Source: Sedimenticola thiotaurini
GTDB taxonomy: Bacteria; Pseudomonadota; Gammaproteobacteria; Chromatiales; Chromatiaceae
Assembly: GCF_001007875.1 (NCBI RefSeq)
Contig: NZ_CP011412.1
Coordinates: 3,472,001 to 3,536,000 of the forward strand
Length of the DNA stretch: 64,000 bases
Reading direction: 5' to 3'
Shown: positions 1 through 64,000 of the stretch, piece by piece
How positions within the stretch are numbered: position 1 is the first letter of the stretch
How the letters are laid out: each line of letters begins with the position of its first letter
The notes under the pieces: model-generated
What the model was told of the DNA's origin: nothing
Database searches by the model: none
Seen by the model: the letters and a program-made list of their open reading frames with translations, nothing else
Made by a program: the position numbers and the translations under genes

Positions 1-2
1 TG

Positions 3-485
3 CCGCAGAATCCGCGCCTGTTCCACGGCACCCTGCTGGACAATATCCGGCTGGCCAGACCCGATGCCCCCCTGGATGCGGTGCGGCAGGCGGCCCAACT
101 GGCCCAGGCCGACGATTTCATCATGGCGCTGCCGGATGCCTACCAGACCCGGGTCGGTGACCGGGGCCAGGGGCTCTCCGGTGGCCAGATTCAGCGGGTG
201 GCCCTGGCCCGTGCATTTCTCAAGGATGCGCCACTGGTGTTGCTGGATGAGGCAACCGCCAGTCTGGATCAGCAGAGTGAACAGCTGGTGCAGGCCGGTA
301 TCGAGCAGCTGGCCAAGGGGCGTAGTCTCATCACCATTGCCCATCGACTGCAGACTGTCCGGGATGCGGACCGTCTCCTGGTACTGGAAAACGGTCGCAT
401 CGTGGAGTCCGGTGCGCCCGCTGTGCTGCGGCAGCAGGGCGGTTACTACAGTCGGTTGGCCGCGTTACAGGAGGGGACGGTATGA
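3..485 (+). CDS. cydD: CydD, C-terminal part (partial at the window edge)
   Basis: This is the end of the ATP-binding domain of an ABC exporter subunit; the reading frame is open from base 3 and the 5' part lies outside the window. About 160 residues remain, with the signature LSGGQIQR near residue 58, Walker B LVLLDEATASLD and the switch histidine in TIAHRL. The stop codon overlaps the start of the next gene (ATGA), and that gene is a CydC-type partner. CydDC is a heterodimeric inner-membrane exporter of cysteine and glutathione needed for assembly of cytochrome bd and periplasmic c-type cytochromes. The identification as CydD rests on the pairing with CydC and on order. A generic type-I ABC exporter is the alternative. 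Confidence 0.85.
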   Translation, partial: PQNPRLFHGTLLDNIRLARPDAPLDAVRQAAQLAQADDFIMALPDAYQTRVGDRGQGLSGGQIQRVALARAFLKDAPLVLLDEATASLDQQSEQLVQAGIEQLAKGRSLITIAHRLQTVRDADRLLVLENGRIVESGAPAVLRQQGGYYSRLAALQEGTV

Positions 486-2281
486 AGCCGCTGTGGCGCC
501 TGCTGGGACTGTTTCGCCCCTACGCCGGCTGGATGCTGCTCGGCATCCTGGTGTCGCTGGTGACGCTGCTGGCCAATGTGGCATTGATGGCGATGTCGGG
601 CTGGTTTATCTCCGCCATGGCGCTGGCGGGTGTGGCCGGGGTCAGTATGAACTACTTCACCCCGGCGGCGGTGATCCGGGCCTGCGCCATCCTGCGTACC
701 GGGGGACGTTACGGCGAACGGCTGCTCACCCATGAGGCGACCTTCCGCCTGCTGGCGCAGCTGCGTGGCTGGTTCTACACCCACCTGGAGCCGCTGGCGC
801 CGGCCCGTCTGCAACACTACCGCGGCGGCGACCTGTTGAGCCGGATCCGCGCCGATATCGACACCCTGGACCACCTCTACCTGCGCATCCTGCTGCCGGT
901 GGCGGTGGCGATACCGGCACTGCTGGTGTTCATGCTGTTTCTCTACCAGTACTCCCCCCGGCTGCTGCTGGTGGAGCTGCTGTTCCTGCTGCTGGCCGGT
1001 TTTGTGGTGCCCTGGCTGGTGATGGTTGCCGGCCGCCAGCCGGGTCAGGAGAAGGTCCAGCTGAGCGCCGAAATGCGCGCTACCGCGGTGGATACGGTTC
1101 AGGGGCTGGGCGAACTGCTGGTCTACGGTGCGGCCGAACGGCAGGCCCGGGAACTCAATCGTCTGAGCGAGTCGCTGGTGGCATCACAACAGCGGCTGAG
1201 TCACCTCAGTGGCTTTTCCCAGGGGGCGGTGGGTCTGTGTGCCAACCTGGCCCTGTGGCTGATGGTGGTGATACTGATCCCCTGGGTGAATGCCGGGACC
1301 GTCCCGCCGGCCGACCTGGCCATGCTGGCCCTGTTTACCCTGGCCAGCTTCGAGGCGGTAGCGCCCCTGCCGCTGGCCTTCCAGTCGCTGGGCGAAACCC
1401 TGGCAGCGGCGGGGCGCATCTTCGCCATCGTGGATACCGAACCCGCGGTCTCCGACAGTGGAGATCCCGATCTGACTCCGGACCGGTTTGATATCGACTT
1501 CCAGGGCGTGGCGTTGCGCTACAGCAGTGATGCTGCGCCGGTGCTGCGGGATATCGACCTGCGGATTGCCGCCGGCAGCAAAGTGGCGGTGGTGGGCGCC
1601 ACCGGTTCCGGCAAGAGTTCCCTGATCAACCTGCTGCTGCGCTTCTGGCCGGTGTCAGCCGGCACCATCACCCTGGGTGGTCACGCCCTGGAGCACTATT
1701 CACTGGAAGGATTACGCAGCCAGTTCGCGGTGGTTCCCCAGCAACCCCACCTGTTCCATACCACCATCAGGCAGAACCTGTTGCTGGCCCGGCCGGAGGC
1801 GACTGAGGATGAGCTGGTGGCGGCCTGCCGTCGGGCGCAGCTGGACGACTTTATCCAGCAACTGCCGGAGGGGTTGGATACCATTGCCGGTGAGACGGGG
1901 CTCAAGCTCTCCGGTGGCCAGGCCCGGCGCATCGCCATTGCCCGGGCACTGCTTAAGGATGCCCCGGTGCTGATCATGGACGAGCCCACCGAGGGTATCG
2001 ATGTGGCTGCCGGTGCCCGCTTGATGCAGACCCTGTTTGATACTCTGGGCCAGCGCACCCTGCTGATGATCTCCCACAGCATGACCGGTTTGGAGCTGAT
2101 GGACCGGATAATCGTGATGGAGGAGGGGCGTATCATCGAACAGGGTACCCTGTCCGAACTGCGGGCCCGGGGCGGCCGCTTCGCCCGGCTCTACGCCTCC
2201 AGCCGCACCATGGATGCAGCCCTGGACCGGGAGAGAGCTGGCCAGGTGCCGGCGGAAACCGCCAGGGCAGATCACTCCTGA
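482..2281 (+). CDS. cydC: CydC, thiol reductant ABC exporter subunit
   Basis: A 599-residue fused membrane and ATPase subunit. The N-terminal half has about six hydrophobic segments (for example residues 15-60 and 130-185). The C-terminal half has Walker A GATGSGKSS near residue 372, LSGGQ near 475 and Walker B VLIMDEPTEGID near 496; DEPTEGID is typical of CydC. With CydD it exports cysteine and glutathione to the periplasm and supports maturation of cytochrome bd and c-type cytochromes. That fits a genome with several c-type cytochromes (SoxX, SoxA and the NPCAA cytochrome). It is translationally coupled to cydD by a 4-bp overlap. Its 3' end overlaps by 10 bp the end of the convergent gene that follows. 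Confidence 0.9.
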   Translation: MKPLWRLLGLFRPYAGWMLLGILVSLVTLLANVALMAMSGWFISAMALAGVAGVSMNYFTPAAVIRACAILRTGGRYGERLLTHEATFRLLAQLRGWFYTHLEPLAPARLQHYRGGDLLSRIRADIDTLDHLYLRILLPVAVAIPALLVFMLFLYQYSPRLLLVELLFLLLAGFVVPWLVMVAGRQPGQEKVQLSAEMRATAVDTVQGLGELLVYGAAERQARELNRLSESLVASQQRLSHLSGFSQGAVGLCANLALWLMVVILIPWVNAGTVPPADLAMLALFTLASFEAVAPLPLAFQSLGETLAAAGRIFAIVDTEPAVSDSGDPDLTPDRFDIDFQGVALRYSSDAAPVLRDIDLRIAAGSKVAVVGATGSGKSSLINLLLRFWPVSAGTITLGGHALEHYSLEGLRSQFAVVPQQPHLFHTTIRQNLLLARPEATEDELVAACRRAQLDDFIQQLPEGLDTIAGETGLKLSGGQARRIAIARALLKDAPVLIMDEPTEGIDVAAGARLMQTLFDTLGQRTLLMISHSMTGLELMDRIIVMEEGRIIEQGTLSELRARGGRFARLYASSRTMDAALDRERAGQVPAETARADHS

Positions 2282-3231
2282 GCTGTTCCGGGGAGCAGCC
2301 GTTCCGCATTGGTGATAACAATGCTGGCCGGTTCGTCCGCCACCCGATTCTGTACCCAGTCGAATAACGGCTCCTCCAGGTCCAGCTGGTTGCCGAGCAC
2401 AGTGAGGTTCAGGTTGAGATAATCGCCACTGCTGTTGATCACCACCTGCCGGGTGATGCCGTCATGCAGCGTGGCCAGGGTCAACCGTTCCCAATCGATG
2501 GCGTAGCCGGCCCGTTGCGCCTCTTTCAGCCTGGCGACCAGCATGCGCAGATCCTGCGCAACGGCTTCGCAACGGGCCTGTTTTTCAGCCCGGTTTTCCA
2601 GGCTGCGAAATACAAAACCGAGTCCGTCACCAGTTGTATAGATGGCCCCCTGGTGGCTCTGTAGCAGCCAGTTGCCCCGCACCCGCTGTGGTGCCGGCCG
2701 GTTCTCGGGTTTCTCGGGTTGGGGGTCGGTATCGCGGTATTGTGCGCAATCATGTAGCGCGCAGAAGCGTTCCACCACCCGCTGCTCCATCTGACCCACC
2801 TTGCCGATTTCGGGGCCGCTGATGACGATCGGGATGTTGTCGATGAACAGCATCAGTGAACCGGTCTGATCCACCGCTATCTCGATATGGCTCTGCTGAT
2901 CGATGCCAGCCAACTGGGCCTTGAGCTGATCGATGAAAGCGCGGGACTCCCGGCGCCAGCGGGCCAGCTTATATTGCGCCTTCCGCTTGCTGTGCTGTTC
3001 CAGGGCACTCTCCCGGTAACTGGTTTCGTAATCGGCGATCAGCTGGCTCAGGGTGATGGTGGCAAAATCGTAGCGCGCCAGCCGATCCGCCAGCGCCACC
3101 TTGCCCGCCAGATTGCGGAAGGCGGAACCGGGGGATGGCTGGGGGAGTGCCAGCTCGCCGGCCAGCAACGGGCTGGCTGGCAGCAGGCAGGCTGCAAAAA
3201 TAAGGAAGCGCCATTTTGCGGAGTAAAGCAT
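2272..3231 (-). CDS. Hypothetical secreted protein
   Basis: I do not recognise a family. The 319-residue protein starts with a clear signal peptide (MLYSAKWRFLIFAACLLPA, cleavage around SPLLAGE), so it should be periplasmic or outer-membrane associated. The middle is charged and probably helical (residues 60-110), and the C-terminal half looks mixed alpha/beta. I chose the ATG at 3231 rather than the GTG two codons upstream, because the signal peptide begins cleanly there; neither start has a strong ribosome site. It is convergent with cydC and shares its last bases, and stands alone on its strand. Confidence 0.6.
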   Translation of the reverse strand: MLYSAKWRFLIFAACLLPASPLLAGELALPQPSPGSAFRNLAGKVALADRLARYDFATITLSQLIADYETSYRESALEQHSKRKAQYKLARWRRESRAFIDQLKAQLAGIDQQSHIEIAVDQTGSLMLFIDNIPIVISGPEIGKVGQMEQRVVERFCALHDCAQYRDTDPQPEKPENRPAPQRVRGNWLLQSHQGAIYTTGDGLGFVFRSLENRAEKQARCEAVAQDLRMLVARLKEAQRAGYAIDWERLTLATLHDGITRQVVINSSGDYLNLNLTVLGNQLDLEEPLFDWVQNRVADEPASIVITNAERLLPGTAQE

Positions 3232-3313
3232 GAGCACACCATAGATGAAACCGGGCGTGAATATAAAGTTCCGGCGCGATGATCTGTGAACCGGGTGGCG
3301 CGGTGGTCGGTCG

Positions 3314-4192
3314 TCAGTTATCCACCAGGGCCGCTTTGCGCCTGCGTAGGTGGGCCTGGTGTAGCTCGATCAGTGCCACTCCGCCCAGGGTCAGTGCACC
3401 GCCGATCGCCTTATAGAGGGTGAATGATTCACCCAGGATCAGCACTCCGGCAGTCACGCCGAGCAGGGGGGCGAGCAGTGAGAAGGGCACTACCTGGTTG
3501 ATGCTCAGGCGGGCAATCAGACGATACCAGAGATAGTAGGCGATGATGGATGAACCGACCACCACATAGCCGAGGGCGGCCCAGGCCTGTCCGCTGGCGG
3601 AGCGGATGGCGGCCAGTTGACCGGTCTCGAACAGTGCCGAAGCGGCGATCAGGATTGGCATGGCCAGCAGGCTCATCCAGCCGATGATAGTCAGGGGGTG
3701 GATATCGCTGCGGCGCTTGATCAGTACGTTGGCCAGAGCCCAGCAGAACGCCGACATCAGCAACGCCAGCAGCGCCAGCGGTGTACCGCCCTCCGGTTCA
3801 CCAGCCAGCAGGCCGGCACCGGAAAACGCCAATGCCAGGCCGATCAGGCGTACCTTGCCCAGGCTGTCGGCAAACAGCAAGGTGGAGAGAATGACACTGA
3901 ACGGGATGCCCAGTTGGATCATCAGCGCGGTGGTGGCGGCATCGGTACCCCGCAGACCGATAAACAGCATGCCGAAGTGGCCCAACCCCAGCACCAGCGC
4001 AAGCCCGGCGATACTGCCGAACTGGGCCCGGGTGGGACGGAAAAAGGGCGCGACGAGCAAGGCCACCCACGCGAAACGGAGTGCCGTGAGGGCCAGCGGC
4101 GGTATTTCGCTGACCGCGACCTTGATCACCACGAAATTGAAACCCCAGATGATGACTACTGCCAGGGCCTGTAACAGATCGGCCAGTTTCAC
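3314..4192 (-). CDS. EamA/DMT-family membrane transporter
   Basis: A 292-residue protein with ten predicted hydrophobic segments arranged as two EamA repeats (roughly residues 5-130 and 145-280). The N-terminal motif IIWGFNFVVIKVAVSEIPPL is typical of the drug/metabolite transporter superfamily. Family members export amino acids or other small metabolites across the inner membrane; the substrate cannot be read from sequence. It starts with GTG, and the start overlaps the stop of the upstream exonuclease-like gene by 4 bp, so the two are probably translationally coupled. The C-terminus is basic (HLRRRKAA), consistent with a cytoplasmic end. Confidence 0.85.
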   Translation of the reverse strand: MKLADLLQALAVVIIWGFNFVVIKVAVSEIPPLALTALRFAWVALLVAPFFRPTRAQFGSIAGLALVLGLGHFGMLFIGLRGTDAATTALMIQLGIPFSVILSTLLFADSLGKVRLIGLALAFSGAGLLAGEPEGGTPLALLALLMSAFCWALANVLIKRRSDIHPLTIIGWMSLLAMPILIAASALFETGQLAAIRSASGQAWAALGYVVVGSSIIAYYLWYRLIARLSINQVVPFSLLAPLLGVTAGVLILGESFTLYKAIGGALTLGGVALIELHQAHLRRRKAALVDN

Positions 4193-4713
4193 CGGGTGCC
4201 GACGTCTGTGGTGGGCATGGCAGGGCGGGTTGCCGGCTGACAGATGCGCCGATAGGTCTCCTGCAGGATCATGGCGTCGGTGCTGGCCCGGTGGCGGGTC
4301 AGGTTCAGCTCCGCAATGACCGCCGCCTTGGTGGGATGCCAGAGAGCGATCTGCCCCTCGTCGATCAGGCCGCGCAGGCTCTCCAGGTTAAAGCGCTGGA
4401 TTATACCGGTCAGATCGAACAGCTTGCCGATCCAGGAGATATCGTGTCCCCAGGCATCGGTGTAGACCTTTCTGCCCTGCAGCAGCTGGTTGAGTTGTTC
4501 GGCGACCTGTTTCGGTGCAACTCCTTTCTCCAGCAAGAGCTGCCGCGAAATACCGTGCACCGCTTCCGCCTTGCTGTCCCAGTGGGTCCAGTGGGTGGCC
4601 GGCCGGATCAGGTAGCAGTAACAGTGCCGGTCCGGAAGCACCACGCCCACCTCAATCGGGTAGCTGTCCCGTCCGAACCCCGAAGCTTCGATGTCGATAA
4701 TGGTGGGTAGCAT
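4189..4713 (-). CDS. 3'-5' exonuclease-like protein (DEDD fold)
   Basis: A 174-residue single-domain protein of the RNase H-like DEDD exonuclease type. Visible catalytic-type residues are the DxE pair in IIDIEASGFG (D7, E9), an acidic residue near 92 (DAWGHDISW), and an H-x4-D arrangement in RHRASTDAM (about H142 and D147), matching the DEDDh subgroup. Members remove nucleotides from DNA or RNA 3' ends; the substrate is unknown here. It is the first gene of a two-gene unit with the EamA transporter, overlapping by 4 bp. nei follows on the same strand upstream, so repair-related clustering is possible but not proven. Confidence 0.7.
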   Translation of the reverse strand: MLPTIIDIEASGFGRDSYPIEVGVVLPDRHCYCYLIRPATHWTHWDSKAEAVHGISRQLLLEKGVAPKQVAEQLNQLLQGRKVYTDAWGHDISWIGKLFDLTGIIQRFNLESLRGLIDEGQIALWHPTKAAVIAELNLTRHRASTDAMILQETYRRICQPATRPAMPTTDVGTR

Positions 4714-4781
4714 GGTCCCTCGCCTTTTACACTCTTATACACCCATCCGCCGTCCCGGTCCCGTGGCATGCGCTCTCCCTG

Positions 4782-5609
4782 TTAGGTTTTGGCGGGCTGA
4801 CAACGGCTACAGAGATAGCAGGCCTGTCCGGCGTTGCGACTTTTTCGGATCGGCTCACCGCAATGGTAGCAGGGCAGCCCCTCCCGTCGGAACAGGTGAA
4901 AGCGCGCCTGCTCAAAGGTGGCTCCGTCCGCCATCAGTCGTTGCGCCCTGGCGGGGTCGTTGGTGATGCCACCGCTGTGGTAGGAGCGCGCCGGCAACTC
5001 CAGCAGTGCGTCGGTCAGTGATTCCAATTGGGCAGGGTGGCAGTCGGTCGGGCGCAGGTCGGGATGCAGACCGCTCACAAAGAGGATTTCACAGCGCAGG
5101 TAGTTGCCCAGCCCGGCCACAAAGCTCTGGTCGGTCAGCAGCTGGCCGAGGCGCCGGTTGCGGAATGTGTTCCGGGAGAGTCGCTCCAGCAGGCAGGCCT
5201 TATCAGTTTCGGGGTGCAGTATGTCCGGCCCCAGCCTGCTCAGAAATGGATGATCGCCCACCTGTTGGTCGTTCAGCAGCTCAATGGTGGTGGCGCTGTA
5301 CAGGTGGGCGGCGCTGCGGTCGGTGACCAGGGCGATGCGCAGTTGGCGGCGGCCATCAGCGGGCAGGTCGGCAGGGCCGGTCTTCCAACGGCCGTAGAGC
5401 TGGTTGTGGGTGTAGAGAGTCAGGCCGTTATCGAAGCGAGTCAGCATCGCCTTGCCCAGGGTATCGACCCGGATTACCCGCTGCCCGGTGAGGGCGCTGA
5501 TCAGGGGCTTCAGATAGCCCTGGCCAACCCTTACCCGGCGCAGTGGTCGGCCCTGCAGGGCCTCTGCCACCTGGTCCGCAGCACGGCGGATCTCCGGCCC
5601 TTCAGGCAT
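4782..5609 (-). CDS. nei: Endonuclease VIII (Nei), DNA glycosylase/AP lyase
   Basis: A 275-residue formamidopyrimidine-DNA glycosylase-family enzyme. The N-terminus reads MPEGPEI, giving the catalytic proline 2 and glutamate 3 exposed after methionine removal. The helix-two-turn-helix region has LGNYLRCEILFVSGLHP, which is Nei-like. The C-terminus carries a four-cysteine zinc finger (CYHCGEPIRK...CYLCSRCQ, about residues 236-270). It excises oxidised pyrimidines and nicks the abasic site by beta,delta-elimination. MPEGPE and the YTHNQLYG motif favour Nei over MutM. It is a single gene facing the same way as its neighbours. Confidence 0.9.
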   Translation of the reverse strand: MPEGPEIRRAADQVAEALQGRPLRRVRVGQGYLKPLISALTGQRVIRVDTLGKAMLTRFDNGLTLYTHNQLYGRWKTGPADLPADGRRQLRIALVTDRSAAHLYSATTIELLNDQQVGDHPFLSRLGPDILHPETDKACLLERLSRNTFRNRRLGQLLTDQSFVAGLGNYLRCEILFVSGLHPDLRPTDCHPAQLESLTDALLELPARSYHSGGITNDPARAQRLMADGATFEQARFHLFRREGLPCYHCGEPIRKSRNAGQACYLCSRCQPAKT

Positions 5610-5631
5610 GGTTACTGATCATCCCCATCAC

Positions 5632-7068
5632 TCACTGTTCGAGGTGGGAACGGATGGTTACAATCTGATCCAGCAGACGTCGGATGTCGTCCAGGTCGGT
5701 GGCCGGGTTCATGAACACCAGACGCAGCCAGCGGCGTCCCCGGTACAGGGTGGAGGAGATGTAGAAATCGCCCCGCTCCAGCAGCTGCCGACGAATCTCC
5801 AGTTGCGTCTGGTCGTTGTCGCTGGTTCTGAAACAGAGGATGTTGGTCTCCGGCTGGATGGCCAGCTCGAACCCGGGCTGTTGCCGGATCAGGTCGGCCG
5901 CCTCCTGTGCCCGCTCCACCAGCCCTTCCACGTGCCTGGCCAGACCCTGCTCGCCCATGGCGGCAACGGTCATGAACAGGCGCAGGCCCAGGGCCGCCTT
6001 GGTGCACTCCACGGTGCGGGAGATAAAGTCGAAACCGGGCTGATCTTTGGCGTGCAGCAGGTAGCTCGCCTCCTGCTCGAAGGCGTGATCCAGGTGGCGG
6101 TGATCCCGCACCAGCACAGCTGCACAGACAGTGGGTGTGCGCATCATCTTGTGGGCATCCCAGACCACCGAGTCGGCCTGTTCTATGCCCCGCAACAGGT
6201 GACGGAGTTTGTCCGACACCAGCGCACCGCCGCCGTGGGCGGCGTCCACATGCAGCCAGATCTGCTGTTCCCGGCAGATCGCCGCGATCTCCGGCAGCGG
6301 GTCATAGAGTCCGGCGGCCGTGCCACAGGCGTTGGCCACGATGGCCATCACCTGTTTGCCCCGGTTGCGCAGGGTGTCGATCTGCTGCTGCATCTCGCCG
6401 GGCAGTACCCTGCCATCGGCATCCGCCGGCAGGGTCAGGCAGTTCTCCTCGCCCAGGCCGAGAATGGCCACTGCCCGTTTCATGGAGTAGTGGGACTGTT
6501 CCGGCACCAGTACCACCAGGTTGCCGGGGTTGCCCGATTTCCAGAACGTCGGTACCCGGGCGCTGCGTGCCGCCAGCAGGGCGGTGAGATTGGCCAGTGA
6601 ACCGCCGTGGGTCAGAACACCACCGGCATGTTCCGATTGGGGATCGGATTGCCGGTCACTGGGTACCCCGGACCAGCCGATTTTCTCCAGCATCCAGTTG
6701 ACCATGAAATATTCGATGCTGGAGGCAGCCGGACCCATCTCGTAGATCGCCATGGCGTTGTTGGTGGCGCCGTCAATCAGGGAGGCGAGAGCGCCGCTGG
6801 TGTGGGGTACCGCCACCTGGTGGGCCAGGAAGCCGGGGTGGTGCAGCCGGGTAGTGGCGGCCAGGTAGTCCTGGATAAAGTGTTCCAGGGCTGGGCCGGT
6901 GAGGTCGCCCCGTTCCAGGTGCCGGCGTAGATCCAGCTGCTCAATCAGGCTCTCCAGCCGCGCCTGGCGGATCACCGGAGCGCCCTGATCAGCGGATTCC
7001 TGTATGTAATTGTTCAGCGCCTGGACCACGATGGCGGCGTCTTCGGTGAAGCTCGTCTGACTGCTCAT
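5632..7068 (-). CDS. PLP-dependent group II amino-acid decarboxylase
   Basis: A 478-residue pyridoxal-phosphate decarboxylase of the glutamate/DABA/aspartate type. The cofactor site is clear: LHVDAAHGGG supplies the aspartate that binds the pyridine nitrogen and VVWDAHKMMRT supplies the Schiff-base lysine (about K307). The HGGSLANLTAL motif is also conserved. Substrate (2,4-diaminobutyrate, aspartate or glutamate) cannot be decided by eye. I chose the ATG at 7068 (MSSQTSFTED); a longer in-frame reading back to a TTG at 7137 adds 23 residues with no family resemblance. Monocistronic between nei and the c-di-GMP protein. Confidence 0.85.
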   Translation of the reverse strand: MSSQTSFTEDAAIVVQALNNYIQESADQGAPVIRQARLESLIEQLDLRRHLERGDLTGPALEHFIQDYLAATTRLHHPGFLAHQVAVPHTSGALASLIDGATNNAMAIYEMGPAASSIEYFMVNWMLEKIGWSGVPSDRQSDPQSEHAGGVLTHGGSLANLTALLAARSARVPTFWKSGNPGNLVVLVPEQSHYSMKRAVAILGLGEENCLTLPADADGRVLPGEMQQQIDTLRNRGKQVMAIVANACGTAAGLYDPLPEIAAICREQQIWLHVDAAHGGGALVSDKLRHLLRGIEQADSVVWDAHKMMRTPTVCAAVLVRDHRHLDHAFEQEASYLLHAKDQPGFDFISRTVECTKAALGLRLFMTVAAMGEQGLARHVEGLVERAQEAADLIRQQPGFELAIQPETNILCFRTSDNDQTQLEIRRQLLERGDFYISSTLYRGRRWLRLVFMNPATDLDDIRRLLDQIVTIRSHLEQ

Positions 7069-7161
7069 GTCTCTGCCGGGGTTAGGGAATAGGATGTGTC
7101 GGACCCAGCAGAATACTGCACTGGGGGTGTCGGGCAAAGCGGACAGGCCAATCCTGGGGGA

Positions 7162-9702
7162 TCACCTCTCCAGCTGGCAGATGCCGGCCTGCAATAGCGG
7201 CTGAATCTCATGCGCCGGCAGCGGGTGGGCGAAAAAGTAGCCCTGCAGTTCATCACAATTCTGCTGTTGCAGAAAGGCGACCTGTCCGGCGGTTTCCACA
7301 CCCTCCGCCACGACCGTAAGACTCAGCTTGTGGGCCATGGCAATCATGGCTGAGACCAGTTCAGCATCATCCTGGCTGGCCGGTATGTCCCGTATGAAGG
7401 AGAGGTCGATCTTCAGCTTGTTGATCGGCAGCCGTTTCAGGTAACCGAAGTTCGAGTAGCCGGTGCCAAAGTCGTCAATGGAGATATGGATGCCACGATG
7501 TTTCAGGGCGGTGAGCATGGGCACCACATCCTCCGATCTCTTCATGACCGCGCTTTCGGTCAGCTCCAGCTCCAGGTAGCGGGGCTCCACTTCCGCCTCT
7601 TTCAGCATATTCAGCAGGCGTTCGTTGAAACCTGGCTGGAGCTGGTTGGCCGACACGTTGACCGCAATGCGGAAATCATCCATACCCTCTCTGATCCAGT
7701 TGCGGCATTGGCCAATCGTGCTGCCCAGCACCCAGTCGCCCAAGTCATTGATAATGCCCAGATCTTCCGCCAGTGGAATAAACAGTGACGGGGCTACATA
7801 ACCCAGTTTCGGGTGTTGCCAGCGAATCAGGGCCTCGGCACCGGTGATGCGGCTGCTGGCCGCATCGATTTTTGGCTGGTAGTGGAGTGTGAACTGGCCG
7901 TTTTTTATCGCTTCCCGCAGATTCGCCTCCATGGCCAGGTGCTCGAAAGAGGCGGCGTTCATGGCGGCGGTATACAGTTGATAACTGTTGCGACCGTTCT
8001 CCTTGGCCCGGTACATGGCGGTGTCCGCATTGCGGATCAGGGTTTCGCCATTGCTGCCGTCGTGGGGATAGATGCTGATACCGACACTGGCGGTAATGTA
8101 GAGGGTGTTGGTGGTCAGAGTCACCGGTTTGGAGAGTGTCTCCAGGATTCGTTGTACCAGGGTTACCGCCGCGTCCGCGTCATCGATCTCCTGCAGCAGC
8201 AGGGTGAATTCATCGCCTCCCATGCGTGCGACCGTGTCGCCCTCCCGGACCTCGGCATGGATGCGCTGGGATACATTCACCAGCAGCTGATCCCCGACCG
8301 TGTGCCCCAGCGTGTCATTGATGCGTTTGAACTGATCCAGGTCGATGAACACCACTGCCAGCAGGTGATTGTGGCGATGGGCGTTGGCGATGGCCACATT
8401 GAGCCGGTCATTGAACAGGCGTCGATTGGGCAGGCCGGTCAGCACGTCGTAATAGGCCAGATTCTTGATCTGCTCTTCGCGCTTTTTCCGGTCGGTGATG
8501 TCGGTGAGAATGGCGGCAAACTTGGTGATCTCACCGGTATGGTTGCGAATGGCGTTGATGGTCAGCCACTCCGGGTAAATCTCGCCGTTTTTGCGCCGGT
8601 TCCAGACTTCACCGGCCCAGCTGCCCTGGTTGTATACCGCATTCCACATCTTGCGGTAGAAGTCTGCATCGTGTTTGCCGGAGCGGAGCAGGGCCGGTGT
8701 GTTGCCGATGATCTCCTCCTCGCTGTAGCCGGTAATGCGGGTAAAGGCCGGGTTGACCGACAGGACGAACCCCTTGGCGTCGGTCACCATGATGCCGTCC
8801 CGCGATGCCTCGATCACCTGTCTGGCCAGGTGCAGGTTCTCCTGGGACACCTCCAGGGCGATGCGCCGCTCCTTCAGCGCCCGGCGCAGGTCATCCACAT
8901 GGGTGTGATCGATACCGGCGAGGATTTCAGCAAATGACAGGATGCCACTCAGCTCACCCCGTTTGTTGGTGATACCCAGATGGCGGAACTCCCGTTGGTC
9001 GAAAATGGTCCGGGCCTGCATCAGGGAGAGGTGGTCCGGTTGCATCATCAGCGGCCGGCTGGCAACGGCACCGACGCTTTTGGCAGTGCACTCTGTGGCG
9101 ATGCTCTTGAGGAAATCCCGTTCAGTGAAAATGCCGTAGGGTTGGCCGGGCGCGTAGAATACGGCGGCCGCATCCACCTTTGCTTCCCGCAGCGACTGTA
9201 CCGCCTTGGCCAAGGGCAGATCTGCCTCAAAGACCACCAGGGGGCGCTGTATGATCGTGGAGATGTTACGTAACAGCAGATCGTGCTCCACACCCTGGGA
9301 GCGCACCAGGTCGCTCTGGCTGAGCAGGCCGGCGGGAGCGCCCTCCTGATCCACCACCAGTAGATGGCGGATATTCTCCTGTTGCAGCAGGCGCTCCGCC
9401 TCATTCAACGTGGCATGCAGCTGGATGCTCTTGATCGGCTGACTCATGACACTGGAGAGCGGTTGACCCATGCTGTCGGTATCATCGGACAGATCCAGCC
9501 TCAGGGCATCGGATTCGGTCCAGATGCCGAGAGCCTTCTGCTGTTCAGTTATTACGATGGAACTGCATTTGGATTCCCACATCATCCGGGCGGCCTGGAT
9601 AATGGGGGTGGAAGGAGGGCACTCCAGCAGTTTGTAGCTGATAATATCGCCTACGGTGATATTACTGCCGGCGTTTTCAATGGCTTCCTGTATTGGGTTC
9701 AT
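7162..9702 (-). CDS. CBS-PAS-GGDEF-EAL c-di-GMP signalling protein
   Basis: An 846-residue cytoplasmic regulator. Domains in order: two CBS pairs (about 13-135 and 150-265), one PAS (about 295-410), GGDEF (about 425-585) and EAL (about 600-840). No transmembrane segment is seen. The cyclase motif is intact (ARMGGDEFTLL near 490), and an RxxD inhibitory site (REGD) lies five residues upstream. The phosphodiesterase side is also intact: EALIRW near 622, LELTES, DDFGTGYS and AEGVET. It may therefore both make and break c-di-GMP. CBS pairs usually bind adenine nucleotides and PAS a redox or ligand cue, so cellular energy state may be the input (inference). Tandem CBS pairs in front of this core are uncommon. 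Confidence 0.92.
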   Translation of the reverse strand: MNPIQEAIENAGSNITVGDIISYKLLECPPSTPIIQAARMMWESKCSSIVITEQQKALGIWTESDALRLDLSDDTDSMGQPLSSVMSQPIKSIQLHATLNEAERLLQQENIRHLLVVDQEGAPAGLLSQSDLVRSQGVEHDLLLRNISTIIQRPLVVFEADLPLAKAVQSLREAKVDAAAVFYAPGQPYGIFTERDFLKSIATECTAKSVGAVASRPLMMQPDHLSLMQARTIFDQREFRHLGITNKRGELSGILSFAEILAGIDHTHVDDLRRALKERRIALEVSQENLHLARQVIEASRDGIMVTDAKGFVLSVNPAFTRITGYSEEEIIGNTPALLRSGKHDADFYRKMWNAVYNQGSWAGEVWNRRKNGEIYPEWLTINAIRNHTGEITKFAAILTDITDRKKREEQIKNLAYYDVLTGLPNRRLFNDRLNVAIANAHRHNHLLAVVFIDLDQFKRINDTLGHTVGDQLLVNVSQRIHAEVREGDTVARMGGDEFTLLLQEIDDADAAVTLVQRILETLSKPVTLTTNTLYITASVGISIYPHDGSNGETLIRNADTAMYRAKENGRNSYQLYTAAMNAASFEHLAMEANLREAIKNGQFTLHYQPKIDAASSRITGAEALIRWQHPKLGYVAPSLFIPLAEDLGIINDLGDWVLGSTIGQCRNWIREGMDDFRIAVNVSANQLQPGFNERLLNMLKEAEVEPRYLELELTESAVMKRSEDVVPMLTALKHRGIHISIDDFGTGYSNFGYLKRLPINKLKIDLSFIRDIPASQDDAELVSAMIAMAHKLSLTVVAEGVETAGQVAFLQQQNCDELQGYFFAHPLPAHEIQPLLQAGICQLER

Positions 9703-10074
9703 AAATCGGGCTCAGAGTTTTAAGTTTATCTCAGTGATACTTCATATGCCTGGTCAGACTTACTCTGCTTCCCTCCGAGTCCATAGAGGTGTACTGAGTA
9801 TTACATGGCAGCTTTGCGACCGGTTGCAGGACAACTTTAGGATGGAAACGGGCTGATCCGCCCTTTCTGTCGCTTACCTTAATCTATATCAGGTTTTATT
9901 TCCGCTTTCCGGTGAAAAAGGCAGGGAGGCGGAGCGCTTTTGATCCTGTCGGCGATAGGGTAAATAGGCTCTGCCTGGCGGATTGCCCTGCAATTTTAAG
10001 GGACTTGAATTTTGGTTTTTGAGGCGCCCCTGCGCTATAGTTTTCTGTTCCGCTTCTCCTGGTGATTTAGTGTC
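9703..10074. other. Divergent intergenic region between the GGDEF/EAL gene and trhP
   Basis: This 372-bp spacer holds the promoters of two divergent genes. A sigma-70-like promoter for trhP is listed separately. At 9879-9892 there is TTAAT-CTAT-ATCAG, an imperfect match to the FNR box TTGAT-N4-ATCAA (8 of 10 defined bases). I see no credible small gene; the short open frames here have no ribosome site. Confidence 0.5.
10012..10041 (+). promoter_or_regulatory. Probable sigma-70 promoter of trhP
   Basis: A -35 TTGGTT (10012-10017) and -10 TATAGT (10036-10041) are separated by 18 bp, about 34 bp before the trhP start codon. The -10 is one base from consensus and the -35 two. Assigned by position and sequence only. 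Confidence 0.5.
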
Positions 10075-11421
10075 ATGAAACGACCCGAACTGCTCTCCCC
10101 CGCAGGTACCCTGAAAAACATGCGTTACGCCTTCGCCTATGGCGCGGATGCGGTGTATGCGGGCATGCCCCGCTACAGCCTGCGGGTACGCAACAACGAC
10201 TTCATGGAAGAGAATCTGGCCACCGGGATCAGTGAAGCCCATGAACTGGGAAAACAGTTCTTTCTGGCCTGTAACCTGATGCCCCATGGTGCCAAGTTGA
10301 AAACTTTCATGGCGGATATTGAACCGGTGGTGGCGCTGGGGCCGGACGCCCTGATCATGTCCGACCCGGGCCTGATCATGCTGGTACGGGAGCGCTGGCC
10401 CGATCTGCCGGTGCATCTTTCGGTGCAGGAGAATACCGTCAACGCCGCCTCGGTTCGGTTCTGGCAACAGGTCGGACTGACCCGGGTAATCCTCTCCCGG
10501 GAACTCTCCCTGGATGAGATCGAGGAGATCCGCCAGGCCTGTCCCGATATGGAGCTGGAGGTGTTTGTACATGGCGCCCTCTGTATTGCCTACTCCGGGC
10601 GCTGCCTGCTGTCCGGCTACTTCAATCACCGTGATGCCAATCAGGGGAGCTGCACCAACTCCTGCCGCTGGGAGTACAAGGTGGGCCAGGCGAATGGTGG
10701 CGAGGAGGTGACCGGTGTCGCCCAGTCCGGCCAGGTACGGCATCCGGCGGCGGATGAGGTCTACCTGCTGGAGGAGAAGGAGCGCCCCGGTGAGTTCATG
10801 CCCATATTCGAGGATGAACACGGCACCTACATCATGAATTCCAAGGATCTGCGCGCGGTGGAGCATATTCACCGACTGGTGCAGATCGGCGTTGACTGCC
10901 TGAAAATCGAAGGTCGCACCAAGTCCCACTACTACACCGCCCGCACCACCCAGATCTATCGCCAGGCGATTGATGACGCGGTGGCCGGCCGGCCGTTTCG
11001 TCCCGAACTGATGAGCGAACTGGAGAATCTCTCCAGCCGGGGTTATACCGACGGTTTCTACCAGCGTCACGAGAGTCAGGAGCTACAGTCCTACCGGGAT
11101 AACTCGTCACGCAGTTCCCGCCAGCAGTTCGTGGCCGAGGTGCGGTCAACCGATGCGGCCGATGGCAAGAGCTGGCTGGATGTGAAAAACAAGTTTGCCG
11201 TAGGTGATCGGCTGGAGCTGCTGACCCCGGCGGGCAATCAGCAGTTTGTCCTGCAGGCCATGGAGGATGAGCAGGGTAATCCCATGACCGAGGCACCCGG
11301 TGGTGGCTACGTGGTCAAGGTACCCCTGCCCGGGGCGTGCCCGCAGATGGGGCTGGTGACCCGCTTGCTGGATGACCGGGTTCCCTCCGGCACCGAGCTC
11401 CCGGGTCTCTCTCCCGCCTGA
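10075..11421 (+). CDS. trhP: TrhP (YegQ), tRNA 5-hydroxyuridine synthase, peptidase U32 family
   Basis: A 448-residue protein whose start, MKRPELLSPAGTLKNMRYAF, is the signature beginning of the YegQ/TrhP branch of the U32 family. The family cysteine pattern is present (CIAYSGRCLLSGYFNHRDANQGSCTN, residues about 168-193), thought to hold an iron-sulfur cluster. In E. coli TrhP uses prephenate to help hydroxylate uridine 34 of several tRNAs; the protease label is historical. The length matches E. coli YegQ. A possible sigma-70 promoter lies just upstream. It is monocistronic, followed by an AT-rich dyad. Confidence 0.88.
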   Translation: MKRPELLSPAGTLKNMRYAFAYGADAVYAGMPRYSLRVRNNDFMEENLATGISEAHELGKQFFLACNLMPHGAKLKTFMADIEPVVALGPDALIMSDPGLIMLVRERWPDLPVHLSVQENTVNAASVRFWQQVGLTRVILSRELSLDEIEEIRQACPDMELEVFVHGALCIAYSGRCLLSGYFNHRDANQGSCTNSCRWEYKVGQANGGEEVTGVAQSGQVRHPAADEVYLLEEKERPGEFMPIFEDEHGTYIMNSKDLRAVEHIHRLVQIGVDCLKIEGRTKSHYYTARTTQIYRQAIDDAVAGRPFRPELMSELENLSSRGYTDGFYQRHESQELQSYRDNSSRSSRQQFVAEVRSTDAADGKSWLDVKNKFAVGDRLELLTPAGNQQFVLQAMEDEQGNPMTEAPGGGYVVKVPLPGACPQMGLVTRLLDDRVPSGTELPGLSPA

Positions 11422-11468
11422 TTATCCAGGCTGCCGGCTCCCTGTCGCGGGGGCCGCTTCCTCACCCT

Positions 11469-11491
11469 GATGATTAAACATTTTAATCATC
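11469..11491. repeat. Perfect AT-rich 10-bp dyad after trhP
   Basis: GATGATTAAA and TTTAATCATC form a perfect 10-bp inverted repeat around a 3-bp centre (cat). It lies 48 bp after trhP and 85 bp before the small acidic gene, followed by CAAAAATTTTT. It could be an operator for the downstream gene or a weak terminator; the AT-rich stem makes an operator at least as likely. Confidence 0.6.
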
Positions 11492-11575
11492 ACGACAAAA
11501 ATTTTTAACTTTACCTCGCCGCTCCACTCAGAGTAATTACTGACCCTCCTATTTTTTGCGTGAGATTGGCAGGTA

Positions 11576-11761
11576 ATGAATACGGTAGATGATGTTCTGG
11601 ATGATGATGATCTGGAAGTCGACGACGATCCCGATCTTGAGTATGCAGCAACACGGTCAAGAAGAAGTTCACCTGATGCCCGGCGCCGGGTTGAGCAGTT
11701 GATGGAGCTGCGGCGGTTGCGGCAGCAGTTGGGCGATCCCGATTTTGTCGATTTTGAGTGA
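11576..11761 (+). CDS. Small acidic PA3496-like protein
   Basis: A 61-residue protein with a strongly acidic first third (VDDVLDDDDLEVDDDPD) followed by a basic helix and a conserved-looking end (RRRVEQLMELRRLRQQLGD, DFVDF). The C-terminal pattern resembles the small PA3496 family, described as a putative envelope-integrity protein in pseudomonads; that match is from memory. No signal peptide or membrane segment is visible. The ATG follows the weak site GGCAGGTA. A second small charged gene follows 128 bp later. Confidence 0.6.
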   Translation: MNTVDDVLDDDDLEVDDDPDLEYAATRSRRSSPDARRRVEQLMELRRLRQQLGDPDFVDFE

Positions 11762-11889
11762 GCAACCGGTCGATAGTCGGTTGCCGGGGTGAGGGAGAGG
11801 CAGTTGTGCCGGTTGGCCGGCGTGATGCAGAGTAGAAACAACCGTTCGGATGATAGGATTCCAGTCGGTTCTGTATGGAGATTTGACGA

Positions 11890-12081
11890 GTGAGCAGGCG
11901 TTCCGAGAGGGATGATTACGACGATGACCTGGATCAGTGGTCCAATGTGGTGCACCACAGGAATCGCAGGCAGGGGGAGGCGGGCAAGGCTCGTCGTTCA
12001 ACCACACGCGACCGGGAGGATGGCCCGCGCAAGCGCAACAGTTCCCGTAGAAACAGTAATCGGTATCCCGATAGTTTCTGA
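11890..12081 (+). CDS. Small highly charged hypothetical protein
   Basis: A 63-residue protein beginning with GTG, preceded by GGAG at a 9-bp distance. It is very hydrophilic: an acidic stretch near the N-terminus (ERDDYDDDLDQW) and an Arg/Ser/Asn-rich tail (KRNSSRRNSNRYPDSF). It is likely disordered. I do not recognise a family. It sits just after the PA3496-like gene and ends 41 bp before the 3' end of the convergent LysR gene. The ribosome site supports it being real, but it could be spurious. Confidence 0.45.
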   Translation: MSRRSERDDYDDDLDQWSNVVHHRNRRQGEAGKARRSTTRDREDGPRKRNSSRRNSNRYPDSF

Positions 12082-12122
12082 TTCCAATCCGCCGGTACGG
12101 GTTCGCCGTACCGGCATGCCGC

Positions 12123-12968
12123 TCAACCCCCCGCCTGCAGACAGTCGATGGCGATCCTGACCGGTTGACGCTGTTCATATTCCGGGCGTACCACCAGGTA
12201 GACCTGACGCTCCAGCACCGGGGCATCCTCCACCCGGTACAGGCTGCCCTGTTTCAGTGCTTCCGCGACCATAGGCTCGGCCAGATAGGCGGTGCCGCCC
12301 TGCTGTTCGATCAGATCATAGGCCAGACCACCGGAACCGGTGCGCATCATGGGGGGTGGTGCATCGGGATAGTGCTCGGCGTGCAGACTAGCAAAACTGT
12401 TGCCCCAATCCACCAGGGTGTAGCCGGACTGTACCGCTTCAGCGGCCATCAGACCGGGCCTGGATGACACCATCACCAACGGTACATCACGGACTTTCCG
12501 GGTCACCAGCTCGGACATCTGCGGGGGCTCAAACATGATCGCCAGGTCCAGCAGTCCGGAGGTGAGGCGCTGGATCAGGGTTTCGCTGGTCAGGATCTCC
12601 ACCTGGAGCAGCATTTCGGGGGCCTGGCTGGCCAGTCGCAGGCAGAGATCCTTAACCGTAATCGGCCACAGGTCATTCATACAGCCGATGGAGATGGAAT
12701 CGGACAGGGATGAGTCCATGGCGATATCCTGCCTCGCCCTGGCCCAGCCTTTGACAATGGTCTCCGCGTGGCGGCGCAGGCGATTGCCGGCTACAGTCAG
12801 TTGGATATCTCCGCGTTTACGGATGAACAGTGCCACATCAAGGGTCGATTCGAGCTGTTTTATGCGGGCGCTGACTGCCGACTGGGTTACGCAGAGTGTT
12901 TCCGCCGCTTTGCCGAAATGGCGCAGCCTGGCAACTTCCAGAAAAGTTCTGAGTAGTGAAATATCCAT
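12123..12968 (-). CDS. LysR-family transcriptional regulator
   Basis: A 281-residue regulator. The winged helix-turn-helix occupies residues 1-60 (MDISLLRTFLEVARLRHFGKA, then TQSAVSARIKQLE), followed by a two-lobe effector-binding domain. FGKAAETLCVTQSAVSARI resembles the HdfR branch of the family. I chose the ATG at 12968 because the LysR N-terminus begins exactly there; the longer frame adds 34 residues unlike the family. Target genes are unknown: the divergent neighbour is msrB, so a methionine-sulfoxide or redox link is possible but only inferred from position. Confidence 0.88.
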   Translation of the reverse strand: MDISLLRTFLEVARLRHFGKAAETLCVTQSAVSARIKQLESTLDVALFIRKRGDIQLTVAGNRLRRHAETIVKGWARARQDIAMDSSLSDSISIGCMNDLWPITVKDLCLRLASQAPEMLLQVEILTSETLIQRLTSGLLDLAIMFEPPQMSELVTRKVRDVPLVMVSSRPGLMAAEAVQSGYTLVDWGNSFASLHAEHYPDAPPPMMRTGSGGLAYDLIEQQGGTAYLAEPMVAEALKQGSLYRVEDAPVLERQVYLVVRPEYEQRQPVRIAIDCLQAGG

Positions 12969-13212
12969 GCATGACTTTCGGTAAGAAACGGGCTGTTCGG
13001 AGCATGACATCTCGGGTTTTGGAATGCAATTGCTCTGCCGGCGGGCGGCTGCCGAGGGGGCAATTGTCACAGTTTTATAACGGCGGAAACAAACAACCGC
13101 CGGTTGGGGTCTCTGTTAGGGAGGTCCGGATACGGATCACCACACCGGTGCCGGGACTGCTGCACTGCAGACAGACCGGATGGCAGACGATTTTTCAGTC
13201 AGGAGTATGAAC

Positions 13213-13782
13213 ATGAGAGGATATTTCGCAGGCATTGCCCTGGTCGCGGTGGCCATGCTGTTCTGGCTCAATGCGGGAGCTGAGAAATCGGCTCCGGCGG
13301 CGACAGAGAAGGCTGCAACGACAACCGCTGCCATGCAGGATGGGGCGCGTTATGTGAAGCCGTCAGACGAGGAGTTACGGCAGCGGTTGACCCCCCTGCA
13401 GTATCAGGTGACCCAGCAGGAGGGTACCGAACGGCCTTTCGATAATGCCTATTGGGATGAGAAGCGTGAAGGTCTCTACGTGGATGTGGTGACCGGTGAG
13501 CCGCTGTTCTCTTCCCGGGACAAGTACAAGTCGGGAACCGGCTGGCCCAGTTTCACCCGGCCAATCAATTCCGATGCCGTGGTGGAACATACCGACTACA
13601 AGATGATATTCCCGCGCACCGAGATCCGGAGCCGTTTTGGTGACTCCCATCTGGGGCATGTGTTCAAGGATGGTCCCCAGCCGACCGGTCTCCGGTACTG
13701 CATGAACTCGGCCGCGTTGCGCTTCATCCCGCGGGAAGAGCTGGTCGAAGCCGGCTATGGAGAGTATCTCTCCAAATTCTGA
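13213..13782 (+). CDS. msrB: Membrane-anchored peptide-methionine (R)-S-oxide reductase
   Basis: A 189-residue MsrB. The start at 13213 has AGGAG seven bases upstream; the upstream in-frame ATG at 13207 is too close to it. Residues 1-20 form an uncleaved-looking or Sec-type hydrophobic segment ([15 protein letters not shown]), placing the enzyme in the periplasm, followed by an Ala/Thr-rich linker. The MsrB domain has GTGWPSF, HLGHVF and the catalytic cysteine in [10 protein letters not shown] (about C163). The two CxxC zinc pairs of the metal-binding subgroup are missing ([15 protein letters not shown] at the first), so this is a zinc-free form. It repairs oxidised methionine in exported proteins. 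Confidence 0.9.
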
Positions 13783-13794
13783 CCGAAGGCGGTC

Positions 13795-14217
13795 TCAGGA
13801 GACCAGCTCCTCCTCTTCAAACCGGTTGCTGAGTAACCGCCACGACCGGATTTCGGAGATGCCCTGGGGCGTAATGGAGGCGATCAGGTAGGAGTAACCG
13901 GGGGACATCAGGTGACGCTCACTGTCGGTGGGGATATGGCACTGATCCGGCAGGGTGCGCCAGACACCGATAATCTCCAGACCCTGTTTTTTGGTGCGTT
14001 GATCGATCTGCTGTTGGTTGAGCAGTTCCAGGCGAAAATTGCCCTCCACCTGGTCGGGATAGATCATCTCCTTCACCCGATGCACCGAGATATGACCCTG
14101 TGACTGTTTTCCAAACAATATGCCGCACGCCTCGCGGGGATAGGCAAGGCTCGCCAGCAGCCCCAATTGGTTGCGCAGGTGCAGGGAGAAGTAAAGATGG
14201 GACATACCTCTAAGCAT
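13795..14217 (-). CDS. Degenerate MPN/JAB-domain protein
   Basis: A 140-residue protein with the outline of a bacterial JAB/MPN metalloprotease: the glutamate motif REACGILFG near residue 28, then a strand and the position of the H-x-H-x7-S-x2-D motif. That motif is altered: the stretch GVWRTLPDQCHIPTDSERH has R and L where the two zinc histidines should be and E where the aspartate should be. It is probably catalytically dead and may act as a scaffold or ubiquitin-fold binder. The start is uncertain: ATG at 14217 or at 14205 (MSHLYFSL). Convergent with msrB. Confidence 0.6.
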   Translation of the reverse strand: MLRGMSHLYFSLHLRNQLGLLASLAYPREACGILFGKQSQGHISVHRVKEMIYPDQVEGNFRLELLNQQQIDQRTKKQGLEIIGVWRTLPDQCHIPTDSERHLMSPGYSYLIASITPQGISEIRSWRLLSNRFEEEELVS

Positions 14218-14302
14218 AGGGTATATCAGCGGGGTTCGATCTTAATTTTTTTAACCGATTGATTGCATGGGATTTTTGTTGGTGGGTCCGGCCCGCCTGG
14301 CC

Positions 14303-14450
14303 GGGTTGCTTTTACGGGTAAAAGTAACCAAAACCCTCTCTCCACCACGCCACCCCTGGGTTTCTCGCCAGCGAACGGGGAAAGGCTTTTGGGTACTTTT
14401 GGCCACAAAAGTACCTCGCCAAAGGCCGCCAGGCCGGGTGAAATTCTTTT
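14303..14450 (+). repeat. Repeat copy 1 (internally deleted, about 150 bp)
   Basis: First of three related tandem units. It begins with GGGTTGCTTTTACGGGTAAA and ends with a stretch around CAGGCCGGGTGAAATTC. Compared with the next two units it lacks about 300 bp in the middle; the join is at CGCCAGCGAACGGGGAAAGG. It keeps both end dyads: TTTTACGGGTAAAA and GGTACTTTTG-GCCA-CAAAAGTACC (10-bp perfect stem). Confidence 0.8.
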
Positions 14451-14478
14451 TTAAACAGGAGATCCGGCCCACCGGGCT

Positions 14479-14930
14479 GGGTTACTTTTACGGGTAAAAG
14501 TAACCAAAACCTTCGCTCCACCACGCCACCCCGGCGGGGTCCCCTGCGTTTCTCGCCAGCGACGGGGCGCTCCTAACTCGCTGTGTTCAGACAGATGCGC
14601 GCCGGTTTCCGTCCCTGGCTGCGATACTCGGTGGCGCGGAAGTCGGATTACCTTGCGGAACCTGAATCTCGGGGGCTGTTTTCTGATGAACGAGCAGATT
14701 GGCAGGCTGTATATTCGTGCACCTCCCCGTTCAGCCTGTCGAGCATCACAGGGCTGAGCGGAATCAAGCGGGAAATTGTCTGAGCCGCAATGCGGCGAGT
14801 TTTTTCACGCGCCGCTCAGACCGAGAAGCGCAGATTACCCGAAGGGCAGGCTGACCGGGGAAAGGCTTTTGGGCAGTTTTGGCCACAAAAGTATCTTGCC
14901 ACAGGCGGTCAGGCCGGGCGAAATTCCTCT
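14479..14930 (+). repeat. Repeat copy 2 (full, about 450 bp)
   Basis: Full-length unit, nearly identical to copy 3. It opens with the hairpin GTTACTTTTA-CGGG-TAAAAGTAAC (10-bp perfect stem) and closes with a TTTTGGCCACAAAA dyad. The interior contains a 66-codon open frame (14583-14783) that is also open in copy 3, but the two copies are so alike at DNA level that this says little about coding. Confidence 0.8.
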
Positions 14931-14976
14931 AGTAGGTCAACCTGTTTTTAACTCGGGGAAACCAGCCCTTCGGGCC

Positions 14977-15428
14977 GGGTTGCTTTTACGGGTAAAAGTA
15001 ACCAAAACCCTCGCTCCACTACGCCACCCCTTCTGGGTCCCCTGCGTTTCTCGCCAGCGAACGGGGCGCGCATAACTCGCTGTGCTCAGACAGATGCACG
15101 CCGGTTTCCGTCCCTGGCTGCGATACTCGGTGGCGCGGAAGTCGGATCACCTTGCGGAACCTGAACCCCGGGGGCTGTTTTCTGATGAACGAGCAGATTG
15201 GCAGGCTGTATATTCGTGCACCTCCCCGTTCAGCCTGTCGAGCATCGCAGGGCTGAGCGGAATCAAGCGTGAAATTGTTTGAGCCGCGCCGCGGCGAGTT
15301 TTTTCACGCGCCGCTCAGGCTGAGACGCGCAGAGTACCCGAAGGGCCGGCTGACCGGGGAAAGGCTTTTGGGCAGTTTTGGCCCAAAAAGTAGCTCGCTC
15401 AAGGTCGCCGGGCCGGGTGAAATCCATT
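14977..15428 (+). repeat. Repeat copy 3 (full, about 450 bp)
   Basis: Full-length unit with the same order of segments as copy 2: hairpin, CCAAAACCCTCGCTCCA, TCTCGCCAGCGAACGGGGCG, the interior and GGGGAAAGGCTTTTGGGC. Differences from copy 2 are scattered single bases. The spacers between copies (14451-14478 and 14931-14976) are unrelated to each other. No transposase is present in or near the array. Confidence 0.8.
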
Positions 15429-15518
15429 TTCCCGCCAACCTGTGAAGAACTTTTGATTCGTAGTCTCGGAGGTAACTGTAGCTGCCCGGCCCCATCCCAC
15501 GGGTGACCAGGCACGCGG

Positions 15519-16577
15519 TTACTGTTGGGTGATCTTCTGGAACAGGGCGCCGATGGCAGTGGAGAGCTGCTCTGAACGATCCGGATCGCGCACGGCAGTC
15601 AGGATCGGCTGGCGCATTCCCGGTAGATAGAGCAGATCGGCGATACAGAGATTGAACGCCTCCTGTCCGGCACTGTTCTCCGCCAGCCGCTCCAGGAACA
15701 GCTGGCGTACTTCACTGTCCAGTAGCTGTTCCCAGGCGCGACCGGAGACGGCGGTGAGGATCTCGATGTGGTTGCCATCCGGGGCGTGGAGAATCTGTTT
15801 GATGATCCGACGTTGCAGTTCTGCTGAATCGGCGCGGGCGCTACCGCGAATAGCGGCTGCCAGCAGTGAGGGGTCTTTGTCGGGCTGCTGCAACTCCCGC
15901 TCCACCCGCTCAAGCAGGGCCTGGCAGACCGGTGCTGAAACGGTTTCGTTCTCCAGGCAGTGGCAGAGGGCAATCAGCGGCTGGTTAGGCAGTTCATTGA
16001 TGGCGCCGGCGACCAGCGATTCGTTCTTGTCCTGGTCCAGTCGAGCCGCCAGGTCAGCAATGCCCTGGTAACCGACGAACGACCACTGCTCCCAGCCCGG
16101 CTGACCGGAGAAATAGTGCCGGGCATGTTCATAGAAACGGGACGGTGGGGCATTCAACAGCCGGGAGATGCGGGCATGGAACACGGCCATGCGCTCATCC
16201 TTGGGCTTAAAGCTGTAGGGGTTGTCCTGCAGTGCCGACTCCAGTTGCTGCCCTTCGCTGTCCGCCTGCATCTTTTCACCAATGCGCTCGATCAGGCGAT
16301 GCATGAAGTCGTCCCGGGCCGCCTGCAGCAGTTTTCCCTGCTCATCCAGGGGCATGCGCAGGAACCAGATCAGCGGCTCCTGCTGGCTGCTCTTGTCCTG
16401 GAACAGCAGGGCAAACCAGGCCTGTTGTTGCAGCGGAAAAGGGTAGGGGATGTCGTTCTTTTCAAACTGCAGGAAGCGCTCCCGGGAGAGTTTCACCACC
16501 CGGCGTCCCATGTCGAAAAAGCGCAGACGGGCGCCGCTGGTCTCCAGAAATTCGGTAATGGTACTGATCTGTTGCAC
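15519..16577 (-). CDS. DUF3549 family protein
   Basis: A 352-residue soluble protein, mostly helical, beginning MQQISTITEFLETSGARLRF. This start and the segments FDMGRRVVKLSRERFLQFE and WFLRMPLDEQGKL match what I recall of DUF3549, a gammaproteobacterial family of unknown function. No signal peptide, membrane segment or catalytic motif is visible. It is followed 20 bp downstream in the same direction by ... the order on this strand is ycgN-like first, then this gene, with a 20-bp gap, so they probably form a unit. The function is unknown. Confidence 0.75.
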   Translation of the reverse strand: MQQISTITEFLETSGARLRFFDMGRRVVKLSRERFLQFEKNDIPYPFPLQQQAWFALLFQDKSSQQEPLIWFLRMPLDEQGKLLQAARDDFMHRLIERIGEKMQADSEGQQLESALQDNPYSFKPKDERMAVFHARISRLLNAPPSRFYEHARHYFSGQPGWEQWSFVGYQGIADLAARLDQDKNESLVAGAINELPNQPLIALCHCLENETVSAPVCQALLERVERELQQPDKDPSLLAAAIRGSARADSAELQRRIIKQILHAPDGNHIEILTAVSGRAWEQLLDSEVRQLFLERLAENSAGQEAFNLCIADLLYLPGMRQPILTAVRDPDRSEQLSTAIGALFQKITQQ

Positions 16578-16597
16578 GGGGTTTCTCGCTAAGTCAG

Positions 16598-17041
16598 TTA
16601 GCTGATCCAGTCTATGATGTGATATTCCAGGTCGTCGGCCTCCAGTTCACTAATCACCCGTCCGCCCACCGAATTCCCGCTCTGGACAACGGAATCCGGG
16701 TCTCCGGAGACCAGCGGGTGCCAGTGCGGCAGCGGTTTACCCTCCGCCAGTAGCCGATAGGCGCAACTCTCCGGCAGCCAGTAGGGATCCTCCAGCACCG
16801 CCAGAGTAATGGTGACGCATTCCGGGACATTCCGGGAGCGGTTGGGATAGTCGCTGCAACGACAATCGGACTGATCCAGGTAGCGACAGCAGACATTGGT
16901 GAATTGGATCTCCCGGGTCTCCTCGTCCTCGAACCGGTGCAGGCAGCACTTGGCGCAGCCGTCACAGAGGGATTCCCATTCGGACGGAGTCAGCTGGGCG
17001 AGGGGTTTGCGAACCCAGAATGGTGTTTCAGATGAATTCAT
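16598..17041 (-). CDS. YcgN-like cysteine-cluster protein (UPF0260)
   Basis: A 147-residue protein of the UPF0260/YcgN family. The conserved cysteines are clear: LCDGCAKCCLHRFED (residues about 26-40), then TNVCCRYLDQSDCRCSDYPNR. The CxxCxxCC pattern is that of the zinc- or iron-chelating CxxCxxCC family. The function is not established; metal binding is likely. The start MNSSETPFWVRKPLAQLT has the usual family length. Upstream lies an AT-rich 357-bp spacer with DnaA-box-like sequences; 20 bp downstream is the DUF3549 gene. Confidence 0.85.
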   Translation of the reverse strand: MNSSETPFWVRKPLAQLTPSEWESLCDGCAKCCLHRFEDEETREIQFTNVCCRYLDQSDCRCSDYPNRSRNVPECVTITLAVLEDPYWLPESCAYRLLAEGKPLPHWHPLVSGDPDSVVQSGNSVGGRVISELEADDLEYHIIDWIS

Positions 17042-17398
17042 CGCGCTATTCTAACAGTCATTGGCCCGCTGTGGCGTGCCGATTAACCCTGCCAAACCCC
17101 TGCGCTGCCAGGCGCTGTTTTTCATCCAAATTGATCTTGACAATCGGCTAAGTGATTGTCGTTCTGACGTTTTGTTAACATTAAACCAGGTGCGGGGATG
17201 GCTTATGTGTTGTTGCGAATCTTTTTGTGACCTGTTTCCGGTGTGTTTTTAACTAACTGAAAAATATAGTGTTTTTATGCTGTATAAAAAGTAAACAAAA
17301 CCGTAACAGTGTTGAATGTACGTGAGGTACGGGCAAGTTTCGGCAACTTCTCCACAATGTTATCCACAGGAATTGTGAATAATTTTCCGGCCGTTTTT
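17042..17398. other. AT-rich spacer upstream of ycgN with DnaA-box cluster
   Basis: A 357-bp non-coding stretch between two minus-strand genes. The 17245-17310 part is visibly AT-rich (runs such as AAAAATATAGTGTTTTTATG). At 17348-17382 three DnaA-box-like 9-mers occur, listed separately. No open frame here has a convincing ribosome site. It must contain the ycgN promoter, which I could not pick out with confidence. Confidence 0.5.
17348..17382. promoter_or_regulatory. Cluster of three DnaA-box-like sites
   Basis: TTCTCCACA (17348-17356, one mismatch) and TTATCCACA (17360-17368, perfect) lie on the plus strand, and TGTGAATAA (17374-17382) is the complement of the perfect box TTATTCACA. The two perfect boxes face each other across five bases. 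Function (DnaA titration, replication control or regulation of ycgN) is inferred only. Confidence 0.5.
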
Positions 17399-17683
17399 CT
17401 ATTCTGCCGGGGGTGCCGGGGTTGGGGTGATCCGGGTATCGCCGGCCGCGTTCTCCAGCGAGTGATTGAGCTGCTGATCCAGCTGACTGTTCTGTTTCCG
17501 GGCCGCCTCGATCAGCCGTTGTAGGGTATCCAGACGGTCGCGATTATCCTGGGTGGTCTGCCGTAGAAGTTCAATCTCCTGCTGAAGTTGATCGCGCTGG
17601 CTGGCGAGCGCGTCGATATCCTCGGCAAACGCCTGAATAGTGATTGGCAGGAGACAGATCGAGAGCAGGGATTGTTTTCTCAT
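17399..17683 (-). CDS. Small secreted coiled-coil protein
   Basis: A 94-residue protein with a Sec signal peptide (KQSLLSICLLPITIQAFAED, cleavage after AFA) and a mature part that is one predicted coiled coil (about residues 22-75, rich in Q, L, R, D and E in heptad-like spacing), ending in a Pro/Thr tail (TPTPAPPAE). It is probably periplasmic. I do not recognise a family. It lies alone upstream of the ycgN spacer on the same strand. Confidence 0.6.
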   Translation of the reverse strand: MRKQSLLSICLLPITIQAFAEDIDALASQRDQLQQEIELLRQTTQDNRDRLDTLQRLIEAARKQNSQLDQQLNHSLENAAGDTRITPTPAPPAE

Positions 17684-17991
17684 GTTTGGCGCACGTTAGG
17701 TATTAGAGATTGGCAAGAGCCGTGATTGTGCCAGTTTACCGGCTCTGTTTCAGCAAAGGCGGCGGAAAGCGGGCCGGAATGGGAAACCGGCCACATTTCA
17801 TGGGATAATGCGCCGGTTTTTTCTATCTATAAACCTGTCTGGCACGAGGCGCCGATCCGCAACTCACTGAAGCGTGGGTCAACATCGGTTTGGTGCGCTG
17901 GATACCATGTGCATCTGGAATCATCCAGCGCCGGGAAAGGGGGGGGCTGCGTGCCGCTGCTATTTTGAATATTTTTGCAGGAGTTGTGGGG

Positions 17992-18831
17992 ATGCTCTCA
18001 GCGCGGCGTTCCATCGGGCAGGGTGCAGACCGCTGTACCGACCAGGGGGATGATAATCCCTATGAGCAGGGCGTGGCGGCCTACGGGCGCCGTGCCTATG
18101 AAGAGGCCTATCGCTGTTGGTCGGCATTGGCTGAGGCGGGGGAGGCCCGGGCGCAGTACGGCCTGGCGGTGCTGTTTGATCGTGGTGAAGGCGTAACGAG
18201 AAATTTTACCCTGGCTGCTGACTGGTACCGGCGCGCTGCTGAACAGGGCCTGGTGGATGCCCAGTACAATCTGGCCCTGCTGTATAACGAAGGTATCGGT
18301 GTTCAGCCCAACCCCAGCCAGGCGGTACGCTGGCTGGGGGAGGCCGCCAATCAGGGTGATGGGGAGTCCCAGTATCGATTGGCTCGCTGCTATGACCAGG
18401 GCCTGGGGGTGGCGCAGAACCGGGAGTTGGCGGTCGACTGGTATACCCGGGCTGCTGAACAGGGGCATGCGGCGGCGCGCAACTGCCTGGGGGATATGTA
18501 CCGGACCGGTGATGGGGTGACCCGGGATTATGCCCGGGCGCTGCACTGGTTCACCCTGGCGGCCCGGCAGGGCTATGGCTACGCCCAGGTTAACCTGGGC
18601 TATCTGTATGACCAGGGCCTGGGGGTGTCCCCCGATCCGCAGGAGGCGATCAACTGGTATCGGGAAGCGGCTCTGCATGGCGACCCCGTGGCCCAGTACA
18701 ACCTGGCCGAGATGTTCCGTATCGGTCGCGGCACGGAACGGGATCTGCAGCAAGCCACCCGCTGGTACCGGAAAGCGGCCGCACAGGGCCATCCGGGCGC
18801 CGCCAGGCGGCTGCGCCGGATGGGATTTTGA
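17992..18831 (+). CDS. Sel1-like repeat (TPR-type) protein
   Basis: A 279-residue protein made almost entirely of Sel1-like repeats of 36 residues, about seven of them (motif A-QYNLALLYNEGIGV-AVRWLGEAANQG). Such repeats form helical solenoids for protein binding. I chose the ATG at 17992, which has AGGAG eight bases before it; the longer frame adds 34 unrelated residues. No signal peptide is visible, so a cytoplasmic location is likely. It is convergent with sthA, with only 8 bp between the stops. The partner is unknown. Confidence 0.8.
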   Translation: MLSARRSIGQGADRCTDQGDDNPYEQGVAAYGRRAYEEAYRCWSALAEAGEARAQYGLAVLFDRGEGVTRNFTLAADWYRRAAEQGLVDAQYNLALLYNEGIGVQPNPSQAVRWLGEAANQGDGESQYRLARCYDQGLGVAQNRELAVDWYTRAAEQGHAAARNCLGDMYRTGDGVTRDYARALHWFTLAARQGYGYAQVNLGYLYDQGLGVSPDPQEAINWYREAALHGDPVAQYNLAEMFRIGRGTERDLQQATRWYRKAAAQGHPGAARRLRRMGF

Positions 18832-18839
18832 GGGGACTG

Positions 18840-20237
18840 CTAAAAAATGCGGTTCAGGCCGTTCAATGCGGCCACGCGATAGGCTTCAGCCATGGTGGGA
18901 TAGTTAAAGGTGGTCTCGGTAAAGTAGTGCAGATTGTTGGCTTCGCCCTTCTGGGACATGATGGCCTGGCCGATGTGGATGATCTCCGCGGCTGTTTCAC
19001 CAAAACAGTGAATGCCGAGAATCTCAAACGTCTCCCGGTGGAACAGAATTTTCAACATGCCCACGGTATGACCGGTGATCTGCGCCCGGGCGATGCTTTT
19101 GAACATGGCGTGTCCCACCTCGTAGGGCACCTGCTGTTCGGTGAGTTCTCTTTCTGTTTTGCCCAGGGAACTGATCTCCGGATTGGTGTAGATGCCGGTG
19201 GGGAACTGTTCTATCAGGTTCCAGTCACACTTTCCGGCGCTGATCTGGGCGCCGACAAATCGTCCCTGGTCGTAGCTGGCACTGGCTAATCCAGGCGGGC
19301 CTGCCACGTCACCGGCTGCAAAAATATGCTCCAGATCGGTCTGGTAGCGTTCATTGACTTCGATCTGCCCGCGGTGGTTGACTCGCACGCCGATCTCCTC
19401 AAGTCCCATATCCCGGGTGTTGCCGGAGCGACCGTTCGCCCAGAGCAGGATGTCCGTCTTAAACTTTTTCCCCGATTTGCAGTGCAGGACCACACCATCC
19501 GCCATCGGCTCGACCCGCTCATACTCCTCGTTGTTGCGGATCACCACCCCCTGGTTGCGCAGGTGATAGCTGAGTGCGTCAGTGATCTCATCGTCGAGGA
19601 AGGAGAGCAGCCGGTCCCGGGTGTCCACCAGATTCACTTTTACGTCCAGATTGCAGAAGATCGATGCATATTCGCAGCCGATCACCCCGGCTCCGTAGAC
19701 GGTCAGGGATTTCGGGGTGTGCTTCAGTGACAGGATGCTGTCACTGTCGTGTATCCGCGGGTGGCTGAAGTCTATATCGTCGGGATGATAGGGTGACGAG
19801 CCGGTCGCGATTACGAAATTGTTGGCGGTCACCTGTTCCGAGGAGCCGTCCACATGCAGGATGTTCAGGGTGTTGGCATCCACAAAGCTGGCGCTGCCGT
19901 TGAAAATATCCACGTTATTGCGGGAATAATAACGATAGCGAGTACTTACCTGCTCCTGAATCACCGAGTCCGCCGCGCGCAACATACGGGGATAGTCCGC
20001 ATTGACCTGTTCGACGCTGTGCAGGAACAGCGGATTGCGTTTGTAGTCCACCAGCATGGAGATGTTGTGGCGCAGTGCCTTGCTGGGGATGGTTCCCCAG
20101 TGGGTGCAGCCACCGCCCACCTTGCTGTGTTTCTCAACGATAGCGATATTCTGGCCTGACTTGGCCAGTTTCATGGCAGCGCCTTCGCCAGCAGGGCCGC
20201 TGCCGATAACTAGGGTGTCGTAATGTTTTTGTGTCAT
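18840..20237 (-). CDS. sthA: Soluble pyridine nucleotide transhydrogenase SthA
   Basis: A 465-residue flavoprotein of the disulfide-reductase fold. The FAD motif is at the N-terminus ([19 protein letters not shown]) and [17 protein letters not shown] near residue 40 is diagnostic of SthA: one cysteine of the usual redox pair is replaced. An NAD(P)-binding motif ([14 protein letters not shown]) and [21 protein letters not shown] follow. It moves reducing equivalents between NADPH and NAD+. I chose the ATG at 20237 (MTQKHYDTL), the family start; the longer frame adds 17 residues. Single gene. Confidence 0.93.
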
Positions 20238-20553
20238 GTTATCTGTTCTTCTGGAGGGGCATGAGGATTGATGTGCTGATCCGGTCAAGGATGGGCCACA
20301 GAATTTTTTAATAGAATCATTAGTATACTCTTTGCTGGCTATTGGAGCCAGATGCAGAATCTAAAGTCGCTCTGTATTCGGATAGTCATACTATTATTTC
20401 TGAATTTTTACCGGCGGCACCGCAGACACTGCCGCAACGGATGAATTATGTGGCCCGATCCCGGTCAAAAGGGCAGGCCTGCATTAGCCATTCCTGATAA
20501 AATCGCCGTCCGACAATCCCTGGCGCCGCGGCCTGACCGGCAACGAAACCGTT
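20238..20553. other. Divergent spacer between sthA and copA
   Basis: A 316-bp region that must hold two divergent promoters. The 20305-20410 part is AT-rich. I looked for a CueR-type copper operator (ACCTTCC-N-GGAAGGT) in front of copA and found none. No gene seen. Confidence 0.4.
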
Positions 20554-22971
20554 ATGCAACAACAGACACCCAATGAGTCACTGCGTATCAATCTGCCCGT
20601 GGAAGGTATGACCTGCGCCGCCTGTTCGACCCGCCTGGAGCGTGTGCTGGGCAAGCAGAACGGTGTCTCCGTGGCCCAGGTCAATCTCGCCGCCAACAGT
20701 GCCAGCGTGGAGTTTGACCGGGCAAAGATCTCTCCCCTGGATATTACCGCGGCGATCAGTCGGGCCGGCTTTTCAGTCCCTTCGGAAACCCGGGAGTTGC
20801 TGATCAGTGGCATGACCTGCGCCGCCTGTTCCACTCGTTTGGAGAAGGTGCTGTCCCGCCTGCCCGGGGTGGAACGGGCGGTAGTCAACCTGGCAACGGA
20901 AAAGGCGTCAGTTACCGCGCCGGCCGGGTTGGTGTCCCAGGCTGAACTGATTGCGGCGGTGGAGCGGGCGGGTTTCAAGGCAGCACCGGTCGCCACGGCT
21001 GCCGAACAGCAGGCCCGCCTGCAGGTACTGGCCGAACAGCGCAGAAGCCGGGAGTTGCGGAAACTGATTCTGGCACTGGCGTTGTCCTTGCCACTGGCGT
21101 TACCAATGCTGCTGATGCCGTTCGGCATACAGGCCGAGTTGCCCCCTTTCTGGCAGCTGGCGCTGGCTACACCGGTGCAGTTCTGGCTGGGATGGCGCTT
21201 CTATGAAGGGGCCTACAAATCCCTGCGGGGTGGCGCTGGCAATATGGATGTGCTGGTGGTGATGGGGACCAGTGCCGCCTGGGGGCTAAGCGCCTGGGTA
21301 ACCCTGTTCGGTGGTGCCGGAGGTCATCTCTATTTTGAGGCGGGCGCCATGGTGATCAGCCTGGTGCTGTTGGGCAAATGGCTGGAGGGGCGGGCCAAGC
21401 GCAGCGCCGCATCCGCCATCCGTGCCCTGATGGATCTGCAACCGGAACTGGCCCGGGTTGAGCGGGATGGTGGCGTTGTAGAAGTGCCGGCGGAGAGCGT
21501 CACCCATGGCGAGGTGGTGGTGATCCGGCCGGGAGAACGGGTGCCGGTGGACGGCTTGATTGTCGAAGGGGCGAGCCAACTGGATGAATCCCTGATTACC
21601 GGTGAATCCCTGCCGGTGGAGCGGAGTGTCGGTGATCGGGTCACCGGGGCGTCGGTAAACGGTTCGGGCCTGCTGCGGGTGGAAGCTACCACGGTCGGCA
21701 CCGAGTCCACTCTGGCGCGGATTATCCGCCTGGTGGAGAGCGCCCAGGCCAGCAAGGCGCCGGTACAGAAACTGGTGGATCAGATCTCCGCCATATTCGT
21801 GCCGGTGGTCGCTGGTATTGCTCTGCTCACTTTCCTGGGTTGGTGGCTGATCGGCTCCAACCTGGAAGTGGCCTTTATCGCGGCGGTATCGGTGCTGGTG
21901 ATCGCCTGCCCCTGTGCCCTCGGCCTGGCTACACCGACCGCGCTGATGGTGGGTACCGGGGTGGCAGCCAGGAACGGCGTGCTGATAAAGGATGCGGAGG
22001 CGCTGGAGCGGGCCCACCACTGCAGTGCGGTGATTCTGGACAAGACCGGCACCCTGACCCTGGGCAGACCCACGGTGGAGTCGGTAGTGGCGCTGGATGG
22101 GGATGCTGCGGCACTGCTGCAGTTGACCGCTTCTGCCCAGCAGGGCAGTGAGCACCCTCTGGCCCACGCCATACTGGAACGGGCTGAAGCGGATGGGCTC
22201 ACCCTGCAGCCGGTGACGGATTTCAACACCCTGGCCGGACGTGGACTGGCTGCCCGGCTGGGCGATCGGAAGCTGCTGATCGGCAACAGTCGCCTGATGA
22301 ACGAGCAGGGGATCGCTCTGGATAGTCTGGCGGCCGAAGCCGCACAACTGGAGAATCAGGGACGCACCCTGATGTGGGTGGCGGAGACCGCTCCGGCTGC
22401 TGGAGTGCTTGGCTATATCGCTGTCAGCGACCCGGTCAAAACGGAGGCGCCAGACGCGGTGGCGGCGCTGAAGCGGCAGGGCATCCTGACTGTGATGCTG
22501 ACCGGTGACAATCGACACGCCGCCCGCGCGGTAGCCGACCGGGTCGGCATCGACCAGGTGGTGGCCGAGGTGCTGCCGGAGGAGAAGGCAGCCGAGGTAG
22601 TGCGTCTGCGTGAGCAGGGGCGGGTGGTGGCCATGGTGGGGGACGGCATCAATGATGCGCCGGCCCTGGCGGCGGCGGATGTGGGGATGGCGATGGGCAC
22701 GGGAACCGATGTGGCCATGCATACCGCTGGGATTACCCTGATGCGGGGTGATCCCCAGTTGGTGTCCGATGCCATATCCATATCCCGTGCCACCTATGGG
22801 AAGATCCGGCAGAATCTGTTCTGGGCGCTGATCTATAACCTGATCGCCATTCCCCTGGCAGCCTCCGGTTTGCTCAGCCCGGTGGTGGCCGGCGCGGCCA
22901 TGGCCATGTCATCGGTGAGCGTGGTGTCCAATTCCCTGTTGTTACGGCGCTGGCGCAGTTCAGCCCGATAA
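20554..22971 (+). CDS. copA: CopA, Cu(+)-exporting P1B-type ATPase
   Basis: An 805-residue copper pump. Two N-terminal metal-binding HMA domains each have [12 protein letters not shown] (near residues 18 and 88). The membrane metal site is CPC in [16 protein letters not shown] (about residue 450), phosphorylation is at DKTGTLT (about 496), and the hinge motif [16 protein letters not shown] is intact. It exports cytosolic Cu(+) to the periplasm, either for detoxification or to supply copper to oxidases. A copZ-like gene follows 25 bp downstream, so chaperone and pump are co-transcribed. The promoter lacks a recognisable CueR site. Confidence 0.95.
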
Positions 22972-22996
22972 TTTTTAACTCTGTTGTTGGAGTACG

Positions 22997-23203
22997 ATGA
23001 TGGCAAAGACCTATAAAGTGGAAGGCATGACCTGTGGCGGTTGTGCCAGTTCAGTGGAGCAGGCAATCAAGACAGCGGCGGCCCAGGCCAGTGTGGATGT
23101 TCAACTGGAAGGTGGACTGGTGACTGTCGATGGAGTGGACGATGATGACCTGATCAGGCAGGCAGTTGAAGATGCCGGTTTCACCTATGCTGGTACCGCC
23201 TAA
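22997..23203 (+). CDS. copZ: CopZ-like copper chaperone (HMA domain)
   Basis: A 68-residue single HMA domain with the metal-binding motif GMTCGGCASSVEQA near residue 9, KVEGMTC at the first strand, and a final strand ending in AGFTYAG. Such proteins deliver Cu(+) to CopA's N-terminal domains. It lies 25 bp after copA in the same direction. The CGGC instead of CAAC motif is common in free chaperones. The start could be either of the two adjacent ATGs. Confidence 0.88.
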   Translation: MMAKTYKVEGMTCGGCASSVEQAIKTAAAQASVDVQLEGGLVTVDGVDDDDLIRQAVEDAGFTYAGTA

Positions 23204-23322
23204 CCGGGGCCAATCGACCCACCGTTACCCCGTATAGGCAGGGTGAATGGTGATAATCCGGCGGATTATGGCCAGGCCGTGGTGGCGCGCCGCCTATGTG
23301 CCACGGCCTGTGCGGGGTCTGC

Positions 23323-23757
23323 TCAGAGTCTATGGGGCAGATTTTTGCGGATGGTCTCAACATCCTGGGTAGTGAGATTCTTGGATATCTCAGTGGCAAC
23401 CAGTTTCTGCAGGGGTTGCGGCTGTTGCTTTCTCAAGAGCCCAAGGAAGCTGGGCGCGGCGATAACATGAAGTTTGTTGAAATGGCCCTGGGCTCGACCT
23501 GATTCCAGAGTGGCACAGACCTGGTGTGCGAAGCGTACTGCCTCATCGTGCTTGGTTTCATTGACATGACCCACGTCATGACTGCGGGGACCGGCGCTGC
23601 GGTCACGCCCCGGCCGGTCCGCTACCAGATCCCCGGTATGCAGGCGGGCCTCCGGATGATCCAGGGTGTGGATCTCTACCAGGGGACTAAAGGCGTTCTC
23701 GGCGGAGAAGATTCTTGCACGGCTTGTGTCAGCAACAACTACCCAGGCTGCATTCAT
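23323..23757 (-). CDS. Host attachment family protein
   Basis: A 144-residue protein matching the family named for attachment to host cells (PF10116), as judged from WVVVADTSRARIFSA at the N-terminus and FNKLHVIAAPSFLGLLR in the middle. It is cytoplasmic by sequence; the name comes from an Agrobacterium gene and the biochemical role is unknown. The start at 23757 is preceded by GAGAGGA at a good distance, whereas the ATG two codons earlier is too close to it. Convergent with copZ. Confidence 0.8.
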   Translation of the reverse strand: MNAAWVVVADTSRARIFSAENAFSPLVEIHTLDHPEARLHTGDLVADRPGRDRSAGPRSHDVGHVNETKHDEAVRFAHQVCATLESGRAQGHFNKLHVIAAPSFLGLLRKQQPQPLQKLVATEISKNLTTQDVETIRKNLPHRL

Positions 23758-23914
23758 AATCATTCCTCTCTCAAGTTGATAAACGGGTCAACGACCCCGG
23801 AGATTAAAGTATAGAGGAATATCCCCTGCTGTTTTTGCCCTGGGTCAGTCGAAATCCTCTTCCTGATGGTGGGGACGTGGAGGATCTTGTGGCCACTTTA
23901 GGTGCCGCGTCGGA

Positions 23915-24661
23915 TCAGCCCCGCTGGACCTGCTCCAGTGAGGCTATCCAATGGTCGATTGAGATGGGCAGATAGCCGGTCAACTCCAGGTTCCGGTCCT
24001 CCAGCACATCCTGCCCAGGGTGACGTTGTTGCCAGTACTCCATCATCTGGTCACGATGCAGCAGCAGTGCCTGGATATGGGGCCGGAACAGTCTCAGCAT
24101 GGCACTGATCCAGCGGTTTACCGGCCAGGAGGGCCAGGCGTGTTCGATGGCGAATTGAGGCAGCATCTCGATTACGTCCCGTGCGCTGTACCAGGTTTCT
24201 CCGGTCACCCAGCGATTGGCGGCAAACAGGCCGATGGGGCGTCCCCAGGCATCCATGGAGATGCCCGCCAGGTGGGCGATGGCATCCTGGCCCTGGGGCC
24301 AGGGTTCACTGGTCAGGGGGTAATCCAGTGGCTCAGCCGGCCAGGCGCGTCCGCCGGTGCGAAGGAAAGTATGGAAATGACCGTGCTCCTGAATATCGCT
24401 GCGATGGGCGTGGTAGTAGTACTGGCCAAAGGTCTCGTTATCAAACACGTCATCACGGGGATAGTGTTCCAGTTCGACAAAATCCCCCTGCCCTTTGAGC
24501 ATCTCCCCCACCAGGTTCAGTCCGACCCGCTCCAGTGCGCCCATGCAGGAGCGAACCTCGTCACCGGCATGCAACATCGTTTTGATCTCGTCCTGGAGCA
24601 GGTGGACGGGGTTGGGTGGTATCAGCTGGGGTGGCTGTATGTGTGGTTCTCTGTTACTCAT
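23915..24661 (-). CDS. Conserved hypothetical protein (DUF6969-like)
   Basis: A 248-residue soluble protein with a His-rich centre (YYYHAHRSDIQEHGHFHTFLR, about residues 80-102) and WVTGETWYSARDVIEML further on. I recall a family now called DUF6969 with this HAHR...HGHFHTF pattern, but am not certain. The clustered histidines suggest metal binding (inference). No signal peptide. It lies on the same strand as the NPCAA cytochrome upstream, 214 bp away. Confidence 0.6.
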   Translation of the reverse strand: MSNREPHIQPPQLIPPNPVHLLQDEIKTMLHAGDEVRSCMGALERVGLNLVGEMLKGQGDFVELEHYPRDDVFDNETFGQYYYHAHRSDIQEHGHFHTFLRTGGRAWPAEPLDYPLTSEPWPQGQDAIAHLAGISMDAWGRPIGLFAANRWVTGETWYSARDVIEMLPQFAIEHAWPSWPVNRWISAMLRLFRPHIQALLLHRDQMMEYWQQRHPGQDVLEDRNLELTGYLPISIDHWIASLEQVQRG

Positions 24662-24875
24662 CTGTCAAAGTCCCAAAGCAGGATCGCATAATCGTTGCCA
24701 ATGCAGCGCAGCCGGGGCGGTAAATTCGGGCACCTTCAGCAGGTTCCACGGGAGGTGTGCCGGCAGAAAAAGTGGCGATACCATCACCGGAGGCGATCAG
24801 GGGGAGCTGACCCCATGCTGTCCCCCGGTGCGGGCGCGCGGGTCAGGTGACGGGCTTTGGCCCGCCACCTGTTTC

Positions 24876-25544
24876 TCAATTGGCGGCGCAGGGATTTCTG
24901 GCTGCACAGGGATTTTTTGCCGCGCAGGGGTTCTTTGCGGCACAGGGGTTTTTCGCCGCACAAGGGTTCATGGTCCCGCTGCTGTGCGATTCGGCAAAGT
25001 TTTTCTGCTGATGGGTCACGTAAGTGGCCAGGGCGGCCAGTTCCATGGAGTCCCAGGCCAGGGGTTGGGCCGCCATAGGGGAGACCATGCAGAGCTGTAC
25101 CATCTCGTCGGCGTGAACGGTTTTTACCTGAAACTGGTCATTGGCCATCTGTACGTAGTGGGGGTAGGGTTGGGCGAATGTGGCCTGGAACATGCCATGG
25201 TTGTTGTGGCAGCTGTTACAGGAGATGCCGTTACTGCTCAGGCTGGTATCCTTGAACAGTCTTTCGCCCTCGGCCAGCAGTGTGGCCTGATCAGCCTGGT
25301 AGGGTTGGTAGTTATCGGGACGTGTTACGGCAGCGGAGTTGATCCGGGCCGCGCAGGGATTCATCGACTGGGCGGTGCAAGGGTTCCTGCCGGCACAGGG
25401 GGTGATGCTTTTTGCTGCGCAGGGATTTCTGGATCTGGCCGCGCAGGGATTGGCCGCATAGAGTGGGGTGCCGCCGAGTACGACGGTGGTCAGACAGCCA
25501 CTGACAATGGCTGTCAGGGTCTTTCTGGAGCTGGTCTGCTTCAT
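24876..25544 (-). CDS. Periplasmic monohaem cytochrome c flanked by Cys-rich NPCAA repeats
   Basis: A 222-residue exported protein. A signal peptide (about residues 1-31, ending PLYAAN) is followed by five NPCAA-type units (NPCAAR, NPCAAK, TPCAGR, NPCTAQ, NPCAAR). The central domain has one haem site, CNSCH, near residue 108, and several later methionines that could be axial ligands. The tail has five more units (NPCAAK three times, NPCAAR, NPCAAN), ending the protein. That gives ten repeat cysteines besides the haem pair. Start: ATG 25544 with AGGAG upstream. Electron transfer combined with metal binding by the Cys repeats is an inference. copA/copZ are about 2 kb away. Confidence 0.8.
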   Translation of the reverse strand: MKQTSSRKTLTAIVSGCLTTVVLGGTPLYAANPCAARSRNPCAAKSITPCAGRNPCTAQSMNPCAARINSAAVTRPDNYQPYQADQATLLAEGERLFKDTSLSSNGISCNSCHNNHGMFQATFAQPYPHYVQMANDQFQVKTVHADEMVQLCMVSPMAAQPLAWDSMELAALATYVTHQQKNFAESHSSGTMNPCAAKNPCAAKNPCAAKNPCAARNPCAAN

Positions 25545-25859
25545 GTTGGATCTCCTCTGGTTGAAATGCCTGTCTGTTTTTGTTGTGGATCGCTGGTCGT
25601 TTTGCCGTTAATACTCCGTTTATGCTGTGGGTGGATCTGTACTTGTGCGGGAAACAGAGTTGTTATGGCGCTTTGCAACGTCAGGACACGTACAATAAGA
25701 CCGGAAGGGTGTTGTGTTCTTTTCAGGCAATGTGCCAGACCGGTCGCCGGCGTCACCGGAGCTGTGGTACCTGTTTTAATGGCACTTGCAGAAATCGGGA
25801 ATTGACCTTATTTATGCCGGGTGGAGATCCGCCTGGTGCAACTGGCAGGGAAGTAATTT
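25545..25859. other. Divergent spacer after the NPCAA cytochrome
   Basis: A 315-bp spacer that must hold the cytochrome promoter on the minus strand and that of the small gene on the plus strand. No clear -35/-10 pair, operator or small gene was found. Confidence 0.4.
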
Positions 25860-26129
25860 ATGAAACCGACTGATGATCAATTAAACCGGGCGCTACGCCT
25901 AGCCGAACAGATGCGGGAGCGGGATGATGATCCGGATTTTCTGGCCAGATCGCTGCTCTATCTGCACCAGCGGGACCAGATGTTGGAGAAGGTGTTGGAG
26001 CATCTGGAGCTGTTTCTGCGTTTCGGGCTGCCGGTGGATGAACATATGAAACTGGTTCGTCTGGTGGAAGAGGCCAAAGTGCAACAGCAGCTCGACCAGG
26101 GTGAGGATGTGCAGAAGCTGGGATTGTGA
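25860..26129 (+). CDS. Small helical hypothetical protein
   Basis: An 89-residue, highly charged helical protein (DPDFLARSLLYLHQRDQMLEKVLEHLELFLRFG in the middle). No cysteines, signal peptide or membrane segment. I do not recognise a family, though similar small proteins occur in related sulfur oxidisers as far as I recall. GGCAGGGAA lies shortly upstream. The sense strand has normal codon use for the window, which supports it being real. Confidence 0.55.
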   Translation: MKPTDDQLNRALRLAEQMRERDDDPDFLARSLLYLHQRDQMLEKVLEHLELFLRFGLPVDEHMKLVRLVEEAKVQQQLDQGEDVQKLGL

Positions 26130-26272
26130 AGCCGGCGATCGGGTGAGGAGGACGGTTTTGTTGAGCGCCCGTCGGACAGGTTTGTATTGCAGCAGGTTTT
26201 CACCGGTTGTTGCAGTGGCTCGGGAAAGCCTTTGAACCACCATTAATTGTGCTAACATCCACTGCTATTTTG

Positions 26273-26294
26273 CGCCCCGGAGTTTGCCCGGGGC
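26273..26294 (+). other. GC-rich hairpin upstream of the FmdB-like gene
   Basis: GCCCCGG and CCGGGGC form a 7-bp perfect stem around AGTTTGC, ending 24 bp before the start codon at 26318. It would sit in the 5' leader. It is not followed by a T-run, so it is not a simple terminator; a leader structure is possible. Confidence 0.4.
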
Positions 26295-26317
26295 TATTGA
26301 ACGATCAGGAGTAACGC

Positions 26318-26590
26318 ATGCCGATTTATGAGTACCGTTGTGAAGCCTGCGGCCATGAGCTGGAGGCGATGCAAAGAATGAGCGATGAGGCGCTGACCGA
26401 GTGCCCGAAGTGCGGTAAACCCGCGCTGAAAAAGCTGATATCGGCGGCCGGGTTCCGTCTCAAGGGGCAGGGCTGGTACGAGACAGACTTCAAGAGTGGC
26501 AAACAGAAGAATCTGCACAGCGGAGACAAGCAGGACTCCAAGCCGGCGCCTGCCTGCGGTGCCGGTGCCTGTAGTAGCTGTGAGCCCTGA
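26318..26590 (+). CDS. FmdB-type zinc-ribbon protein
   Basis: A 90-residue protein with the classic start MPIYEYRCEACGHELEAMQ and a CxxC...CxxC zinc ribbon (CEAC at about 8-11, CPKC at about 30-33). After the ribbon comes FRLKGQGWYETDFK, usual for the family, and a Cys-rich tail (CGAGACSSC). The name comes from a putative regulator of formamidase in Methylophilus; the role is unclear. AGGAG precedes the start. A DUF502 gene follows 9 bp downstream and aspS after that, a common gammaproteobacterial order. Confidence 0.88.
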   Translation: MPIYEYRCEACGHELEAMQRMSDEALTECPKCGKPALKKLISAAGFRLKGQGWYETDFKSGKQKNLHSGDKQDSKPAPACGAGACSSCEP

Positions 26591-26599
26591 TCCCGCGAT

Positions 26600-27241
26600 A
26601 TGCGATTAATCCGCCGCTACCTGGTGGCCGGACTGCTGGTCTGGGTGCCGCTGGGCATAACGCTGCTGGTGGTGCGTCTGCTGGTGCGCTGGCTGGATGG
26701 ATCTCTGCTACTGTTGCCGGAGGCCTACCGGCCGGAACAGCTGCTGGGTTTCTCCATTCCCGGGCTCGGTGTGCTGGTCTCGGTGTTGATCGTATTTGTC
26801 ACCGGGGTGATGGTGGCCAATCTGTTTGGTCGCTCCCTGGTCTCCGTCTGGGAACGCCTGATGGCCCGCATTCCGTTGGTTCGGTCCGTCTATTCAGGGG
26901 CCAAGCAGCTGGCGGAGACCATGTTCAGCGAGGCGGGGCAATCCTTCAGGAAAGTCCTGTTGATCGAGTTTCCCCGCAAAGGGTTGTGGACACTGGCTTT
27001 TCAGACCGGTACCGATGCGGGTGAAGCCCAGCTCAAAACCGGGCGGGATGTGGTGAATGTCTACGTTCCCACCACCCCCAACCCGACCGGCGGTTACTTC
27101 GTCATGGTGCCCCGGGAGGATGTGGTGGAGTTGGATATGAGCGTGGATGACGGATTGAAAATGCTCATGTCCATGGGGGCGGTGGTGCCCCAGGGGCAGA
27201 AAACCTCCCGGCAGACCGACGGGATTGATCCCGGTCACTGA
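26600..27241 (+). CDS. DUF502 family inner-membrane protein
   Basis: A 213-residue protein with two N-terminal membrane helices (about residues 6-28 and 53-76; LVAGLLVWVPLGITLL, GLGVLVSVLIVFVTGVMVA), then the conserved stretch RIPLVRSVYSGAKQLAETMF. The rest is a cytoplasmic or periplasmic beta-rich domain with VYVPTTPNPTGGYFVMVP. The family is widespread and of unknown function; in many genomes it lies between fmdB and aspS, as here. It starts 9 bp after fmdB and is probably co-transcribed with it. Confidence 0.85.
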   Translation: MRLIRRYLVAGLLVWVPLGITLLVVRLLVRWLDGSLLLLPEAYRPEQLLGFSIPGLGVLVSVLIVFVTGVMVANLFGRSLVSVWERLMARIPLVRSVYSGAKQLAETMFSEAGQSFRKVLLIEFPRKGLWTLAFQTGTDAGEAQLKTGRDVVNVYVPTTPNPTGGYFVMVPREDVVELDMSVDDGLKMLMSMGAVVPQGQKTSRQTDGIDPGH

Positions 27242-27302
27242 GCGCAGGACTCCCGGTTTTTCTAAACCAGGCACCCGGTCCCCTGCGCCGGGTCACTTCG
27301 TA

Positions 27303-27350
27303 TGGTAAAAGTACCTCGTCAAAGAGCGGCAGACCGGGCGAAATCCCTTT
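27303..27350 (+). repeat. Diverged fragment of the 14.3-15.4 kb repeat
   Basis: AAAAGTACCTCGTCAAAG and AGACCGGGCGAAATCC match the 3' end of the repeat units (AAAAGTACCTCGCCAAAG, AGGCCGGGTGAAATTC). Only the end is kept, with several substitutions. Confidence 0.6.
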
Positions 27351-27534
27351 AGCAGTTCAATCCTCTATTCTCTAAACTAGTCCGGGAAGTACCCATTTTT
27401 ATCCGGTTGCAGGGTGTCCGGTTACAACAGCTGAATGGTTGTCCGGACAGTCGGTTGTTCGCCGCGCCGGGTCTCCCATTGGTCAGGAGGCGCGTCGATT
27501 TCTCCCCCCACGAACAATTAAATCGACTCAGTGC

Positions 27535-27563
27535 TTGCGCCTCTCGTATCCAAACCTTAAAAT
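27535..27563 (+). promoter_or_regulatory. Possible sigma-70 promoter of aspS
   Basis: TTGCGC (27535-27540) and TAAAAT (27558-27563) are 17 bp apart, 63 bp before the aspS start. Both boxes are imperfect. Confidence 0.4.
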
Positions 27564-27626
27564 TTCCTGTTTTCTCAGTCGGGCGAATTTCTCGCCTGAA
27601 ATCAGTCTGTAACGGTAATATCGAGT

Positions 27627-29417
27627 ATGCGCACCCACTATTGCGGTCATATAAACGCCTCACATATCGACCAGGAGGTCGAAATTTGCGGTTGGGTTCA
27701 CCGGCGACGTGATCATGGCGGGGTGATTTTTATCGATCTGCGGGATCGCGAAGGACTCGTCCAGGTGGTGTACGATCCGGACCTGCCGGATATCTTCGCC
27801 ATCGCTGAACAGGTTCGCAACGAGTTTGTACTGAAGGTGCGTGGTCGTGTGCGCGCCCGTCCCGAAGGCACCGTCAACCCGGATATGCCGACCGGTGAAA
27901 TCGAAATCCTCGGACTCGGTCTGGAGGTGCTGAACCGGGCCGACACCCCGCCGTTCCAGCTGGATGAGCATGAGCGGGTCTCCGAAGAGGTGCGCCTGCG
28001 CTACCGTTATATCGACCTGCGCCGCCCCGAGATGCAGAAGCGCATCATGCTGCGGGCTGCCGTCACACGGGCGTTGCGCAGCTACCTGGACGATAACGGC
28101 TTTCTCGATATCGAGACACCGATGCTGACCAAGGCGACTCCAGAAGGGGCGCGGGATTACCTGGTGCCGTCCCGAACCCATCCGGGCCACTTCTTTGCCC
28201 TGCCCCAGTCACCCCAGCTGTTCAAACAGCTGCTGATGATGTCCGGCATGGACCGTTATTATCAGATTGTGCGCTGTTTCCGTGATGAGGATCTGCGTGC
28301 TGATCGCCAGCCCGAGTTCACCCAGCTGGATATCGAGACCTCGTTCATGAGTGAGAACGAGATCATGAACGCCATGGAAGAGATGATCCGGGGCGTGGTG
28401 AAGCAGGTGCTGGACGTGGATCTGCCCGATCCGTTCCCCCACATGACCTACCAGGAGGCGATGCGCCGGTTCGGTTCTGATCGCCCCGATCTGCGCTGTC
28501 CGCTGGAGCTGGTGGACGTGGCGGATCTCATGGACGGGGTCGATTTTAAAGTGTTCTCCGGACCCGCCAAGGACCCCAAAGGCCGTGTGGCGGCCCTCTG
28601 CCTGCCCAAGGGTTGTGAGCTGACCCGTAAGGAGATTGACGAGTACACCAAGTACGTCGGTATCTACGGGGCCCGGGGATTGGCTTACATTAAGGTGAAC
28701 GACTGGAGTGGCCAGGGGCGCGATGGTTTGCAGTCGCCGATTCTCAAGTTCCTGCCGGATGAGGCGGTCAACGGCATCATGGAGCGCACCGGCGCCCAGG
28801 ATGGCGATCTGATCTTCTTCGGTGCTGATAAGGCCTCGGTGGTGAATGAGGCGTTGGGCGCCCTGCGGGTCAAGCTGGGTGAAGATCGGGGGCTGATGCA
28901 GCCCGGTTGGCACCCGGTCTGGGTGGTCGACTTCCCGATGTTCGAATGGGACGAGGGCGCGGACCGCTGGAATGCGCTGCACCACCCATTTACCGCGCCG
29001 AAGGAGGATCAGCTGGACCTGCTGGAGAGCGATCCGGGTGCCTGCCTGTCCCGGGCCTATGACATGGTGCTGAATGGTACCGAGGTGGGCGGTGGCTCCA
29101 TCCGTATTCACAACAGCGCCGTGCAGGAGCGGGTATTCCGGCTGCTGGGTATCGGTGAAGAGGAGGCCGAGGAGAAGTTTGGCTTCCTGCTCACTGCGCT
29201 GAAATACGGTTGTCCGCCCCATGGCGGTCTGGCCTTTGGCCTGGATCGGTTGGTGATGCTGCTGGCCGGCGCCGGTTCCATCCGTGACGTGATGGCTTTC
29301 CCCAAGACCCAGACAGCGGCTTGTATGCTGACGGCGGCACCGTCCGAAGTGAGTCCCGCCCAACTGCGGGAGCTCTCTATCCGGGTGCGTACGCCAAAGG
29401 CGGAAGAGCAGGGCTGA
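27627..29417 (+). CDS. aspS: Aspartyl-tRNA synthetase
   Basis: A 596-residue class II synthetase of the bacterial type. The N-terminal anticodon-binding OB fold includes [21 protein letters not shown] (residues about 19-39). Class II motif 2 is seen at [18 protein letters not shown] (about 215-232), and motif 3 at [16 protein letters not shown] near the end. The bacterial GAD insertion lies between motifs 2 and 3. It charges tRNA-Asp, or also tRNA-Asn in genomes lacking AsnRS; this cannot be told here. The ATG at 27627 begins [10 protein letters not shown], the usual start. Confidence 0.96.
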
Positions 29418-29544
29418 GCAGGCTGCGTTCGGGTCAGTGAAGGCTGGCCCGGACGTTTATCGTAATGGCTGAATGGTTCAGTCGGGTGTCGTCGATTGGG
29501 TAATCGGACAAGCAGGATGCTTATTTGACAACTGGAGCGGACCG

Positions 29545-29982
29545 GTGCGGCCAACCTATAAACGTCCAGAGTCGGTTCTGGTGGTGATCTACACCGACCG
29601 GGGCGAGGTGCTGATGCTCAATCGCACCCAGCCCAGGGGGTTCTGGCAGTCCGTTACCGGCAGTCTGAAGTGGAACGAGTCACCCCGTCAGGCAGCGGAA
29701 CGGGAGCTGTTTGAAGAGACCGGTCTCCACCACCAGGGTCGCCTGCGGGATGCCCGCCACACGGAGCGTTTCCCCATTCTGCCGGCCTGGCGAGCCCGTT
29801 TTGCCCCTTCCGCACACTACAACCGGGAACACCTCTTCTACTTCCGGTTACCGTCCCGTCGGCTGATCCGGCTCAATCCCCGCGAGCACGCCGAGATGCG
29901 CTGGCTCCCGGCCGCGCAGGCGGCCTGTAAAGCCACATCCTGGACCAACCGGAACGCGATCCTGCGGCTGTTGTCCGGTTGA
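29545..29982 (+). CDS. nudB: Dihydroneopterin triphosphate diphosphatase (NudB)
   Basis: A 145-residue Nudix hydrolase. The Nudix box is perfect: G-x5-E-x7-REL-x-EE-x-GL in the stretch from GSLKWNES to ELFEETGL (about residues 38-60). The start VRPTYKRPESVLVVIYTD matches NudB, which removes pyrophosphate from dihydroneopterin triphosphate in folate synthesis. I chose GTG at 29545, with GGAG seven bases before; the longer frame starting at 29473 lacks family similarity. It follows aspS as in E. coli, where nudB is also next to aspS. Confidence 0.88.
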   Translation: MRPTYKRPESVLVVIYTDRGEVLMLNRTQPRGFWQSVTGSLKWNESPRQAAERELFEETGLHHQGRLRDARHTERFPILPAWRARFAPSAHYNREHLFYFRLPSRRLIRLNPREHAEMRWLPAAQAACKATSWTNRNAILRLLSG

Positions 29983-30119
29983 ACATGTCGTCTGCCCACC
30001 TTTTACCCCGTGCCGCACCACCCGCGTGGGCATAAAAGACGTGCCCACCCTGCCAGGTTCGCACCGTTTGTGTCGGATTTATCGCAGCCTGGGTTAGCTG
30101 AAGGGGTAACCCAACAGGA

Positions 30120-31526
30120 CTACAGCTCCTCCGAGGCGTAGTCGGCCAGGCGTGAGCGCTCACCCCGCAGCAGGGTGATATGGCCGCTGTGGCGCCAATC
30201 CTTGAACCGGTCCACTACGTAGGTCAGACCGGAAGTGGTTTCGGTCAGGTAGGGAGTGTCAATCTGTGCCACGTTACCGAGACAGACGATCTTGGTACCG
30301 GGGCCGGCCCGGGTGATCAGGGTCTTCATCTGTTTTGAGGTGAGATTCTGCGCCTCGTCCAGGATGATGTACTTCTTCAGGAAGGTGCGTCCGCGCATGA
30401 AGTTGAGTGAATGGATGCGGATACGTGAGCGGAGCAGCTCATCGGTGGCAGCCCGGCCCCACTCGCCCCCTTCGGTCTGGGTCAGTACCTCCAGGTTATC
30501 CATCAGAGCGCCCATCCAGGGGGTCATCTTCTCCTCCTCGGTGCCGGGCAGGAAGCCGATATCCTCGCCCACCGGCACGGTCACCCGGGTCATGATGATC
30601 TCCCGGTAGATGTTCATGTCCAGGGTCTGGGCGAGCCCGGCGGCCAGGGCCAGCAGGGTCTTGCCGGTACCGGCGCTGCCCAGCAGCGAGACGAAATCCA
30701 CCTCCGGATCCATCAGCATGTTGATGGCGAAGTTCTGCTCCCGGTTACGCGCCCGTATGCCCCAGATCGCATGGTTGGCGCTGCGGTAATCGGTGGCCAT
30801 CTCGATAATGGCGTCGTCACCGTCGCGGCGCCGCACTATGGCCTCGAACTTGGAATCGTCGTCCAGGAACAGGCACTGGTTGGGGTACCAGGCCTGGGTA
30901 TCCTTGCCCTTGATACGGTAGTAGGTGCGGCCCTGCTCCTGCCAGGAGTCGAGGTTTTTACTGTGTTCCTCCCAGAAATTGGCCTCCAGTTCCGCCTCGC
31001 CGCTGTAGAGTAGGTTGACGTCGTCCAGCACCTGGTCGTTATTGTAATCCTCCGCCGGTACCCCCAATACGGCTGCCTTGATGCGCAGGTTGATGTCCTT
31101 GGATATCAGGGTCACCTGCATCTCGGGATGCTCCTGCTGCAGGGTCAGGGCAGTACTCAATATGTTGTTGTCCGGCATATTTCCCGGCAGGCTCTCAGGC
31201 AGGTGGCTGGCCAGGGTGGTGGTCTGGAAAAACAGCCGGCCGGCCGGCGCTGTTGCCGTGCTGGTGCCGTTCGCCGGTGCAGGCAGGGGCAGGCCGGTAT
31301 CGATCTGCTGTTTGCTGGCACCCGACATCAGTTCATCCAGGAAGCGGGATACCTGGCGCACGTTGCGCGCCACCTCGGAGACCCCTTTCTTGCCCTTGTC
31401 CAGCTCTTCCAGTACTACCATGGGGAGGAAGATGTCGTGCTCCTTGAAGCGAAAGATAGCAGTGGGGTCGTGCATCAGTACGTTGGTATCGAGCACAAAC
31501 AGTCGGCGCTTCTCCTGGTCAGTCAT
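30120..31526 (-). CDS. PIN-domain/PhoH-type ATPase
   Basis: A 468-residue two-domain protein. The N-terminal PIN nuclease domain begins RRLFVLDTNVLMHDP (first aspartate near residue 9) and spans about 1-140. The C-terminal PhoH ATPase has Walker A LLGSAGTGKTLLALAAG near 282 and Walker B KYIILDEAQNLTSKQMKTLITR. This PhoH2/YlaK arrangement unwinds and cleaves RNA in characterised relatives. I chose ATG 31526, preceded by AGGA; longer starts reach into the overlap with gcvR. It lies just downstream of gcvR on the same strand. Confidence 0.88.
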   Translation of the reverse strand: MTDQEKRRLFVLDTNVLMHDPTAIFRFKEHDIFLPMVVLEELDKGKKGVSEVARNVRQVSRFLDELMSGASKQQIDTGLPLPAPANGTSTATAPAGRLFFQTTTLASHLPESLPGNMPDNNILSTALTLQQEHPEMQVTLISKDINLRIKAAVLGVPAEDYNNDQVLDDVNLLYSGEAELEANFWEEHSKNLDSWQEQGRTYYRIKGKDTQAWYPNQCLFLDDDSKFEAIVRRRDGDDAIIEMATDYRSANHAIWGIRARNREQNFAINMLMDPEVDFVSLLGSAGTGKTLLALAAGLAQTLDMNIYREIIMTRVTVPVGEDIGFLPGTEEEKMTPWMGALMDNLEVLTQTEGGEWGRAATDELLRSRIRIHSLNFMRGRTFLKKYIILDEAQNLTSKQMKTLITRAGPGTKIVCLGNVAQIDTPYLTETTSGLTYVVDRFKDWRHSGHITLLRGERSRLADYASEEL

Positions 31527-31575
31527 CGGTGGCTTGTCCTGCATCGGGTTGTGGGGTTGCTGCGTGTGGCGCGGA

Positions 31576-32112
31576 TCAGCGCTGGGCCGGTTCGATAATG
31601 GCGTCCAGATTGATGGTGTCACAAAACTCCATGAAATCGTCCCGTAGGGTGGCGATGTGCAAGTCTGCCGGAATCCCCACGGTCATATGGACTGAGAACA
31701 TCACGGTGCCGGTATGGGGCGCGGCGTAGCTGGTGGTGGCCATATCCTCGATATTGATCTTGCGTTGGGAGAAGAAGTTGGCCAGTTGGTGCACGATACC
31801 CGGATGATCGAGAGAGACCACGTCCACCACATAGGGCAGGGCCCGGGCGGTGCTGTCGCGGGCTTCGGTGCGTTTGACAATGATGGTCAGGTCGAGCTGC
31901 TGTTCCAGTGCGGGGATCGCTTCTTCCAGCTTGCCGAGGGTATTCCAGTTACCTTCCACCATCAGCAGAATGGCAAACTCACCGCCGAGAACGGTCATGC
32001 GGCTGTCGGCGATATTGCAGCCGATATTCAGTATCGCCTTGGAGAGTTCGTCGACAATGCCGGGGCGATCTTTTCCCAGCGCGGATATCACCAAGTAGTT
32101 CTGTGTAGACAT
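31576..32112 (-). CDS. gcvR: Glycine cleavage system transcriptional repressor-like protein GcvR
   Basis: A 178-residue protein of two ACT domains (residues about 5-80 and 92-170), with ALGKDRPGIVDELSKAI and SLDHPGIVHQLANFF as the two ACT starts. GcvR binds GcvA and represses the glycine cleavage operon in E. coli. Its position, divergent from dapA with about 290 bp between, is the same as in E. coli and supports the call. Here the next gene is a PhoH-type ATPase rather than bcp. Confidence 0.87.
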   Translation of the reverse strand: MSTQNYLVISALGKDRPGIVDELSKAILNIGCNIADSRMTVLGGEFAILLMVEGNWNTLGKLEEAIPALEQQLDLTIIVKRTEARDSTARALPYVVDVVSLDHPGIVHQLANFFSQRKINIEDMATTSYAAPHTGTVMFSVHMTVGIPADLHIATLRDDFMEFCDTINLDAIIEPAQR

Positions 32113-32403
32113 AGAAAATTGCTACTCCTGTTTCTTTTCTCCTGAAGTGTAGCCCCGCAAGGGTCCGCTTGTCTTGCGTTCTCTGGCAAAACGTTGACCG
32201 GGTGAACGGTGTGCCCCTCCAGCCGGGACGTTGGAGGCCCCGGCATCCTGCCATCCATCTTTGCGATTTGGAATGGGGTTGCCGGGCGAGTGGTGTCTGG
32301 GGAATGCGAAGGGAAATGCCAGATTATCGCCCATCCGCCTTGTCAGCGTCGGAGTCGGCGTTTTAGAATGGCTGATTAGGCGGATTAATTGGAGTTTTTT
32401 CAC

Positions 32404-33279
32404 ATGTTTCAAGGCAGTATGGTAGCGCTGGTCACCCCGATGCAGGAGGATGGCAGCGTCGATGAGAACAGCCTGCGTGACCTGGTGGAATGGCACGTTG
32501 AACAGGGTACCGACGCCATTGTTGCGGTGGGTACCACCGGTGAATCCGCCACCCTGGATGAGACGGAGCACTGTGAGGTAATCCGGCAGGTTGTGGAATT
32601 TACTGCCAAACGGCTGCCGGTTATCGCCGGGACGGGAGCCAACTCCACCACCGAGGCGATCCAGCTTACCCGCTGTGCCAAGGAGGCGGGTGCCGATGGC
32701 TGTCTGCTGGTCACGCCCTATTACAACAAGCCGACCCAGGAGGGGCTGTATCGGCACTTCAAGGCGGTCGCAGAGGCGGTGAATATTCCGCAACTGCTCT
32801 ACAATGTGCCGGGCCGGACCGCCTGCGACATGTTGCCGGAGACAGTGGGCAGACTCTCCAAAATTACCAATATTGTCGGTATCAAGGAAGCCACCGGTGA
32901 TCTGGATCGGGTGGCGATCCTGCGCGAGCTTTGTGGCGAGGATTTCGCACTGCTTACCGGGGATGATGCAACTTCCCGTGAATTTATTCTGTTGGGTGGT
33001 GTCGGAACCATCTCTGTAACTGCGAACGTGGCGCCGGCGGCGATGCACCAGATGATTGCGGCCGCCCGGCGGGGCGACGCGGAAGAGGCCGCCCGCCTGG
33101 ACGAGCCGCTGGCTGCCCTGCACCGGGATCTGTTCCTGGAGTCCAATCCGATCCCGGTGAAGTGGGCGTTGGCGGAGATGGGCCGCATTCCAGTGGGTAT
33201 CCGCCTGCCGCTGACCTGGTTCGCAGAGCGTTATCACGATCAACTGCGTCAATCGCTGGTCACCGCAGGTCTCCTCTGA
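32404..33279 (+). CDS. dapA: 4-hydroxy-tetrahydrodipicolinate synthase DapA
   Basis: A 291-residue aldolase-fold enzyme of lysine and diaminopimelate synthesis: it condenses pyruvate with aspartate semialdehyde. GTTGES (about residues 43-48), the catalytic tyrosine region TPYYNKPTQEG (about 130-140) and the Schiff-base lysine in VGIKEATGDL (about 161) are all in place. I chose ATG 32404 (MFQGSMVALVTPM), with TGGAG nine bases before. It is followed at 35 bp by bamC, formerly dapX, as in E. coli. Confidence 0.95.
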   Translation: MFQGSMVALVTPMQEDGSVDENSLRDLVEWHVEQGTDAIVAVGTTGESATLDETEHCEVIRQVVEFTAKRLPVIAGTGANSTTEAIQLTRCAKEAGADGCLLVTPYYNKPTQEGLYRHFKAVAEAVNIPQLLYNVPGRTACDMLPETVGRLSKITNIVGIKEATGDLDRVAILRELCGEDFALLTGDDATSREFILLGGVGTISVTANVAPAAMHQMIAAARRGDAEEAARLDEPLAALHRDLFLESNPIPVKWALAEMGRIPVGIRLPLTWFAERYHDQLRQSLVTAGLL

Positions 33280-33314
33280 AACGTCAGGTAACTGGCAACA
33301 AGGTTTTCTACAAC

Positions 33315-34475
33315 ATGGCTTTAACGACTCGAAATACGCTAGTCACACTCCTGGTTACTGTTATGTTGGCGGGCTGTGGTGCCCTGCCAAACATGGATGA
33401 CGTACTGCCCGACCGGAAGGTTGAGTACAAGAAGGCCAAGGATGCCGGTAACAATCTGGAGATCCCGCCCGACCTGACCAAAAGCACTATCAATGATCAA
33501 CTGGTCATTCCCGGTTCCTCCGGTGCTGAAGCGACCACCCTGTCGGGGCAATTGGAGAGAGAGCGTATTCAGGGCCGTGTGGCAACCCGGACCAACGTAT
33601 TGCCCAAGATCGACAAGATCCAGGTGATGCGGGACGGCGACCAGCGCTGGCTGCGTATCCAGAGCGATCCCGAGGATGTCTGGTACAAGGCGGTTGCGTT
33701 CTGGCAGGAGAACGGCATTCTGCTGGCCCAGCAGGATCCTACGGTGGGTGTGATGGTGACCGACTGGCTGGAGAACCGGGCGGATATCAAGCGTGATTTC
33801 ATTACGGACAAGATTCGTTCCGTATTTGATGGTGCCTATGCTGCGGCGACCCGGGATCAGTACCGTGTCCGTATTGAGCAGGGCTTGACCGAAGGGACCA
33901 CCGAACTCTATCTGACCCATCGCGGTATGGAAGAGGAGTATGTGCTGAATAGAGGGGGGGACCCGGAGCGTACCATCTGGAATCCCCGGCCTACCGATCA
34001 CGGCCTGGAGGCGGAGATGCTGCGCCGCCTGATGAATTACATGGGCGTCACGGATCAGCAGTCCCGCACCTCACTGGCCCAGGCGGGCACGCCCCAGGCG
34101 CGCTCCCGGCTGGTACGCAACGACAGTGAGGTGGTGCTGCTGATGAATGAAGAGGTGAGTCGCGCCTGGCGTCTGACCGGGGTGGCCCTGGACCGGGTCG
34201 GTTTCGCGGTGGAGGATCGGGATCGTGCCAAGATGATCTACTACGTGCGTTACAACGATCCGCTGAAGGAGACTGACGAGCCGGGCCTGCTGAGCAAACT
34301 GGCGTTCTGGAGCGATAACGACAAGGATATCGACAAGGAGAGCCAGTACCAGGTGGGGCTGACTGCGGATGGTAATGGTGGCTCCCGCGTGGTGGTCAGG
34401 AACAAGGACGGCGTGCAGGAGAACTCGGATACCGCACTGCGTATCCTGACCCTGCTGCATGAGCAGATCCAGTAA
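33315..34475 (+). CDS. bamC: Outer-membrane assembly lipoprotein BamC
   Basis: A 386-residue lipoprotein. The signal ends in the lipobox LAGC with the lipidated cysteine at residue 21. The unstructured N-terminal part has PDRKVEYKKAK and NNLEIPPDLT, the stretch that contacts BamD in E. coli. Two helix-grip domains follow (about 100-215 and 260-385). BamC is an accessory subunit of the BAM complex for beta-barrel insertion. The ATG at 33315 gives a clean signal peptide. Its place after dapA is conserved. Longer than E. coli BamC by about 40 residues. Confidence 0.9.
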   Translation: MALTTRNTLVTLLVTVMLAGCGALPNMDDVLPDRKVEYKKAKDAGNNLEIPPDLTKSTINDQLVIPGSSGAEATTLSGQLERERIQGRVATRTNVLPKIDKIQVMRDGDQRWLRIQSDPEDVWYKAVAFWQENGILLAQQDPTVGVMVTDWLENRADIKRDFITDKIRSVFDGAYAAATRDQYRVRIEQGLTEGTTELYLTHRGMEEEYVLNRGGDPERTIWNPRPTDHGLEAEMLRRLMNYMGVTDQQSRTSLAQAGTPQARSRLVRNDSEVVLLMNEEVSRAWRLTGVALDRVGFAVEDRDRAKMIYYVRYNDPLKETDEPGLLSKLAFWSDNDKDIDKESQYQVGLTADGNGGSRVVVRNKDGVQENSDTALRILTLLHEQIQ

Positions 34476-34502
34476 AGGCGGAACCTGGCCAGGATAGGAG
34501 CG

Positions 34503-35264
34503 GTGCGATTCGCCTCTCTCGGCAGTGGCAGCCGGGGAAATGCCACACTGATCGAGTGTGGAACAACCCGGTTGCTGCTGGATTGTGGCTTTGCCGCCAG
34601 AGAGACGGAGCGGCGCCTGGGGCTGCTCGGAGTCGCTCCGGAGAGTCTCTCTGCCATCCTGGTGACCCACGAACACCAGGACCATATCAAGGGGGTCGGC
34701 CCCCTGGCCCGGCGTTACGATCTGCCGGTGTGGATTACCCACGGTACCTACCGTCAGGGTCGCTGCGGGGAGTTGCCGGACCCACAGTTGATCCACAGTC
34801 ACCAGGCGCCATTCCGGATCGGCGCCATCAATGTGCAACCCTATCCGGTACCCCATGACGCACGGGAACCGGTGCAGTATGTATTCAGCAGCGCTGGCAC
34901 CAGCCTGGGGGTGCTGACCGACAGCGGTAGTATCACGCCCCATATTCAGCAGATGCTGGCGGGTTGCCACGCCCTGTTGCTGGAGTTCAATCACGATCTG
35001 GCGATGCTCAACAGCGGCCCCTATCCACCCTCCCTGCAACGTCGGGTCGGTGGCCGGCTTGGTCATCTGAACAATGAGCAGGCGGTGGGATTGCTGGCCG
35101 ATCTGGATCATGCCCGTCTGCGTCACCTGGTGGTGGCCCACGTGAGCGAACAGAACAATGACCCGGACAAGGTTCGGGATACCATTCTGTCCCGCTTGCC
35201 AGAGCTGGCGCCACGCCTTACCCTGACCAGTCAAGGGGAGGTCAGTCCCTGGTTCGAGGTGTGA
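34503..35264 (+). CDS. Metallo-beta-lactamase-fold hydrolase (YycJ/WalJ-like)
   Basis: A 253-residue MBL-fold hydrolase starting with GTG (MRFASLGSGSRGNATLIECG). The metal motif is THEHQDHIKG (about residues 58-67), and the later aspartate (LTDSGSIT) and histidine (VVAHVSEQNND) ligands are present. The SLGSGSRGN start and AHVSEQNN motif are typical of the YycJ/WalJ group, linked to DNA handling in Firmicutes; the substrate is not known here. It follows bamC at 27 bp and precedes a small membrane protein by 3 bp, so the three may be one transcript. Confidence 0.85.
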   Translation: MRFASLGSGSRGNATLIECGTTRLLLDCGFAARETERRLGLLGVAPESLSAILVTHEHQDHIKGVGPLARRYDLPVWITHGTYRQGRCGELPDPQLIHSHQAPFRIGAINVQPYPVPHDAREPVQYVFSSAGTSLGVLTDSGSITPHIQQMLAGCHALLLEFNHDLAMLNSGPYPPSLQRRVGGRLGHLNNEQAVGLLADLDHARLRHLVVAHVSEQNNDPDKVRDTILSRLPELAPRLTLTSQGEVSPWFEV

Positions 35265-35267
35265 CGC

Positions 35268-35684
35268 ATGAGTCTGAAAGCATGGCTGTTCCCGCGGGAG
35301 TCCCGCTATCTGCCCGGCCAGCGCTGGCTTAATGTGCTGTTCAGAACCCTGCACCTGGTGGGTCTGGGTGGCCTGGGCGCCGGTTTCCTCTACCCGGCGG
35401 TGGATGAGAGCTGGCACCTCTACCTGCAGATCACCCTGGTTTCGGGGAGCTGTCTGGCCCTGATCTCCATCTACTCCAATGGCATCTGGCTGATTCAGCT
35501 GCGCGGTCAGGTGGTGTTCCTGAAGTTGATTCTGCTGGCCCTGATGACCCCTTTTCCACAGCTGCGGGCAGAGCTGTTTATCCTGATTATCCTGCTGTCC
35601 GGCTGGATCGCCCATGCCACCGCCCAGGTGCGCTATTACTCGCTCTATCACCGGCGGCGTATAGAGTCCGGGGATCTGGGTTAG
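35268..35684 (+). CDS. Small four-helix membrane protein
   Basis: A 138-residue protein with four hydrophobic segments (about residues 25-45, 52-72, 80-98 and 102-120) and a basic C-terminal tail ([12 protein letters not shown]). I do not recognise the family. It begins 3 bp after the metallo-hydrolase stop, which implies co-expression. No charged residue pattern suggestive of transport. Function unknown. Confidence 0.65.
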
Positions 35685-35785
35685 GTTGTCGAGGCGGACC
35701 GGAATATGGTCCGGCAATGCGGAAATTTCCAACCGCTTCGAGTATCATTACCGATTTGATTTTTCGCCCATCGACAAGGTATCCC

Positions 35786-38700
35786 ATGCTCACTCTTCGC
35801 GGCGCTCCAGCCCTTTCCGATTTTCGTCAGAACAAACTCGAACGTCGTCTTGCCGAGGTGGTGGGGCGTCCCCTGGGACTGTATGCCGAGTTTATCCATT
35901 TCGCCGAATTGACTCAGACCCTGGACGATACCGAGCGGGCGGTTCTGGATCGGCTGTTGCGCTACGGTCCCCAGCTGGCGGAACACGAACCGACCGGCCA
36001 GCTGCTGCTGGTGGTGCCGCGGCCCGGCACCATCTCACCCTGGTCCACCAAGGCGACCGATATCGCCCACAACTGTGGCCTGGAGAAGATCGAGCGCCTG
36101 GAACGGGGTACCGTCTACTACCTGACAACGGCTGACAATGGGCCCCTGACTGATCACGAACTGCAGGCGGCCAGGTCGGTACTGCACGACCGTATGACCG
36201 AAGTGGTATTCGATGCGCTGGATGAGGCGGTTTGTCTGTTTAACCGGGCTGACCCCCGGCCCTTCACTACGGTGGACGTGGTGGGCGGTGGCCGCGCCGC
36301 GCTGGAAGTGGCCAATGGTGAGTTGGGGCTGGCGCTGTCGCCGGATGAGATCGACTACCTGGTGGAGAGTTTCCAGGCGCTGGGACGTAACCCCACCGAT
36401 GTGGAACTGATGATGTTCGCCCAGGCCAACTCGGAGCATTGCCGGCATAAAATCTTCAACGCCGACTGGATCATTGACGGTGAACCCCAGCACCTCTCCC
36501 TGTTCAAGATGATTCGTAACACCACCGATCAGTCGCCGGATCAGGTGCTGTCGGCCTACAAGGACAATGCGGCGGTGATGAGCGGGCACCCGGGTCAGCG
36601 TTTTCTGACCGAGCCCGGCAGCCACCGCTACAGCTACAGCGCCGAACCGATCCACATTCTGATGAAGGTGGAGACCCACAATCACCCGACCGCCATCTCC
36701 CCCGATCCCGGTGCGGCCACTGGCTCCGGTGGTGAGATCCGGGATGAGGGGGCGACCGGCAAGGGCTCCAAGCCGAAGGCGGGCCTGACCGGTTTCTCGG
36801 TCTCCAATCTGCGCATCCCCGGCGCCGAACAGCCCTGGGAGCAGGACTTCGGCAAGCCGGAGCGGATTGTCTCGGCCCTGGATATCATGCTGGAGGGCCC
36901 CATTGGTGGTGCCTCCTTCAACAACGAATTCGGCCGGCCCAATCTGTGCGGCTATTTCCGCACTTTCGAGGAGCAGGTGGCGGGTCCGCAGGGGCCCGAG
37001 CTGCGCGGTTACCACAAGCCGATCATGCTGGCCGGCGGTCTCGGTAATATCCGGGAAGAGCATATCGAGAAGCACGAATTTCCAGCTGGCTCACCGCTGG
37101 TGGTGCTGGGTGGCCCCGCCATGTTGATCGGCCTGGGGGGTGGCGCCGCCTCCTCTATGGCCAGCGGCACCTCGGCGGAGGATCTGGATTTCGCCTCGGT
37201 ACAGCGCTCCAACCCGGAGATGGAGCGGCGCTGTCAGGAGGTGATCGACCGCTGCTGGGCCCGGGGAGGCGACAACCCGATCCTGTTTATCCACGATGTG
37301 GGGGCCGGAGGTATCTCCAATGCCCTGCCTGAACTGGTGCATGATGCCGGACGGGGCGGGCGCTTTGAACTGCGTACCGTGCCCAACGATGAACCGGGCA
37401 TGTCACCGATGGAGATCTGGTGCAACGAGGCGCAGGAGCGCTACGTCATGGCGATCGACCGGGAACGGCTCGACGAGTTCAAGGCGATCTGCGAACGGGA
37501 GCGCTGCCCCTACGCAGTGGTGGGTGAGGCGACAGACGAAGAGCATCTGCTACTGGGTGACGCCTACTTCGACAACAACCCGATCGACATCTCCATGTCC
37601 CTGCTGTTCGGCAAGCCGCCGCGTATGCTGCGGGATGTGAAACATCATCCGTTCCAGAAGCCGGAACTGGATTTTGCCGATGTGACCCCGGAACAGGCCG
37701 CCCAGCGGGTACTGCGTCTGCCGGCGGTGGCCAACAAAACCTTCCTGATCAGTATCGGTGACCGCTCCATCACCGGCCAGGTGGCCCGGGATCAGATGGT
37801 GGGCCCCTGGCAGGTGCCGGTGGCCGATCTGGCTGTGACCCTGTCTGATTATGTCGGTTATACCGGTGAGGCGATGGCGATCGGTGAACGCACACCGCTG
37901 GCGCTGATCGATGCTCCGGCTTCCGGTCGCATGGCGATCGGCGAGGCGATCACCAATCTGGCGGCAACCGCCATTGATAAAATCAGCGACATCAAGCTCT
38001 CCGCCAACTGGATGGCGGCGGCCGGTCATGTGGGCGAGGATGCCAACCTCTACGCCACGGTTCGGGCAGTCGGCATGGAGCTCTGTCCGGCTCTGGGTAT
38101 CGCCATCCCGGTGGGCAAGGATTCCATGTCCATGAAAACGGTCTGGCAGGAGGCGGATGAGGCACGCGCCATGACCGCGCCCCTGTCCCTGATTATCAGC
38201 GGTTTTGCGCCGGTCAGCGACGTGCGCCGGACCTTGACACCCCAGCTGCGCACCGACCAGGGCGACAGCGACCTGATCCTGATCGACCTGGGTAAGGGCA
38301 GCAACCGGCTCGGCGCTTCCGCGCTGGCCCAGGTCTATCGCCAGGTCGGGCACCAGGGGCCGGATCTGAACGATCCTCACGCCCTGAAACAGTTCTTCGC
38401 CACCATCCAGGATCTGAATCGGGATGATCTGCTGCTGGCCTATCACGATCGCTCCGACGGCGGCCTGTTAACCACCCTTTGCGAGATGGCCTTTGCCGGC
38501 CATACCGGTGTGACCATCGAGCTGGACGGGCTGGCGGATGATGATCTGGCAGTGCTGTTTAACGAGGAGTTGGGTGCAGTGATCCAGGTGCGGCACAGCG
38601 ATACCGATGCGGTGCTGAAACAGCTGCACGACGCCGGTCTGGGTCACTACAGTCACCTGATCGGCACCCTGAACGACAGCGACCGGGTTCTGATCCGCCG

Positions 38701-39679
38701 GGATCGCCAGGTGGTGCTGGATATGTCCAGGATTGAGCTGCAACAGGCCTGGTCCGAGACCACCCTGGCCATGCAGCAGTTGCGGGACAACCCGGATTGC
38801 GCCCGGGAAGAGTTTGAGCGGATTGCCGACGCGGACGATCCCGGTATCCAGGTCAACCTGACCTTTGATCCGGCCGAGGATGTGGCGGCGCCGATGATCA
38901 ACAGCGGGGTGCGGCCCGAGGTGGCGATCCTGCGTGAGCAGGGGGTCAACGGGCAGGTGGAGATGGCCAATGCCTTCCACAAGGCCGGCTTCGACAGTAT
39001 CGATGTGCACATGTCGGATATCCTCTCCGGCCGCGTGTCACTGGAGCGCTTCAAGGGGCTGGTGGCCTGTGGTGGTTTCTCCTACGGTGACGTGCTGGGC
39101 GCCGGTGAAGGGTGGGCCAAGTCGGTGCTGTTTAATCCCCGGGCGCGGGATCAGTTCCAGGCCTATTTTGAACGGGATGACAGCTTCTCCCTGGGGGTCT
39201 GCAATGGCTGCCAGATGCTCTCCAATCTGCATGAGCTGATCCCTGGTACGGAGCAGTGGCCGCACTTCGTGCGCAACCGCTCGGAGCAGTTCGAGGCGCG
39301 CTTTGTCAGCGTGGAAGTGAAGGAGTCCCCCTCCATTCTGCTGCAAGGAATGGCCGGTTCGGTGCTGCCGATCGCCGTGGCCCACGGCGAGGGCCGGGCG
39401 GAATTCCGCGATGCGGATCACCTGGCGGCGGCCCGCTCCCAGGTGGTGCTGCAGTATGTGGAGAACAGCGGGGAGGTGGCCAGCCGCTATCCGGCCAACC
39501 CCAACGGATCGCCTCTGGGGATCACCGGGCTCACCAGCACGGATGGACGGGTCACCATCATGATGCCCCATCCGGAGCGGGTGGTGCGCAGTGTGCAGAA
39601 CTCCTGGTATCCCGACACCTGGGGCGAGGCGGGCCCCTGGCTGCGACTGTTCCGTAATGCCCGTGTCTGGCTGGGCTAG
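35786..39679 (+). CDS. purL: Phosphoribosylformylglycinamidine synthase PurL (large type)
   Basis: A 1297-residue single-chain enzyme of purine synthesis, converting FGAR to FGAM with ATP and glutamine. The N-terminal domain starts [19 protein letters not shown]. The ATP-binding AIRS-like domain has [14 protein letters not shown] (about residue 290). The C-terminal glutaminase has the nucleophile in [13 protein letters not shown] (about 1138) and the catalytic histidine and glutamate in [10 protein letters not shown]. Full length for the gammaproteobacterial type. The ATG at 35786 follows ACAAGGTAT. Single gene. Confidence 0.97.
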
Positions 39680-39721
39680 ATTGGCGCGCTCTGATCAGCG
39701 ACGGTTGTCCGGGATCGTCTG

Positions 39722-40399
39722 ATGTCTACCGTAGGAGCGGCGTTTCGGGCCTCGGTGCCGGTGTTGTTTGGCTATGTCCCGCTGGGCATGGCCTTCGGCA
39801 TTCTGTTTCAGGATCTTGGCTACGCCTGGTACTACGCACCCCTGATGGGGCTGACGGTCTATGCCGGTGCCGCCCAGTTCATGGCGGTGGGGCTGCTGGC
39901 CGCCCACGCCTCACTGTTCGAAGTGGCGCTCTCCACCTTTATTCTCAACTCCCGACACATGTTCTTCGGTGTGTCGCTGTTGAGCCGCTACCGGGCTCAG
40001 GGGCTGAAGAAACTCTACCTGATCTTCGGGTTGACCGATGAGACCTACTCCCTGATTACCAGTACCCACCCGCCGACCGGACACGATGAACAGAACTACT
40101 ACCTGGCGCTGACCGCCTTGAACCAGAGCTACTGGATTACCGGCTGTGCCCTGGGCGCCCTGTTCGGAGCCAATGTGCAGTTTGATACCAGCGGCATGGA
40201 CTTTACCCTGACCGCCCTGTTCATGGTGCTGATGCTGGAGCAGTGGAAAAAACTGCGTGAACCCTATCCCTTTGTGGTCGCACTGCTGTGCGGCCTGGCC
40301 GCGTTGTGGCTGTTCAGAGAGCAGATGCTGCTGGTGTCGATCAGCCTCTCCATCGCTCTGCTGTTGCTGCGTTCCCGGATCAGTCAGGTGGTGTTATGA
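39722..40399 (+). CDS. azlC: AzlC-type branched-chain amino-acid exporter, large subunit
   Basis: A 225-residue protein with about six membrane helices. FGYVPLGMAFGILFQDLGY at the N-terminus and FILNSRHMFFGVSLLSRY near residue 78 are conserved AzlC features. With AzlD it exports branched-chain amino acids (and their analogues) across the inner membrane. The stop overlaps the next start by 4 bp (ATGA), as usual for azlCD. Located 43 bp after purL. Confidence 0.9.
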   Translation: MSTVGAAFRASVPVLFGYVPLGMAFGILFQDLGYAWYYAPLMGLTVYAGAAQFMAVGLLAAHASLFEVALSTFILNSRHMFFGVSLLSRYRAQGLKKLYLIFGLTDETYSLITSTHPPTGHDEQNYYLALTALNQSYWITGCALGALFGANVQFDTSGMDFTLTALFMVLMLEQWKKLREPYPFVVALLCGLAALWLFREQMLLVSISLSIALLLLRSRISQVVL

Positions 40400-40728
40400 G
40401 CGAAACCGGTTACCTGCTGCTGGTCTTCCTGGTGATGACCATCGCCACATTTCTCACCCGTCTGATACCGTTCGTGGCGTTTCGGGACCGGGGTGACCAC
40501 CCCCTGCTGACCTATTTGGGTCGCTATATGCCGCCAGCCATCATGACCCTGCTGGTGCTGTACAGCCTGAAATCACTGGACCTGACCCAGGCTCCCTATG
40601 GCATGAATGAACTGTTGGCCCTGTTGTTGACCACGCTGCTGCACCTGTGGCGGGGTAATGCGCTGCTCAGTATTTTTGCCGGGACACTGTTCTACATGGC
40701 AGCGCTTCAGTCGGGCTGGTTTGTTTAG
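40396..40728 (+). CDS. azlD: AzlD-type branched-chain amino-acid exporter, small subunit
   Basis: A 110-residue membrane protein with three to four helices; TFLTRLIPFVAFRD near residue 20 and YMPPAIMTLLVLYSL near 45 are conserved in AzlD. It is the obligate partner of AzlC. The ATG at 40396 overlaps the azlC stop; a longer in-frame reading extends into azlC and is not the start. Confidence 0.9.
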   Translation: MSETGYLLLVFLVMTIATFLTRLIPFVAFRDRGDHPLLTYLGRYMPPAIMTLLVLYSLKSLDLTQAPYGMNELLALLLTTLLHLWRGNALLSIFAGTLFYMAALQSGWFV

Positions 40729-40849
40729 GGGGGCGGATGGAACAATTGAGCCCCGTCCCGCTGGAGCCCGAAACAGCATGTCGCCGGCATCACCCGGGAG
40801 CGATGCCCCTGTTTAATCCCCGGATCTGATCATGCCCCGATCAGGCGAG

Positions 40850-41287
40850 TCAGCTCTCGACCCGCACCGCCAGCACATCACAGCCGGCCAGGTGCAGCAC
40901 TCCATTGGCGGTTGAGCCGAGCAGCAGTTGCAGGCCGTGTCGGCCATGGCTGCCCAGCACGATCAGATCGGCCTCCTGCTCTTCGGCTACCCGGACAATC
41001 TCCCGCTTGGGAGTGCCGATCTCCACCTGATAGCCGGCGTTGGCCAGCTTCTGTTCGTCGATCATCTCCTGCAGTTTGGTCTCGGCCTGTTTAGCCAGGC
41101 GCTGATCCAGATCCAGATCCTCCGGCAGGGGAATCTCTCCGGTATACATGGCGCCGGTGTACTCCACGACGTGGATCAGGGTCAGCCGGGCGTTGTACAG
41201 TTTCTGCAGCTCTACAGCCTTGGCAAGGACCGAGTTAAACTCTTTGGAAAAATCTACCGCAACCAGGATATGTTGATAATTGGACAT
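40850..41287 (-). CDS. Universal stress protein (UspA family)
   Basis: A 145-residue single Usp domain: HILVAVDFSKEFNSVLAKA at the N-terminus and the nucleotide motif in LIVLGSHGRHGLQLLLGSTANGVLHLAG (G-x2-G-x9-G-S/T pattern) at the C-terminus, which suggests an ATP-binding subtype. It resembles E. coli UspA in length and start (MSNYQHILVAVD). Its role is survival under stress. It faces away from the sensor kinase gene, 186 bp to the right. Confidence 0.9.
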   Translation of the reverse strand: MSNYQHILVAVDFSKEFNSVLAKAVELQKLYNARLTLIHVVEYTGAMYTGEIPLPEDLDLDQRLAKQAETKLQEMIDEQKLANAGYQVEIGTPKREIVRVAEEQEADLIVLGSHGRHGLQLLLGSTANGVLHLAGCDVLAVRVES

Positions 41288-41472
41288 GGGTTCGCCTCCG
41301 ACAGCTTTAACTGCCGGTCATTATGATCTTCGGCGGTTATTTTTGCCATATGCGCAGTCACCGTTCAGTGATTCAGGCATGGCATCAGGGCGCCCGGACG
41401 ATTCGGCAGACGGGCTTGCCTGGGTTGGGAATATTCCGTAGTCTCGGCGTAATTCCCCTGAAGGATGGTTAT

Positions 41473-43617
41473 ATGTGGCATCGGGCGCTGCTGATATTTC
41501 TGTTGCTGCCGCTGATTTGCGGGCCGGTCCAGGCCGAGGATCGACTGATCCGTATCGGGGTGCTAAGCCATCGTGGCAGCCTGGCGACCTATGAGACCTG
41601 GTCACCGACTGCCACCTATCTTGGTCGGGTGATCCAGGGGCATGACTTCGAGGTGGTACCGCTCGACTTTTCCGAAGTGGATCCGGCGGTCAAGTTCGGG
41701 CAGGTGGATTTCATCCTGGCCAATCCCGGTATCTACGTGAACCTGGAGGTGCGTTACCGTATCTCCCGCATCGCTACTCTGAATAATCTGGTGGGCCAGA
41801 ACACCAATAATGTGTTTGGCGGGGTGATCTTTACCCGTCGGGATCGACGGGACATCAACACCCTGGAAGATATCAAGGGGAAGAGCTTGATGGCAGTGGC
41901 GGCCTCTTCGCTGGGTGGCTTCCAGATGTCCTGGCGGGAGATGCATGCCCGGGGTCTGGATCCTTATCGGGACAGCTCATCGTTCTCTTTCGGCGGTATC
42001 CACGACGAGGTGGTGCGTGCCGTGCGGGATGGTCGGGTGGAAGTGGGCATGATTCGCACCGATATCCTGGAGCGTATGGCCGCCGCCGGCCAGATCAAGC
42101 TGGCGGATTTCAAAATCATCAATCCGAAGGTTAACCCCGGATTTCTGCTCAGCCGCAGCACCCGACTCTATCCGGAGTGGCCGTTCAGTAAGGTGTTGCA
42201 CACCTCCAATGAGCTGGCCCAGCAAGTGGCCATAGCGCTACTCAACATGCCGAAGAACCACCCGGCCGCCCAGGCCGGCAACTATGCCGGCTGGACCATT
42301 CCGCTGGACTACCAGTCCGTGCATGACCTGTTCAAGGAACTGCACCTGCCGCCCTATGAATACATGGGTCGGTTTACCCTGGCCGACGCCATGAAAAAGT
42401 ACTGGTACTGGATTCTGGTGGCCCTGGTGTTCCTGGTGTTCATGCTGTTGATGACCACCTGGGTGGCCCGTCTCAACCGGGAGTTGAAAAAGGCCAAGCT
42501 GCATCTTGAGCGCCAGTACGAACTCATTCTCAACTCGGTGGCGGACGGTATTATCGGCGTCGATCTGGACGGTAACACCACCTTTGCCAACCGGGCCATG
42601 ACCCAGATAACCGGCTGGTCGGTGGCGGACCTGATCGGTCGGAATCAGCATGAGATTCTGCACCACACCCGTGCCGATGGTACTCCCCACCCGGCGGAGC
42701 AGTGTCCGGTCTATGCCACCTGTCATGACCAGATTCCCCGCTTTGTCGAAGACGATATTTTCTGGCGCAAGGATGGCAGCAGTTTTCCGGTGGAGTATTC
42801 CAGTACACCGATCCGGGATGAACAGTCGAAAACGGTTGGCAGCGTGGTGGTGTTTCGGGATATCAGTGACCGCAAAAGGATCAGTGAAGAGGCGCGTCAG
42901 CACCAGGATGACCTGGCGCATGTGGCCCGCCTGAGTACGATGGGTGAGATGGCCTCCGGTATCGCCCATGAGATTAACCAGCCCCTGACCGCAATTACCG
43001 CCAATGCCCAGGCCTGTATCCGTATGTTGGAGAGCCACAGTGGTGAGACCGAGCGTATAATCGACGTGATGGAGCGCATCGGCTCCCAGGCGTCCCGGGC
43101 GGGTGAGATCATCCGTCACCTGCGCCAGTTTGTTAAGAAAGAGCAGCCGGAACTGAGCTGTATCGATATCAACGAGGTGATCAAGGAGGTGATCACCCTG
43201 CTGCGGACCGAGATTAACAGGTTTGATGTGAGTGTCAGGCTGGAGCTGGACGGACGGATTGGTGAGGTGATGGCGCTGCATGTGCAGATTGACCAGGTGA
43301 TCATGAACCTGGCCCGCAATGCCATTGAGGCGATGGCCGATAATCAGGACAGAGAGCGGCTATTGCATATTGCCACCAGCAGTGAGGCGGATAATTATGT
43401 CCGGGTCACCGTGACTGATACCGGGCCGGGACTCAATCCGACAGTGGCTGATGAGCTGTTCAATCCCTTCGTGACCACCAAGCCGAACGGGATGGGGCTT
43501 GGCCTCTCCATCAGTCAGGGTATTATCGAGGCCCATAAGGGGCGGATATTTGTCGAACCGGCCGAAGGTGGCGGGGCACGCTTTGTTTTTCTGTTACCCA
43601 CATCCCGTGAACAATGA
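41473..43617 (+). CDS. TtrS/ThsS-like sensor histidine kinase
   Basis: A 714-residue sensor. A signal/anchor segment (1-21) leads into a periplasmic PhnD-like binding domain (about 22-300; IRIGVLSHRGSLATYETWSP). One membrane helix follows (about 310-330, YWYWILVALVFLVFMLL), then PAS (about 345-465) and a HisKA/HATPase core with the phospho-histidine in GIAHEINQPLTAI (about H499), N box VIMNLARNAIEAM and G boxes DTGPGL and MGLGLSIS. The layout is that of TtrS (tetrathionate) and ThsS (thiosulfate) sensors. I chose ATG 41473, with AAGGA upstream. Its regulator follows at 9 bp and sox genes come next, so a thiosulfate or tetrathionate signal is likely (inference). Confidence 0.88.
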   Translation: MWHRALLIFLLLPLICGPVQAEDRLIRIGVLSHRGSLATYETWSPTATYLGRVIQGHDFEVVPLDFSEVDPAVKFGQVDFILANPGIYVNLEVRYRISRIATLNNLVGQNTNNVFGGVIFTRRDRRDINTLEDIKGKSLMAVAASSLGGFQMSWREMHARGLDPYRDSSSFSFGGIHDEVVRAVRDGRVEVGMIRTDILERMAAAGQIKLADFKIINPKVNPGFLLSRSTRLYPEWPFSKVLHTSNELAQQVAIALLNMPKNHPAAQAGNYAGWTIPLDYQSVHDLFKELHLPPYEYMGRFTLADAMKKYWYWILVALVFLVFMLLMTTWVARLNRELKKAKLHLERQYELILNSVADGIIGVDLDGNTTFANRAMTQITGWSVADLIGRNQHEILHHTRADGTPHPAEQCPVYATCHDQIPRFVEDDIFWRKDGSSFPVEYSSTPIRDEQSKTVGSVVVFRDISDRKRISEEARQHQDDLAHVARLSTMGEMASGIAHEINQPLTAITANAQACIRMLESHSGETERIIDVMERIGSQASRAGEIIRHLRQFVKKEQPELSCIDINEVIKEVITLLRTEINRFDVSVRLELDGRIGEVMALHVQIDQVIMNLARNAIEAMADNQDRERLLHIATSSEADNYVRVTVTDTGPGLNPTVADELFNPFVTTKPNGMGLGLSISQGIIEAHKGRIFVEPAEGGGARFVFLLPTSREQ

Positions 43618-43626
43618 GATTCGAGT

Positions 43627-44235
43627 ATGAGTGAGAGTACGGTTTTTATTATTGATGATGACCGGGAAGTGCGGGAGGCGCTTCAGTTGTTAATGGAGTC
43701 GGTGGGACTCCAGGTGGAGCTGTTCGATTCGGCCAACGCCTTTCTGGAGCAGTTCGATGAAACCCGTCCCGGCTGCATTATCCTGGATGTGCGCATGCCG
43801 GGCATGAGTGGTCTGGAGTTACAGAGCCAACTGCTGGAACTGCCGCTCTGTCCGCCCATTATCATTTTTACCGGGCATGGTGATGTACCGATGGCGGTGC
43901 GGGCAGTACAGGCTGGTGCGGTGGATTTTATCGAGAAGCCGTTCAATGATCAGGCGCTGCTGGACAGCGTGCACCGGGCCCTGGAGCTGGATGCGCGTCA
44001 ACGGGGGCAGGCATCCCATATTGCTGAAATCAAACAGAAAGTGGACCGTCTGACCCCCCGGGAGCGGGAGGTGCTTCACCTGGTGGTGCAGGGCATGCGC
44101 AACAAGTTGATCGCTACCGAGCTGTCGGTCAGCCAGTCCACGGTAGAGGCCCACCGGGCCAAAGTGATGGAGAAGATGGAGGCGAAGAGTCTTTCCGATC
44201 TGATGCGTATGATGCTGACACTGGAGTCCCAGTAA
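43627..44235 (+). CDS. FixJ/TtrR-type response regulator
   Basis: A 202-residue regulator. The receiver domain has the phospho-acceptor in CIILDVRMPGMSG (about D54), acidic pocket DDD near residue 10 and the lysine in FIEKPF. The output is a LuxR-type HTH (LTPREREVLHLVVQGMRNK, about 140-200). The combination is that of FixJ, TtrR and ThsR. It follows its sensor by 9 bp and precedes soxX by 326 bp, so it probably activates sox transcription, perhaps through the 57-bp inverted repeat there (inference). Confidence 0.9.
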   Translation: MSESTVFIIDDDREVREALQLLMESVGLQVELFDSANAFLEQFDETRPGCIILDVRMPGMSGLELQSQLLELPLCPPIIIFTGHGDVPMAVRAVQAGAVDFIEKPFNDQALLDSVHRALELDARQRGQASHIAEIKQKVDRLTPREREVLHLVVQGMRNKLIATELSVSQSTVEAHRAKVMEKMEAKSLSDLMRMMLTLESQ

Positions 44236-44564
44236 TCAACATGTCCGGTGCCGTATAGGGGGGTTGTGGCGCGTGTTGTTGACTGCTCTCCCATGCCCGG
44301 GTTAAGGAAAACCCCAATAGGTGCTGCTGTATGTTCCAATTTTTATATTTCCCGCCCCTTTCCATAATCAGGGACGTCTGAGTATTCGCACTGATTCAGG
44401 GCAACGGCCACCCCGCTGCCCCGATCCGAAGCAAAGCAAAAATAACGCGGATTGACGACAAAATTGACCCCTTGTCCAGTAAACGAACGTGCAGGGATGC
44501 ACCACAGGCTTACGTTCGGTTATTGGACAGGTGGTCACCCTTCAGCATTCCTTAGGAGGAGATG
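44236..44564. other. Leader and promoter region of the sox cluster
   Basis: A 329-bp spacer between the response-regulator gene and soxX. It contains the 57-bp inverted repeat listed separately. A TTGACG at 44452-44457 could be a -35 box but no good -10 stands 16-18 bp after it, consistent with an activator-dependent promoter. No gene seen. Confidence 0.5.
44473..44529. promoter_or_regulatory. 57-bp inverted repeat in front of soxX
   Basis: TGTCCAGTAAACGAACGT (44473-44490) and ACGTTCGGTTATTGGACA (44512-44529) are complementary at 16 of 18 positions, with a 21-bp centre. The right arm ends 35 bp before the soxX start. It may be a two-half-site operator for the adjacent regulator, or a leader hairpin. 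The spacing between arm centres, 39 bp, is close to four helical turns. Confidence 0.65.
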
Positions 44565-44957
44565 ATGATAAAAAAGTCCAGGCTGGTGTCCATGCTAGCC
44601 ATCGTAACGACGGTGACCCTGGCGGGCTGCAACAGTCCCGCTGTAAAAGATGCACCCGAAACCAACACCTCTCAGGCTGATCCGGCGATTGTCGCCGAAG
44701 GCAGATCAATCGCCATGAGCCGCACCAAGGGCAACTGTCTTGCCTGCCACCTGATTGAAGACGGCGAGTCTCCCGGAAATATCGGACCACCACTGTTGGC
44801 CATGAAGGCACGTTATCCGGACAAGGCGAAGCTGCGGGCCCAGATCTGGGACCCCACTTCGGTTAACGCCGAGTCAGCGATGGTGCCCTTCGGTCGTATG
44901 CGTGTCCTGACAGAGGACGAGATCGACAAAGTTGTCGAGTATATCTGGACCCTGTAA
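44565..44957 (+). CDS. soxX: SoxX, cytochrome c subunit of SoxXA
   Basis: A 130-residue monohaem c-type cytochrome. The signal ends in LAGC near residue 22, so it may be a lipoprotein. The haem site is CLACH (about residues 58-62), and MVPFGRM near 107 offers the methionine ligand. SoxXA starts thiosulfate oxidation by attaching it oxidatively to the SoxY cysteine. Two adjacent ATGs are possible (44562, 44565); AGGAGG at 44554-44559 is better spaced for the second. First gene of soxXAKLYZB; 44 bp before soxA. Confidence 0.93.
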   Translation: MIKKSRLVSMLAIVTTVTLAGCNSPAVKDAPETNTSQADPAIVAEGRSIAMSRTKGNCLACHLIEDGESPGNIGPPLLAMKARYPDKAKLRAQIWDPTSVNAESAMVPFGRMRVLTEDEIDKVVEYIWTL

Positions 44958-45001
44958 TCGACAGGCGAACGCAACTGCTCACAGTTACCGGAAGAGAGAT
45001 T

Positions 45002-45829
45002 ATGAAGAATATATTGATCAGTTTGGTGGTACTGCTATTGACCTCCACGGTGGTGCAGGCGGGCCCCGAAGAGGACCGCATGGCCTTTATTAAATATTAC
45101 AAGGCCAAATTCCCTTCTGTGCCGATGGAAGAGTACCCCAATGGTGCCTATGCCATTGACCCCATCGGACGCGAAAACTGGGAAGCCATTGAAGAGTTCC
45201 CGCCCTACGAACCGTTTATCGATGCCGGCCAGGAAATGTGGGAGAAACCTTTTGCCAACGGCAAGACCTACAAGGACTGTTTCCCGGACGGGCCGGCAAT
45301 TGCCCACAAGTATCCCCACTGGGACAGGGAAAAGGGGATGGTGATGACCCTGCCGCTGGCCCTGAACGAGTGTCTCAAGGCCAATGGCGAAAAGCCGCTT
45401 AAATACAAGAAGGGGCCCATCAACAACATCCTCTCCTATATCGCCTACCAGTCCCGCGGCAAGGTGATCAACGTCGAGGTGCCAAAGGACGATCCCCGCG
45501 CGCTGGAAGCCTTCGAGAAGGGCAAGAAGTTCTACTTCACCCGGCGTGGACAGCTCAACTTCTCCTGTGCCACCTGTCATGTACAGAACACCGGTCTGAA
45601 GGTTCGTACCGAGATACTGAGTCCTTCGGTGGGCCATGTTACCCACTGGCCGGTATACCGCTCCAAGTGGGGGACAGTGGGTACCCTGCATCGTCGCTTC
45701 TCTGGATGTAACAACAACATCCGGGCCAAGGCACTCACTGCCCAGGGCGAAGAGTACCGTAACCTGGAGTATTTCCTCAGCTACCTGAGCAACGGCTTGG
45801 AACTGAATGGCCCCGGTGCGCGCAAGTAA
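45002..45829 (+). CDS. soxA: SoxA, haem subunit of SoxXA
   Basis: A 275-residue exported cytochrome with a signal peptide (1-20, ending VVQAGPEE). Only one CxxCH is visible, SCATCHVQN (about residue 188), so this is the monohaem type; a cysteine (DCFPDG, about 94) remains near where diheme SoxA has its first site. The active-site cysteine is in RRFSGCNNNIRA (about 238), which becomes a persulfide haem ligand in studied SoxA. With SoxX it conjugates thiosulfate to SoxY. 44 bp after soxX and 49 bp before soxK. Confidence 0.93.
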   Translation: MKNILISLVVLLLTSTVVQAGPEEDRMAFIKYYKAKFPSVPMEEYPNGAYAIDPIGRENWEAIEEFPPYEPFIDAGQEMWEKPFANGKTYKDCFPDGPAIAHKYPHWDREKGMVMTLPLALNECLKANGEKPLKYKKGPINNILSYIAYQSRGKVINVEVPKDDPRALEAFEKGKKFYFTRRGQLNFSCATCHVQNTGLKVRTEILSPSVGHVTHWPVYRSKWGTVGTLHRRFSGCNNNIRAKALTAQGEEYRNLEYFLSYLSNGLELNGPGARK

Positions 45830-45878
45830 GCGCTCGCGGTTATTTACAACCAGGTATCAAGAGACACTGGAGAAGAAC

Positions 45879-46211
45879 ATGAAGAGCAAAATCGTAATCC
45901 TGATGTTGATGCTGATATTCGGCCTGGCGGCCGGCAGTACGACACTATTGGCGAGCGACATGCAGGCCAACGCGGCAGCCGCTGAGGATGCCATCGCCAA
46001 GGCGGAGGCGGCGCGCAAGAAGGCGGCATCGGTCAATGGTGAATGGCGGGACACCGGCAAATTCATCAAGCAGGCCAAAGCAGCAGCCGAGGCGGGTGAT
46101 TACAGCAAGGCGATCAAGCTGGCTAACAAGGCTGAAGTAGAGGGTCAGCTTGGCTATGAGCAGCAGGTCTCGCAAAGCGAACTCAAAATACCCTCCTATC
46201 TGAAGTACTGA
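45879..46211 (+). CDS. soxK: SoxK, SoxXA-binding protein
   Basis: A 110-residue exported small protein. Signal peptide about 1-25 (VILMLMLIFGLAAGSTTLLA), mature part helical and Ala/Lys-rich (AEDAIAKAEAARKKAASV, then KFIKQAKAAAEAGDYSKAIKLA), with an end LGYEQQ. This matches the SoxXA-binding protein (SoxK/SAXB), which stabilises SoxXA in Chromatiaceae and Thiomicrospira. The longer upstream frame overlaps soxA and is not the start. Confidence 0.88.
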   Translation: MKSKIVILMLMLIFGLAAGSTTLLASDMQANAAAAEDAIAKAEAARKKAASVNGEWRDTGKFIKQAKAAAEAGDYSKAIKLANKAEVEGQLGYEQQVSQSELKIPSYLKY

Positions 46212-46235
46212 TTCGGATAAAACCGAAGGAGAGAA

Positions 46236-46910
46236 ATGATGAAATATGGCAAGGTACTGATTACCCTGGCCCTGATAGGGAGTGTGGCCCTGTCCGGATT
46301 GGCATTGGCCGCTCCCAAGGCGAAGATAACGCCGGGAATGGAATCACTGGATGTCGTGCATAATGGCAAGACCGTGACCATTCGCCGCATCGACGACCGG
46401 GAAGCCCGCATCCCGGAAGCCTATAACCACCCCTCCCGTCACTGCCCGCCGTTCTGTATCCAGCCGATGCAGATTATTCCCGGCGTGGATACCGTGGGTG
46501 AGCTGGAAGTGCTGGGTTATCTGAAACGGATCAGCAACGGCGACCGTTCCGTCATGCTGGTGGATTCCCGGACCCCAGACTGGACCAATCGCGGCACCAT
46601 CCCGGGCTCAGTCAATATTCCCTGGGACAAGATCAATATTGATGTGGCTGGGAACTTCGAGATCGAAGCGGAAGCCGAGACCCTGCAGGATATTCTGGTC
46701 AACAGCTTCGGTGTGCAGCTGAATGATGGCAAGTGGGATTTCCGCAAGGCCAAGACACTGGTGCTGTTCTGCAACGGCATCTGGTGCCCGCAATCATCAG
46801 TCAATATTAAAACCCTGATCAAGATGGGTTACCCCGCCTACAAACTGAAATGGTATCGCGGTGGTATGCAGGATTGGGTCAGCGTCGGCCTGACCACGGT
46901 CAAACCCTGA
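46236..46910 (+). CDS. soxL: SoxL, periplasmic rhodanese-like protein
   Basis: A 224-residue exported sulfurtransferase-like protein. Signal peptide about 1-27 (LIGSVALSGLALAAPKA). The rhodanese domain spans about 80-220, with VMLVDSRTPDWTNRGTIPGSVNIPW and the active-site cysteine in VLFCNGIWCPQSS (about C182). In Allochromatium a rhodanese gene (rhd/soxL) also follows soxBXAK and is thought to handle SoxY-bound sulfane sulfur. Two start ATGs (46236, 46239); AAGGAG precedes both. 28 bp before soxY. Confidence 0.87.
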   Translation: MMKYGKVLITLALIGSVALSGLALAAPKAKITPGMESLDVVHNGKTVTIRRIDDREARIPEAYNHPSRHCPPFCIQPMQIIPGVDTVGELEVLGYLKRISNGDRSVMLVDSRTPDWTNRGTIPGSVNIPWDKINIDVAGNFEIEAEAETLQDILVNSFGVQLNDGKWDFRKAKTLVLFCNGIWCPQSSVNIKTLIKMGYPAYKLKWYRGGMQDWVSVGLTTVKP

Positions 46911-46938
46911 ACAGAAGCAGAAATAACAGGAAATAGCT

Positions 46939-47409
46939 ATGAATGAATTACGTAGATTGATCATCAAGGGTTCAGTGGCCGCAGGCACACTGGGTGTCGC
47001 TATGGGCGCCGGACTGTTAATGCCCACCCAGGCGCTGGCCGCCTGGCCGAAACAGGCATTTGGCGAGAAGAAGATGGATCAGGCCCTGACAGCGTTACTT
47101 GGCTCCAGTGATACGACCGAGAGCGCCGATATCAAGATCAAGGCGCCGGAGATTGCGGAAAACGGCGCTGTGGTGCCGGTCACCGTCACCGCCGATATGG
47201 CGGGTGTGGAGTCGATCACCATTGCTGCACCCAACAATCCATCGCCGTTGGTGGCCAGTTTTGACCTGGCCGATGGCGCCCACGGATACGCCTCCACCCG
47301 AATCAAAATGGGTAAGAGCGGCGATGTTGTGGCGATAGTCAAGGCCAATGGCAAGCTCTATACCGGGAAAAAGAATGTCAAAGTGACGATCGGCGGTTGT
47401 GGCGGATAA
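46939..47409 (+). CDS. soxY: SoxY, sulfur-carrier subunit
   Basis: A 156-residue protein with a Tat-type signal (RRLIIKGSVAAGTLGVAMG, residues 4-22) and the diagnostic C-terminus GGCGG, whose cysteine carries the sulfur substrate on a swinging arm. The core is an immunoglobulin-like beta fold. It forms a heterodimer with SoxZ in the periplasm and passes intermediates between SoxXA and SoxB. Next gene is soxZ, 59 bp away. Confidence 0.95.
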   Translation: MNELRRLIIKGSVAAGTLGVAMGAGLLMPTQALAAWPKQAFGEKKMDQALTALLGSSDTTESADIKIKAPEIAENGAVVPVTVTADMAGVESITIAAPNNPSPLVASFDLADGAHGYASTRIKMGKSGDVVAIVKANGKLYTGKKNVKVTIGGCGG

Positions 47410-47468
47410 ACCTAACCGGACAGGCATCGGAACATAACAACAGACAACATATTTTTGAGGTATAGAAC

Positions 47469-47774
47469 ATGGCAACAATCAAGATTCGCGCGAAAGAGAA
47501 GGGCGGGGTAACCACCGTCAAGGCATTGATGACCCACTCCATGGAGTCGGGTTTGCGCAAGGATAAGAATGGTGAAAAGATACCGGCACACTTTATCCAG
47601 GAGGTGGTGTGCGAAGTGAATGGTAAAATGGTGATGAATGCCCACTGGAGTGGCGGCGTCTCCAAGAACCCCTACATCTCCTTCAAGTTTGACGGTGGCA
47701 AGGGCGAAACGCTGAAACTCACCTGGACAGATAACCAGGGTAAGAGCGACAGCGCTGAAGCGGCGATCAGCTAG
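47469..47774 (+). CDS. soxZ: SoxZ, SoxY partner
   Basis: A 101-residue beta-sandwich protein without its own signal peptide; it is exported with SoxY through the Tat route. TIKIRAKEKGGVTTVKALMTH at the start and FIQEVVCEVNGKMVMNAHW in the middle are typical. A ribosome site GAGGTATAG is upstream. Downstream, a GC-rich hairpin separates it from soxB. Confidence 0.95.
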   Translation: MATIKIRAKEKGGVTTVKALMTHSMESGLRKDKNGEKIPAHFIQEVVCEVNGKMVMNAHWSGGVSKNPYISFKFDGGKGETLKLTWTDNQGKSDSAEAAIS

Positions 47775-47796
47775 TCCTGGATCAGGGACGGAAAAA

Positions 47797-47833
47797 GACA
47801 GGGGCGAAGTCGGCAGCGGCTTCGCCCTCTGTC
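47797..47833 (+). other. Hairpin between soxZ and soxB
   Basis: GACAGGGGCGAAG and CTTCGCCCTCTGTC can pair with one bulge around a 10-base loop. It is not followed by a T-run. It may stabilise the soxXAKLYZ transcript end or attenuate reading into soxB, giving less SoxB than SoxYZ. Confidence 0.5.
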
Positions 47834-47919
47834 TTCCAATCGCCATTGATGGCGTTTAACAACAGTAGACAGGTCAGGTTGCAGGTTTGACCGGCACCTG
47901 GCCAAAGGTTGATCTGATT

Positions 47920-49695
47920 ATGAGCTTATCAAGAAGAGAGTTCCTTCATCTGATGGGAATGGCGAGCGCGGCAGGTCTGTTGCCGGGTTCGCTGCGAGCG
48001 GCCAGGCAGCGGCCTGAAGATATTTACGAGATTCCCCGTTTTGGTAACGTCTGCCTGATGCACATGACGGATTGTCATGCCCAGTTGAATCCCATCTATT
48101 TCCGGGAACCCAATGTGAATCTCGGCATTGGTGATGCGCTGGGCAGAGCGCCCCACCTGGTGGGAAGCGCCCTGTTGAAGCAGTTTGGCATTGAACCCGG
48201 CAGCCGGGCCGCCCATGCCTTCAGTTACCTGGATTATGACAACGCCGCCCGCACCTACGGCAAAGTGGGCGGCTTTGCCCACCTGGCCACCCTGGTTAAG
48301 CGCATGCGGGCACAGCGTGGTCAGCGTAATAGCCTGTTACTGGATGGCGGGGACACCTGGCAGGGGTCCGGTACCGCCTACTGGACCCGTGGCAAAGACA
48401 TGGTGGAGGCTTGTAACCGGCTCGGGGTGGACATCATGACCGGCCACTGGGAGTTTACCTACCAGGATAGCGAAGTCATTGAAAACATTGCTGCATTCAA
48501 GGGTGAGTTCGTCGCACAGAATGTCAACGTGACCGAGGAGGCGTTGTTTGACTATCGGTTTACCGACTTCGAAGATTTTGATGAAGATGCCGGACTTGCC
48601 TTCAAGCCCTATACCATGCGCACCCTGAACGGCGTAAGGGTGGCGGTGATTGGTCAGGCGTTCCCCTACACTCCCATTGCCAACCCGAGTCGTTTTATTC
48701 CTGACTGGACCTTCGGTATCCAGGAGGAGCGGATGCAGGCGCTGGTGGATCAGGTGCGGGCCAATGAGAAGCCGGAACTGGTGGTGGTGCTGTCCCACAA
48801 CGGTATGGACGTGGATCTGAAAATGGCCGCCCAGGTTACCGGTATCGATGTGATTTTTGGTGGTCACACCCATGACGGCATGCCGTCCCCGTCAGTGGTC
48901 AAGAATGCATCCGGCCAGACCCTGGTGACCAACGCCGGTTCCAACGGTAAGTTCCTCGGCGTGATGGATCTGGATGTGCGTAACGGAAAACTGCAGGGTT
49001 ACCAGTACCGGCTGGTGCCGATCTTCTCCAACCTGCTGGAGCCAGATCCGGAGATGCAGGAGTACATCGATGAGGTACGGGCGCCCTACCTGGAGAAGTT
49101 GCAGGAGCCGCTGGCGGTTGCCGAAGAGACTCTCTATCGCCGGGGCAATTTCAACGGGACCTTCGATCAGGTGATCTGTGATGCCCTGCTCAAGGTGAAT
49201 GACGCCCAGATCTCCCTCTCCCCCGGCTTCCGCTGGGGCACCACGGTCATACCGGGGCAGACCATCACCATGGAACACGTGATGGATCAGACCTGTATCA
49301 CCTACCCGGAGACTTATCGTCGGGAGATGAGCGGAGCCGATATCAAGGCGATCCTGGAGGATGTCTGCGACAACCTGTTCAACCCCGATCCCTACTTCCA
49401 GCAGGGCGGCGATATGGTGCGCCTGGGGGGGCTGGATTACGTGTGTGATCCCAACCAGTCGTTCGGCAAGCGCATCAGCAGCATGACCCTGGATGACGGT
49501 ACGCCGATTGAGGCGGGCAAGCAGTACATGGTCTCCGGTTGGGCCACGGTGGGCAGTCAGTCCCCTGGCCGACCGATCTGGGATGTGGTGGCGGATTACC
49601 TGCGGGATCAGAAGCAGGTCAAGATCGACAAGCTCAACACGCCGAAACTGGTGGGTATGGAAGGCAATCCGGGGCTGCAGGATTACCCCTACTGA
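47920..49695 (+). CDS. soxB: SoxB, thiosulfohydrolase
   Basis: A 591-residue periplasmic enzyme with a Tat signal (LSRREFLHLMGMASAAGLLPG). The metallophosphoesterase core binds two manganese ions: MHMTDCHAQLNP (about residues 47-58), GDTW (about 144), and VVLSHNGMDVD and FGGHTHDG further on. It hydrolyses the sulfone from SoxY-bound intermediates as sulfate. Start: ATG 47920, where the Tat motif begins; the longer frame adds 11 residues. Last gene of the cluster; no soxCD follows. Confidence 0.95.
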   Translation: MSLSRREFLHLMGMASAAGLLPGSLRAARQRPEDIYEIPRFGNVCLMHMTDCHAQLNPIYFREPNVNLGIGDALGRAPHLVGSALLKQFGIEPGSRAAHAFSYLDYDNAARTYGKVGGFAHLATLVKRMRAQRGQRNSLLLDGGDTWQGSGTAYWTRGKDMVEACNRLGVDIMTGHWEFTYQDSEVIENIAAFKGEFVAQNVNVTEEALFDYRFTDFEDFDEDAGLAFKPYTMRTLNGVRVAVIGQAFPYTPIANPSRFIPDWTFGIQEERMQALVDQVRANEKPELVVVLSHNGMDVDLKMAAQVTGIDVIFGGHTHDGMPSPSVVKNASGQTLVTNAGSNGKFLGVMDLDVRNGKLQGYQYRLVPIFSNLLEPDPEMQEYIDEVRAPYLEKLQEPLAVAEETLYRRGNFNGTFDQVICDALLKVNDAQISLSPGFRWGTTVIPGQTITMEHVMDQTCITYPETYRREMSGADIKAILEDVCDNLFNPDPYFQQGGDMVRLGGLDYVCDPNQSFGKRISSMTLDDGTPIEAGKQYMVSGWATVGSQSPGRPIWDVVADYLRDQKQVKIDKLNTPKLVGMEGNPGLQDYPY

Positions 49696-49729
49696 CACGT
49701 CCGGCAGGGGGTAAGGCACGGATAGCCCG

Positions 49730-49755
49730 GTCAGCCTGGTTCAGTCCAGGCTGAC
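49730..49755 (+). terminator. Hairpin after soxB
   Basis: GTCAGCCTGG and CCAGGCTGAC form a perfect 10-bp stem around a 6-base loop, 34 bp after the soxB stop. There is no T-run after it, so it may be a processing or 3'-stabilising hairpin or a Rho-dependent end rather than a classical terminator. Confidence 0.5.
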
Positions 49756-49876
49756 TGTGGCTGCCTGTCACCCGCCCATTCCCCCCCCCAATATCAGATT
49801 GCCTGCCTGACATGGATTCCGATCACATCATTCAAGTAAGATCAGGTTCTGTTTAGGCAGAGCCAGGTCGATAGGG

Positions 49877-50770
49877 ATGATCTCCAAAGTGGTTTTTAAA
49901 CAACTCGCCATCACACTGCTGCTGGTGCTGCTGATGGCGGCCGTGCAGGAGGGCAGTCTGGACCGTCTCGGTCACCAACAGACCGAGGCCGGCTTCAAAC
50001 GTGCACTGCTGGTGTTTGGGGTCAGTCGCGGCTTGAACGGTGTGATTTCAGTGGCCCAGGGCACCGAGGTGGCGGTAGAGCCGGTCGGCATCGGCCTCAA
50101 CTTCAAACCGGGCGAAATACTGGATCCGATCAATGACCTGGTGGAACGCTTCTCCTGGGTGATGCTGGCCAGCAGTGCCTCGTTCGGTATTCAACGGGTA
50201 CTGCTGGATGTGATGGCCTCCCCCGGGCTGACGCTGTTCGCCTCGCTGGCGGTTCTGCTGCTGATAATGATTTGGTGGCCGGGCCGCTCCCCGCTCAGGG
50301 GGCTGGGCCTGGTCATCTGCCGGCTGGCAGTCGCCCTGCTGATCCTGCGTTTCTCTATCATCCTGATAGCAGTGGGCGGGGAACATTTTTACCAGGCGTT
50401 CCTGGAGCCGCAATACAGCGAATCACGCCAACAACTGGAGCAAGCGGCGAACAGTATTGGTGAGGTGAACAGCGAATTGCAGCCCGATCTGCCCCCTCCG
50501 GAAGAGGAGTCGCTGCTGGATCAGGCTCGACGGGTCTATAACTCAGCCACCCGGGCGGTGGATGTGAATGCTCGTATGGAGGCGTTCAGCCGGGCGGCGG
50601 CCGATATCAGTGAGCATGCCATCAACATGATCGTGGTGTTTCTGATGCAGACGGTACTGTTCCCGCTGTTCTCGCTCTGGCTGCTATGGCAACTGCTGAA
50701 ACGGGTGCTGCGGGCCCGCCTGGATTGGCTGAGGCGCGACCCGCCCGCAAGCGGAGCCGCGCCCGGGTAG
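49877..50770 (+). CDS. Hypothetical inner-membrane protein
   Basis: A 297-residue membrane protein I do not recognise. Hydrophobic segments: about residues 8-24, 90-108 (weak), 113-135, 140-170 and 250-280. Between the last two lies a hydrophilic, probably periplasmic, domain with a Pro/Glu stretch (PDLPPPEEESLLDQAR). The C-terminus is basic (RARLDWLRRDP). It is convergent with folD, 6 bp between them. No link to sox function can be shown beyond position. Confidence 0.65.
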   Translation: MISKVVFKQLAITLLLVLLMAAVQEGSLDRLGHQQTEAGFKRALLVFGVSRGLNGVISVAQGTEVAVEPVGIGLNFKPGEILDPINDLVERFSWVMLASSASFGIQRVLLDVMASPGLTLFASLAVLLLIMIWWPGRSPLRGLGLVICRLAVALLILRFSIILIAVGGEHFYQAFLEPQYSESRQQLEQAANSIGEVNSELQPDLPPPEEESLLDQARRVYNSATRAVDVNARMEAFSRAAADISEHAINMIVVFLMQTVLFPLFSLWLLWQLLKRVLRARLDWLRRDPPASGAAPG

Positions 50771-50776
50771 GCAAGA

Positions 50777-51631
50777 TCAGCTGCCGTGCAGTTCCCGCGC
50801 CTGTAGGGTGTTCTCCAGTAGGGTCGCCACGGTCATCGGGCCAACACCGCCGGGTACCGGGGTGATCCAGGCGGCCCGTTCGGCGGCAGCGGCATAATCC
50901 ACGTCACCGCACAACGTGCCATCGTCCAGGCGGTTGATACCCACATCGATCACCAGGGCGCCCGGCTTAATCCACTCGCCCTTGACGAAATTGGGCCGAC
51001 CCACTGCCGCCACCACGATATCGGCGTTGGCGACCTTCTCCGGCAGATTCTTGGTGCGGCTGTGGCAGACCGTGATGGTGCAGCGTGCCGCTAGCAGCTC
51101 CAGTGCCATGGGACGCCCGACGATATTGGACTGGCCGATAATCACCGCATCCAACCCCTCCAGCTTCTGTCCGGTACGCTCCAGCATGGTCATCACCCCT
51201 TTCGGCGTGCAGGGGCGCAGAACCGGCATGCGCAGCGCAAGGCGGCCCACATTGTAGGGGTGAAAGCCATCCACATCCTTGGTGGGCAGGATCCGCTCGG
51301 TTACCTTATCCTCGTCGATCTGTGCCGGCAGAGGAAGCTGAACAAGAATCCCATCCACGTCCTCGCGTCCGTTCAGCTCGTCAATCTGGGCGATCAGGTC
51401 CGCCTCGGAGGTGTCGGCCGGCAGGCGGCGCAACTCGGACAGAAAGCCCACTTCCTCGCAGGAACGCTGTTTGTTTCTGACGTAGACCTGGGAAGCAGGA
51501 TCCTCGCCTACCAGGATCACCACCAGACCCGGTGGGCGCTTGCCAGCCTCGGTCATGCGGGAAACCTGGGCCTTGATATCGCGACGCAGATCAGCGGCGA
51601 TGGCCTTACCGTCAAGGATATTTGCACTCAT
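50777..51631 (-). CDS. folD: FolD, methylenetetrahydrofolate dehydrogenase/cyclohydrolase
   Basis: A 284-residue bifunctional folate enzyme. [14 protein letters not shown] supplies the catalytic lysine (about K56), and the motifs [11 protein letters not shown] and [14 protein letters not shown] are conserved. The NADP site includes [17 protein letters not shown]. It interconverts methylene-, methenyl- and formyl-tetrahydrofolate. I chose ATG 51631 (MSANILDGK), which matches the family; the longer frame adds 27 unrelated residues. Divergent from the tRNA operon. Confidence 0.95.
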
Positions 51632-51730
51632 GGGTGAGATTCCACTACAGTTTCGAAAGAAGGGCCGCATGATAGCGCGAATGCCCGCATATTTCATCGC
51701 GTAGCTGGCCACCCAGGGTAAATTTTTCGT

Positions 51731-51759
51731 TGACTAGAGGGAGTTGGCTGCGTATCATT
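51731..51759 (+). promoter_or_regulatory. Strong sigma-70 promoter of the tRNA operon
   Basis: TTGACT (51731-51736) and TATCAT (51754-51759) are 17 bp apart, 36 bp before the first tRNA. The predicted transcription start is near 51766. A GC-rich stretch follows the -10, as in stringently controlled stable-RNA promoters. Confidence 0.8.
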
Positions 51760-51795
51760 CCGGCCTCTTCGCACAGAGGCGGGGGTCCGGTTTAT

Positions 51796-51872
51796 CGGGG
51801 TATAGCGCAGTCTGGTAGCGCGCCTGCTTTGGGAGCAGGATGTCGGGAGTTCGAATCTCTCTACCCCGACCA
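51796..51872 (+). tRNA. tRNA-Pro (TGG)
   Basis: A full cloverleaf: acceptor stem CGGGGTA/TACCCCG, anticodon loop with TGG (CTTTGGGA) and TTCGAAT in the T loop. CCA is encoded. First gene of a four-tRNA operon. Confidence 0.95.
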
Positions 51873-51886
51873 AATTTATCGATCAT

Positions 51887-51963
51887 GCGCCCGTAGCTCA
51901 CTCGGATAGAGCATCGGCCTTCTAAGCCGAGGGTAGCAGGTTCGAATCCTGCCGGGCGTGCCA
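51887..51963 (+). tRNA. tRNA-Arg (TCT)
   Basis: Acceptor GCGCCCG/CGGGCGT, anticodon stem TCGGC/GCCGA around CTTCTAA (anticodon TCT), T loop GTTCGAATC, and encoded CCA. It follows tRNA-Pro by 14 bp. Confidence 0.95.
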
Positions 51964-51980
51964 GGTTCTTTACAGTTTAT

Positions 51981-52057
51981 GGTGGGCGTAGCTCAGTTGG
52001 TAGAGTCCCGGATTGTGATTCCGGTTGTCGTGGGTTCGAGCCCCATCGCCCACCCCA
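51981..52057 (+). tRNA. tRNA-His (GTG)
   Basis: Acceptor GTGGGCG/CGCCCAC preceded by the extra G(-1) at 51981 that pairs with C73. The anticodon loop TTGTGAT carries GTG. CCA is encoded. The pre-encoded G(-1) is the identity element for HisRS. Confidence 0.95.
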
Positions 52058-52063
52058 TAAATT

Positions 52064-52139
52064 GGGCCATTAGCTCAGCTGGTAGAGCAGTGGACTCTTA
52101 ATCCATTGGTCGAAGGTTCGAATCCTTCATGGCCCACCA
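52064..52139 (+). tRNA. tRNA-Lys (CTT)
   Basis: Acceptor GGGCCAT/ATGGCCC, anticodon loop CTCTTAA (anticodon CTT), T arm GAAGGTTCGAATCCTTC, and encoded CCA. Last gene of the operon; its 3' end (from TCCTTCATGG on) is part of a 142-bp tandem repeat. Confidence 0.95.
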
Positions 52140-52151
52140 AAAAGCAACGAA

Positions 52152-52178
52152 GCCCGGGTGACAGACCCGGGCTTTTTT
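52152..52178 (+). terminator. Terminator of the tRNA operon (copy 1)
   Basis: GCCCGGGT-gacag-ACCCGGGC followed by six T. An 8-bp GC stem; strong intrinsic terminator 13 bp after tRNA-Lys. Confidence 0.92.
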
Positions 52179-52293
52179 GTTTCCAGTATCTCGATTCGAA
52201 CCTTCGACATCAAACAAGCCAGGTTCGACAGCGCAGCTGCACGAGGCGGCTTGCCACCGAGTCATCCTTCATGGCCCACCAAAAAGCAACGAA

Positions 52294-52320
52294 GCCCGGG
52301 TGACAGACCCGGGCTTTTTT
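52294..52320 (+). terminator. Terminator copy 2 in the tandem repeat
   Basis: Identical hairpin and T-run to copy 1, 142 bp downstream, carried by repeat unit B. Confidence 0.9.
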
Positions 52321-52436
52321 GTTTCCAGTATCTCGATTCGAACCTTCGACATCAAACAAGCCAGGTTCGACAGCGCAGCTGCACGAGGCGGCTTGCCGCC
52401 GAGTCATCCTTCATGGCCCACCAAAAAGCAACGAAG

Positions 52437-52460
52437 CCCGGACCTCGCGTCCGGGTTTTT
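52437..52460 (+). terminator. Terminator copy 3, different stem
   Basis: CCCGGAC-ctcgc-GTCCGGG followed by five T. The stem differs from copies 1 and 2 on both sides in a compensating way, so pairing is conserved although sequence is not. Confidence 0.85.
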
Positions 52461-52755
52461 CGTTTCAGGTACCGCCATTCGAGTGCTTCTTCTGGAAGGT
52501 TGCTTTTGATACAAACCTGCGGTTTATCTTGTGACTGTTCAACCAAATTCTCGGTTGATAAACTGAAAATTACTAAGGAATATACTTCTCTGATCGGGGC
52601 GGGGGTCCAAATTCGAATTTGTGCTCAAGATTAGAACTACAAGAAAACATTAAGTCGTAACATTCAATTATTCTGCGTACTTGCTGCAAAATTCACTTAT
52701 ACGAGCATGGAAGACGCATAATCAACTATTACATGTCAATTAGATAGGAAGTGTT
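52461..52755. other. AT-rich spacer at the left edge of the island
   Basis: Non-coding stretch between the terminators and the VOC gene. The base composition drops sharply after about 52500. No integrase, insertion sequence or small gene with a ribosome site was found. Confidence 0.5.
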
Positions 52756-53139
52756 GTGCAAGTAGAAAGAATTGATCATCTCGTTTTAACGGTAAAAGAT
52801 ATCGATAAAACTGTAAATTTTTATATGTCCGTTATGGGTATGAAAAAAGTAGTTTTTGGGGAAGGGCGCATTGCACTATCCTTTGGAAATCAAAAAATAA
52901 ACTTGCACCAGTTAGGTAAGGAATATGAGCCTAAAGCTGGTAATGTAAAACCTGGTAGTTCTGATTTGTGTTTTATTATTAAGCAGCCAATAAACCAGGT
53001 TATTGCTCACCTGAATGCTTGTAATGTATCAATAATTGATGGGCCAGTTAATCGAACTGGTGCAACTGGTAAAATCGTATCGATCTATTTTAGAGATCCT
53101 GATGGAAATCTTATCGAAGTATCTAACTATGTCATGTAA
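52756..53139 (+). CDS. VOC-family (glyoxalase-fold) protein
   Basis: A 127-residue single vicinal-oxygen-chelate domain: VERIDHLVLTVKDIDKTVNF at the start (metal-site histidine about H7), then KINLHQL and the final glutamate in DPDGNLIEVSNYVM (about E121). Such proteins are small metal-dependent lyases, dioxygenases or resistance proteins; the substrate is unknown. It starts with GTG after AGGAAG. Codon use is visibly AT-rich compared with the rest of the window, indicating transfer. An attC-like palindrome follows. Confidence 0.8.
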   Translation: MQVERIDHLVLTVKDIDKTVNFYMSVMGMKKVVFGEGRIALSFGNQKINLHQLGKEYEPKAGNVKPGSSDLCFIIKQPINQVIAHLNACNVSIIDGPVNRTGATGKIVSIYFRDPDGNLIEVSNYVM

Positions 53140-53214
53140 TAAGCTAAGGCAGCCTCGCCAGTTCGTGTCAGAACACGCTAACGCGTTCCGCTGCTTAAAG
53201 CGTTAGTTGTTCGG
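53140..53214. other. attC-like palindrome between two AT-rich genes
   Basis: A 75-bp imperfect palindrome after the VOC stop. Its outer parts GCTAAGGCAGC and GCTGCTTAAAGC pair with an extra unpaired base; an inner CGTGT-caga-ACACG stem follows. It ends in AAGCGTTAGTTG, close to the integron core site GTTRRRY (one mismatch). The next gene starts 13 bp later, as in gene cassettes. The left core site is poor and no integrase is nearby, so this is only a candidate. Confidence 0.35.
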
Positions 53215-53226
53215 GCGAAATATATT

Positions 53227-53712
53227 ATGCGTATTCTATTCTTTATATTATTTGCAATCGTAATTGTGATTGCGGTTATTGGCCTGTTACTACCTAATCC
53301 AAGAGTGTCGACTAAATCCACGCAACTAGCTGCCCAGATAGATATGGTCTGGGAAAAAGTGACAAATTACAGATCTCAACCGAATTGGCGTAAAGATCTT
53401 GAAAAAGTAGAGGTCAATGAAGCCTTACGGCAGTGGACCGAAATACCTAAAGTTGGACCGAATGTAACGTTAAAAGAAAGAGAAAAACGTACACCCTCGC
53501 TATATACAGTAGAAATAGTCCCAGTAAATGGTTTTAGTGGTTATTCAACGATTGAGCTAGAAGCAAATAGTAAGGGCACGAAATTAACGATTACTGAAAT
53601 ATCCGAGGTTTCAAACCCGTTTAGAAGAGTTCTATCTTTCATCTTTTACAATCAGTCTGAACATATGGATATGTATTTAGAAAACTTGCGGAATGCTTTA
53701 GAACATAACTAA
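53227..53712 (+). CDS. SRPBCC-like small membrane-anchored protein
   Basis: A 161-residue protein: one N-terminal membrane helix (about residues 3-22, ILFFILFAIVIVIAVIGLLL) and then a domain resembling the START/polyketide-cyclase SRPBCC fold (AQIDMVWEKVTNYRSQPNWRKDLEKVEV, then GYSTIELEANSKGTKLTITE). Such domains bind hydrophobic ligands; the ligand is unknown. AT-rich codon use as for the VOC gene. Its start lies 13 bp after the attC-like palindrome. Confidence 0.7.
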   Translation: MRILFFILFAIVIVIAVIGLLLPNPRVSTKSTQLAAQIDMVWEKVTNYRSQPNWRKDLEKVEVNEALRQWTEIPKVGPNVTLKEREKRTPSLYTVEIVPVNGFSGYSTIELEANSKGTKLTITEISEVSNPFRRVLSFIFYNQSEHMDMYLENLRNALEHN

Positions 53713-53738
53713 AAGGGTTATCACGATCAATGGAGTCA

Positions 53739-53879
53739 GAGTCATTGGTCTTGGCGGGTCTGCAGGATCCAATCCGGTTTGAACCCTTCGGTGATGCTGT
53801 CAAAGGAACAGTCAATCCCTGGAGCAGAGCTACTATTTGTAAAATCAATGACTCCCACCCCAATTATTGCCAATGACTC
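53739..53879. repeat. Element with three CAATGACTC motifs
   Basis: GAGTCATTGG (53739-53748) faces CCAATGACTC (53870-53879), and TCAATGACTC (53845-53854) is a third copy. The 141-bp block between convergent genes looks like a small mobile or repetitive element with inverted ends. No protein is encoded convincingly. Confidence 0.4.
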
Positions 53880-53898
53880 GAAATCAAAGCTGACATAA

Positions 53899-53927
53899 AA
53901 AAGCCTCACCGAAGTGAGGCTTTGTAT
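53899..53927 (-). terminator. Terminator of the PEP-CTERM gene
   Basis: Read on the minus strand: GCCTCAC-ttcg-GTGAGGC followed by TTTTTT. A 7-bp stem with a stable TTCG loop, 20 bp after the stop of the PEP-CTERM gene. Confidence 0.88.
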
Positions 53928-53946
53928 TGGCATGTAGGGTATGCCA

Positions 53947-54567
53947 CTAACTTCTTTTTCTTGTCAGGCCCATGCCGAGCAGGCCAAGACCGATAAGAGC
54001 CAGAGGGGCTGGGATAGGGACTGAACTGGTGCCAAGGGTATAGTCCATTTGAATGAAGCCGATACTGGCATCACTCTCGGTCCATACATTGGAAGCCATA
54101 CCTGTATTCTGGAAACCCAGGCGAGACAGTGTACTTACAATTGGGCTGCTAGAAACATAACCAGATGTTTCTGTTGAGTAGGGTGTTACAGAGCCATTAT
54201 ATCCAAGAATACCAATTAAATCGCCGGCATAAATCTGGATGCCGAGAGCAGACGCAGTATAAGAACCCGCTTGGTAGAACAGCGATGTGAAATCATTTGT
54301 TAAAGAGGGAAAATCCGGAATCGGTGAATTAAACGAAAGAACTTCAAGGGTAGAGGTAGATTCGTTTGCGCCTCCAACTGATACATCCAAAGCGTTAATC
54401 ACAAAATCCTGTTGGGCTTCAAACCAATAACCACGAGTTCCGAATGAACAACAACCACTGCCACTGTACGTACCAATATCGAGTGCTATGGCATTTGCTG
54501 CGGGGGAATAAGCCAAGGGACTGGCGAGTGTTAGTAATAGAATTAATTTTCTGATAAATACCGACAT
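53947..54567 (-). CDS. PEP-CTERM-type exported protein
   Basis: A 206-residue protein with a signal peptide (about 1-27, ending PAANA) and a C-terminal sorting signal: the motif VPIPAPLALIGLG, a hydrophobic stretch and the basic end TRKRS. The body is beta-rich, Ser/Thr/Gly-rich, with CCSFGTRGYWFEAQQDF near residue 38. PEP-CTERM proteins are cut and retained by exosortase at the cell surface in exopolysaccharide-producing bacteria. No exosortase gene is in the window. AT-rich composition. Confidence 0.82.
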   Translation of the reverse strand: MSVFIRKLILLLTLASPLAYSPAANAIALDIGTYSGSGCCSFGTRGYWFEAQQDFVINALDVSVGGANESTSTLEVLSFNSPIPDFPSLTNDFTSLFYQAGSYTASALGIQIYAGDLIGILGYNGSVTPYSTETSGYVSSSPIVSTLSRLGFQNTGMASNVWTESDASIGFIQMDYTLGTSSVPIPAPLALIGLGLLGMGLTRKRS

Positions 54568-54978
54568 AGACGAATTTCCTTGAATATTGAGGATAGTGAA
54601 GAAGTTACTACGCAGTTACAGCAGTAATCATACCACCCCTATTAATTCAATAGCTTATATGTAGTTTGGGGTTGATGTGTAAAATAATTCGACGAAAAAA
54701 TTCAGTTCACTGAATTATGGAGTGGTGCAAACCAAATCTGACACAGGCTTTTTCAAAAAAGAGGTTTACTCCTGACCTGGCCACGCACGTTCTTTATTTT
54801 GATCTACGCCAAACGCTGACGAGAGTTAGATCGCATGACCGGAAAGAGATGTTTACCGAGTCCTACTCTCCTTATCAGATTCACCCTCTGCTCCTTCCTC
54901 CTCTTTCTCTTGTAAGCTAACCGCTGGCATATCTTGTGCTACTTAATCCTATCGGAATAACACAAGTGAGTGATCGAT
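54568..54978. other. Spacer between the island and the RnfH-like gene
   Basis: A 411-bp spacer. Base composition returns towards the genome average after about 54750. It has the palindrome AATTCAG-ttca-CTGAATT (54699-54716) and TTGATCTACGCCAA (54799-54812), which resembles an FNR/Anr box in its left half. A 67-codon open frame at 54717-54920 has no ribosome site or similarity I recognise. Confidence 0.45.
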
Positions 54979-55413
54979 ATGGAGTTGAAAGAGAAGATAT
55001 CCCGAGCACAAATGTTGCGAACCCAGGCACGTGAGCTGGAGCTGAAATTGAATCGTCTGCGGGGAGAACTGGATACGCTGGATAGTGAGATCAAGGCGGA
55101 TCTGGACGCAAGCGGAGAGAATTACGCCCATCTTTCGGAAGATGAGTTCCAGGCCATGCTGACCGGTATGAATGACCCATCCCTGATCCGTATTGAAGTG
55201 GTCTACGCCCTGCGGGATCAGCAGCAGATAAAGGAGATACAGGTGTGTCGTGGTGCCACGATTGAAGATGGTATCCGTATCTCAGGTATTTTGGACGAGT
55301 TCGACGGGATTGATATTGAAACCAGCAAAGTGGGCGTTTACGGTAGTTTGCGCAAACTGAGTGATCCGGTTGTGGAAGGTGATCGAATCGAGATCTATCG
55401 TCCGGTTGAATAG
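54979..55413 (+). CDS. RnfH-like protein with N-terminal coiled-coil extension
   Basis: A 144-residue protein of two parts. The C-terminal half (about 72-144) is an RnfH/UPF0125 ubiquitin-like domain: IEVVYALRDQQQIKEIQV, ATIEDGIRISGIL, SKVGVYGSLRKLSDPV and DRIEIYRPVE are all recognisable. The N-terminal half (1-60) is a predicted coiled coil (EKISRAQMLRTQARELELKLN) absent from ordinary RnfH of about 95 residues. RnfH is often encoded with the Rnf electron-transport complex; rnfA begins about 9 kb away. I chose ATG 54979; a GTG three codons earlier is possible. Confidence 0.72.
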   Translation: MELKEKISRAQMLRTQARELELKLNRLRGELDTLDSEIKADLDASGENYAHLSEDEFQAMLTGMNDPSLIRIEVVYALRDQQQIKEIQVCRGATIEDGIRISGILDEFDGIDIETSKVGVYGSLRKLSDPVVEGDRIEIYRPVE

Positions 55414-55448
55414 TCCGTTCTGTTGTATTGCGTTGTGAGAGAACCTAC

Positions 55449-55475
55449 GCCCACCCTATACCGGTGGGCTTTTTT
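55449..55475 (+). terminator. Terminator after the RnfH-like gene
   Basis: GCCCACC-ctatacc-GGTGGGC followed by six T, 35 bp after the stop. Confidence 0.9.
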
Positions 55476-55654
55476 GTGTTGTTGTCTCTATTTCCATGGC
55501 CTATTTCTGATCTGTTCTATTGCTGGTCAGGCAGGATCAGATAAGCGTTACCTGTATTAATCACTCAGCTATCCCGTGGCCAGTTTTCGCCTTGATTAGG
55601 TGCACGGTAAGGAATTTTGCACAACAGAAAAACATTGATATAACAGGGTTTTAT

Positions 55655-55665
55655 TGCATTGCAGC
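55655..55665 (+). promoter_or_regulatory. Shared 11-mer upstream of sigma-54 promoter 1
   Basis: TGCATTGCAGC occurs here, 73 bp before the -24 GG, and again at 57385-57395, 123 bp before the second one. The difference of 50 bp is close to five helical turns. It may be the binding site of the sigma-54 activator (inference). Confidence 0.4.
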
Positions 55666-55737
55666 GACCGTCAATAGTTAAAAATTCCCTTTGCCTATCC
55701 GGCTTAACGTCTATTCAACCGCTTTGGCTTCAAAATC

Positions 55738-55753
55738 TGGCACAACTTCTGCG
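55738..55753 (+). promoter_or_regulatory. Sigma-54 promoter of the substrate-binding protein gene
   Basis: TGGCAC-aactt-CTGCG: a perfect GG-N10-GC (GG 55739-55740, GC 55751-55752), with the full -24 TGGCAC hexamer. The predicted start is near 55764, about 78 bp before the gene. Confidence 0.8.
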
Positions 55754-55774
55754 ACATAGTCTGGGAAGGTCCTA

Positions 55775-55790
55775 TCCGGTTATGACAAGT
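55775..55790. promoter_or_regulatory. GntR-type operator 1
   Basis: TCCGGT-TATG-ACAAGT, matching the dyad ACTNGT-N4-ACNAGT in the right half fully and the left half at four of the five defined bases (CCGGT for CTNGT counts one change plus the first base). It lies 24 bp after the -12 GC, just downstream of the expected transcription start. Confidence 0.65.
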
Positions 55791-55841
55791 TGTATTAACC
55801 AGACAGGCATGGCGTCACCACTACAGTCGGAGAAATGAAAA

Positions 55842-57191
55842 ATGGTAGCGAAGTTTAAGCACAAGCAGTTTATGTTGGCATTGCCGCTAACCCTGTTACT
55901 GGGTAATCCGGCATTTGCCGAGACGATCCAGATCGGTATTGGGCACCAGAGTACAGTGACCAACACCGTGCCGGGGGGAATCATCCTGGAAAAGCTTGCC
56001 CTGTTGGAGAAGCATCTGCCAAAGGATGGAAAGTACGCAGGTGTTGATTATGAGATCGTTTACAAGGACTACACATCGGGTCCGCCAATCACCAATCAGA
56101 TGCTGGCTGGTAAACTGGCGTTTGGTGTCATGGGGGATTATCCGTTGATTGTAAATGGCGCCCAGTTTGAAAAGACCGGTCGTGCAGAGAGTCGTTTCAT
56201 CGCAGTGACTGGTTATAACCTCAAGGGCACCGGCAATGGCATCGTGGTGCCGGTTGATTCCGATGTCTACTCACTGGAGCAGCTGGAAGGCAAGGCGATC
56301 TCCACACCAGTTGGTAGTGCAGCCTGGGGTATGACCCTGAAAGTGTTACGTGATAACGGGCTGATGGACAAAGTGCAACTGAAGAACCAGAGCCCACCAG
56401 TGGGCGTGAACAACATTGCCCAAGGCAAGATCGATGCCCATTCCGATTTCTGCCCCTGGTCGGAGGTGATGGAGTTCCGCGGTACCGGGCGTAAAGTTTA
56501 CGACGGTAGTGAAGCCGGTATTCCCACTTTCCACGGCACCGTGGTCTCCACCAGTTTTGCAGAAAAGTATCCGGAGATTGTTCAGGCTTACGTGAATGCC
56601 ACCCTGGAAGCACAGGAGTGGATCGTTAATGATCCGGTTATGGCGGCAACCAAGGTGTCGGAGTGGACCGGTATCGAAAAAGAGGTGCTTTATCTCTATT
56701 TCTCCAATGGCGGCATTTCAACATTTGAAGCGTCGATCAAACCCGAGTGGGTGGCGGCGTTGAAATATGATCATGACCTGTTGGTGAAAGAGAAGAACGT
56801 GCCGCCACTGACATTTGAAAAATGGATTGATGATAGCTACGTCAAGGCTGCCTACAAGTCCCGTGGACAGGACTACGATGCACTGGTCAGCAGTGTGGTG
56901 ACACCCAAGGTAGATGATACGGAACTGGCCCCTGCAGAGATGTGGATCGACGGCGAAGGCATCGTCAGCTATCCAAGTGTTTCAGCCATGACCACTGCCC
57001 ATGCGGAGGCGGTTAAGGCGGGTAAGAAAGTCAATGCTACTTACGTGTATGACAAAAGTACCGGCCTGAAGCTGTTTGGTCATGTTGCCTTTTACGTGAA
57101 GCTGCCATCCGGTGAACTGGTCACCTATATGAAAAAAGGTGATGCAGATAAGGCCCAGGGCAACCTGATCGCCTGGGTTGATATTAAGTAA
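55842..57191 (+). CDS. ABC transporter substrate-binding protein (NrtA/TauA-like)
   Basis: A 449-residue periplasmic binding protein with a signal peptide (1-26, ending NPAFAE). The start of the mature part, IQIGIGHQSTVTNTVPGGII, and KLAFGVMGDYPLIVNG place it in the NMT1/TauA/SsuA/NrtA group, which brings in sulfonates, taurine, nitrate or similar ions. At 449 residues it is longer than TauA or SsuA (about 320) and closer to NrtA. A C-terminal extension (about 340-449) is beta-rich. It has its own sigma-54 promoter and a strong terminator; the permease and ATPase genes follow in a second unit. The ligand is unknown. Confidence 0.85.
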   Translation: MVAKFKHKQFMLALPLTLLLGNPAFAETIQIGIGHQSTVTNTVPGGIILEKLALLEKHLPKDGKYAGVDYEIVYKDYTSGPPITNQMLAGKLAFGVMGDYPLIVNGAQFEKTGRAESRFIAVTGYNLKGTGNGIVVPVDSDVYSLEQLEGKAISTPVGSAAWGMTLKVLRDNGLMDKVQLKNQSPPVGVNNIAQGKIDAHSDFCPWSEVMEFRGTGRKVYDGSEAGIPTFHGTVVSTSFAEKYPEIVQAYVNATLEAQEWIVNDPVMAATKVSEWTGIEKEVLYLYFSNGGISTFEASIKPEWVAALKYDHDLLVKEKNVPPLTFEKWIDDSYVKAAYKSRGQDYDALVSSVVTPKVDDTELAPAEMWIDGEGIVSYPSVSAMTTAHAEAVKAGKKVNATYVYDKSTGLKLFGHVAFYVKLPSGELVTYMKKGDADKAQGNLIAWVDIK

Positions 57192-57215
57192 ATCGCTTTG
57201 TTTAACTACCCGGCG

Positions 57216-57264
57216 GGGAGGACAACTGATCCGTTTTATACGGCAGGTTGTCCTCCCTTTTTTT
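57216..57264 (+). terminator. Strong terminator after the substrate-binding protein gene
   Basis: GGGAGGACAAC and GTTGTCCTCCC form a perfect 11-bp stem around a 20-base loop (which itself holds CCG-ttttata-CGG), followed by seven T. It separates this gene's transcript from the permease operon. Confidence 0.92.
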
Positions 57265-57518
57265 GGTCTACTGAAAATGCTCCGGTTGTTTTTATTTTGG
57301 CTTTTCCTTTTTTACGTCCCACAGAAATTACCCCATTAATTTCGCTTGTATTATTCGGTTCATCGCCATGCACTGAAAGCGTGGTGCATTGCAGCAGCTG
57401 TTGCACTAAAAGCAGGCGGGAATGGATTTGATCAGTTTATTTTCGAGTGTATTAGGGAGTTATAAATACCAAGTAAAAACATAAAGATATAGGTTTTTCT
57501 GTACTCATTAAAAAGTTT
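57265..57518. other. Upstream control region of the permease operon
   Basis: Non-coding. It contains the shared 11-mer TGCATTGCAGC (57385-57395), set within an imperfect dyad GTGCATTGCAGC/AGCTGTTGCAC (57384-57405), and TGCACTGAAAGCGTGGTGCA (57370-57389), whose GCAC and GTGC ends recall an NtrC site but with 10 rather than 7 bp between them. Confidence 0.45.
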
Positions 57519-57533
57519 GGCACAGCTCCTGCA
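57518..57533 (+). promoter_or_regulatory. Sigma-54 promoter of the permease-ATPase operon
   Basis: TGGCAC-agctc-CTGCA: perfect GG-N10-GC (GG 57519-57520, GC 57531-57532) with a consensus -24 hexamer. The predicted start is near 57544. Nearly the same 16 bases as the promoter at 55738. Confidence 0.82.
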
Positions 57534-57555
57534 ACATTAACAACAACAAGGCATG

Positions 57556-57571
57556 ACTAGTTATGACAAGT
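57556..57571. promoter_or_regulatory. GntR-type operator 2
   Basis: ACTAGT-TATG-ACAAGT, the best of the three copies of the dyad ACTNGT-N4-ACNAGT. It lies 25 bp after the -12 GC, the same geometry as operator 1 (24 bp). Confidence 0.75.
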
Positions 57572-57612
57572 TCTTTTTTACCCTTGTCGACAAACAGAGA
57601 CCGGAGAGAACA

Positions 57613-58530
57613 GTGAACATCGATAACAGGGCAGCGGTATTGATAGATGAAGATCTGGATGAGGTTGTTCCCATGCATGAGATAAAAAAGGCGGAGCCGG
57701 CGGCGGTTCCGGAAGAGTTAGTTGCAGCCACTGTTAAACCGGCTGCCCCGAAACGTGCCGCCCGACCCTGGGATCGTTACCTGGTGCGTGCACTCTCCGT
57801 GATTGCTGCCCTGGTGGTCTGGCATCTCTGCTCGGTGAATCATGTCTCCCTGATTGTCAGTTTTGAAAATGTGCCGAATCCGTTGAGAGTTGGTGAGCAG
57901 CTCTTCTACCTGCTCGGTACGGAAGAGTTCTACACCCACATCGGTGTCAGTTTCTGGCGCATCGTACTCAGCTTCTGCATCGCCTCCGTGCTGGGTGTTC
58001 TGGTTGGGATTCTGATGGGGCGGTCGCGGGTGGTCGCCGATGTGATGTTTCCCCATATCGAGATCCTGCGCCCCATTCCTGCGGTTGCCTGGATTCCGCT
58101 GGCTATCCTGATGTTCCCCACCGAGGAGTCGAGCATCATTTTTATTACCGCCCTGGGCGCTTTCTTTCCAATCGTGTTGAGCACCATGCACGGGGTTGAT
58201 CAATCGTCCGAGGTGTACGTGCGGGCTGCTAAATCATTGGGCGCCGGCAAACTGGATATTCTCCGGCATGTGGTGTTGCCTGGTGCGTTGCCAAGCATCA
58301 TGTCTGGGCTGGCGATCGGCATGGGCGTTGCCTGGTTCTCCCTGCTGGCCGGCGAGATTATCAGCGGCCAGTACGGTATTGGCTACTTCACCTGGAACGC
58401 CTACTCCCTGGTGCAGTACGAAAACATCATCATCGGCATGCTTACGATCGGCGGACTGGGCACCGCCTCCACCTGGCTGGTGAAGCAGGCATCGAAGCCG
58501 GCCCTGCGCTGGCAGGAGAACGAGCGATGA
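57613..58530 (+). CDS. ABC transporter permease (TauC/SsuC/NrtB-like)
   Basis: A 305-residue inner-membrane permease with about six helices after a 50-residue Pro/Ala-rich cytoplasmic N-terminus. The ATPase-contact (EAA) loop is seen at VRAAKSLGAGKLDILRHVVLPG (about 206-227), and RPIPAVAWIPLAILMF is typical of the sulfonate/nitrate group. I prefer GTG 57613, with GGAGAG just upstream. The in-frame ATG at 57553 would place the GntR operator inside the coding region and has no ribosome site. The ATPase gene follows 112 bp later. Confidence 0.85.
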   Translation: MNIDNRAAVLIDEDLDEVVPMHEIKKAEPAAVPEELVAATVKPAAPKRAARPWDRYLVRALSVIAALVVWHLCSVNHVSLIVSFENVPNPLRVGEQLFYLLGTEEFYTHIGVSFWRIVLSFCIASVLGVLVGILMGRSRVVADVMFPHIEILRPIPAVAWIPLAILMFPTEESSIIFITALGAFFPIVLSTMHGVDQSSEVYVRAAKSLGAGKLDILRHVVLPGALPSIMSGLAIGMGVAWFSLLAGEIISGQYGIGYFTWNAYSLVQYENIIIGMLTIGGLGTASTWLVKQASKPALRWQENER

Positions 58531-58642
58531 GCGTTGACCGGTTATGTAAATGTAAACAGCGGCTGACTGATTGCCCTGCTCAGATCGGAAAGCCAACTCC
58601 AATTCAAGTAACACTTCGCTACCCGGATGCAGGAGACCAACT

Positions 58643-59500
58643 ATGAGCACTGAAGCGTTAAATGAGACATCCCTGCCACCGTTGGGTAAAACCCGTAAGA
58701 CCCATTACAAACCGGAAAAGGGACATATCGAGATTGATAATGTCACGGTGGATTTCGGTAACGGATCAATCGCGGTCAACGATGCGTCCCTGGAGATCAT
58801 GCCTGGAGAGTTTGTCTGTCTGCTGGGTCCTTCCGGTTGCGGCAAGTCCACATTGATGAATACGGTGGCGGGTTTTGTTCATGCCACGTCCGGTTCTGTC
58901 AAGGTCGATGGTGCGACCGTGGAGATGCCCGGTCAGGATCGCGGCATGGTGTTTCAGCAGCACTCCCTGTTTCCCTGGAAAACGGTTTGCGACAACGTGG
59001 CGTTTGGTCCCCTGATGGCGGGCGAGGGCATTGATTCCGCCCGCGCTACTGCGCGCTCCCTGCTGGAGATGGTAGGTCTCAGTGCCTACGAAAAACGCTA
59101 TCCCGGTGTTCTCTCCGGCGGTATGAAACAGCGTGTCGGCATTGCCCGTGCGCTGGCTAACTACCCGAGTGTGCTGTTGATGGATGAACCCTTTGGCGCA
59201 CTGGATGCGCAGACCCGGGCCATGATGCAGGAGAACCTGCTGCAGATCTGGGACGAGTTCGGTATCACCGTGATCTTTGTTACCCACGATATTGATGAGG
59301 CGGTCTTCCTGGCCGACCGGGTGGTGGTGATGAGCGCCAGTCCGGGGCGTCTGATCGCCGACATACGCATCGAACTGCCCCGTCCCCGGGTGCCGGCAAT
59401 GGCCACCAGCGAGGATTACATCAAGGCAAAGAAACAGTGCATGGAACTGATCCGGGTGGAATCCCTGCGGGCCTTTGAACAGCAGCGCGCCACCGCCTGA
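58643..59500 (+). CDS. ABC transporter ATP-binding protein (TauB/SsuB/NrtD-like)
   Basis: A 285-residue ATPase with Walker A GPSGCGKST (about residues 62-70), Q loop MVFQQHSLFPWKT, signature LSGGMKQRVGIARAL (about 157) and Walker B VLLMDEPFGALD. The SLFPWKT and DEPFGALDAQTR motifs belong to the taurine/sulfonate/nitrate group. It energises the importer formed with the preceding permease and the binding protein at 55.8 kb. ATG 58643 has AGGAG seven bases before it. The 112-bp gap from the permease holds only a poor operator-like sequence. Confidence 0.88.
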   Translation: MSTEALNETSLPPLGKTRKTHYKPEKGHIEIDNVTVDFGNGSIAVNDASLEIMPGEFVCLLGPSGCGKSTLMNTVAGFVHATSGSVKVDGATVEMPGQDRGMVFQQHSLFPWKTVCDNVAFGPLMAGEGIDSARATARSLLEMVGLSAYEKRYPGVLSGGMKQRVGIARALANYPSVLLMDEPFGALDAQTRAMMQENLLQIWDEFGITVIFVTHDIDEAVFLADRVVVMSASPGRLIADIRIELPRPRVPAMATSEDYIKAKKQCMELIRVESLRAFEQQRATA

Positions 59501-59649
59501 TCGGCAGATGGAGAGGGACAGCATGCCGGTCTGGTTATTTCATCCACATCCAGTCGATTCGTCGGCCGGTTGTATGAGTAACAAATTCTGATCGACCGTT
59601 CGATAGGACGCTGAATCAGACCGCCAACAGGTACCGATATGCCGCATCA

Positions 59650-59665
59650 ACTTGTAATGACCAGT
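59650..59665. promoter_or_regulatory. GntR-type operator 3 (autoregulatory)
   Basis: ACTTGT-AATG-ACCAGT, matching ACTNGT-N4-ACNAGT fully, 17 bp before the start of the GntR gene. No sigma-54 element was found here, so a sigma-70 promoter with self-repression is likely. Confidence 0.7.
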
Positions 59666-59682
59666 TATAACAGGAAGGGAAT

Positions 59683-60432
59683 ATGAGTCGAGAACAAACA
59701 CCGCTGGAACCGTTAAGCGTGGCCTCCTCCCAGCCTCTCTATCTGCAGATCAAGTCTGCATTGGCGCAACGTATTCAGGATGGTCACTACCAGCCCCATG
59801 AGCGCCTGCCGTCGGAAAGCGAGCTGATGAAAGTGTTCGGGGTCAGCCGTATCACTGTGCGCCAGGCACTGCGGGATCTGCATGGCGAAGGGCTGGTGTT
59901 CAGTGTGCAGGGCAAGGGCACTTTTGTCTCCAAGCCCAAGGCGATGCAGAACGTGCAGCGCCTGCAGGGGTTCGGTGAGGCCATGGTGCCCCAGGGCTAC
60001 GAAGCCTCGACCCGGGTTATCAGTGTGCAGGAGGTGCGTCCGCCACAGGAGGTGGCGGAAGCCCTGGGGTGCAAGCAGAGCGACCTGGTGATCGAACTGA
60101 AGCGGATCCGCTACCTAAACCGGGAACCCATCTCCATTGATCACAGTTTCTATCCGGCGGATATCGGTCGGCCCCTGATGGGCAGGGATCTGACCCAGGA
60201 TATCTTTCCCTTGCTGGAAAACGAATTCGACATTGCCCTCTCCTTTGCCGACCTGCGTATCGAAGCGTCGTTGGCCGGCACCGGCGAAGAGCAGTACCTG
60301 AACTACCCGGTCGATTCACCCATCCTGAAGATTCGTCGGTTGGTGCTGGCGCAAGCCGGCCGACCGGTGGCCTTCGAAATACTTTCCTACCGTGGTGATG
60401 CCTTCCAGTACCACCTGCGTGCGGAACGTTAG
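59683..60432 (+). CDS. GntR-family regulator with UTRA domain (HutC type)
   Basis: A 249-residue regulator. The winged HTH spans about residues 12-80 (QPLYLQIKSALAQRIQDGHY, then LMKVFGVSRITVRQALRDL). The UTRA ligand-binding domain follows (about 95-245; RYLNREPISIDHSFYP). HutC-type regulators are usually repressors released by a small-molecule ligand. Three matching dyads lie in front of the binding-protein gene, the permease operon and this gene. It heads an operon with the AprA-like flavoprotein 33 bp later. Start ATG with AGGAAGG upstream. Confidence 0.92.
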   Translation: MSREQTPLEPLSVASSQPLYLQIKSALAQRIQDGHYQPHERLPSESELMKVFGVSRITVRQALRDLHGEGLVFSVQGKGTFVSKPKAMQNVQRLQGFGEAMVPQGYEASTRVISVQEVRPPQEVAEALGCKQSDLVIELKRIRYLNREPISIDHSFYPADIGRPLMGRDLTQDIFPLLENEFDIALSFADLRIEASLAGTGEEQYLNYPVDSPILKIRRLVLAQAGRPVAFEILSYRGDAFQYHLRAER

Positions 60433-60465
60433 TGACATGCAAACTGACACATTGGAGTCATACAA

Positions 60466-62211
60466 ATGAGCGACAAGAGAGCAAACGACGAAACCCTGGA
60501 AGTGGACGTATTGGTGATCGGTGGTGGTACCGCGGGTCCCATGGCGGCGGTGAAAGCCAAAGAGGCCAATCCGGAGCTGCGCGTGGCGGTACTGGAGAAA
60601 GCCAATGTAAAACGCAGTGGCTGCATCAGTATGGGGATGGACGGTCTGAACAATGCAGTCATTCCGGGACACGCCACGCCCGAGCAGTACGTCAAGGAGA
60701 TCACCATCGCCAATGACGGCATCGTCAACCAGAAGACGGTGATGGCATACGCCGAGCGCAGTTTCGACATGATTAACCAGCTGGACGAGTGGGGCGTCAA
60801 GTTCGAGAAGGATGAGACCGGTGAATACAATGTGAAGAAGGTCCACCACATGGGCACCTACGTGCTGCCCATGCCGGAAGGCCACAACATGAAGAAGATC
60901 CTCTATCGCCAGTTGCGCCGCAAGCGGGTACAGGTGATCAACCGTTTCATGGCCACCCGCCTGTTCAACGGGCCGGATGGTCGCATTGCCGGTGCCATGC
61001 TGCTCAATCCACGCAGTGGCGAGACGGCGGTGATCCGGGCCAAGACCGTCATCCTCTGTACCGGCGCGGCGGGTCGGCTTGGACTGCCTTCGTCCGGTTA
61101 CCTGTTCGGTACTTACGAAAATCCCACCAATGCGGGTGACGGTTACTCCATGGCCTACCATGCGGGTGCCGAGCTGACCGGCCTGGAGTGCTACCAGATC
61201 AATCCTCTGATCAAGGACTACAACGGACCCGCCTGCGCCTATGTGACCGGTCCCATGGGGGGCTACACCGCCAACGCCCACGGTGATCGTTTCATCGAGT
61301 GTGACTACTGGAGCGGCCAGATGATGATGGAGTTCTTCAAGGAGCTCGAAGGGGGCAAGGGACCGGTGTTTCTCAAGCTCGATCACCTGGCGGAAGAGAC
61401 CGTGGAGGAGATCGAGGAGATCCTGCACTCCAACGAACGTCCCAGCCGTGGTCGTTTCCACGCGAACCGCAACACCAACTACCGGGAAAAGATGGTGGAG
61501 ATGCATATCTCCGAGATCGGCTTCTGCAGCGGTCACAGCGCGTCCGGCATCTGGACCGATGAAAATGCCCGCACCACGGTACCGGGACTCTATGCGGCCG
61601 GTGATGTGGGATCGGTGCCGCACAACTACATGCTGGGGGCCTTTGTCTATGGCGCGATAGCCGGTGAGGATGCCGCAGAGTTCTGCGCAGAACACGATTT
61701 CGCGGAAATCGATCCGGCGGAAATTGCCAAGGAGCGTGAGCGGGTGCTGGCGCCCCTGAACCGGGAGGATGGCATTCCCCCGCACCAGATCGAATACAAA
61801 CTGCGGCGTCTGGTGAATGACTACCTGCAACCCCCCAAGGTGACCCGCAAGATGGAGATCGGCCAGGAGCGCTTCGCCGAGATCCGCCGCGACCTTGAGT
61901 TTATGTCCGCAGCCGATCCCCATGAGCTGATGCGTGCCAATGAAGTCAGCTTCATTCTGGATTGTGCCGAGATGGCCGCGGCCGCTTCCCTCTATCGCAC
62001 CGAGAGTCGTTGGGGCCTGTATCACCATCGGGTCGACTACCCGCAGACCGACAATGCGGAATGGTTTGTCCACGTACAGACCAAGAAGGGCGACAACGGT
62101 ATGCCGATCAATTTTAAACGTGACATCGATCCCTACATCGTCGAACTGGGCGAGAGTGAGAAGGATGCCTATCAGAAACTGCGTGTGAGCAGCACACAGG
62201 CCGAGTCCTGA
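60466..62211 (+). CDS. AprA-like FAD oxidoreductase (fumarate reductase/SDH flavoprotein family)
   Basis: A 581-residue FAD enzyme. The FAD motif is VLVIGGGTAGPMAAVKAKE (about residues 15-33), and later FAD-contacting segments TVILCTGAAGR and PGLYAAGDVGSVPHN are clear. Length, the GCISMGMDGLNN stretch and the pairing with a small double-cluster ferredoxin are like the alpha subunit of adenylylsulfate reductase, rather than SdhA/FrdA. It has no signal peptide, so it is cytoplasmic. Its partner ferredoxin gene follows 10 bp after the stop. The substrate is unknown: ordinary AprA is possible but a different substrate is suggested by the importer and GntR context (inference). Confidence 0.8.
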   Translation: MSDKRANDETLEVDVLVIGGGTAGPMAAVKAKEANPELRVAVLEKANVKRSGCISMGMDGLNNAVIPGHATPEQYVKEITIANDGIVNQKTVMAYAERSFDMINQLDEWGVKFEKDETGEYNVKKVHHMGTYVLPMPEGHNMKKILYRQLRRKRVQVINRFMATRLFNGPDGRIAGAMLLNPRSGETAVIRAKTVILCTGAAGRLGLPSSGYLFGTYENPTNAGDGYSMAYHAGAELTGLECYQINPLIKDYNGPACAYVTGPMGGYTANAHGDRFIECDYWSGQMMMEFFKELEGGKGPVFLKLDHLAEETVEEIEEILHSNERPSRGRFHANRNTNYREKMVEMHISEIGFCSGHSASGIWTDENARTTVPGLYAAGDVGSVPHNYMLGAFVYGAIAGEDAAEFCAEHDFAEIDPAEIAKERERVLAPLNREDGIPPHQIEYKLRRLVNDYLQPPKVTRKMEIGQERFAEIRRDLEFMSAADPHELMRANEVSFILDCAEMAAAASLYRTESRWGLYHHRVDYPQTDNAEWFVHVQTKKGDNGMPINFKRDIDPYIVELGESEKDAYQKLRVSSTQAES

Positions 62212-62221
62212 GGAGAACATC

Positions 62222-62455
62222 ATGCCAAAAGCAAACTTAATGAATACGGTACCGGTAGTGGTCAACAGTGAGGCGTGTATCGCCGACAAGGGCTGTTCGG
62301 TCTGTGTGGACGTCTGCCCGTTGGACGTGCTGCTGATTGATGCCGCCAAGGGTACCGCCTATATGAAATACGATGAGTGCTGGTACTGCCTGCCCTGTGA
62401 AAAGGACTGCCCGACCGACGCCATCACCGTCAGCATTCCCTACCTGTTGCGCTAA
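62222..62455 (+). CDS. Small double [4Fe-4S] ferredoxin (AprB-like)
   Basis: A 77-residue ferredoxin with two cluster sets: CIADKGCSVCVDVCPLD (C-x5-C-x2-C-x3-C-P) and CWYCLPCEKDCPTDA (C-x2-C-x2-C-x3-C-P). The tryptophan in DECWYC between the sets recalls AprB (which has ECWEC), but the protein is half the length of AprB (about 150) and lacks its C-terminal tail. It probably carries electrons from the AprA-like flavoprotein. It starts 10 bp after that gene with GGAG. Confidence 0.85.
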   Translation: MPKANLMNTVPVVVNSEACIADKGCSVCVDVCPLDVLLIDAAKGTAYMKYDECWYCLPCEKDCPTDAITVSIPYLLR

Positions 62456-62469
62456 CCGGAGAGCAAACG

Positions 62470-63435
62470 ATGAATCTATCTTTTGAAGAAGGCTCGGACC
62501 TGGACGACATCCGGGGACGCATAACCAGTGATGATGCGGAGATGCGTCGGGTCGCTGTGATTGACCTTGTGGATTGTGTCGACGATGAAGATGCCACGGA
62601 GCTGGCGGTGCAGGCACTCTCCGACCCGGACGCCGGGGTACGGGCCGAGGCCGCCCGGATCCTGGATGAGTTTGAAGGTGAATCGGTAATCGCCGCGTTG
62701 CTGAACGCGCTGGGGGATAGTGATGAGACGGTGCGGGAGGCGGCCGCCGAAACCCTGTCCGAGAACAAGGACCGGTCGGCCGGCAGCGCCATCCTGCAGC
62801 GTTTTGAAGACGACGACAGTTTTGTCAAGGCGTCCTGTCTGCGTGCCCTGCGGGATCTGCGTCTGCCGGCCAGCAAGGCGGTGGCCCTGGAGTCACTGAG
62901 TCACCCCGATGCCCGGGTGCGACGCGAAGCCGTGGGTGTGCTGGCCTACCTGAAGAGCGAGGACGTGTTGCTGGCATTGATGAATATTGCCAGCACCGAT
63001 GCCGATCCCCAGGTGCGCAAGGTGGGGGTGGGGTCGCTGATTTTCAGCCGCACCGAGCGGGCCGCCGAGGCCCTGATCAAGGCGCTGTCGGATGAGAACT
63101 GGCAGGTGCGGGAAGAGGCGGCCCTGATCATCGGCAAGGTGGGGGTCAGCAGTGCCGTTGCCCCCCTGATCGAAGCCATGAATGACGACTACTGGCAGGT
63201 GCGGGTCAAGGCGGCCGGCAGCCTGGGGAAATTGAAAGATCCCGCCGCAGTGGATGTGCTGGGTCAGGCCCTCTCTTTCAATATCAGCAACCTGCGCAAG
63301 GAGGCGGCGGCCGCCCTGGGCGAGATCGCTTCCCCGGCGGGCCTGCCGTTCCTGGAAGCGGCCAGTGGTGACATCGATCCCGACGTGCGCAAGGTGGCGC
63401 TCTGGGCTATCGATCAGATCAACCAGAAAAATTGA
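62470..63435 (+). CDS. HEAT-repeat protein
   Basis: A 321-residue protein of about nine to ten HEAT (PBS-lyase type) repeats, each about 31 residues (patterns such as [52 protein letters not shown]). No catalytic motif or signal peptide. Such solenoids act as chaperones or assembly factors and, in phycobilisome lyases, on cofactor attachment. Its place between two ferredoxin genes suggests a role in maturation or docking of the AprA-like/ferredoxin complex (inference). 14 bp after the ferredoxin stop. Confidence 0.88.
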
Positions 63436-63445
63436 GGAAGCGAGT

Positions 63446-63772
63446 ATGGCATTCGTAGTCACTGATAACTGTGTCCGGTGCAAATACACCGACTGTGTTG
63501 ATGTCTGTCCGGTTGACGACTGTTTTCGGGAAGGAGAGAACTTTCTGGTCATCGATCCCGAGACCTGTATCGACTGTTCGCTCTGCGTGCCGGAGTGTCC
63601 CGCCGAGGCGATCTTTGCAGTGGATGATGTGCCGGAGGATCAGCGTGAATATATTGCGCTGAATGCGGAACTGGCCAAGCAGTGGCCCGGTATCAACAGC
63701 GCCAAGGATCCGCTGGACGGTGCGGACGACTGGGTCGACGTACCCGATAAACTGCAATACCTGGTGCGTTGA
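63446..63772 (+). CDS. fdxA: FdxA-like 7Fe ferredoxin
   Basis: A 108-residue ferredoxin starting [21 protein letters not shown]. The cysteines C-x2-C-x4-C-x3-CP (about 9-21) and [12 protein letters not shown] (about 39-50) fit a [3Fe-4S][4Fe-4S] protein of the FdxA type, and the tail PDKLQYLVR is typical. It starts 10 bp after the HEAT gene, with GAGGAAG. It could pass electrons between the AprA-like enzyme and the Rnf complex that begins next. Confidence 0.9.
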
Positions 63773-63838
63773 TCATGGGATCCGGCAATACAGTTTGGCG
63801 GCGTCCGGTACGCCACGGCAGGGGGAGGGTGATTCACC

Positions 63839-64000
63839 ATGGCTGAATACCTCGCCCTGCTGTTTGGCACCATCTTCGTCAACAACCTGGTGTTGTCCCG
63901 TTTTCTCGGTCTCTGTCCGTTCATGGGGGTATCCAAAAAACTGGAAACCGCCCTGGGCATGGGGATGGCTACCGCCTTCGTACTGACCCTGGCTTCCGCC
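63839..64000 (+). CDS. rnfA: RnfA, start of the Rnf complex (partial at the window edge)
   Basis: The first 54 residues of an RnfA/RsxA membrane subunit: [20 protein letters not shown], then [22 protein letters not shown]. The LCPFMG cysteine is conserved and in RnfA helps hold an intramembrane iron-sulfur cluster. Rnf moves electrons between ferredoxin and NAD, coupled to ion flow. GGGGGAGG lies about 11 bp upstream. 66 bp after fdxA on the same strand, so probably part of the same or an adjoining transcript. Confidence 0.92.

Follow-up and report, generated by a model that had tools for sequence, protein, structure and literature searches.

A sensor kinase and FixJ-type regulator beside the sox operon of Sedimenticola thiotaurini, a predicted switch of sulfur oxidation

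The window (the whole 64-kb stretch of DNA analysed) carries on its + strand a sensor histidine kinase gene (41473..43617), a response regulator gene (43627..44235) and soxX-soxA-soxK-soxL-soxY-soxZ-soxB (44562..49695), the predicted target operon. The sensor is composed of a PhnD/PtxB-type periplasmic domain, a hydrophobic stretch, PAS, HisKA and HATPase_c, as determined by Pfam (Phosphonate-bd, 4.3e-37; PAS, 1.5e-16; HisKA; HATPase_c), NCBIfam and a fold model. The longest open reading frame covering the gene is 41323-43617; the start at 41473 is preferred because a signal-peptide-like stretch opens there and distant orthologues begin to align only at about residue 48-58 of the long frame. 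The Pfam matches confirm the PhnD-like periplasmic domain, PAS and kinase of the preliminary description, which also gave the start at 41473. The NCBIfam TtrS equivalog NF040750 matches the sensor partially, at 303.6 bits, below its curated cut-off of 750 bits, a strict value: none of 370 class genomes exceeds it and just one match reaches 1e-120. The response regulator is of the FixJ/NarL type, with Pfam Response_reg and GerE both matched (a receiver and a LuxR-type HTH, as in TtrR, ThsR and FixJ), and is the likely partner of the sensor. It scores 242.9 bits against the NCBIfam FixJ model NF006900 (cut-off 255) and 183.8 bits against the TtrR model (cut-off 290). The placing of a FixJ-type partner directly before soxX also stands, with 326 bp between the end of the regulator and the soxX start at 44562. 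soxX, soxA, soxK (SAXB), soxY, soxZ and soxB, found as open reading frames with Pfam and NCBIfam matches, each score above their own NCBIfam cut-off, and the gene between soxK and soxY encodes a rhodanese (soxL).

Upstream of soxX, an 18-bp imperfect palindrome resembling the ThsR operator, GTTAAGGAAAACCCCAAT (44301..44318, + strand), is predicted to be the operator of the regulator on the basis of a footprint across upstream regions, a matrix and a scan of the genome itself. Its centre precedes the inferred soxX transcription start by about 65 bp, and it is the top matrix site of the window (23.3 bits against 10.8 for the next), the site itself being in the training set. A conserved TTCCAAT element (44334..44340, + strand), present in 10 of 12 upstream regions (absent from L048 and L049), lies just upstream of the expected -35 and is possibly a second contact site. 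The likely -10 hexamer of the soxX promoter, CATAAT (44363..44368, + strand), is present in 11 of 12 regions (absent from L049); a consensus promoter scanner reported nothing at soxX on the + strand, this hexamer included.

The sensor/regulator pair is real beyond chance, since near full-length orthologues of 45-86% identity occur in 21 of 54 other genomes and synteny with sox is retained; the regulator adjoins the sensor in all 21 of these loci. Counting its own genome, 22 genomes carry the sensor (a match over nearly the full length that scores 600 bits or more), and the pair is located beside sox genes in 18 of the 20 testable ones, with differing gene orders. Two orthologues, L051 and L057, lie away from sox, and soxB was not found in the genome of L057. 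Sox linkage, together with PAS, is seen in 54 of 80 named loci. soxB was detected in 20 of the 22 sensor-positive genomes versus 13 of 33 others (p=1e-4) and, in the class sample, in 15 of 16 versus 146 of 354 (p=2.5e-5), both p-values overstating independence because the loci are related; the 16 class genomes were picked by tree and context. Of the 22, G026 and G032 were the misses, a contig end cutting the soxB of G032; in the class sample it was G313, whose soxB is likewise cut. The class search was followed up at 60 places where the frame reached about 540 residues or more, and at four further high-scoring matches, these four having neither His83, Ser196 and His227 (see below) nor sox neighbours. 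Among the neighbours of L170, L181 and L182, examined in part, no sulfur target was seen except a rhodanese/metallo-beta-lactamase protein at L170, and six plasmid relatives had no sox genes among their annotated neighbours.

The operator matrix was built from 12 sites taken from the window and its relatives. In 38 of 47 non-training loci (L073-L080 excluded) the best site of the locus fell in a predicted gap, versus 3.4 expected; the gaps (from the regulator to the next gene, and from soxB to the sensor or else the 450 bp before it) were set ahead of the count, following an initial look with a consensus. Of the nine loci missed, six are Chromatiaceae loci without such a motif, L107 and L128 have their best site before another sox gene, and L125 has its best site elsewhere, both gaps holding weaker ones. 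The motif goes with sox promoters, including those of divergent sox genes and of sox genes elsewhere in the genome; five genomes (G014, G027, G836, G837, G838) carry it before a soxYZ remote from the regulator. Sites matching the predicted operator stand before sox genes in many sulfur oxidizers and symbionts of animals. Exact-pattern sites are also found away from sox: four of six in the genome itself lie away from both sox and ttr, and 7 of 13 distinct sites in one further scan and 22 of 30 in another are not at canonical sox genes; these include one in the queA-tgt gap of four genomes. At motif level the putative regulon is of the ThsR/TtrR type, with an inverted repeat GG-N4-CC before its target genes. 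The ThsR operator, mapped via truncation and mutation (PMC5408782, as far as consulted), has a core very similar to that of the soxX palindrome, GTGG-N4-CCAC-AAT upstream of the promoter, and the palindrome likewise resembles the best matrix site of an annotated E. coli plasmid ttr locus, located between ttrB and ttrS.

The sensor-domain phylogeny proposed in the preliminary description was run, and a grouping with phosphonate-type or unrelated kinases was not seen. The larger tree retained 143 of 175 rows after near-duplicates had been removed, with three PhnD-type transport proteins from the genome itself as outgroup (two of five tried were dropped, the match being too short); a second tree comprised 82 hand-picked rows. 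In the 143-row tree one branch (97) splits the three transport proteins from the other 140 rows, and a phosphonate-transport-type identity for the sensor was set aside on this ground. The sensor falls in a clade of its own in both trees, with SH-aLRT 99 (143 rows) and 98 (82 rows), and groups with neither the ttrBCA-linked nor the Phs-linked sensors. The ttr-linked rows group together, with five further rows, in the 143-row tree but not in the 82-row tree, where the Phs-linked L230 and L232 are placed among TtrS rows; these two were called ThsS-like from locus and operator. The Phs-linked loci came from the phylum sample, order-level searches around G214 and G162 having been uninformative for finding ThsS. 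His83, Ser196 and His227 occur in 66 of 66 sox-clade rows versus 0 of 14 TtrS/ThsS-like rows, and Cys247 in 0 of 66 versus 14 of 14, these sites having been picked after inspection (three from 23 differing sites, with Cys247 added later). Sox genes are in view for 52 of the 66 rows and not for 14, several of which lie on short contigs; L186 was classed as non-sox, its soxB match being only 23%.

The fold model of the periplasmic domain (pLDDT 94.9) predicts the two-lobed oxyanion-binding fold of the PhnD/PtxB type, and its closest structures are ArrX with sulfate (Z 27.7) and PtxB with phosphite (Z 27.0). PtxB, ArrX, AioX and PhnD binding proteins resemble it in fold (Z 24-28), and Ser196 and His227 align with a Ser of PtxB and with its HisAsp motif, whereas the solved chains are kinase-free and only 12-21% identical to the sensor domain.

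The closest known systems are of the same general build, and the assignment of the pair to the TtrSR/ThsSR kind is borne out for architecture and regulator type. The ThsSR system of Shewanella halifaxensis, a thiosulfate system beside phs genes (PMC5408782, consulted in part, with a dataset of 154 PhnD-type kinases, 13 of them near predicted thiosulfate genes), also pairs a PhnD-type periplasmic sensor kinase with a FixJ-type regulator adjoining the target operon; its target, however, is a reductase, not sox. The ThsS-like L230 and L232 differ from the sox-linked sensor in having no PAS matched, in carrying Cys247 and in lacking the other three residues. TtrSR, the system of tetrathionate respiration, belongs to the same family, and the genome has a paralogue, a TtrS-type sensor beside ttrBCA-like genes with a related motif, while the neighbours of the sensor described here are soxXAKLYZB. 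TtrS sensors fall outside the sox clade, have Cys247 in 12 of 12 cases and no PAS matched; the annotated E. coli plasmid TtrS is 31% identical to the sox-linked sensor domain. An identification of the sensor as TtrS or ThsS was not supported, given its separate supported clade and the other residue signature, with an invariant Cys, shared by ttrBCA- and Phs-linked sensors. Sulfur oxidation genes are also controlled by, or lie beside, regulators of other types: the ArsR-type sulfane-sulfur repressors SoxR and sHdrR (PMC12423496) and, in Acidithiobacillus caldus, RsrSR beside tetH and TspSR, described as sigma-54-dependent and unpublished (PMC5093147; both papers as far as consulted).

Computation establishes the architecture, the linkage, the motif and its placement, the separate sensor clade and the PtxB/ArrX-like fold. 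The pair is probably, and with good support, a two-component system dedicated to the control of sox; the conserved linkage and the ThsR/TtrR-type motif at sox promoters support, at the level of sequence, the suggestion that a system of the TtrSR/ThsSR type acts on these genes. The periplasmic Venus-flytrap domain would bind a small oxyanion of sulfur, thiosulfate being the likeliest, domain closure would be relayed across the membrane and through PAS to the kinase, and the kinase would phosphorylate the FixJ-type regulator. The phosphorylated regulator would dimerise about 65 bp before the transcription start, on ATTA-N-GG-WWWW-CC-N-TAAT, and presumably activate the soxXAKLYZB promoter; in relatives it may also act on separate soxB and soxYZ promoters. 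The fullest reading, with a probability of about 0.5, is that these sensors form a third, as yet undescribed, class of sulfur-oxyanion sensors on the PhnD fold, which bear a His/Ser signature, signal by way of PAS and for the most part lack Cys. They would be the dedicated master switch of a sox regulon made up of soxXA, soxB and soxYZ, joined in two Thiodiazotropha genomes by a pair of TlpA-like thioredoxins, in free-living gammaproteobacterial thiotrophs and in tubeworm and clam symbionts. They would work on the operator type of TtrR and ThsR and would read thiosulfate as electron donor, not acceptor.

Thiosulfate is the best guess for the ligand, at even odds. It is not implied by homology, because the diagnostic residues differ from those of ThsS-like sensors; with a separate clade and differing residues, the ligand is therefore not readable from TtrS or ThsS. 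A sensor that controls sox but responds to a different oxyanion, be it tetrathionate, sulfite, sulfate or one without sulfur, is a less probable alternative that deserves serious weight: it would suit the lack of Cys247, the presence of His83, Ser196 and His227 and the ligands of the nearest solved folds, which are phosphite, methylphosphonate, hypophosphite, arsenate and sulfate, while the thiosulfate-handling functions of the linked genes, the soxB co-occurrence and the separate TtrS-type sensor beside ttrBCA-like genes speak against it. Re-use at sox of a true TtrS or ThsS orthologue, with the same tetrathionate or thiosulfate sensing, is improbable. The order of parts is the same except for PAS, the operator is similar and NF040750 matches in part; against this stand the separate position in both trees, opposite residues at four sites, the missed TtrS cut-off and the genome's own TtrSR-TtrBCA.

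The pair could also be a mere neighbour of sox, with another regulator governing the operon and the palindrome serving autoregulation or something else. The six Chromatiaceae loci with the pair beside sox and no motif, and the sites away from sox, agree with this, but the motif tracks sox promoters even where these are divergent or distant and the linkage persists through several gene orders, so that a mere neighbour is unlikely. For lucinid clam symbionts a 'LuxR and histidine kinase' has been reported next to sox and linked to quorum sensing (PMC11237559, as far as consulted). That statement and the LuxR-type HTH would favour a quorum-sensing regulator, which is very improbable here, since the regulator carries a receiver domain, autoinducer binding is matched nowhere in it and the sensor fold is of the oxyanion type. 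The same report makes the view that such control of sox is 'not widely described' slightly overstated, a neighbouring LuxR/kinase being already published; no assignment of a ThsSR/TtrSR-type system to sox was found among titles and abstract openings, and the PMC5408782 dataset may include sox-linked cases. The consulted part of the Solemya velum genome paper (PMC4287430) names no sox regulator, and no paper in the literature searched explains how sox is turned on in such sulfur oxidizers, among them chemosynthetic symbionts of animals. With a sensor, an operator and a regulon named, this question can be tested directly; one regulator family would join donor-side and acceptor-side sulfur sensing, and the sensor, with its different residue signature, is a potential part for sulfur biosensors.

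Rfam returned tRNAs only over 40000-52500. The soxX leader contains a conserved hairpin (44465..44537, + strand) that ends before the ribosome-binding site and is seen in eight same-genus rows, seven of them distinct.

The 3.96 Mb genome carries, in order, the sensor kinase (41473-43617), the FixJ-type regulator (43627-44235), soxX, A, K, L, Y, Z and B, and a gene assigned to no family; this run is flanked by genes labelled usp and folD (labels putative). The preliminary description had proposed a sensor combining a PhnD-like periplasmic domain with PAS and kinase parts, its FixJ-type partner lying directly before soxX, and the domain matches agree; the H-box of the kinase core reads 'GIAHEINQPL'. 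The gene 3' of soxB (49877-50770) has a homologue at the same place in all seven same-genus loci covering the stretch; it gave no Pfam or NCBIfam match, and no homologue was found in the remaining loci compared.

A near full-length sensor was found in 22 of the 55 genomes searched, including the own genome. Two of these loci lie on contigs shorter than 4.1 kb and were left out; sox genes adjoin the sensor-regulator pair in 18 of the 20 usable genomes, and loci L051 and L057 have the pair without adjoining sox genes. The genes soxXAKLYZB follow the pair in 12 of the 18 (the window among them; in one, the contig end cuts soxB), and of the others, 3 have only soxB downstream, while one each has a divergent soxB, sox upstream or soxYZ-A-B downstream. 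Among the best 80 of 576 loci in a wider scan of named genomes, PAS and sox occur together in 54, a PAS match stands with no sox in view in 17 (9 of them under 7 kb; the match is weak in L147 and L151), and PAS was not matched in 9. Titles among these 80 include Sedimenticola, Thiodiazotropha, Lamellibrachia, Solemya and lucinid symbionts, Cocleimonas, Thiohalocapsa and Halochromatium. soxB is present in 20 of the 22 sensor-positive genomes versus 13 of the remaining 33 (p=1e-4), and in a class sample (n=370) in 15/16 versus 146/354 (p=2.5e-5). Since the sensor was found in only 15 of the 161 soxB-carrying genomes of that sample, other sox regulators must exist.

Both sensor-domain trees were quick searches without bootstrap, with support given as SH-aLRT. 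The first, of 143 domains with three PhnD-type transport proteins serving as outgroup, recovered one group of 66 rows, 52 with sox in view; a further group of 12 rows contained TtrS as annotated in E. coli together with the own-genome paralogue (SH-aLRT 99 for each group). In the second (82 rows) the sox group was single again (SH-aLRT 98), L230 and L232, the two loci found with Phs-type neighbours, stood among the TtrS rows, and the ttr-linked rows did not group together. The likeness to TtrS and ThsS proposed earlier is not supported as membership, the sox sensors being a separate group in both trees. At four diagnostic sites, picked post hoc, His83, Ser196 and His227 occur in 66/66 sox-clade rows versus 0/14 ttr- or Phs-linked rows, and Cys247 in 0/66 versus 14/14 (12 ttr-linked, 2 Phs-linked); the 77 other rows have Cys247 in 9 and His227 in 32. 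In a profile alignment Ser196 aligns with a Ser of the PtxB STSS motif and His227 with the PtxB HisAsp motif. The matching ligand contacts in PhnD are presumably His157 and the Glu 20 residues on. Bearing on this is the title of structure entry 3s4u (H157A, open, unliganded). The predicted sensor-domain model (pLDDT 94.9) matches ArrX, PtxB, HtxB, AioX and PhnD, which are small-oxyanion binders. At locus L243, from another family, soxYZAB adjoins a sensor that falls outside the sox clade and has Cys at position 247, and the operator motif is absent there; this is perhaps an independent link of the sensor family to sox.

Alignment of the regulator-soxX gap from 12 genomes revealed a conserved palindrome, GTTAAGGAAAACCCCAAT in the window (44301-44318), followed by TTCCAAT in 10/12 and then CATAAT in 11/12 gaps. 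PMC5408782 gives the ThsR operator, mapped via promoter truncation and mutation, as TATGTGGTTTACCACAAT; locus L040 carries TAGTGGAAAACCACAATA at the position of the window palindrome. A matrix built from the 12 sites was then applied to 47 further loci having sox and PAS. The predicted places were the gap between regulator and next gene, the gap between soxB and sensor or, in loci with no divergent soxB in view, the 450 bp ahead of the sensor. In 38 of the 47 the top-scoring site of the entire locus lay in one of these places, versus 3.4 expected by length. Among the nine misses, the best site precedes another sox gene in L107 and L128 and lies elsewhere in L125; the motif is absent at L131, L134, L137, L141, L149 and L150 (Thiohalocapsa, Halochromatium and one Chromatiaceae MAG). 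The pair is still beside soxB in these six, and beside soxXAKL in five, and regulator specificity may have shifted there. The ThsR operator scores 14.0 bits against the matrix, as does the top site of an annotated E. coli plasmid ttr locus, ATTGTGGTTAACCACATA, between ttrB and ttrS. L232 contains two copies that match the opposite strand of the ThsR operator at 17/18 positions; in L230 the best sites are weaker and lie elsewhere.

The exact operator pattern has 13 distinct sites in six relatives, 6 of them at sox loci; two of these 6, in genomes G014 and G027, precede soxYZ on a different contig from the regulator (~550 bp upstream of soxY in G014; with a SoxX-like stretch in between in G027). 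Five symbiont genomes hold 30 distinct sites, with soxB represented in 5/5 genomes and soxYZ in 3/5 (G836, G837, G838). In two Thiodiazotropha genomes one site lies ahead of TlpA/ResA-like and Thioredoxin_2 proteins and another ahead of a PstS-like protein, followed in one by a SoxY homologue. An operator-type palindrome also occurs in the queA-tgt gap (gene names putative) of G014, G838, G839 and G840 (L258, L281, L294, L301). Because of these queA-tgt sites, the 22/30 symbiont sites away from canonical sox genes and the 4/6 own-genome sites at neither sox nor ttr, the strict pattern on its own is not specific.

The own genome has a second, PAS-less sensor-regulator pair adjoining ttrBCA at ~174-181 kb (L058, contig C1 171000-190000), where the reductase genes are 45, 62 and 33% identical to annotated E. 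coli TtrA, TtrB and TtrC. The periplasmic domains of the two sensors share 43-45% identity, and the sensors separate in both trees. A motif like that before soxX (14.6 bits) lies just upstream of the paralogue sensor gene. Cross-talk between acceptor-side (TtrSR-type) and donor-side (sox) regulation is possible.

Activation from ~-65 is a known mode of FixJ-type regulators. On ligand binding the periplasmic domain would close, the signal would be relayed via the PAS domain, and phosphotransfer to the regulator would lead to activation of the sox promoter from ~-65; these steps are a reading of the anatomy, which alone is shown. Thiosulfate is the favoured ligand because the sox genes use it; the sensor residues differ from those of ThsS-like sensors, and homology is therefore no proof of thiosulfate.

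For Thiohalomonadales, Sedimenticola and Thiodiazotropha symbionts, a section of PMC11237559 describes genes for LuxR and histidine kinase next to sox, terms them known regulators in quorum sensing and names neither sensor type nor operator; neither 'TtrS' nor 'response regulator' turned up when the text of the paper was searched. A survey of PhnD-type kinases in PMC5408782 counts 13 near predicted thiosulfate genes, itemised in its dataset. Among the titles and abstract openings searched, no paper was found assigning a ThsSR/TtrSR-type system to sox.

The soxX leader contains a hairpin (44465-44537) that ends ahead of the ribosome-binding site and is conserved across 8 rows from the same genus (7 distinct), with 98.3% of cells paired, G-U pairs tolerated. 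Changes on both sides affect 8 cells (0/500 shuffles) and 4 pairs (30/500 shuffles reach 4). The hairpin may serve as an RNA element that affects either the translation of soxX or the stability of its mRNA. Further downstream (51796-56000), four tRNA genes precede a low-G+C stretch (43-46%, versus 57-61% in most neighbouring stretches) that contains repeated coding-like fragments and is possibly an inserted element.
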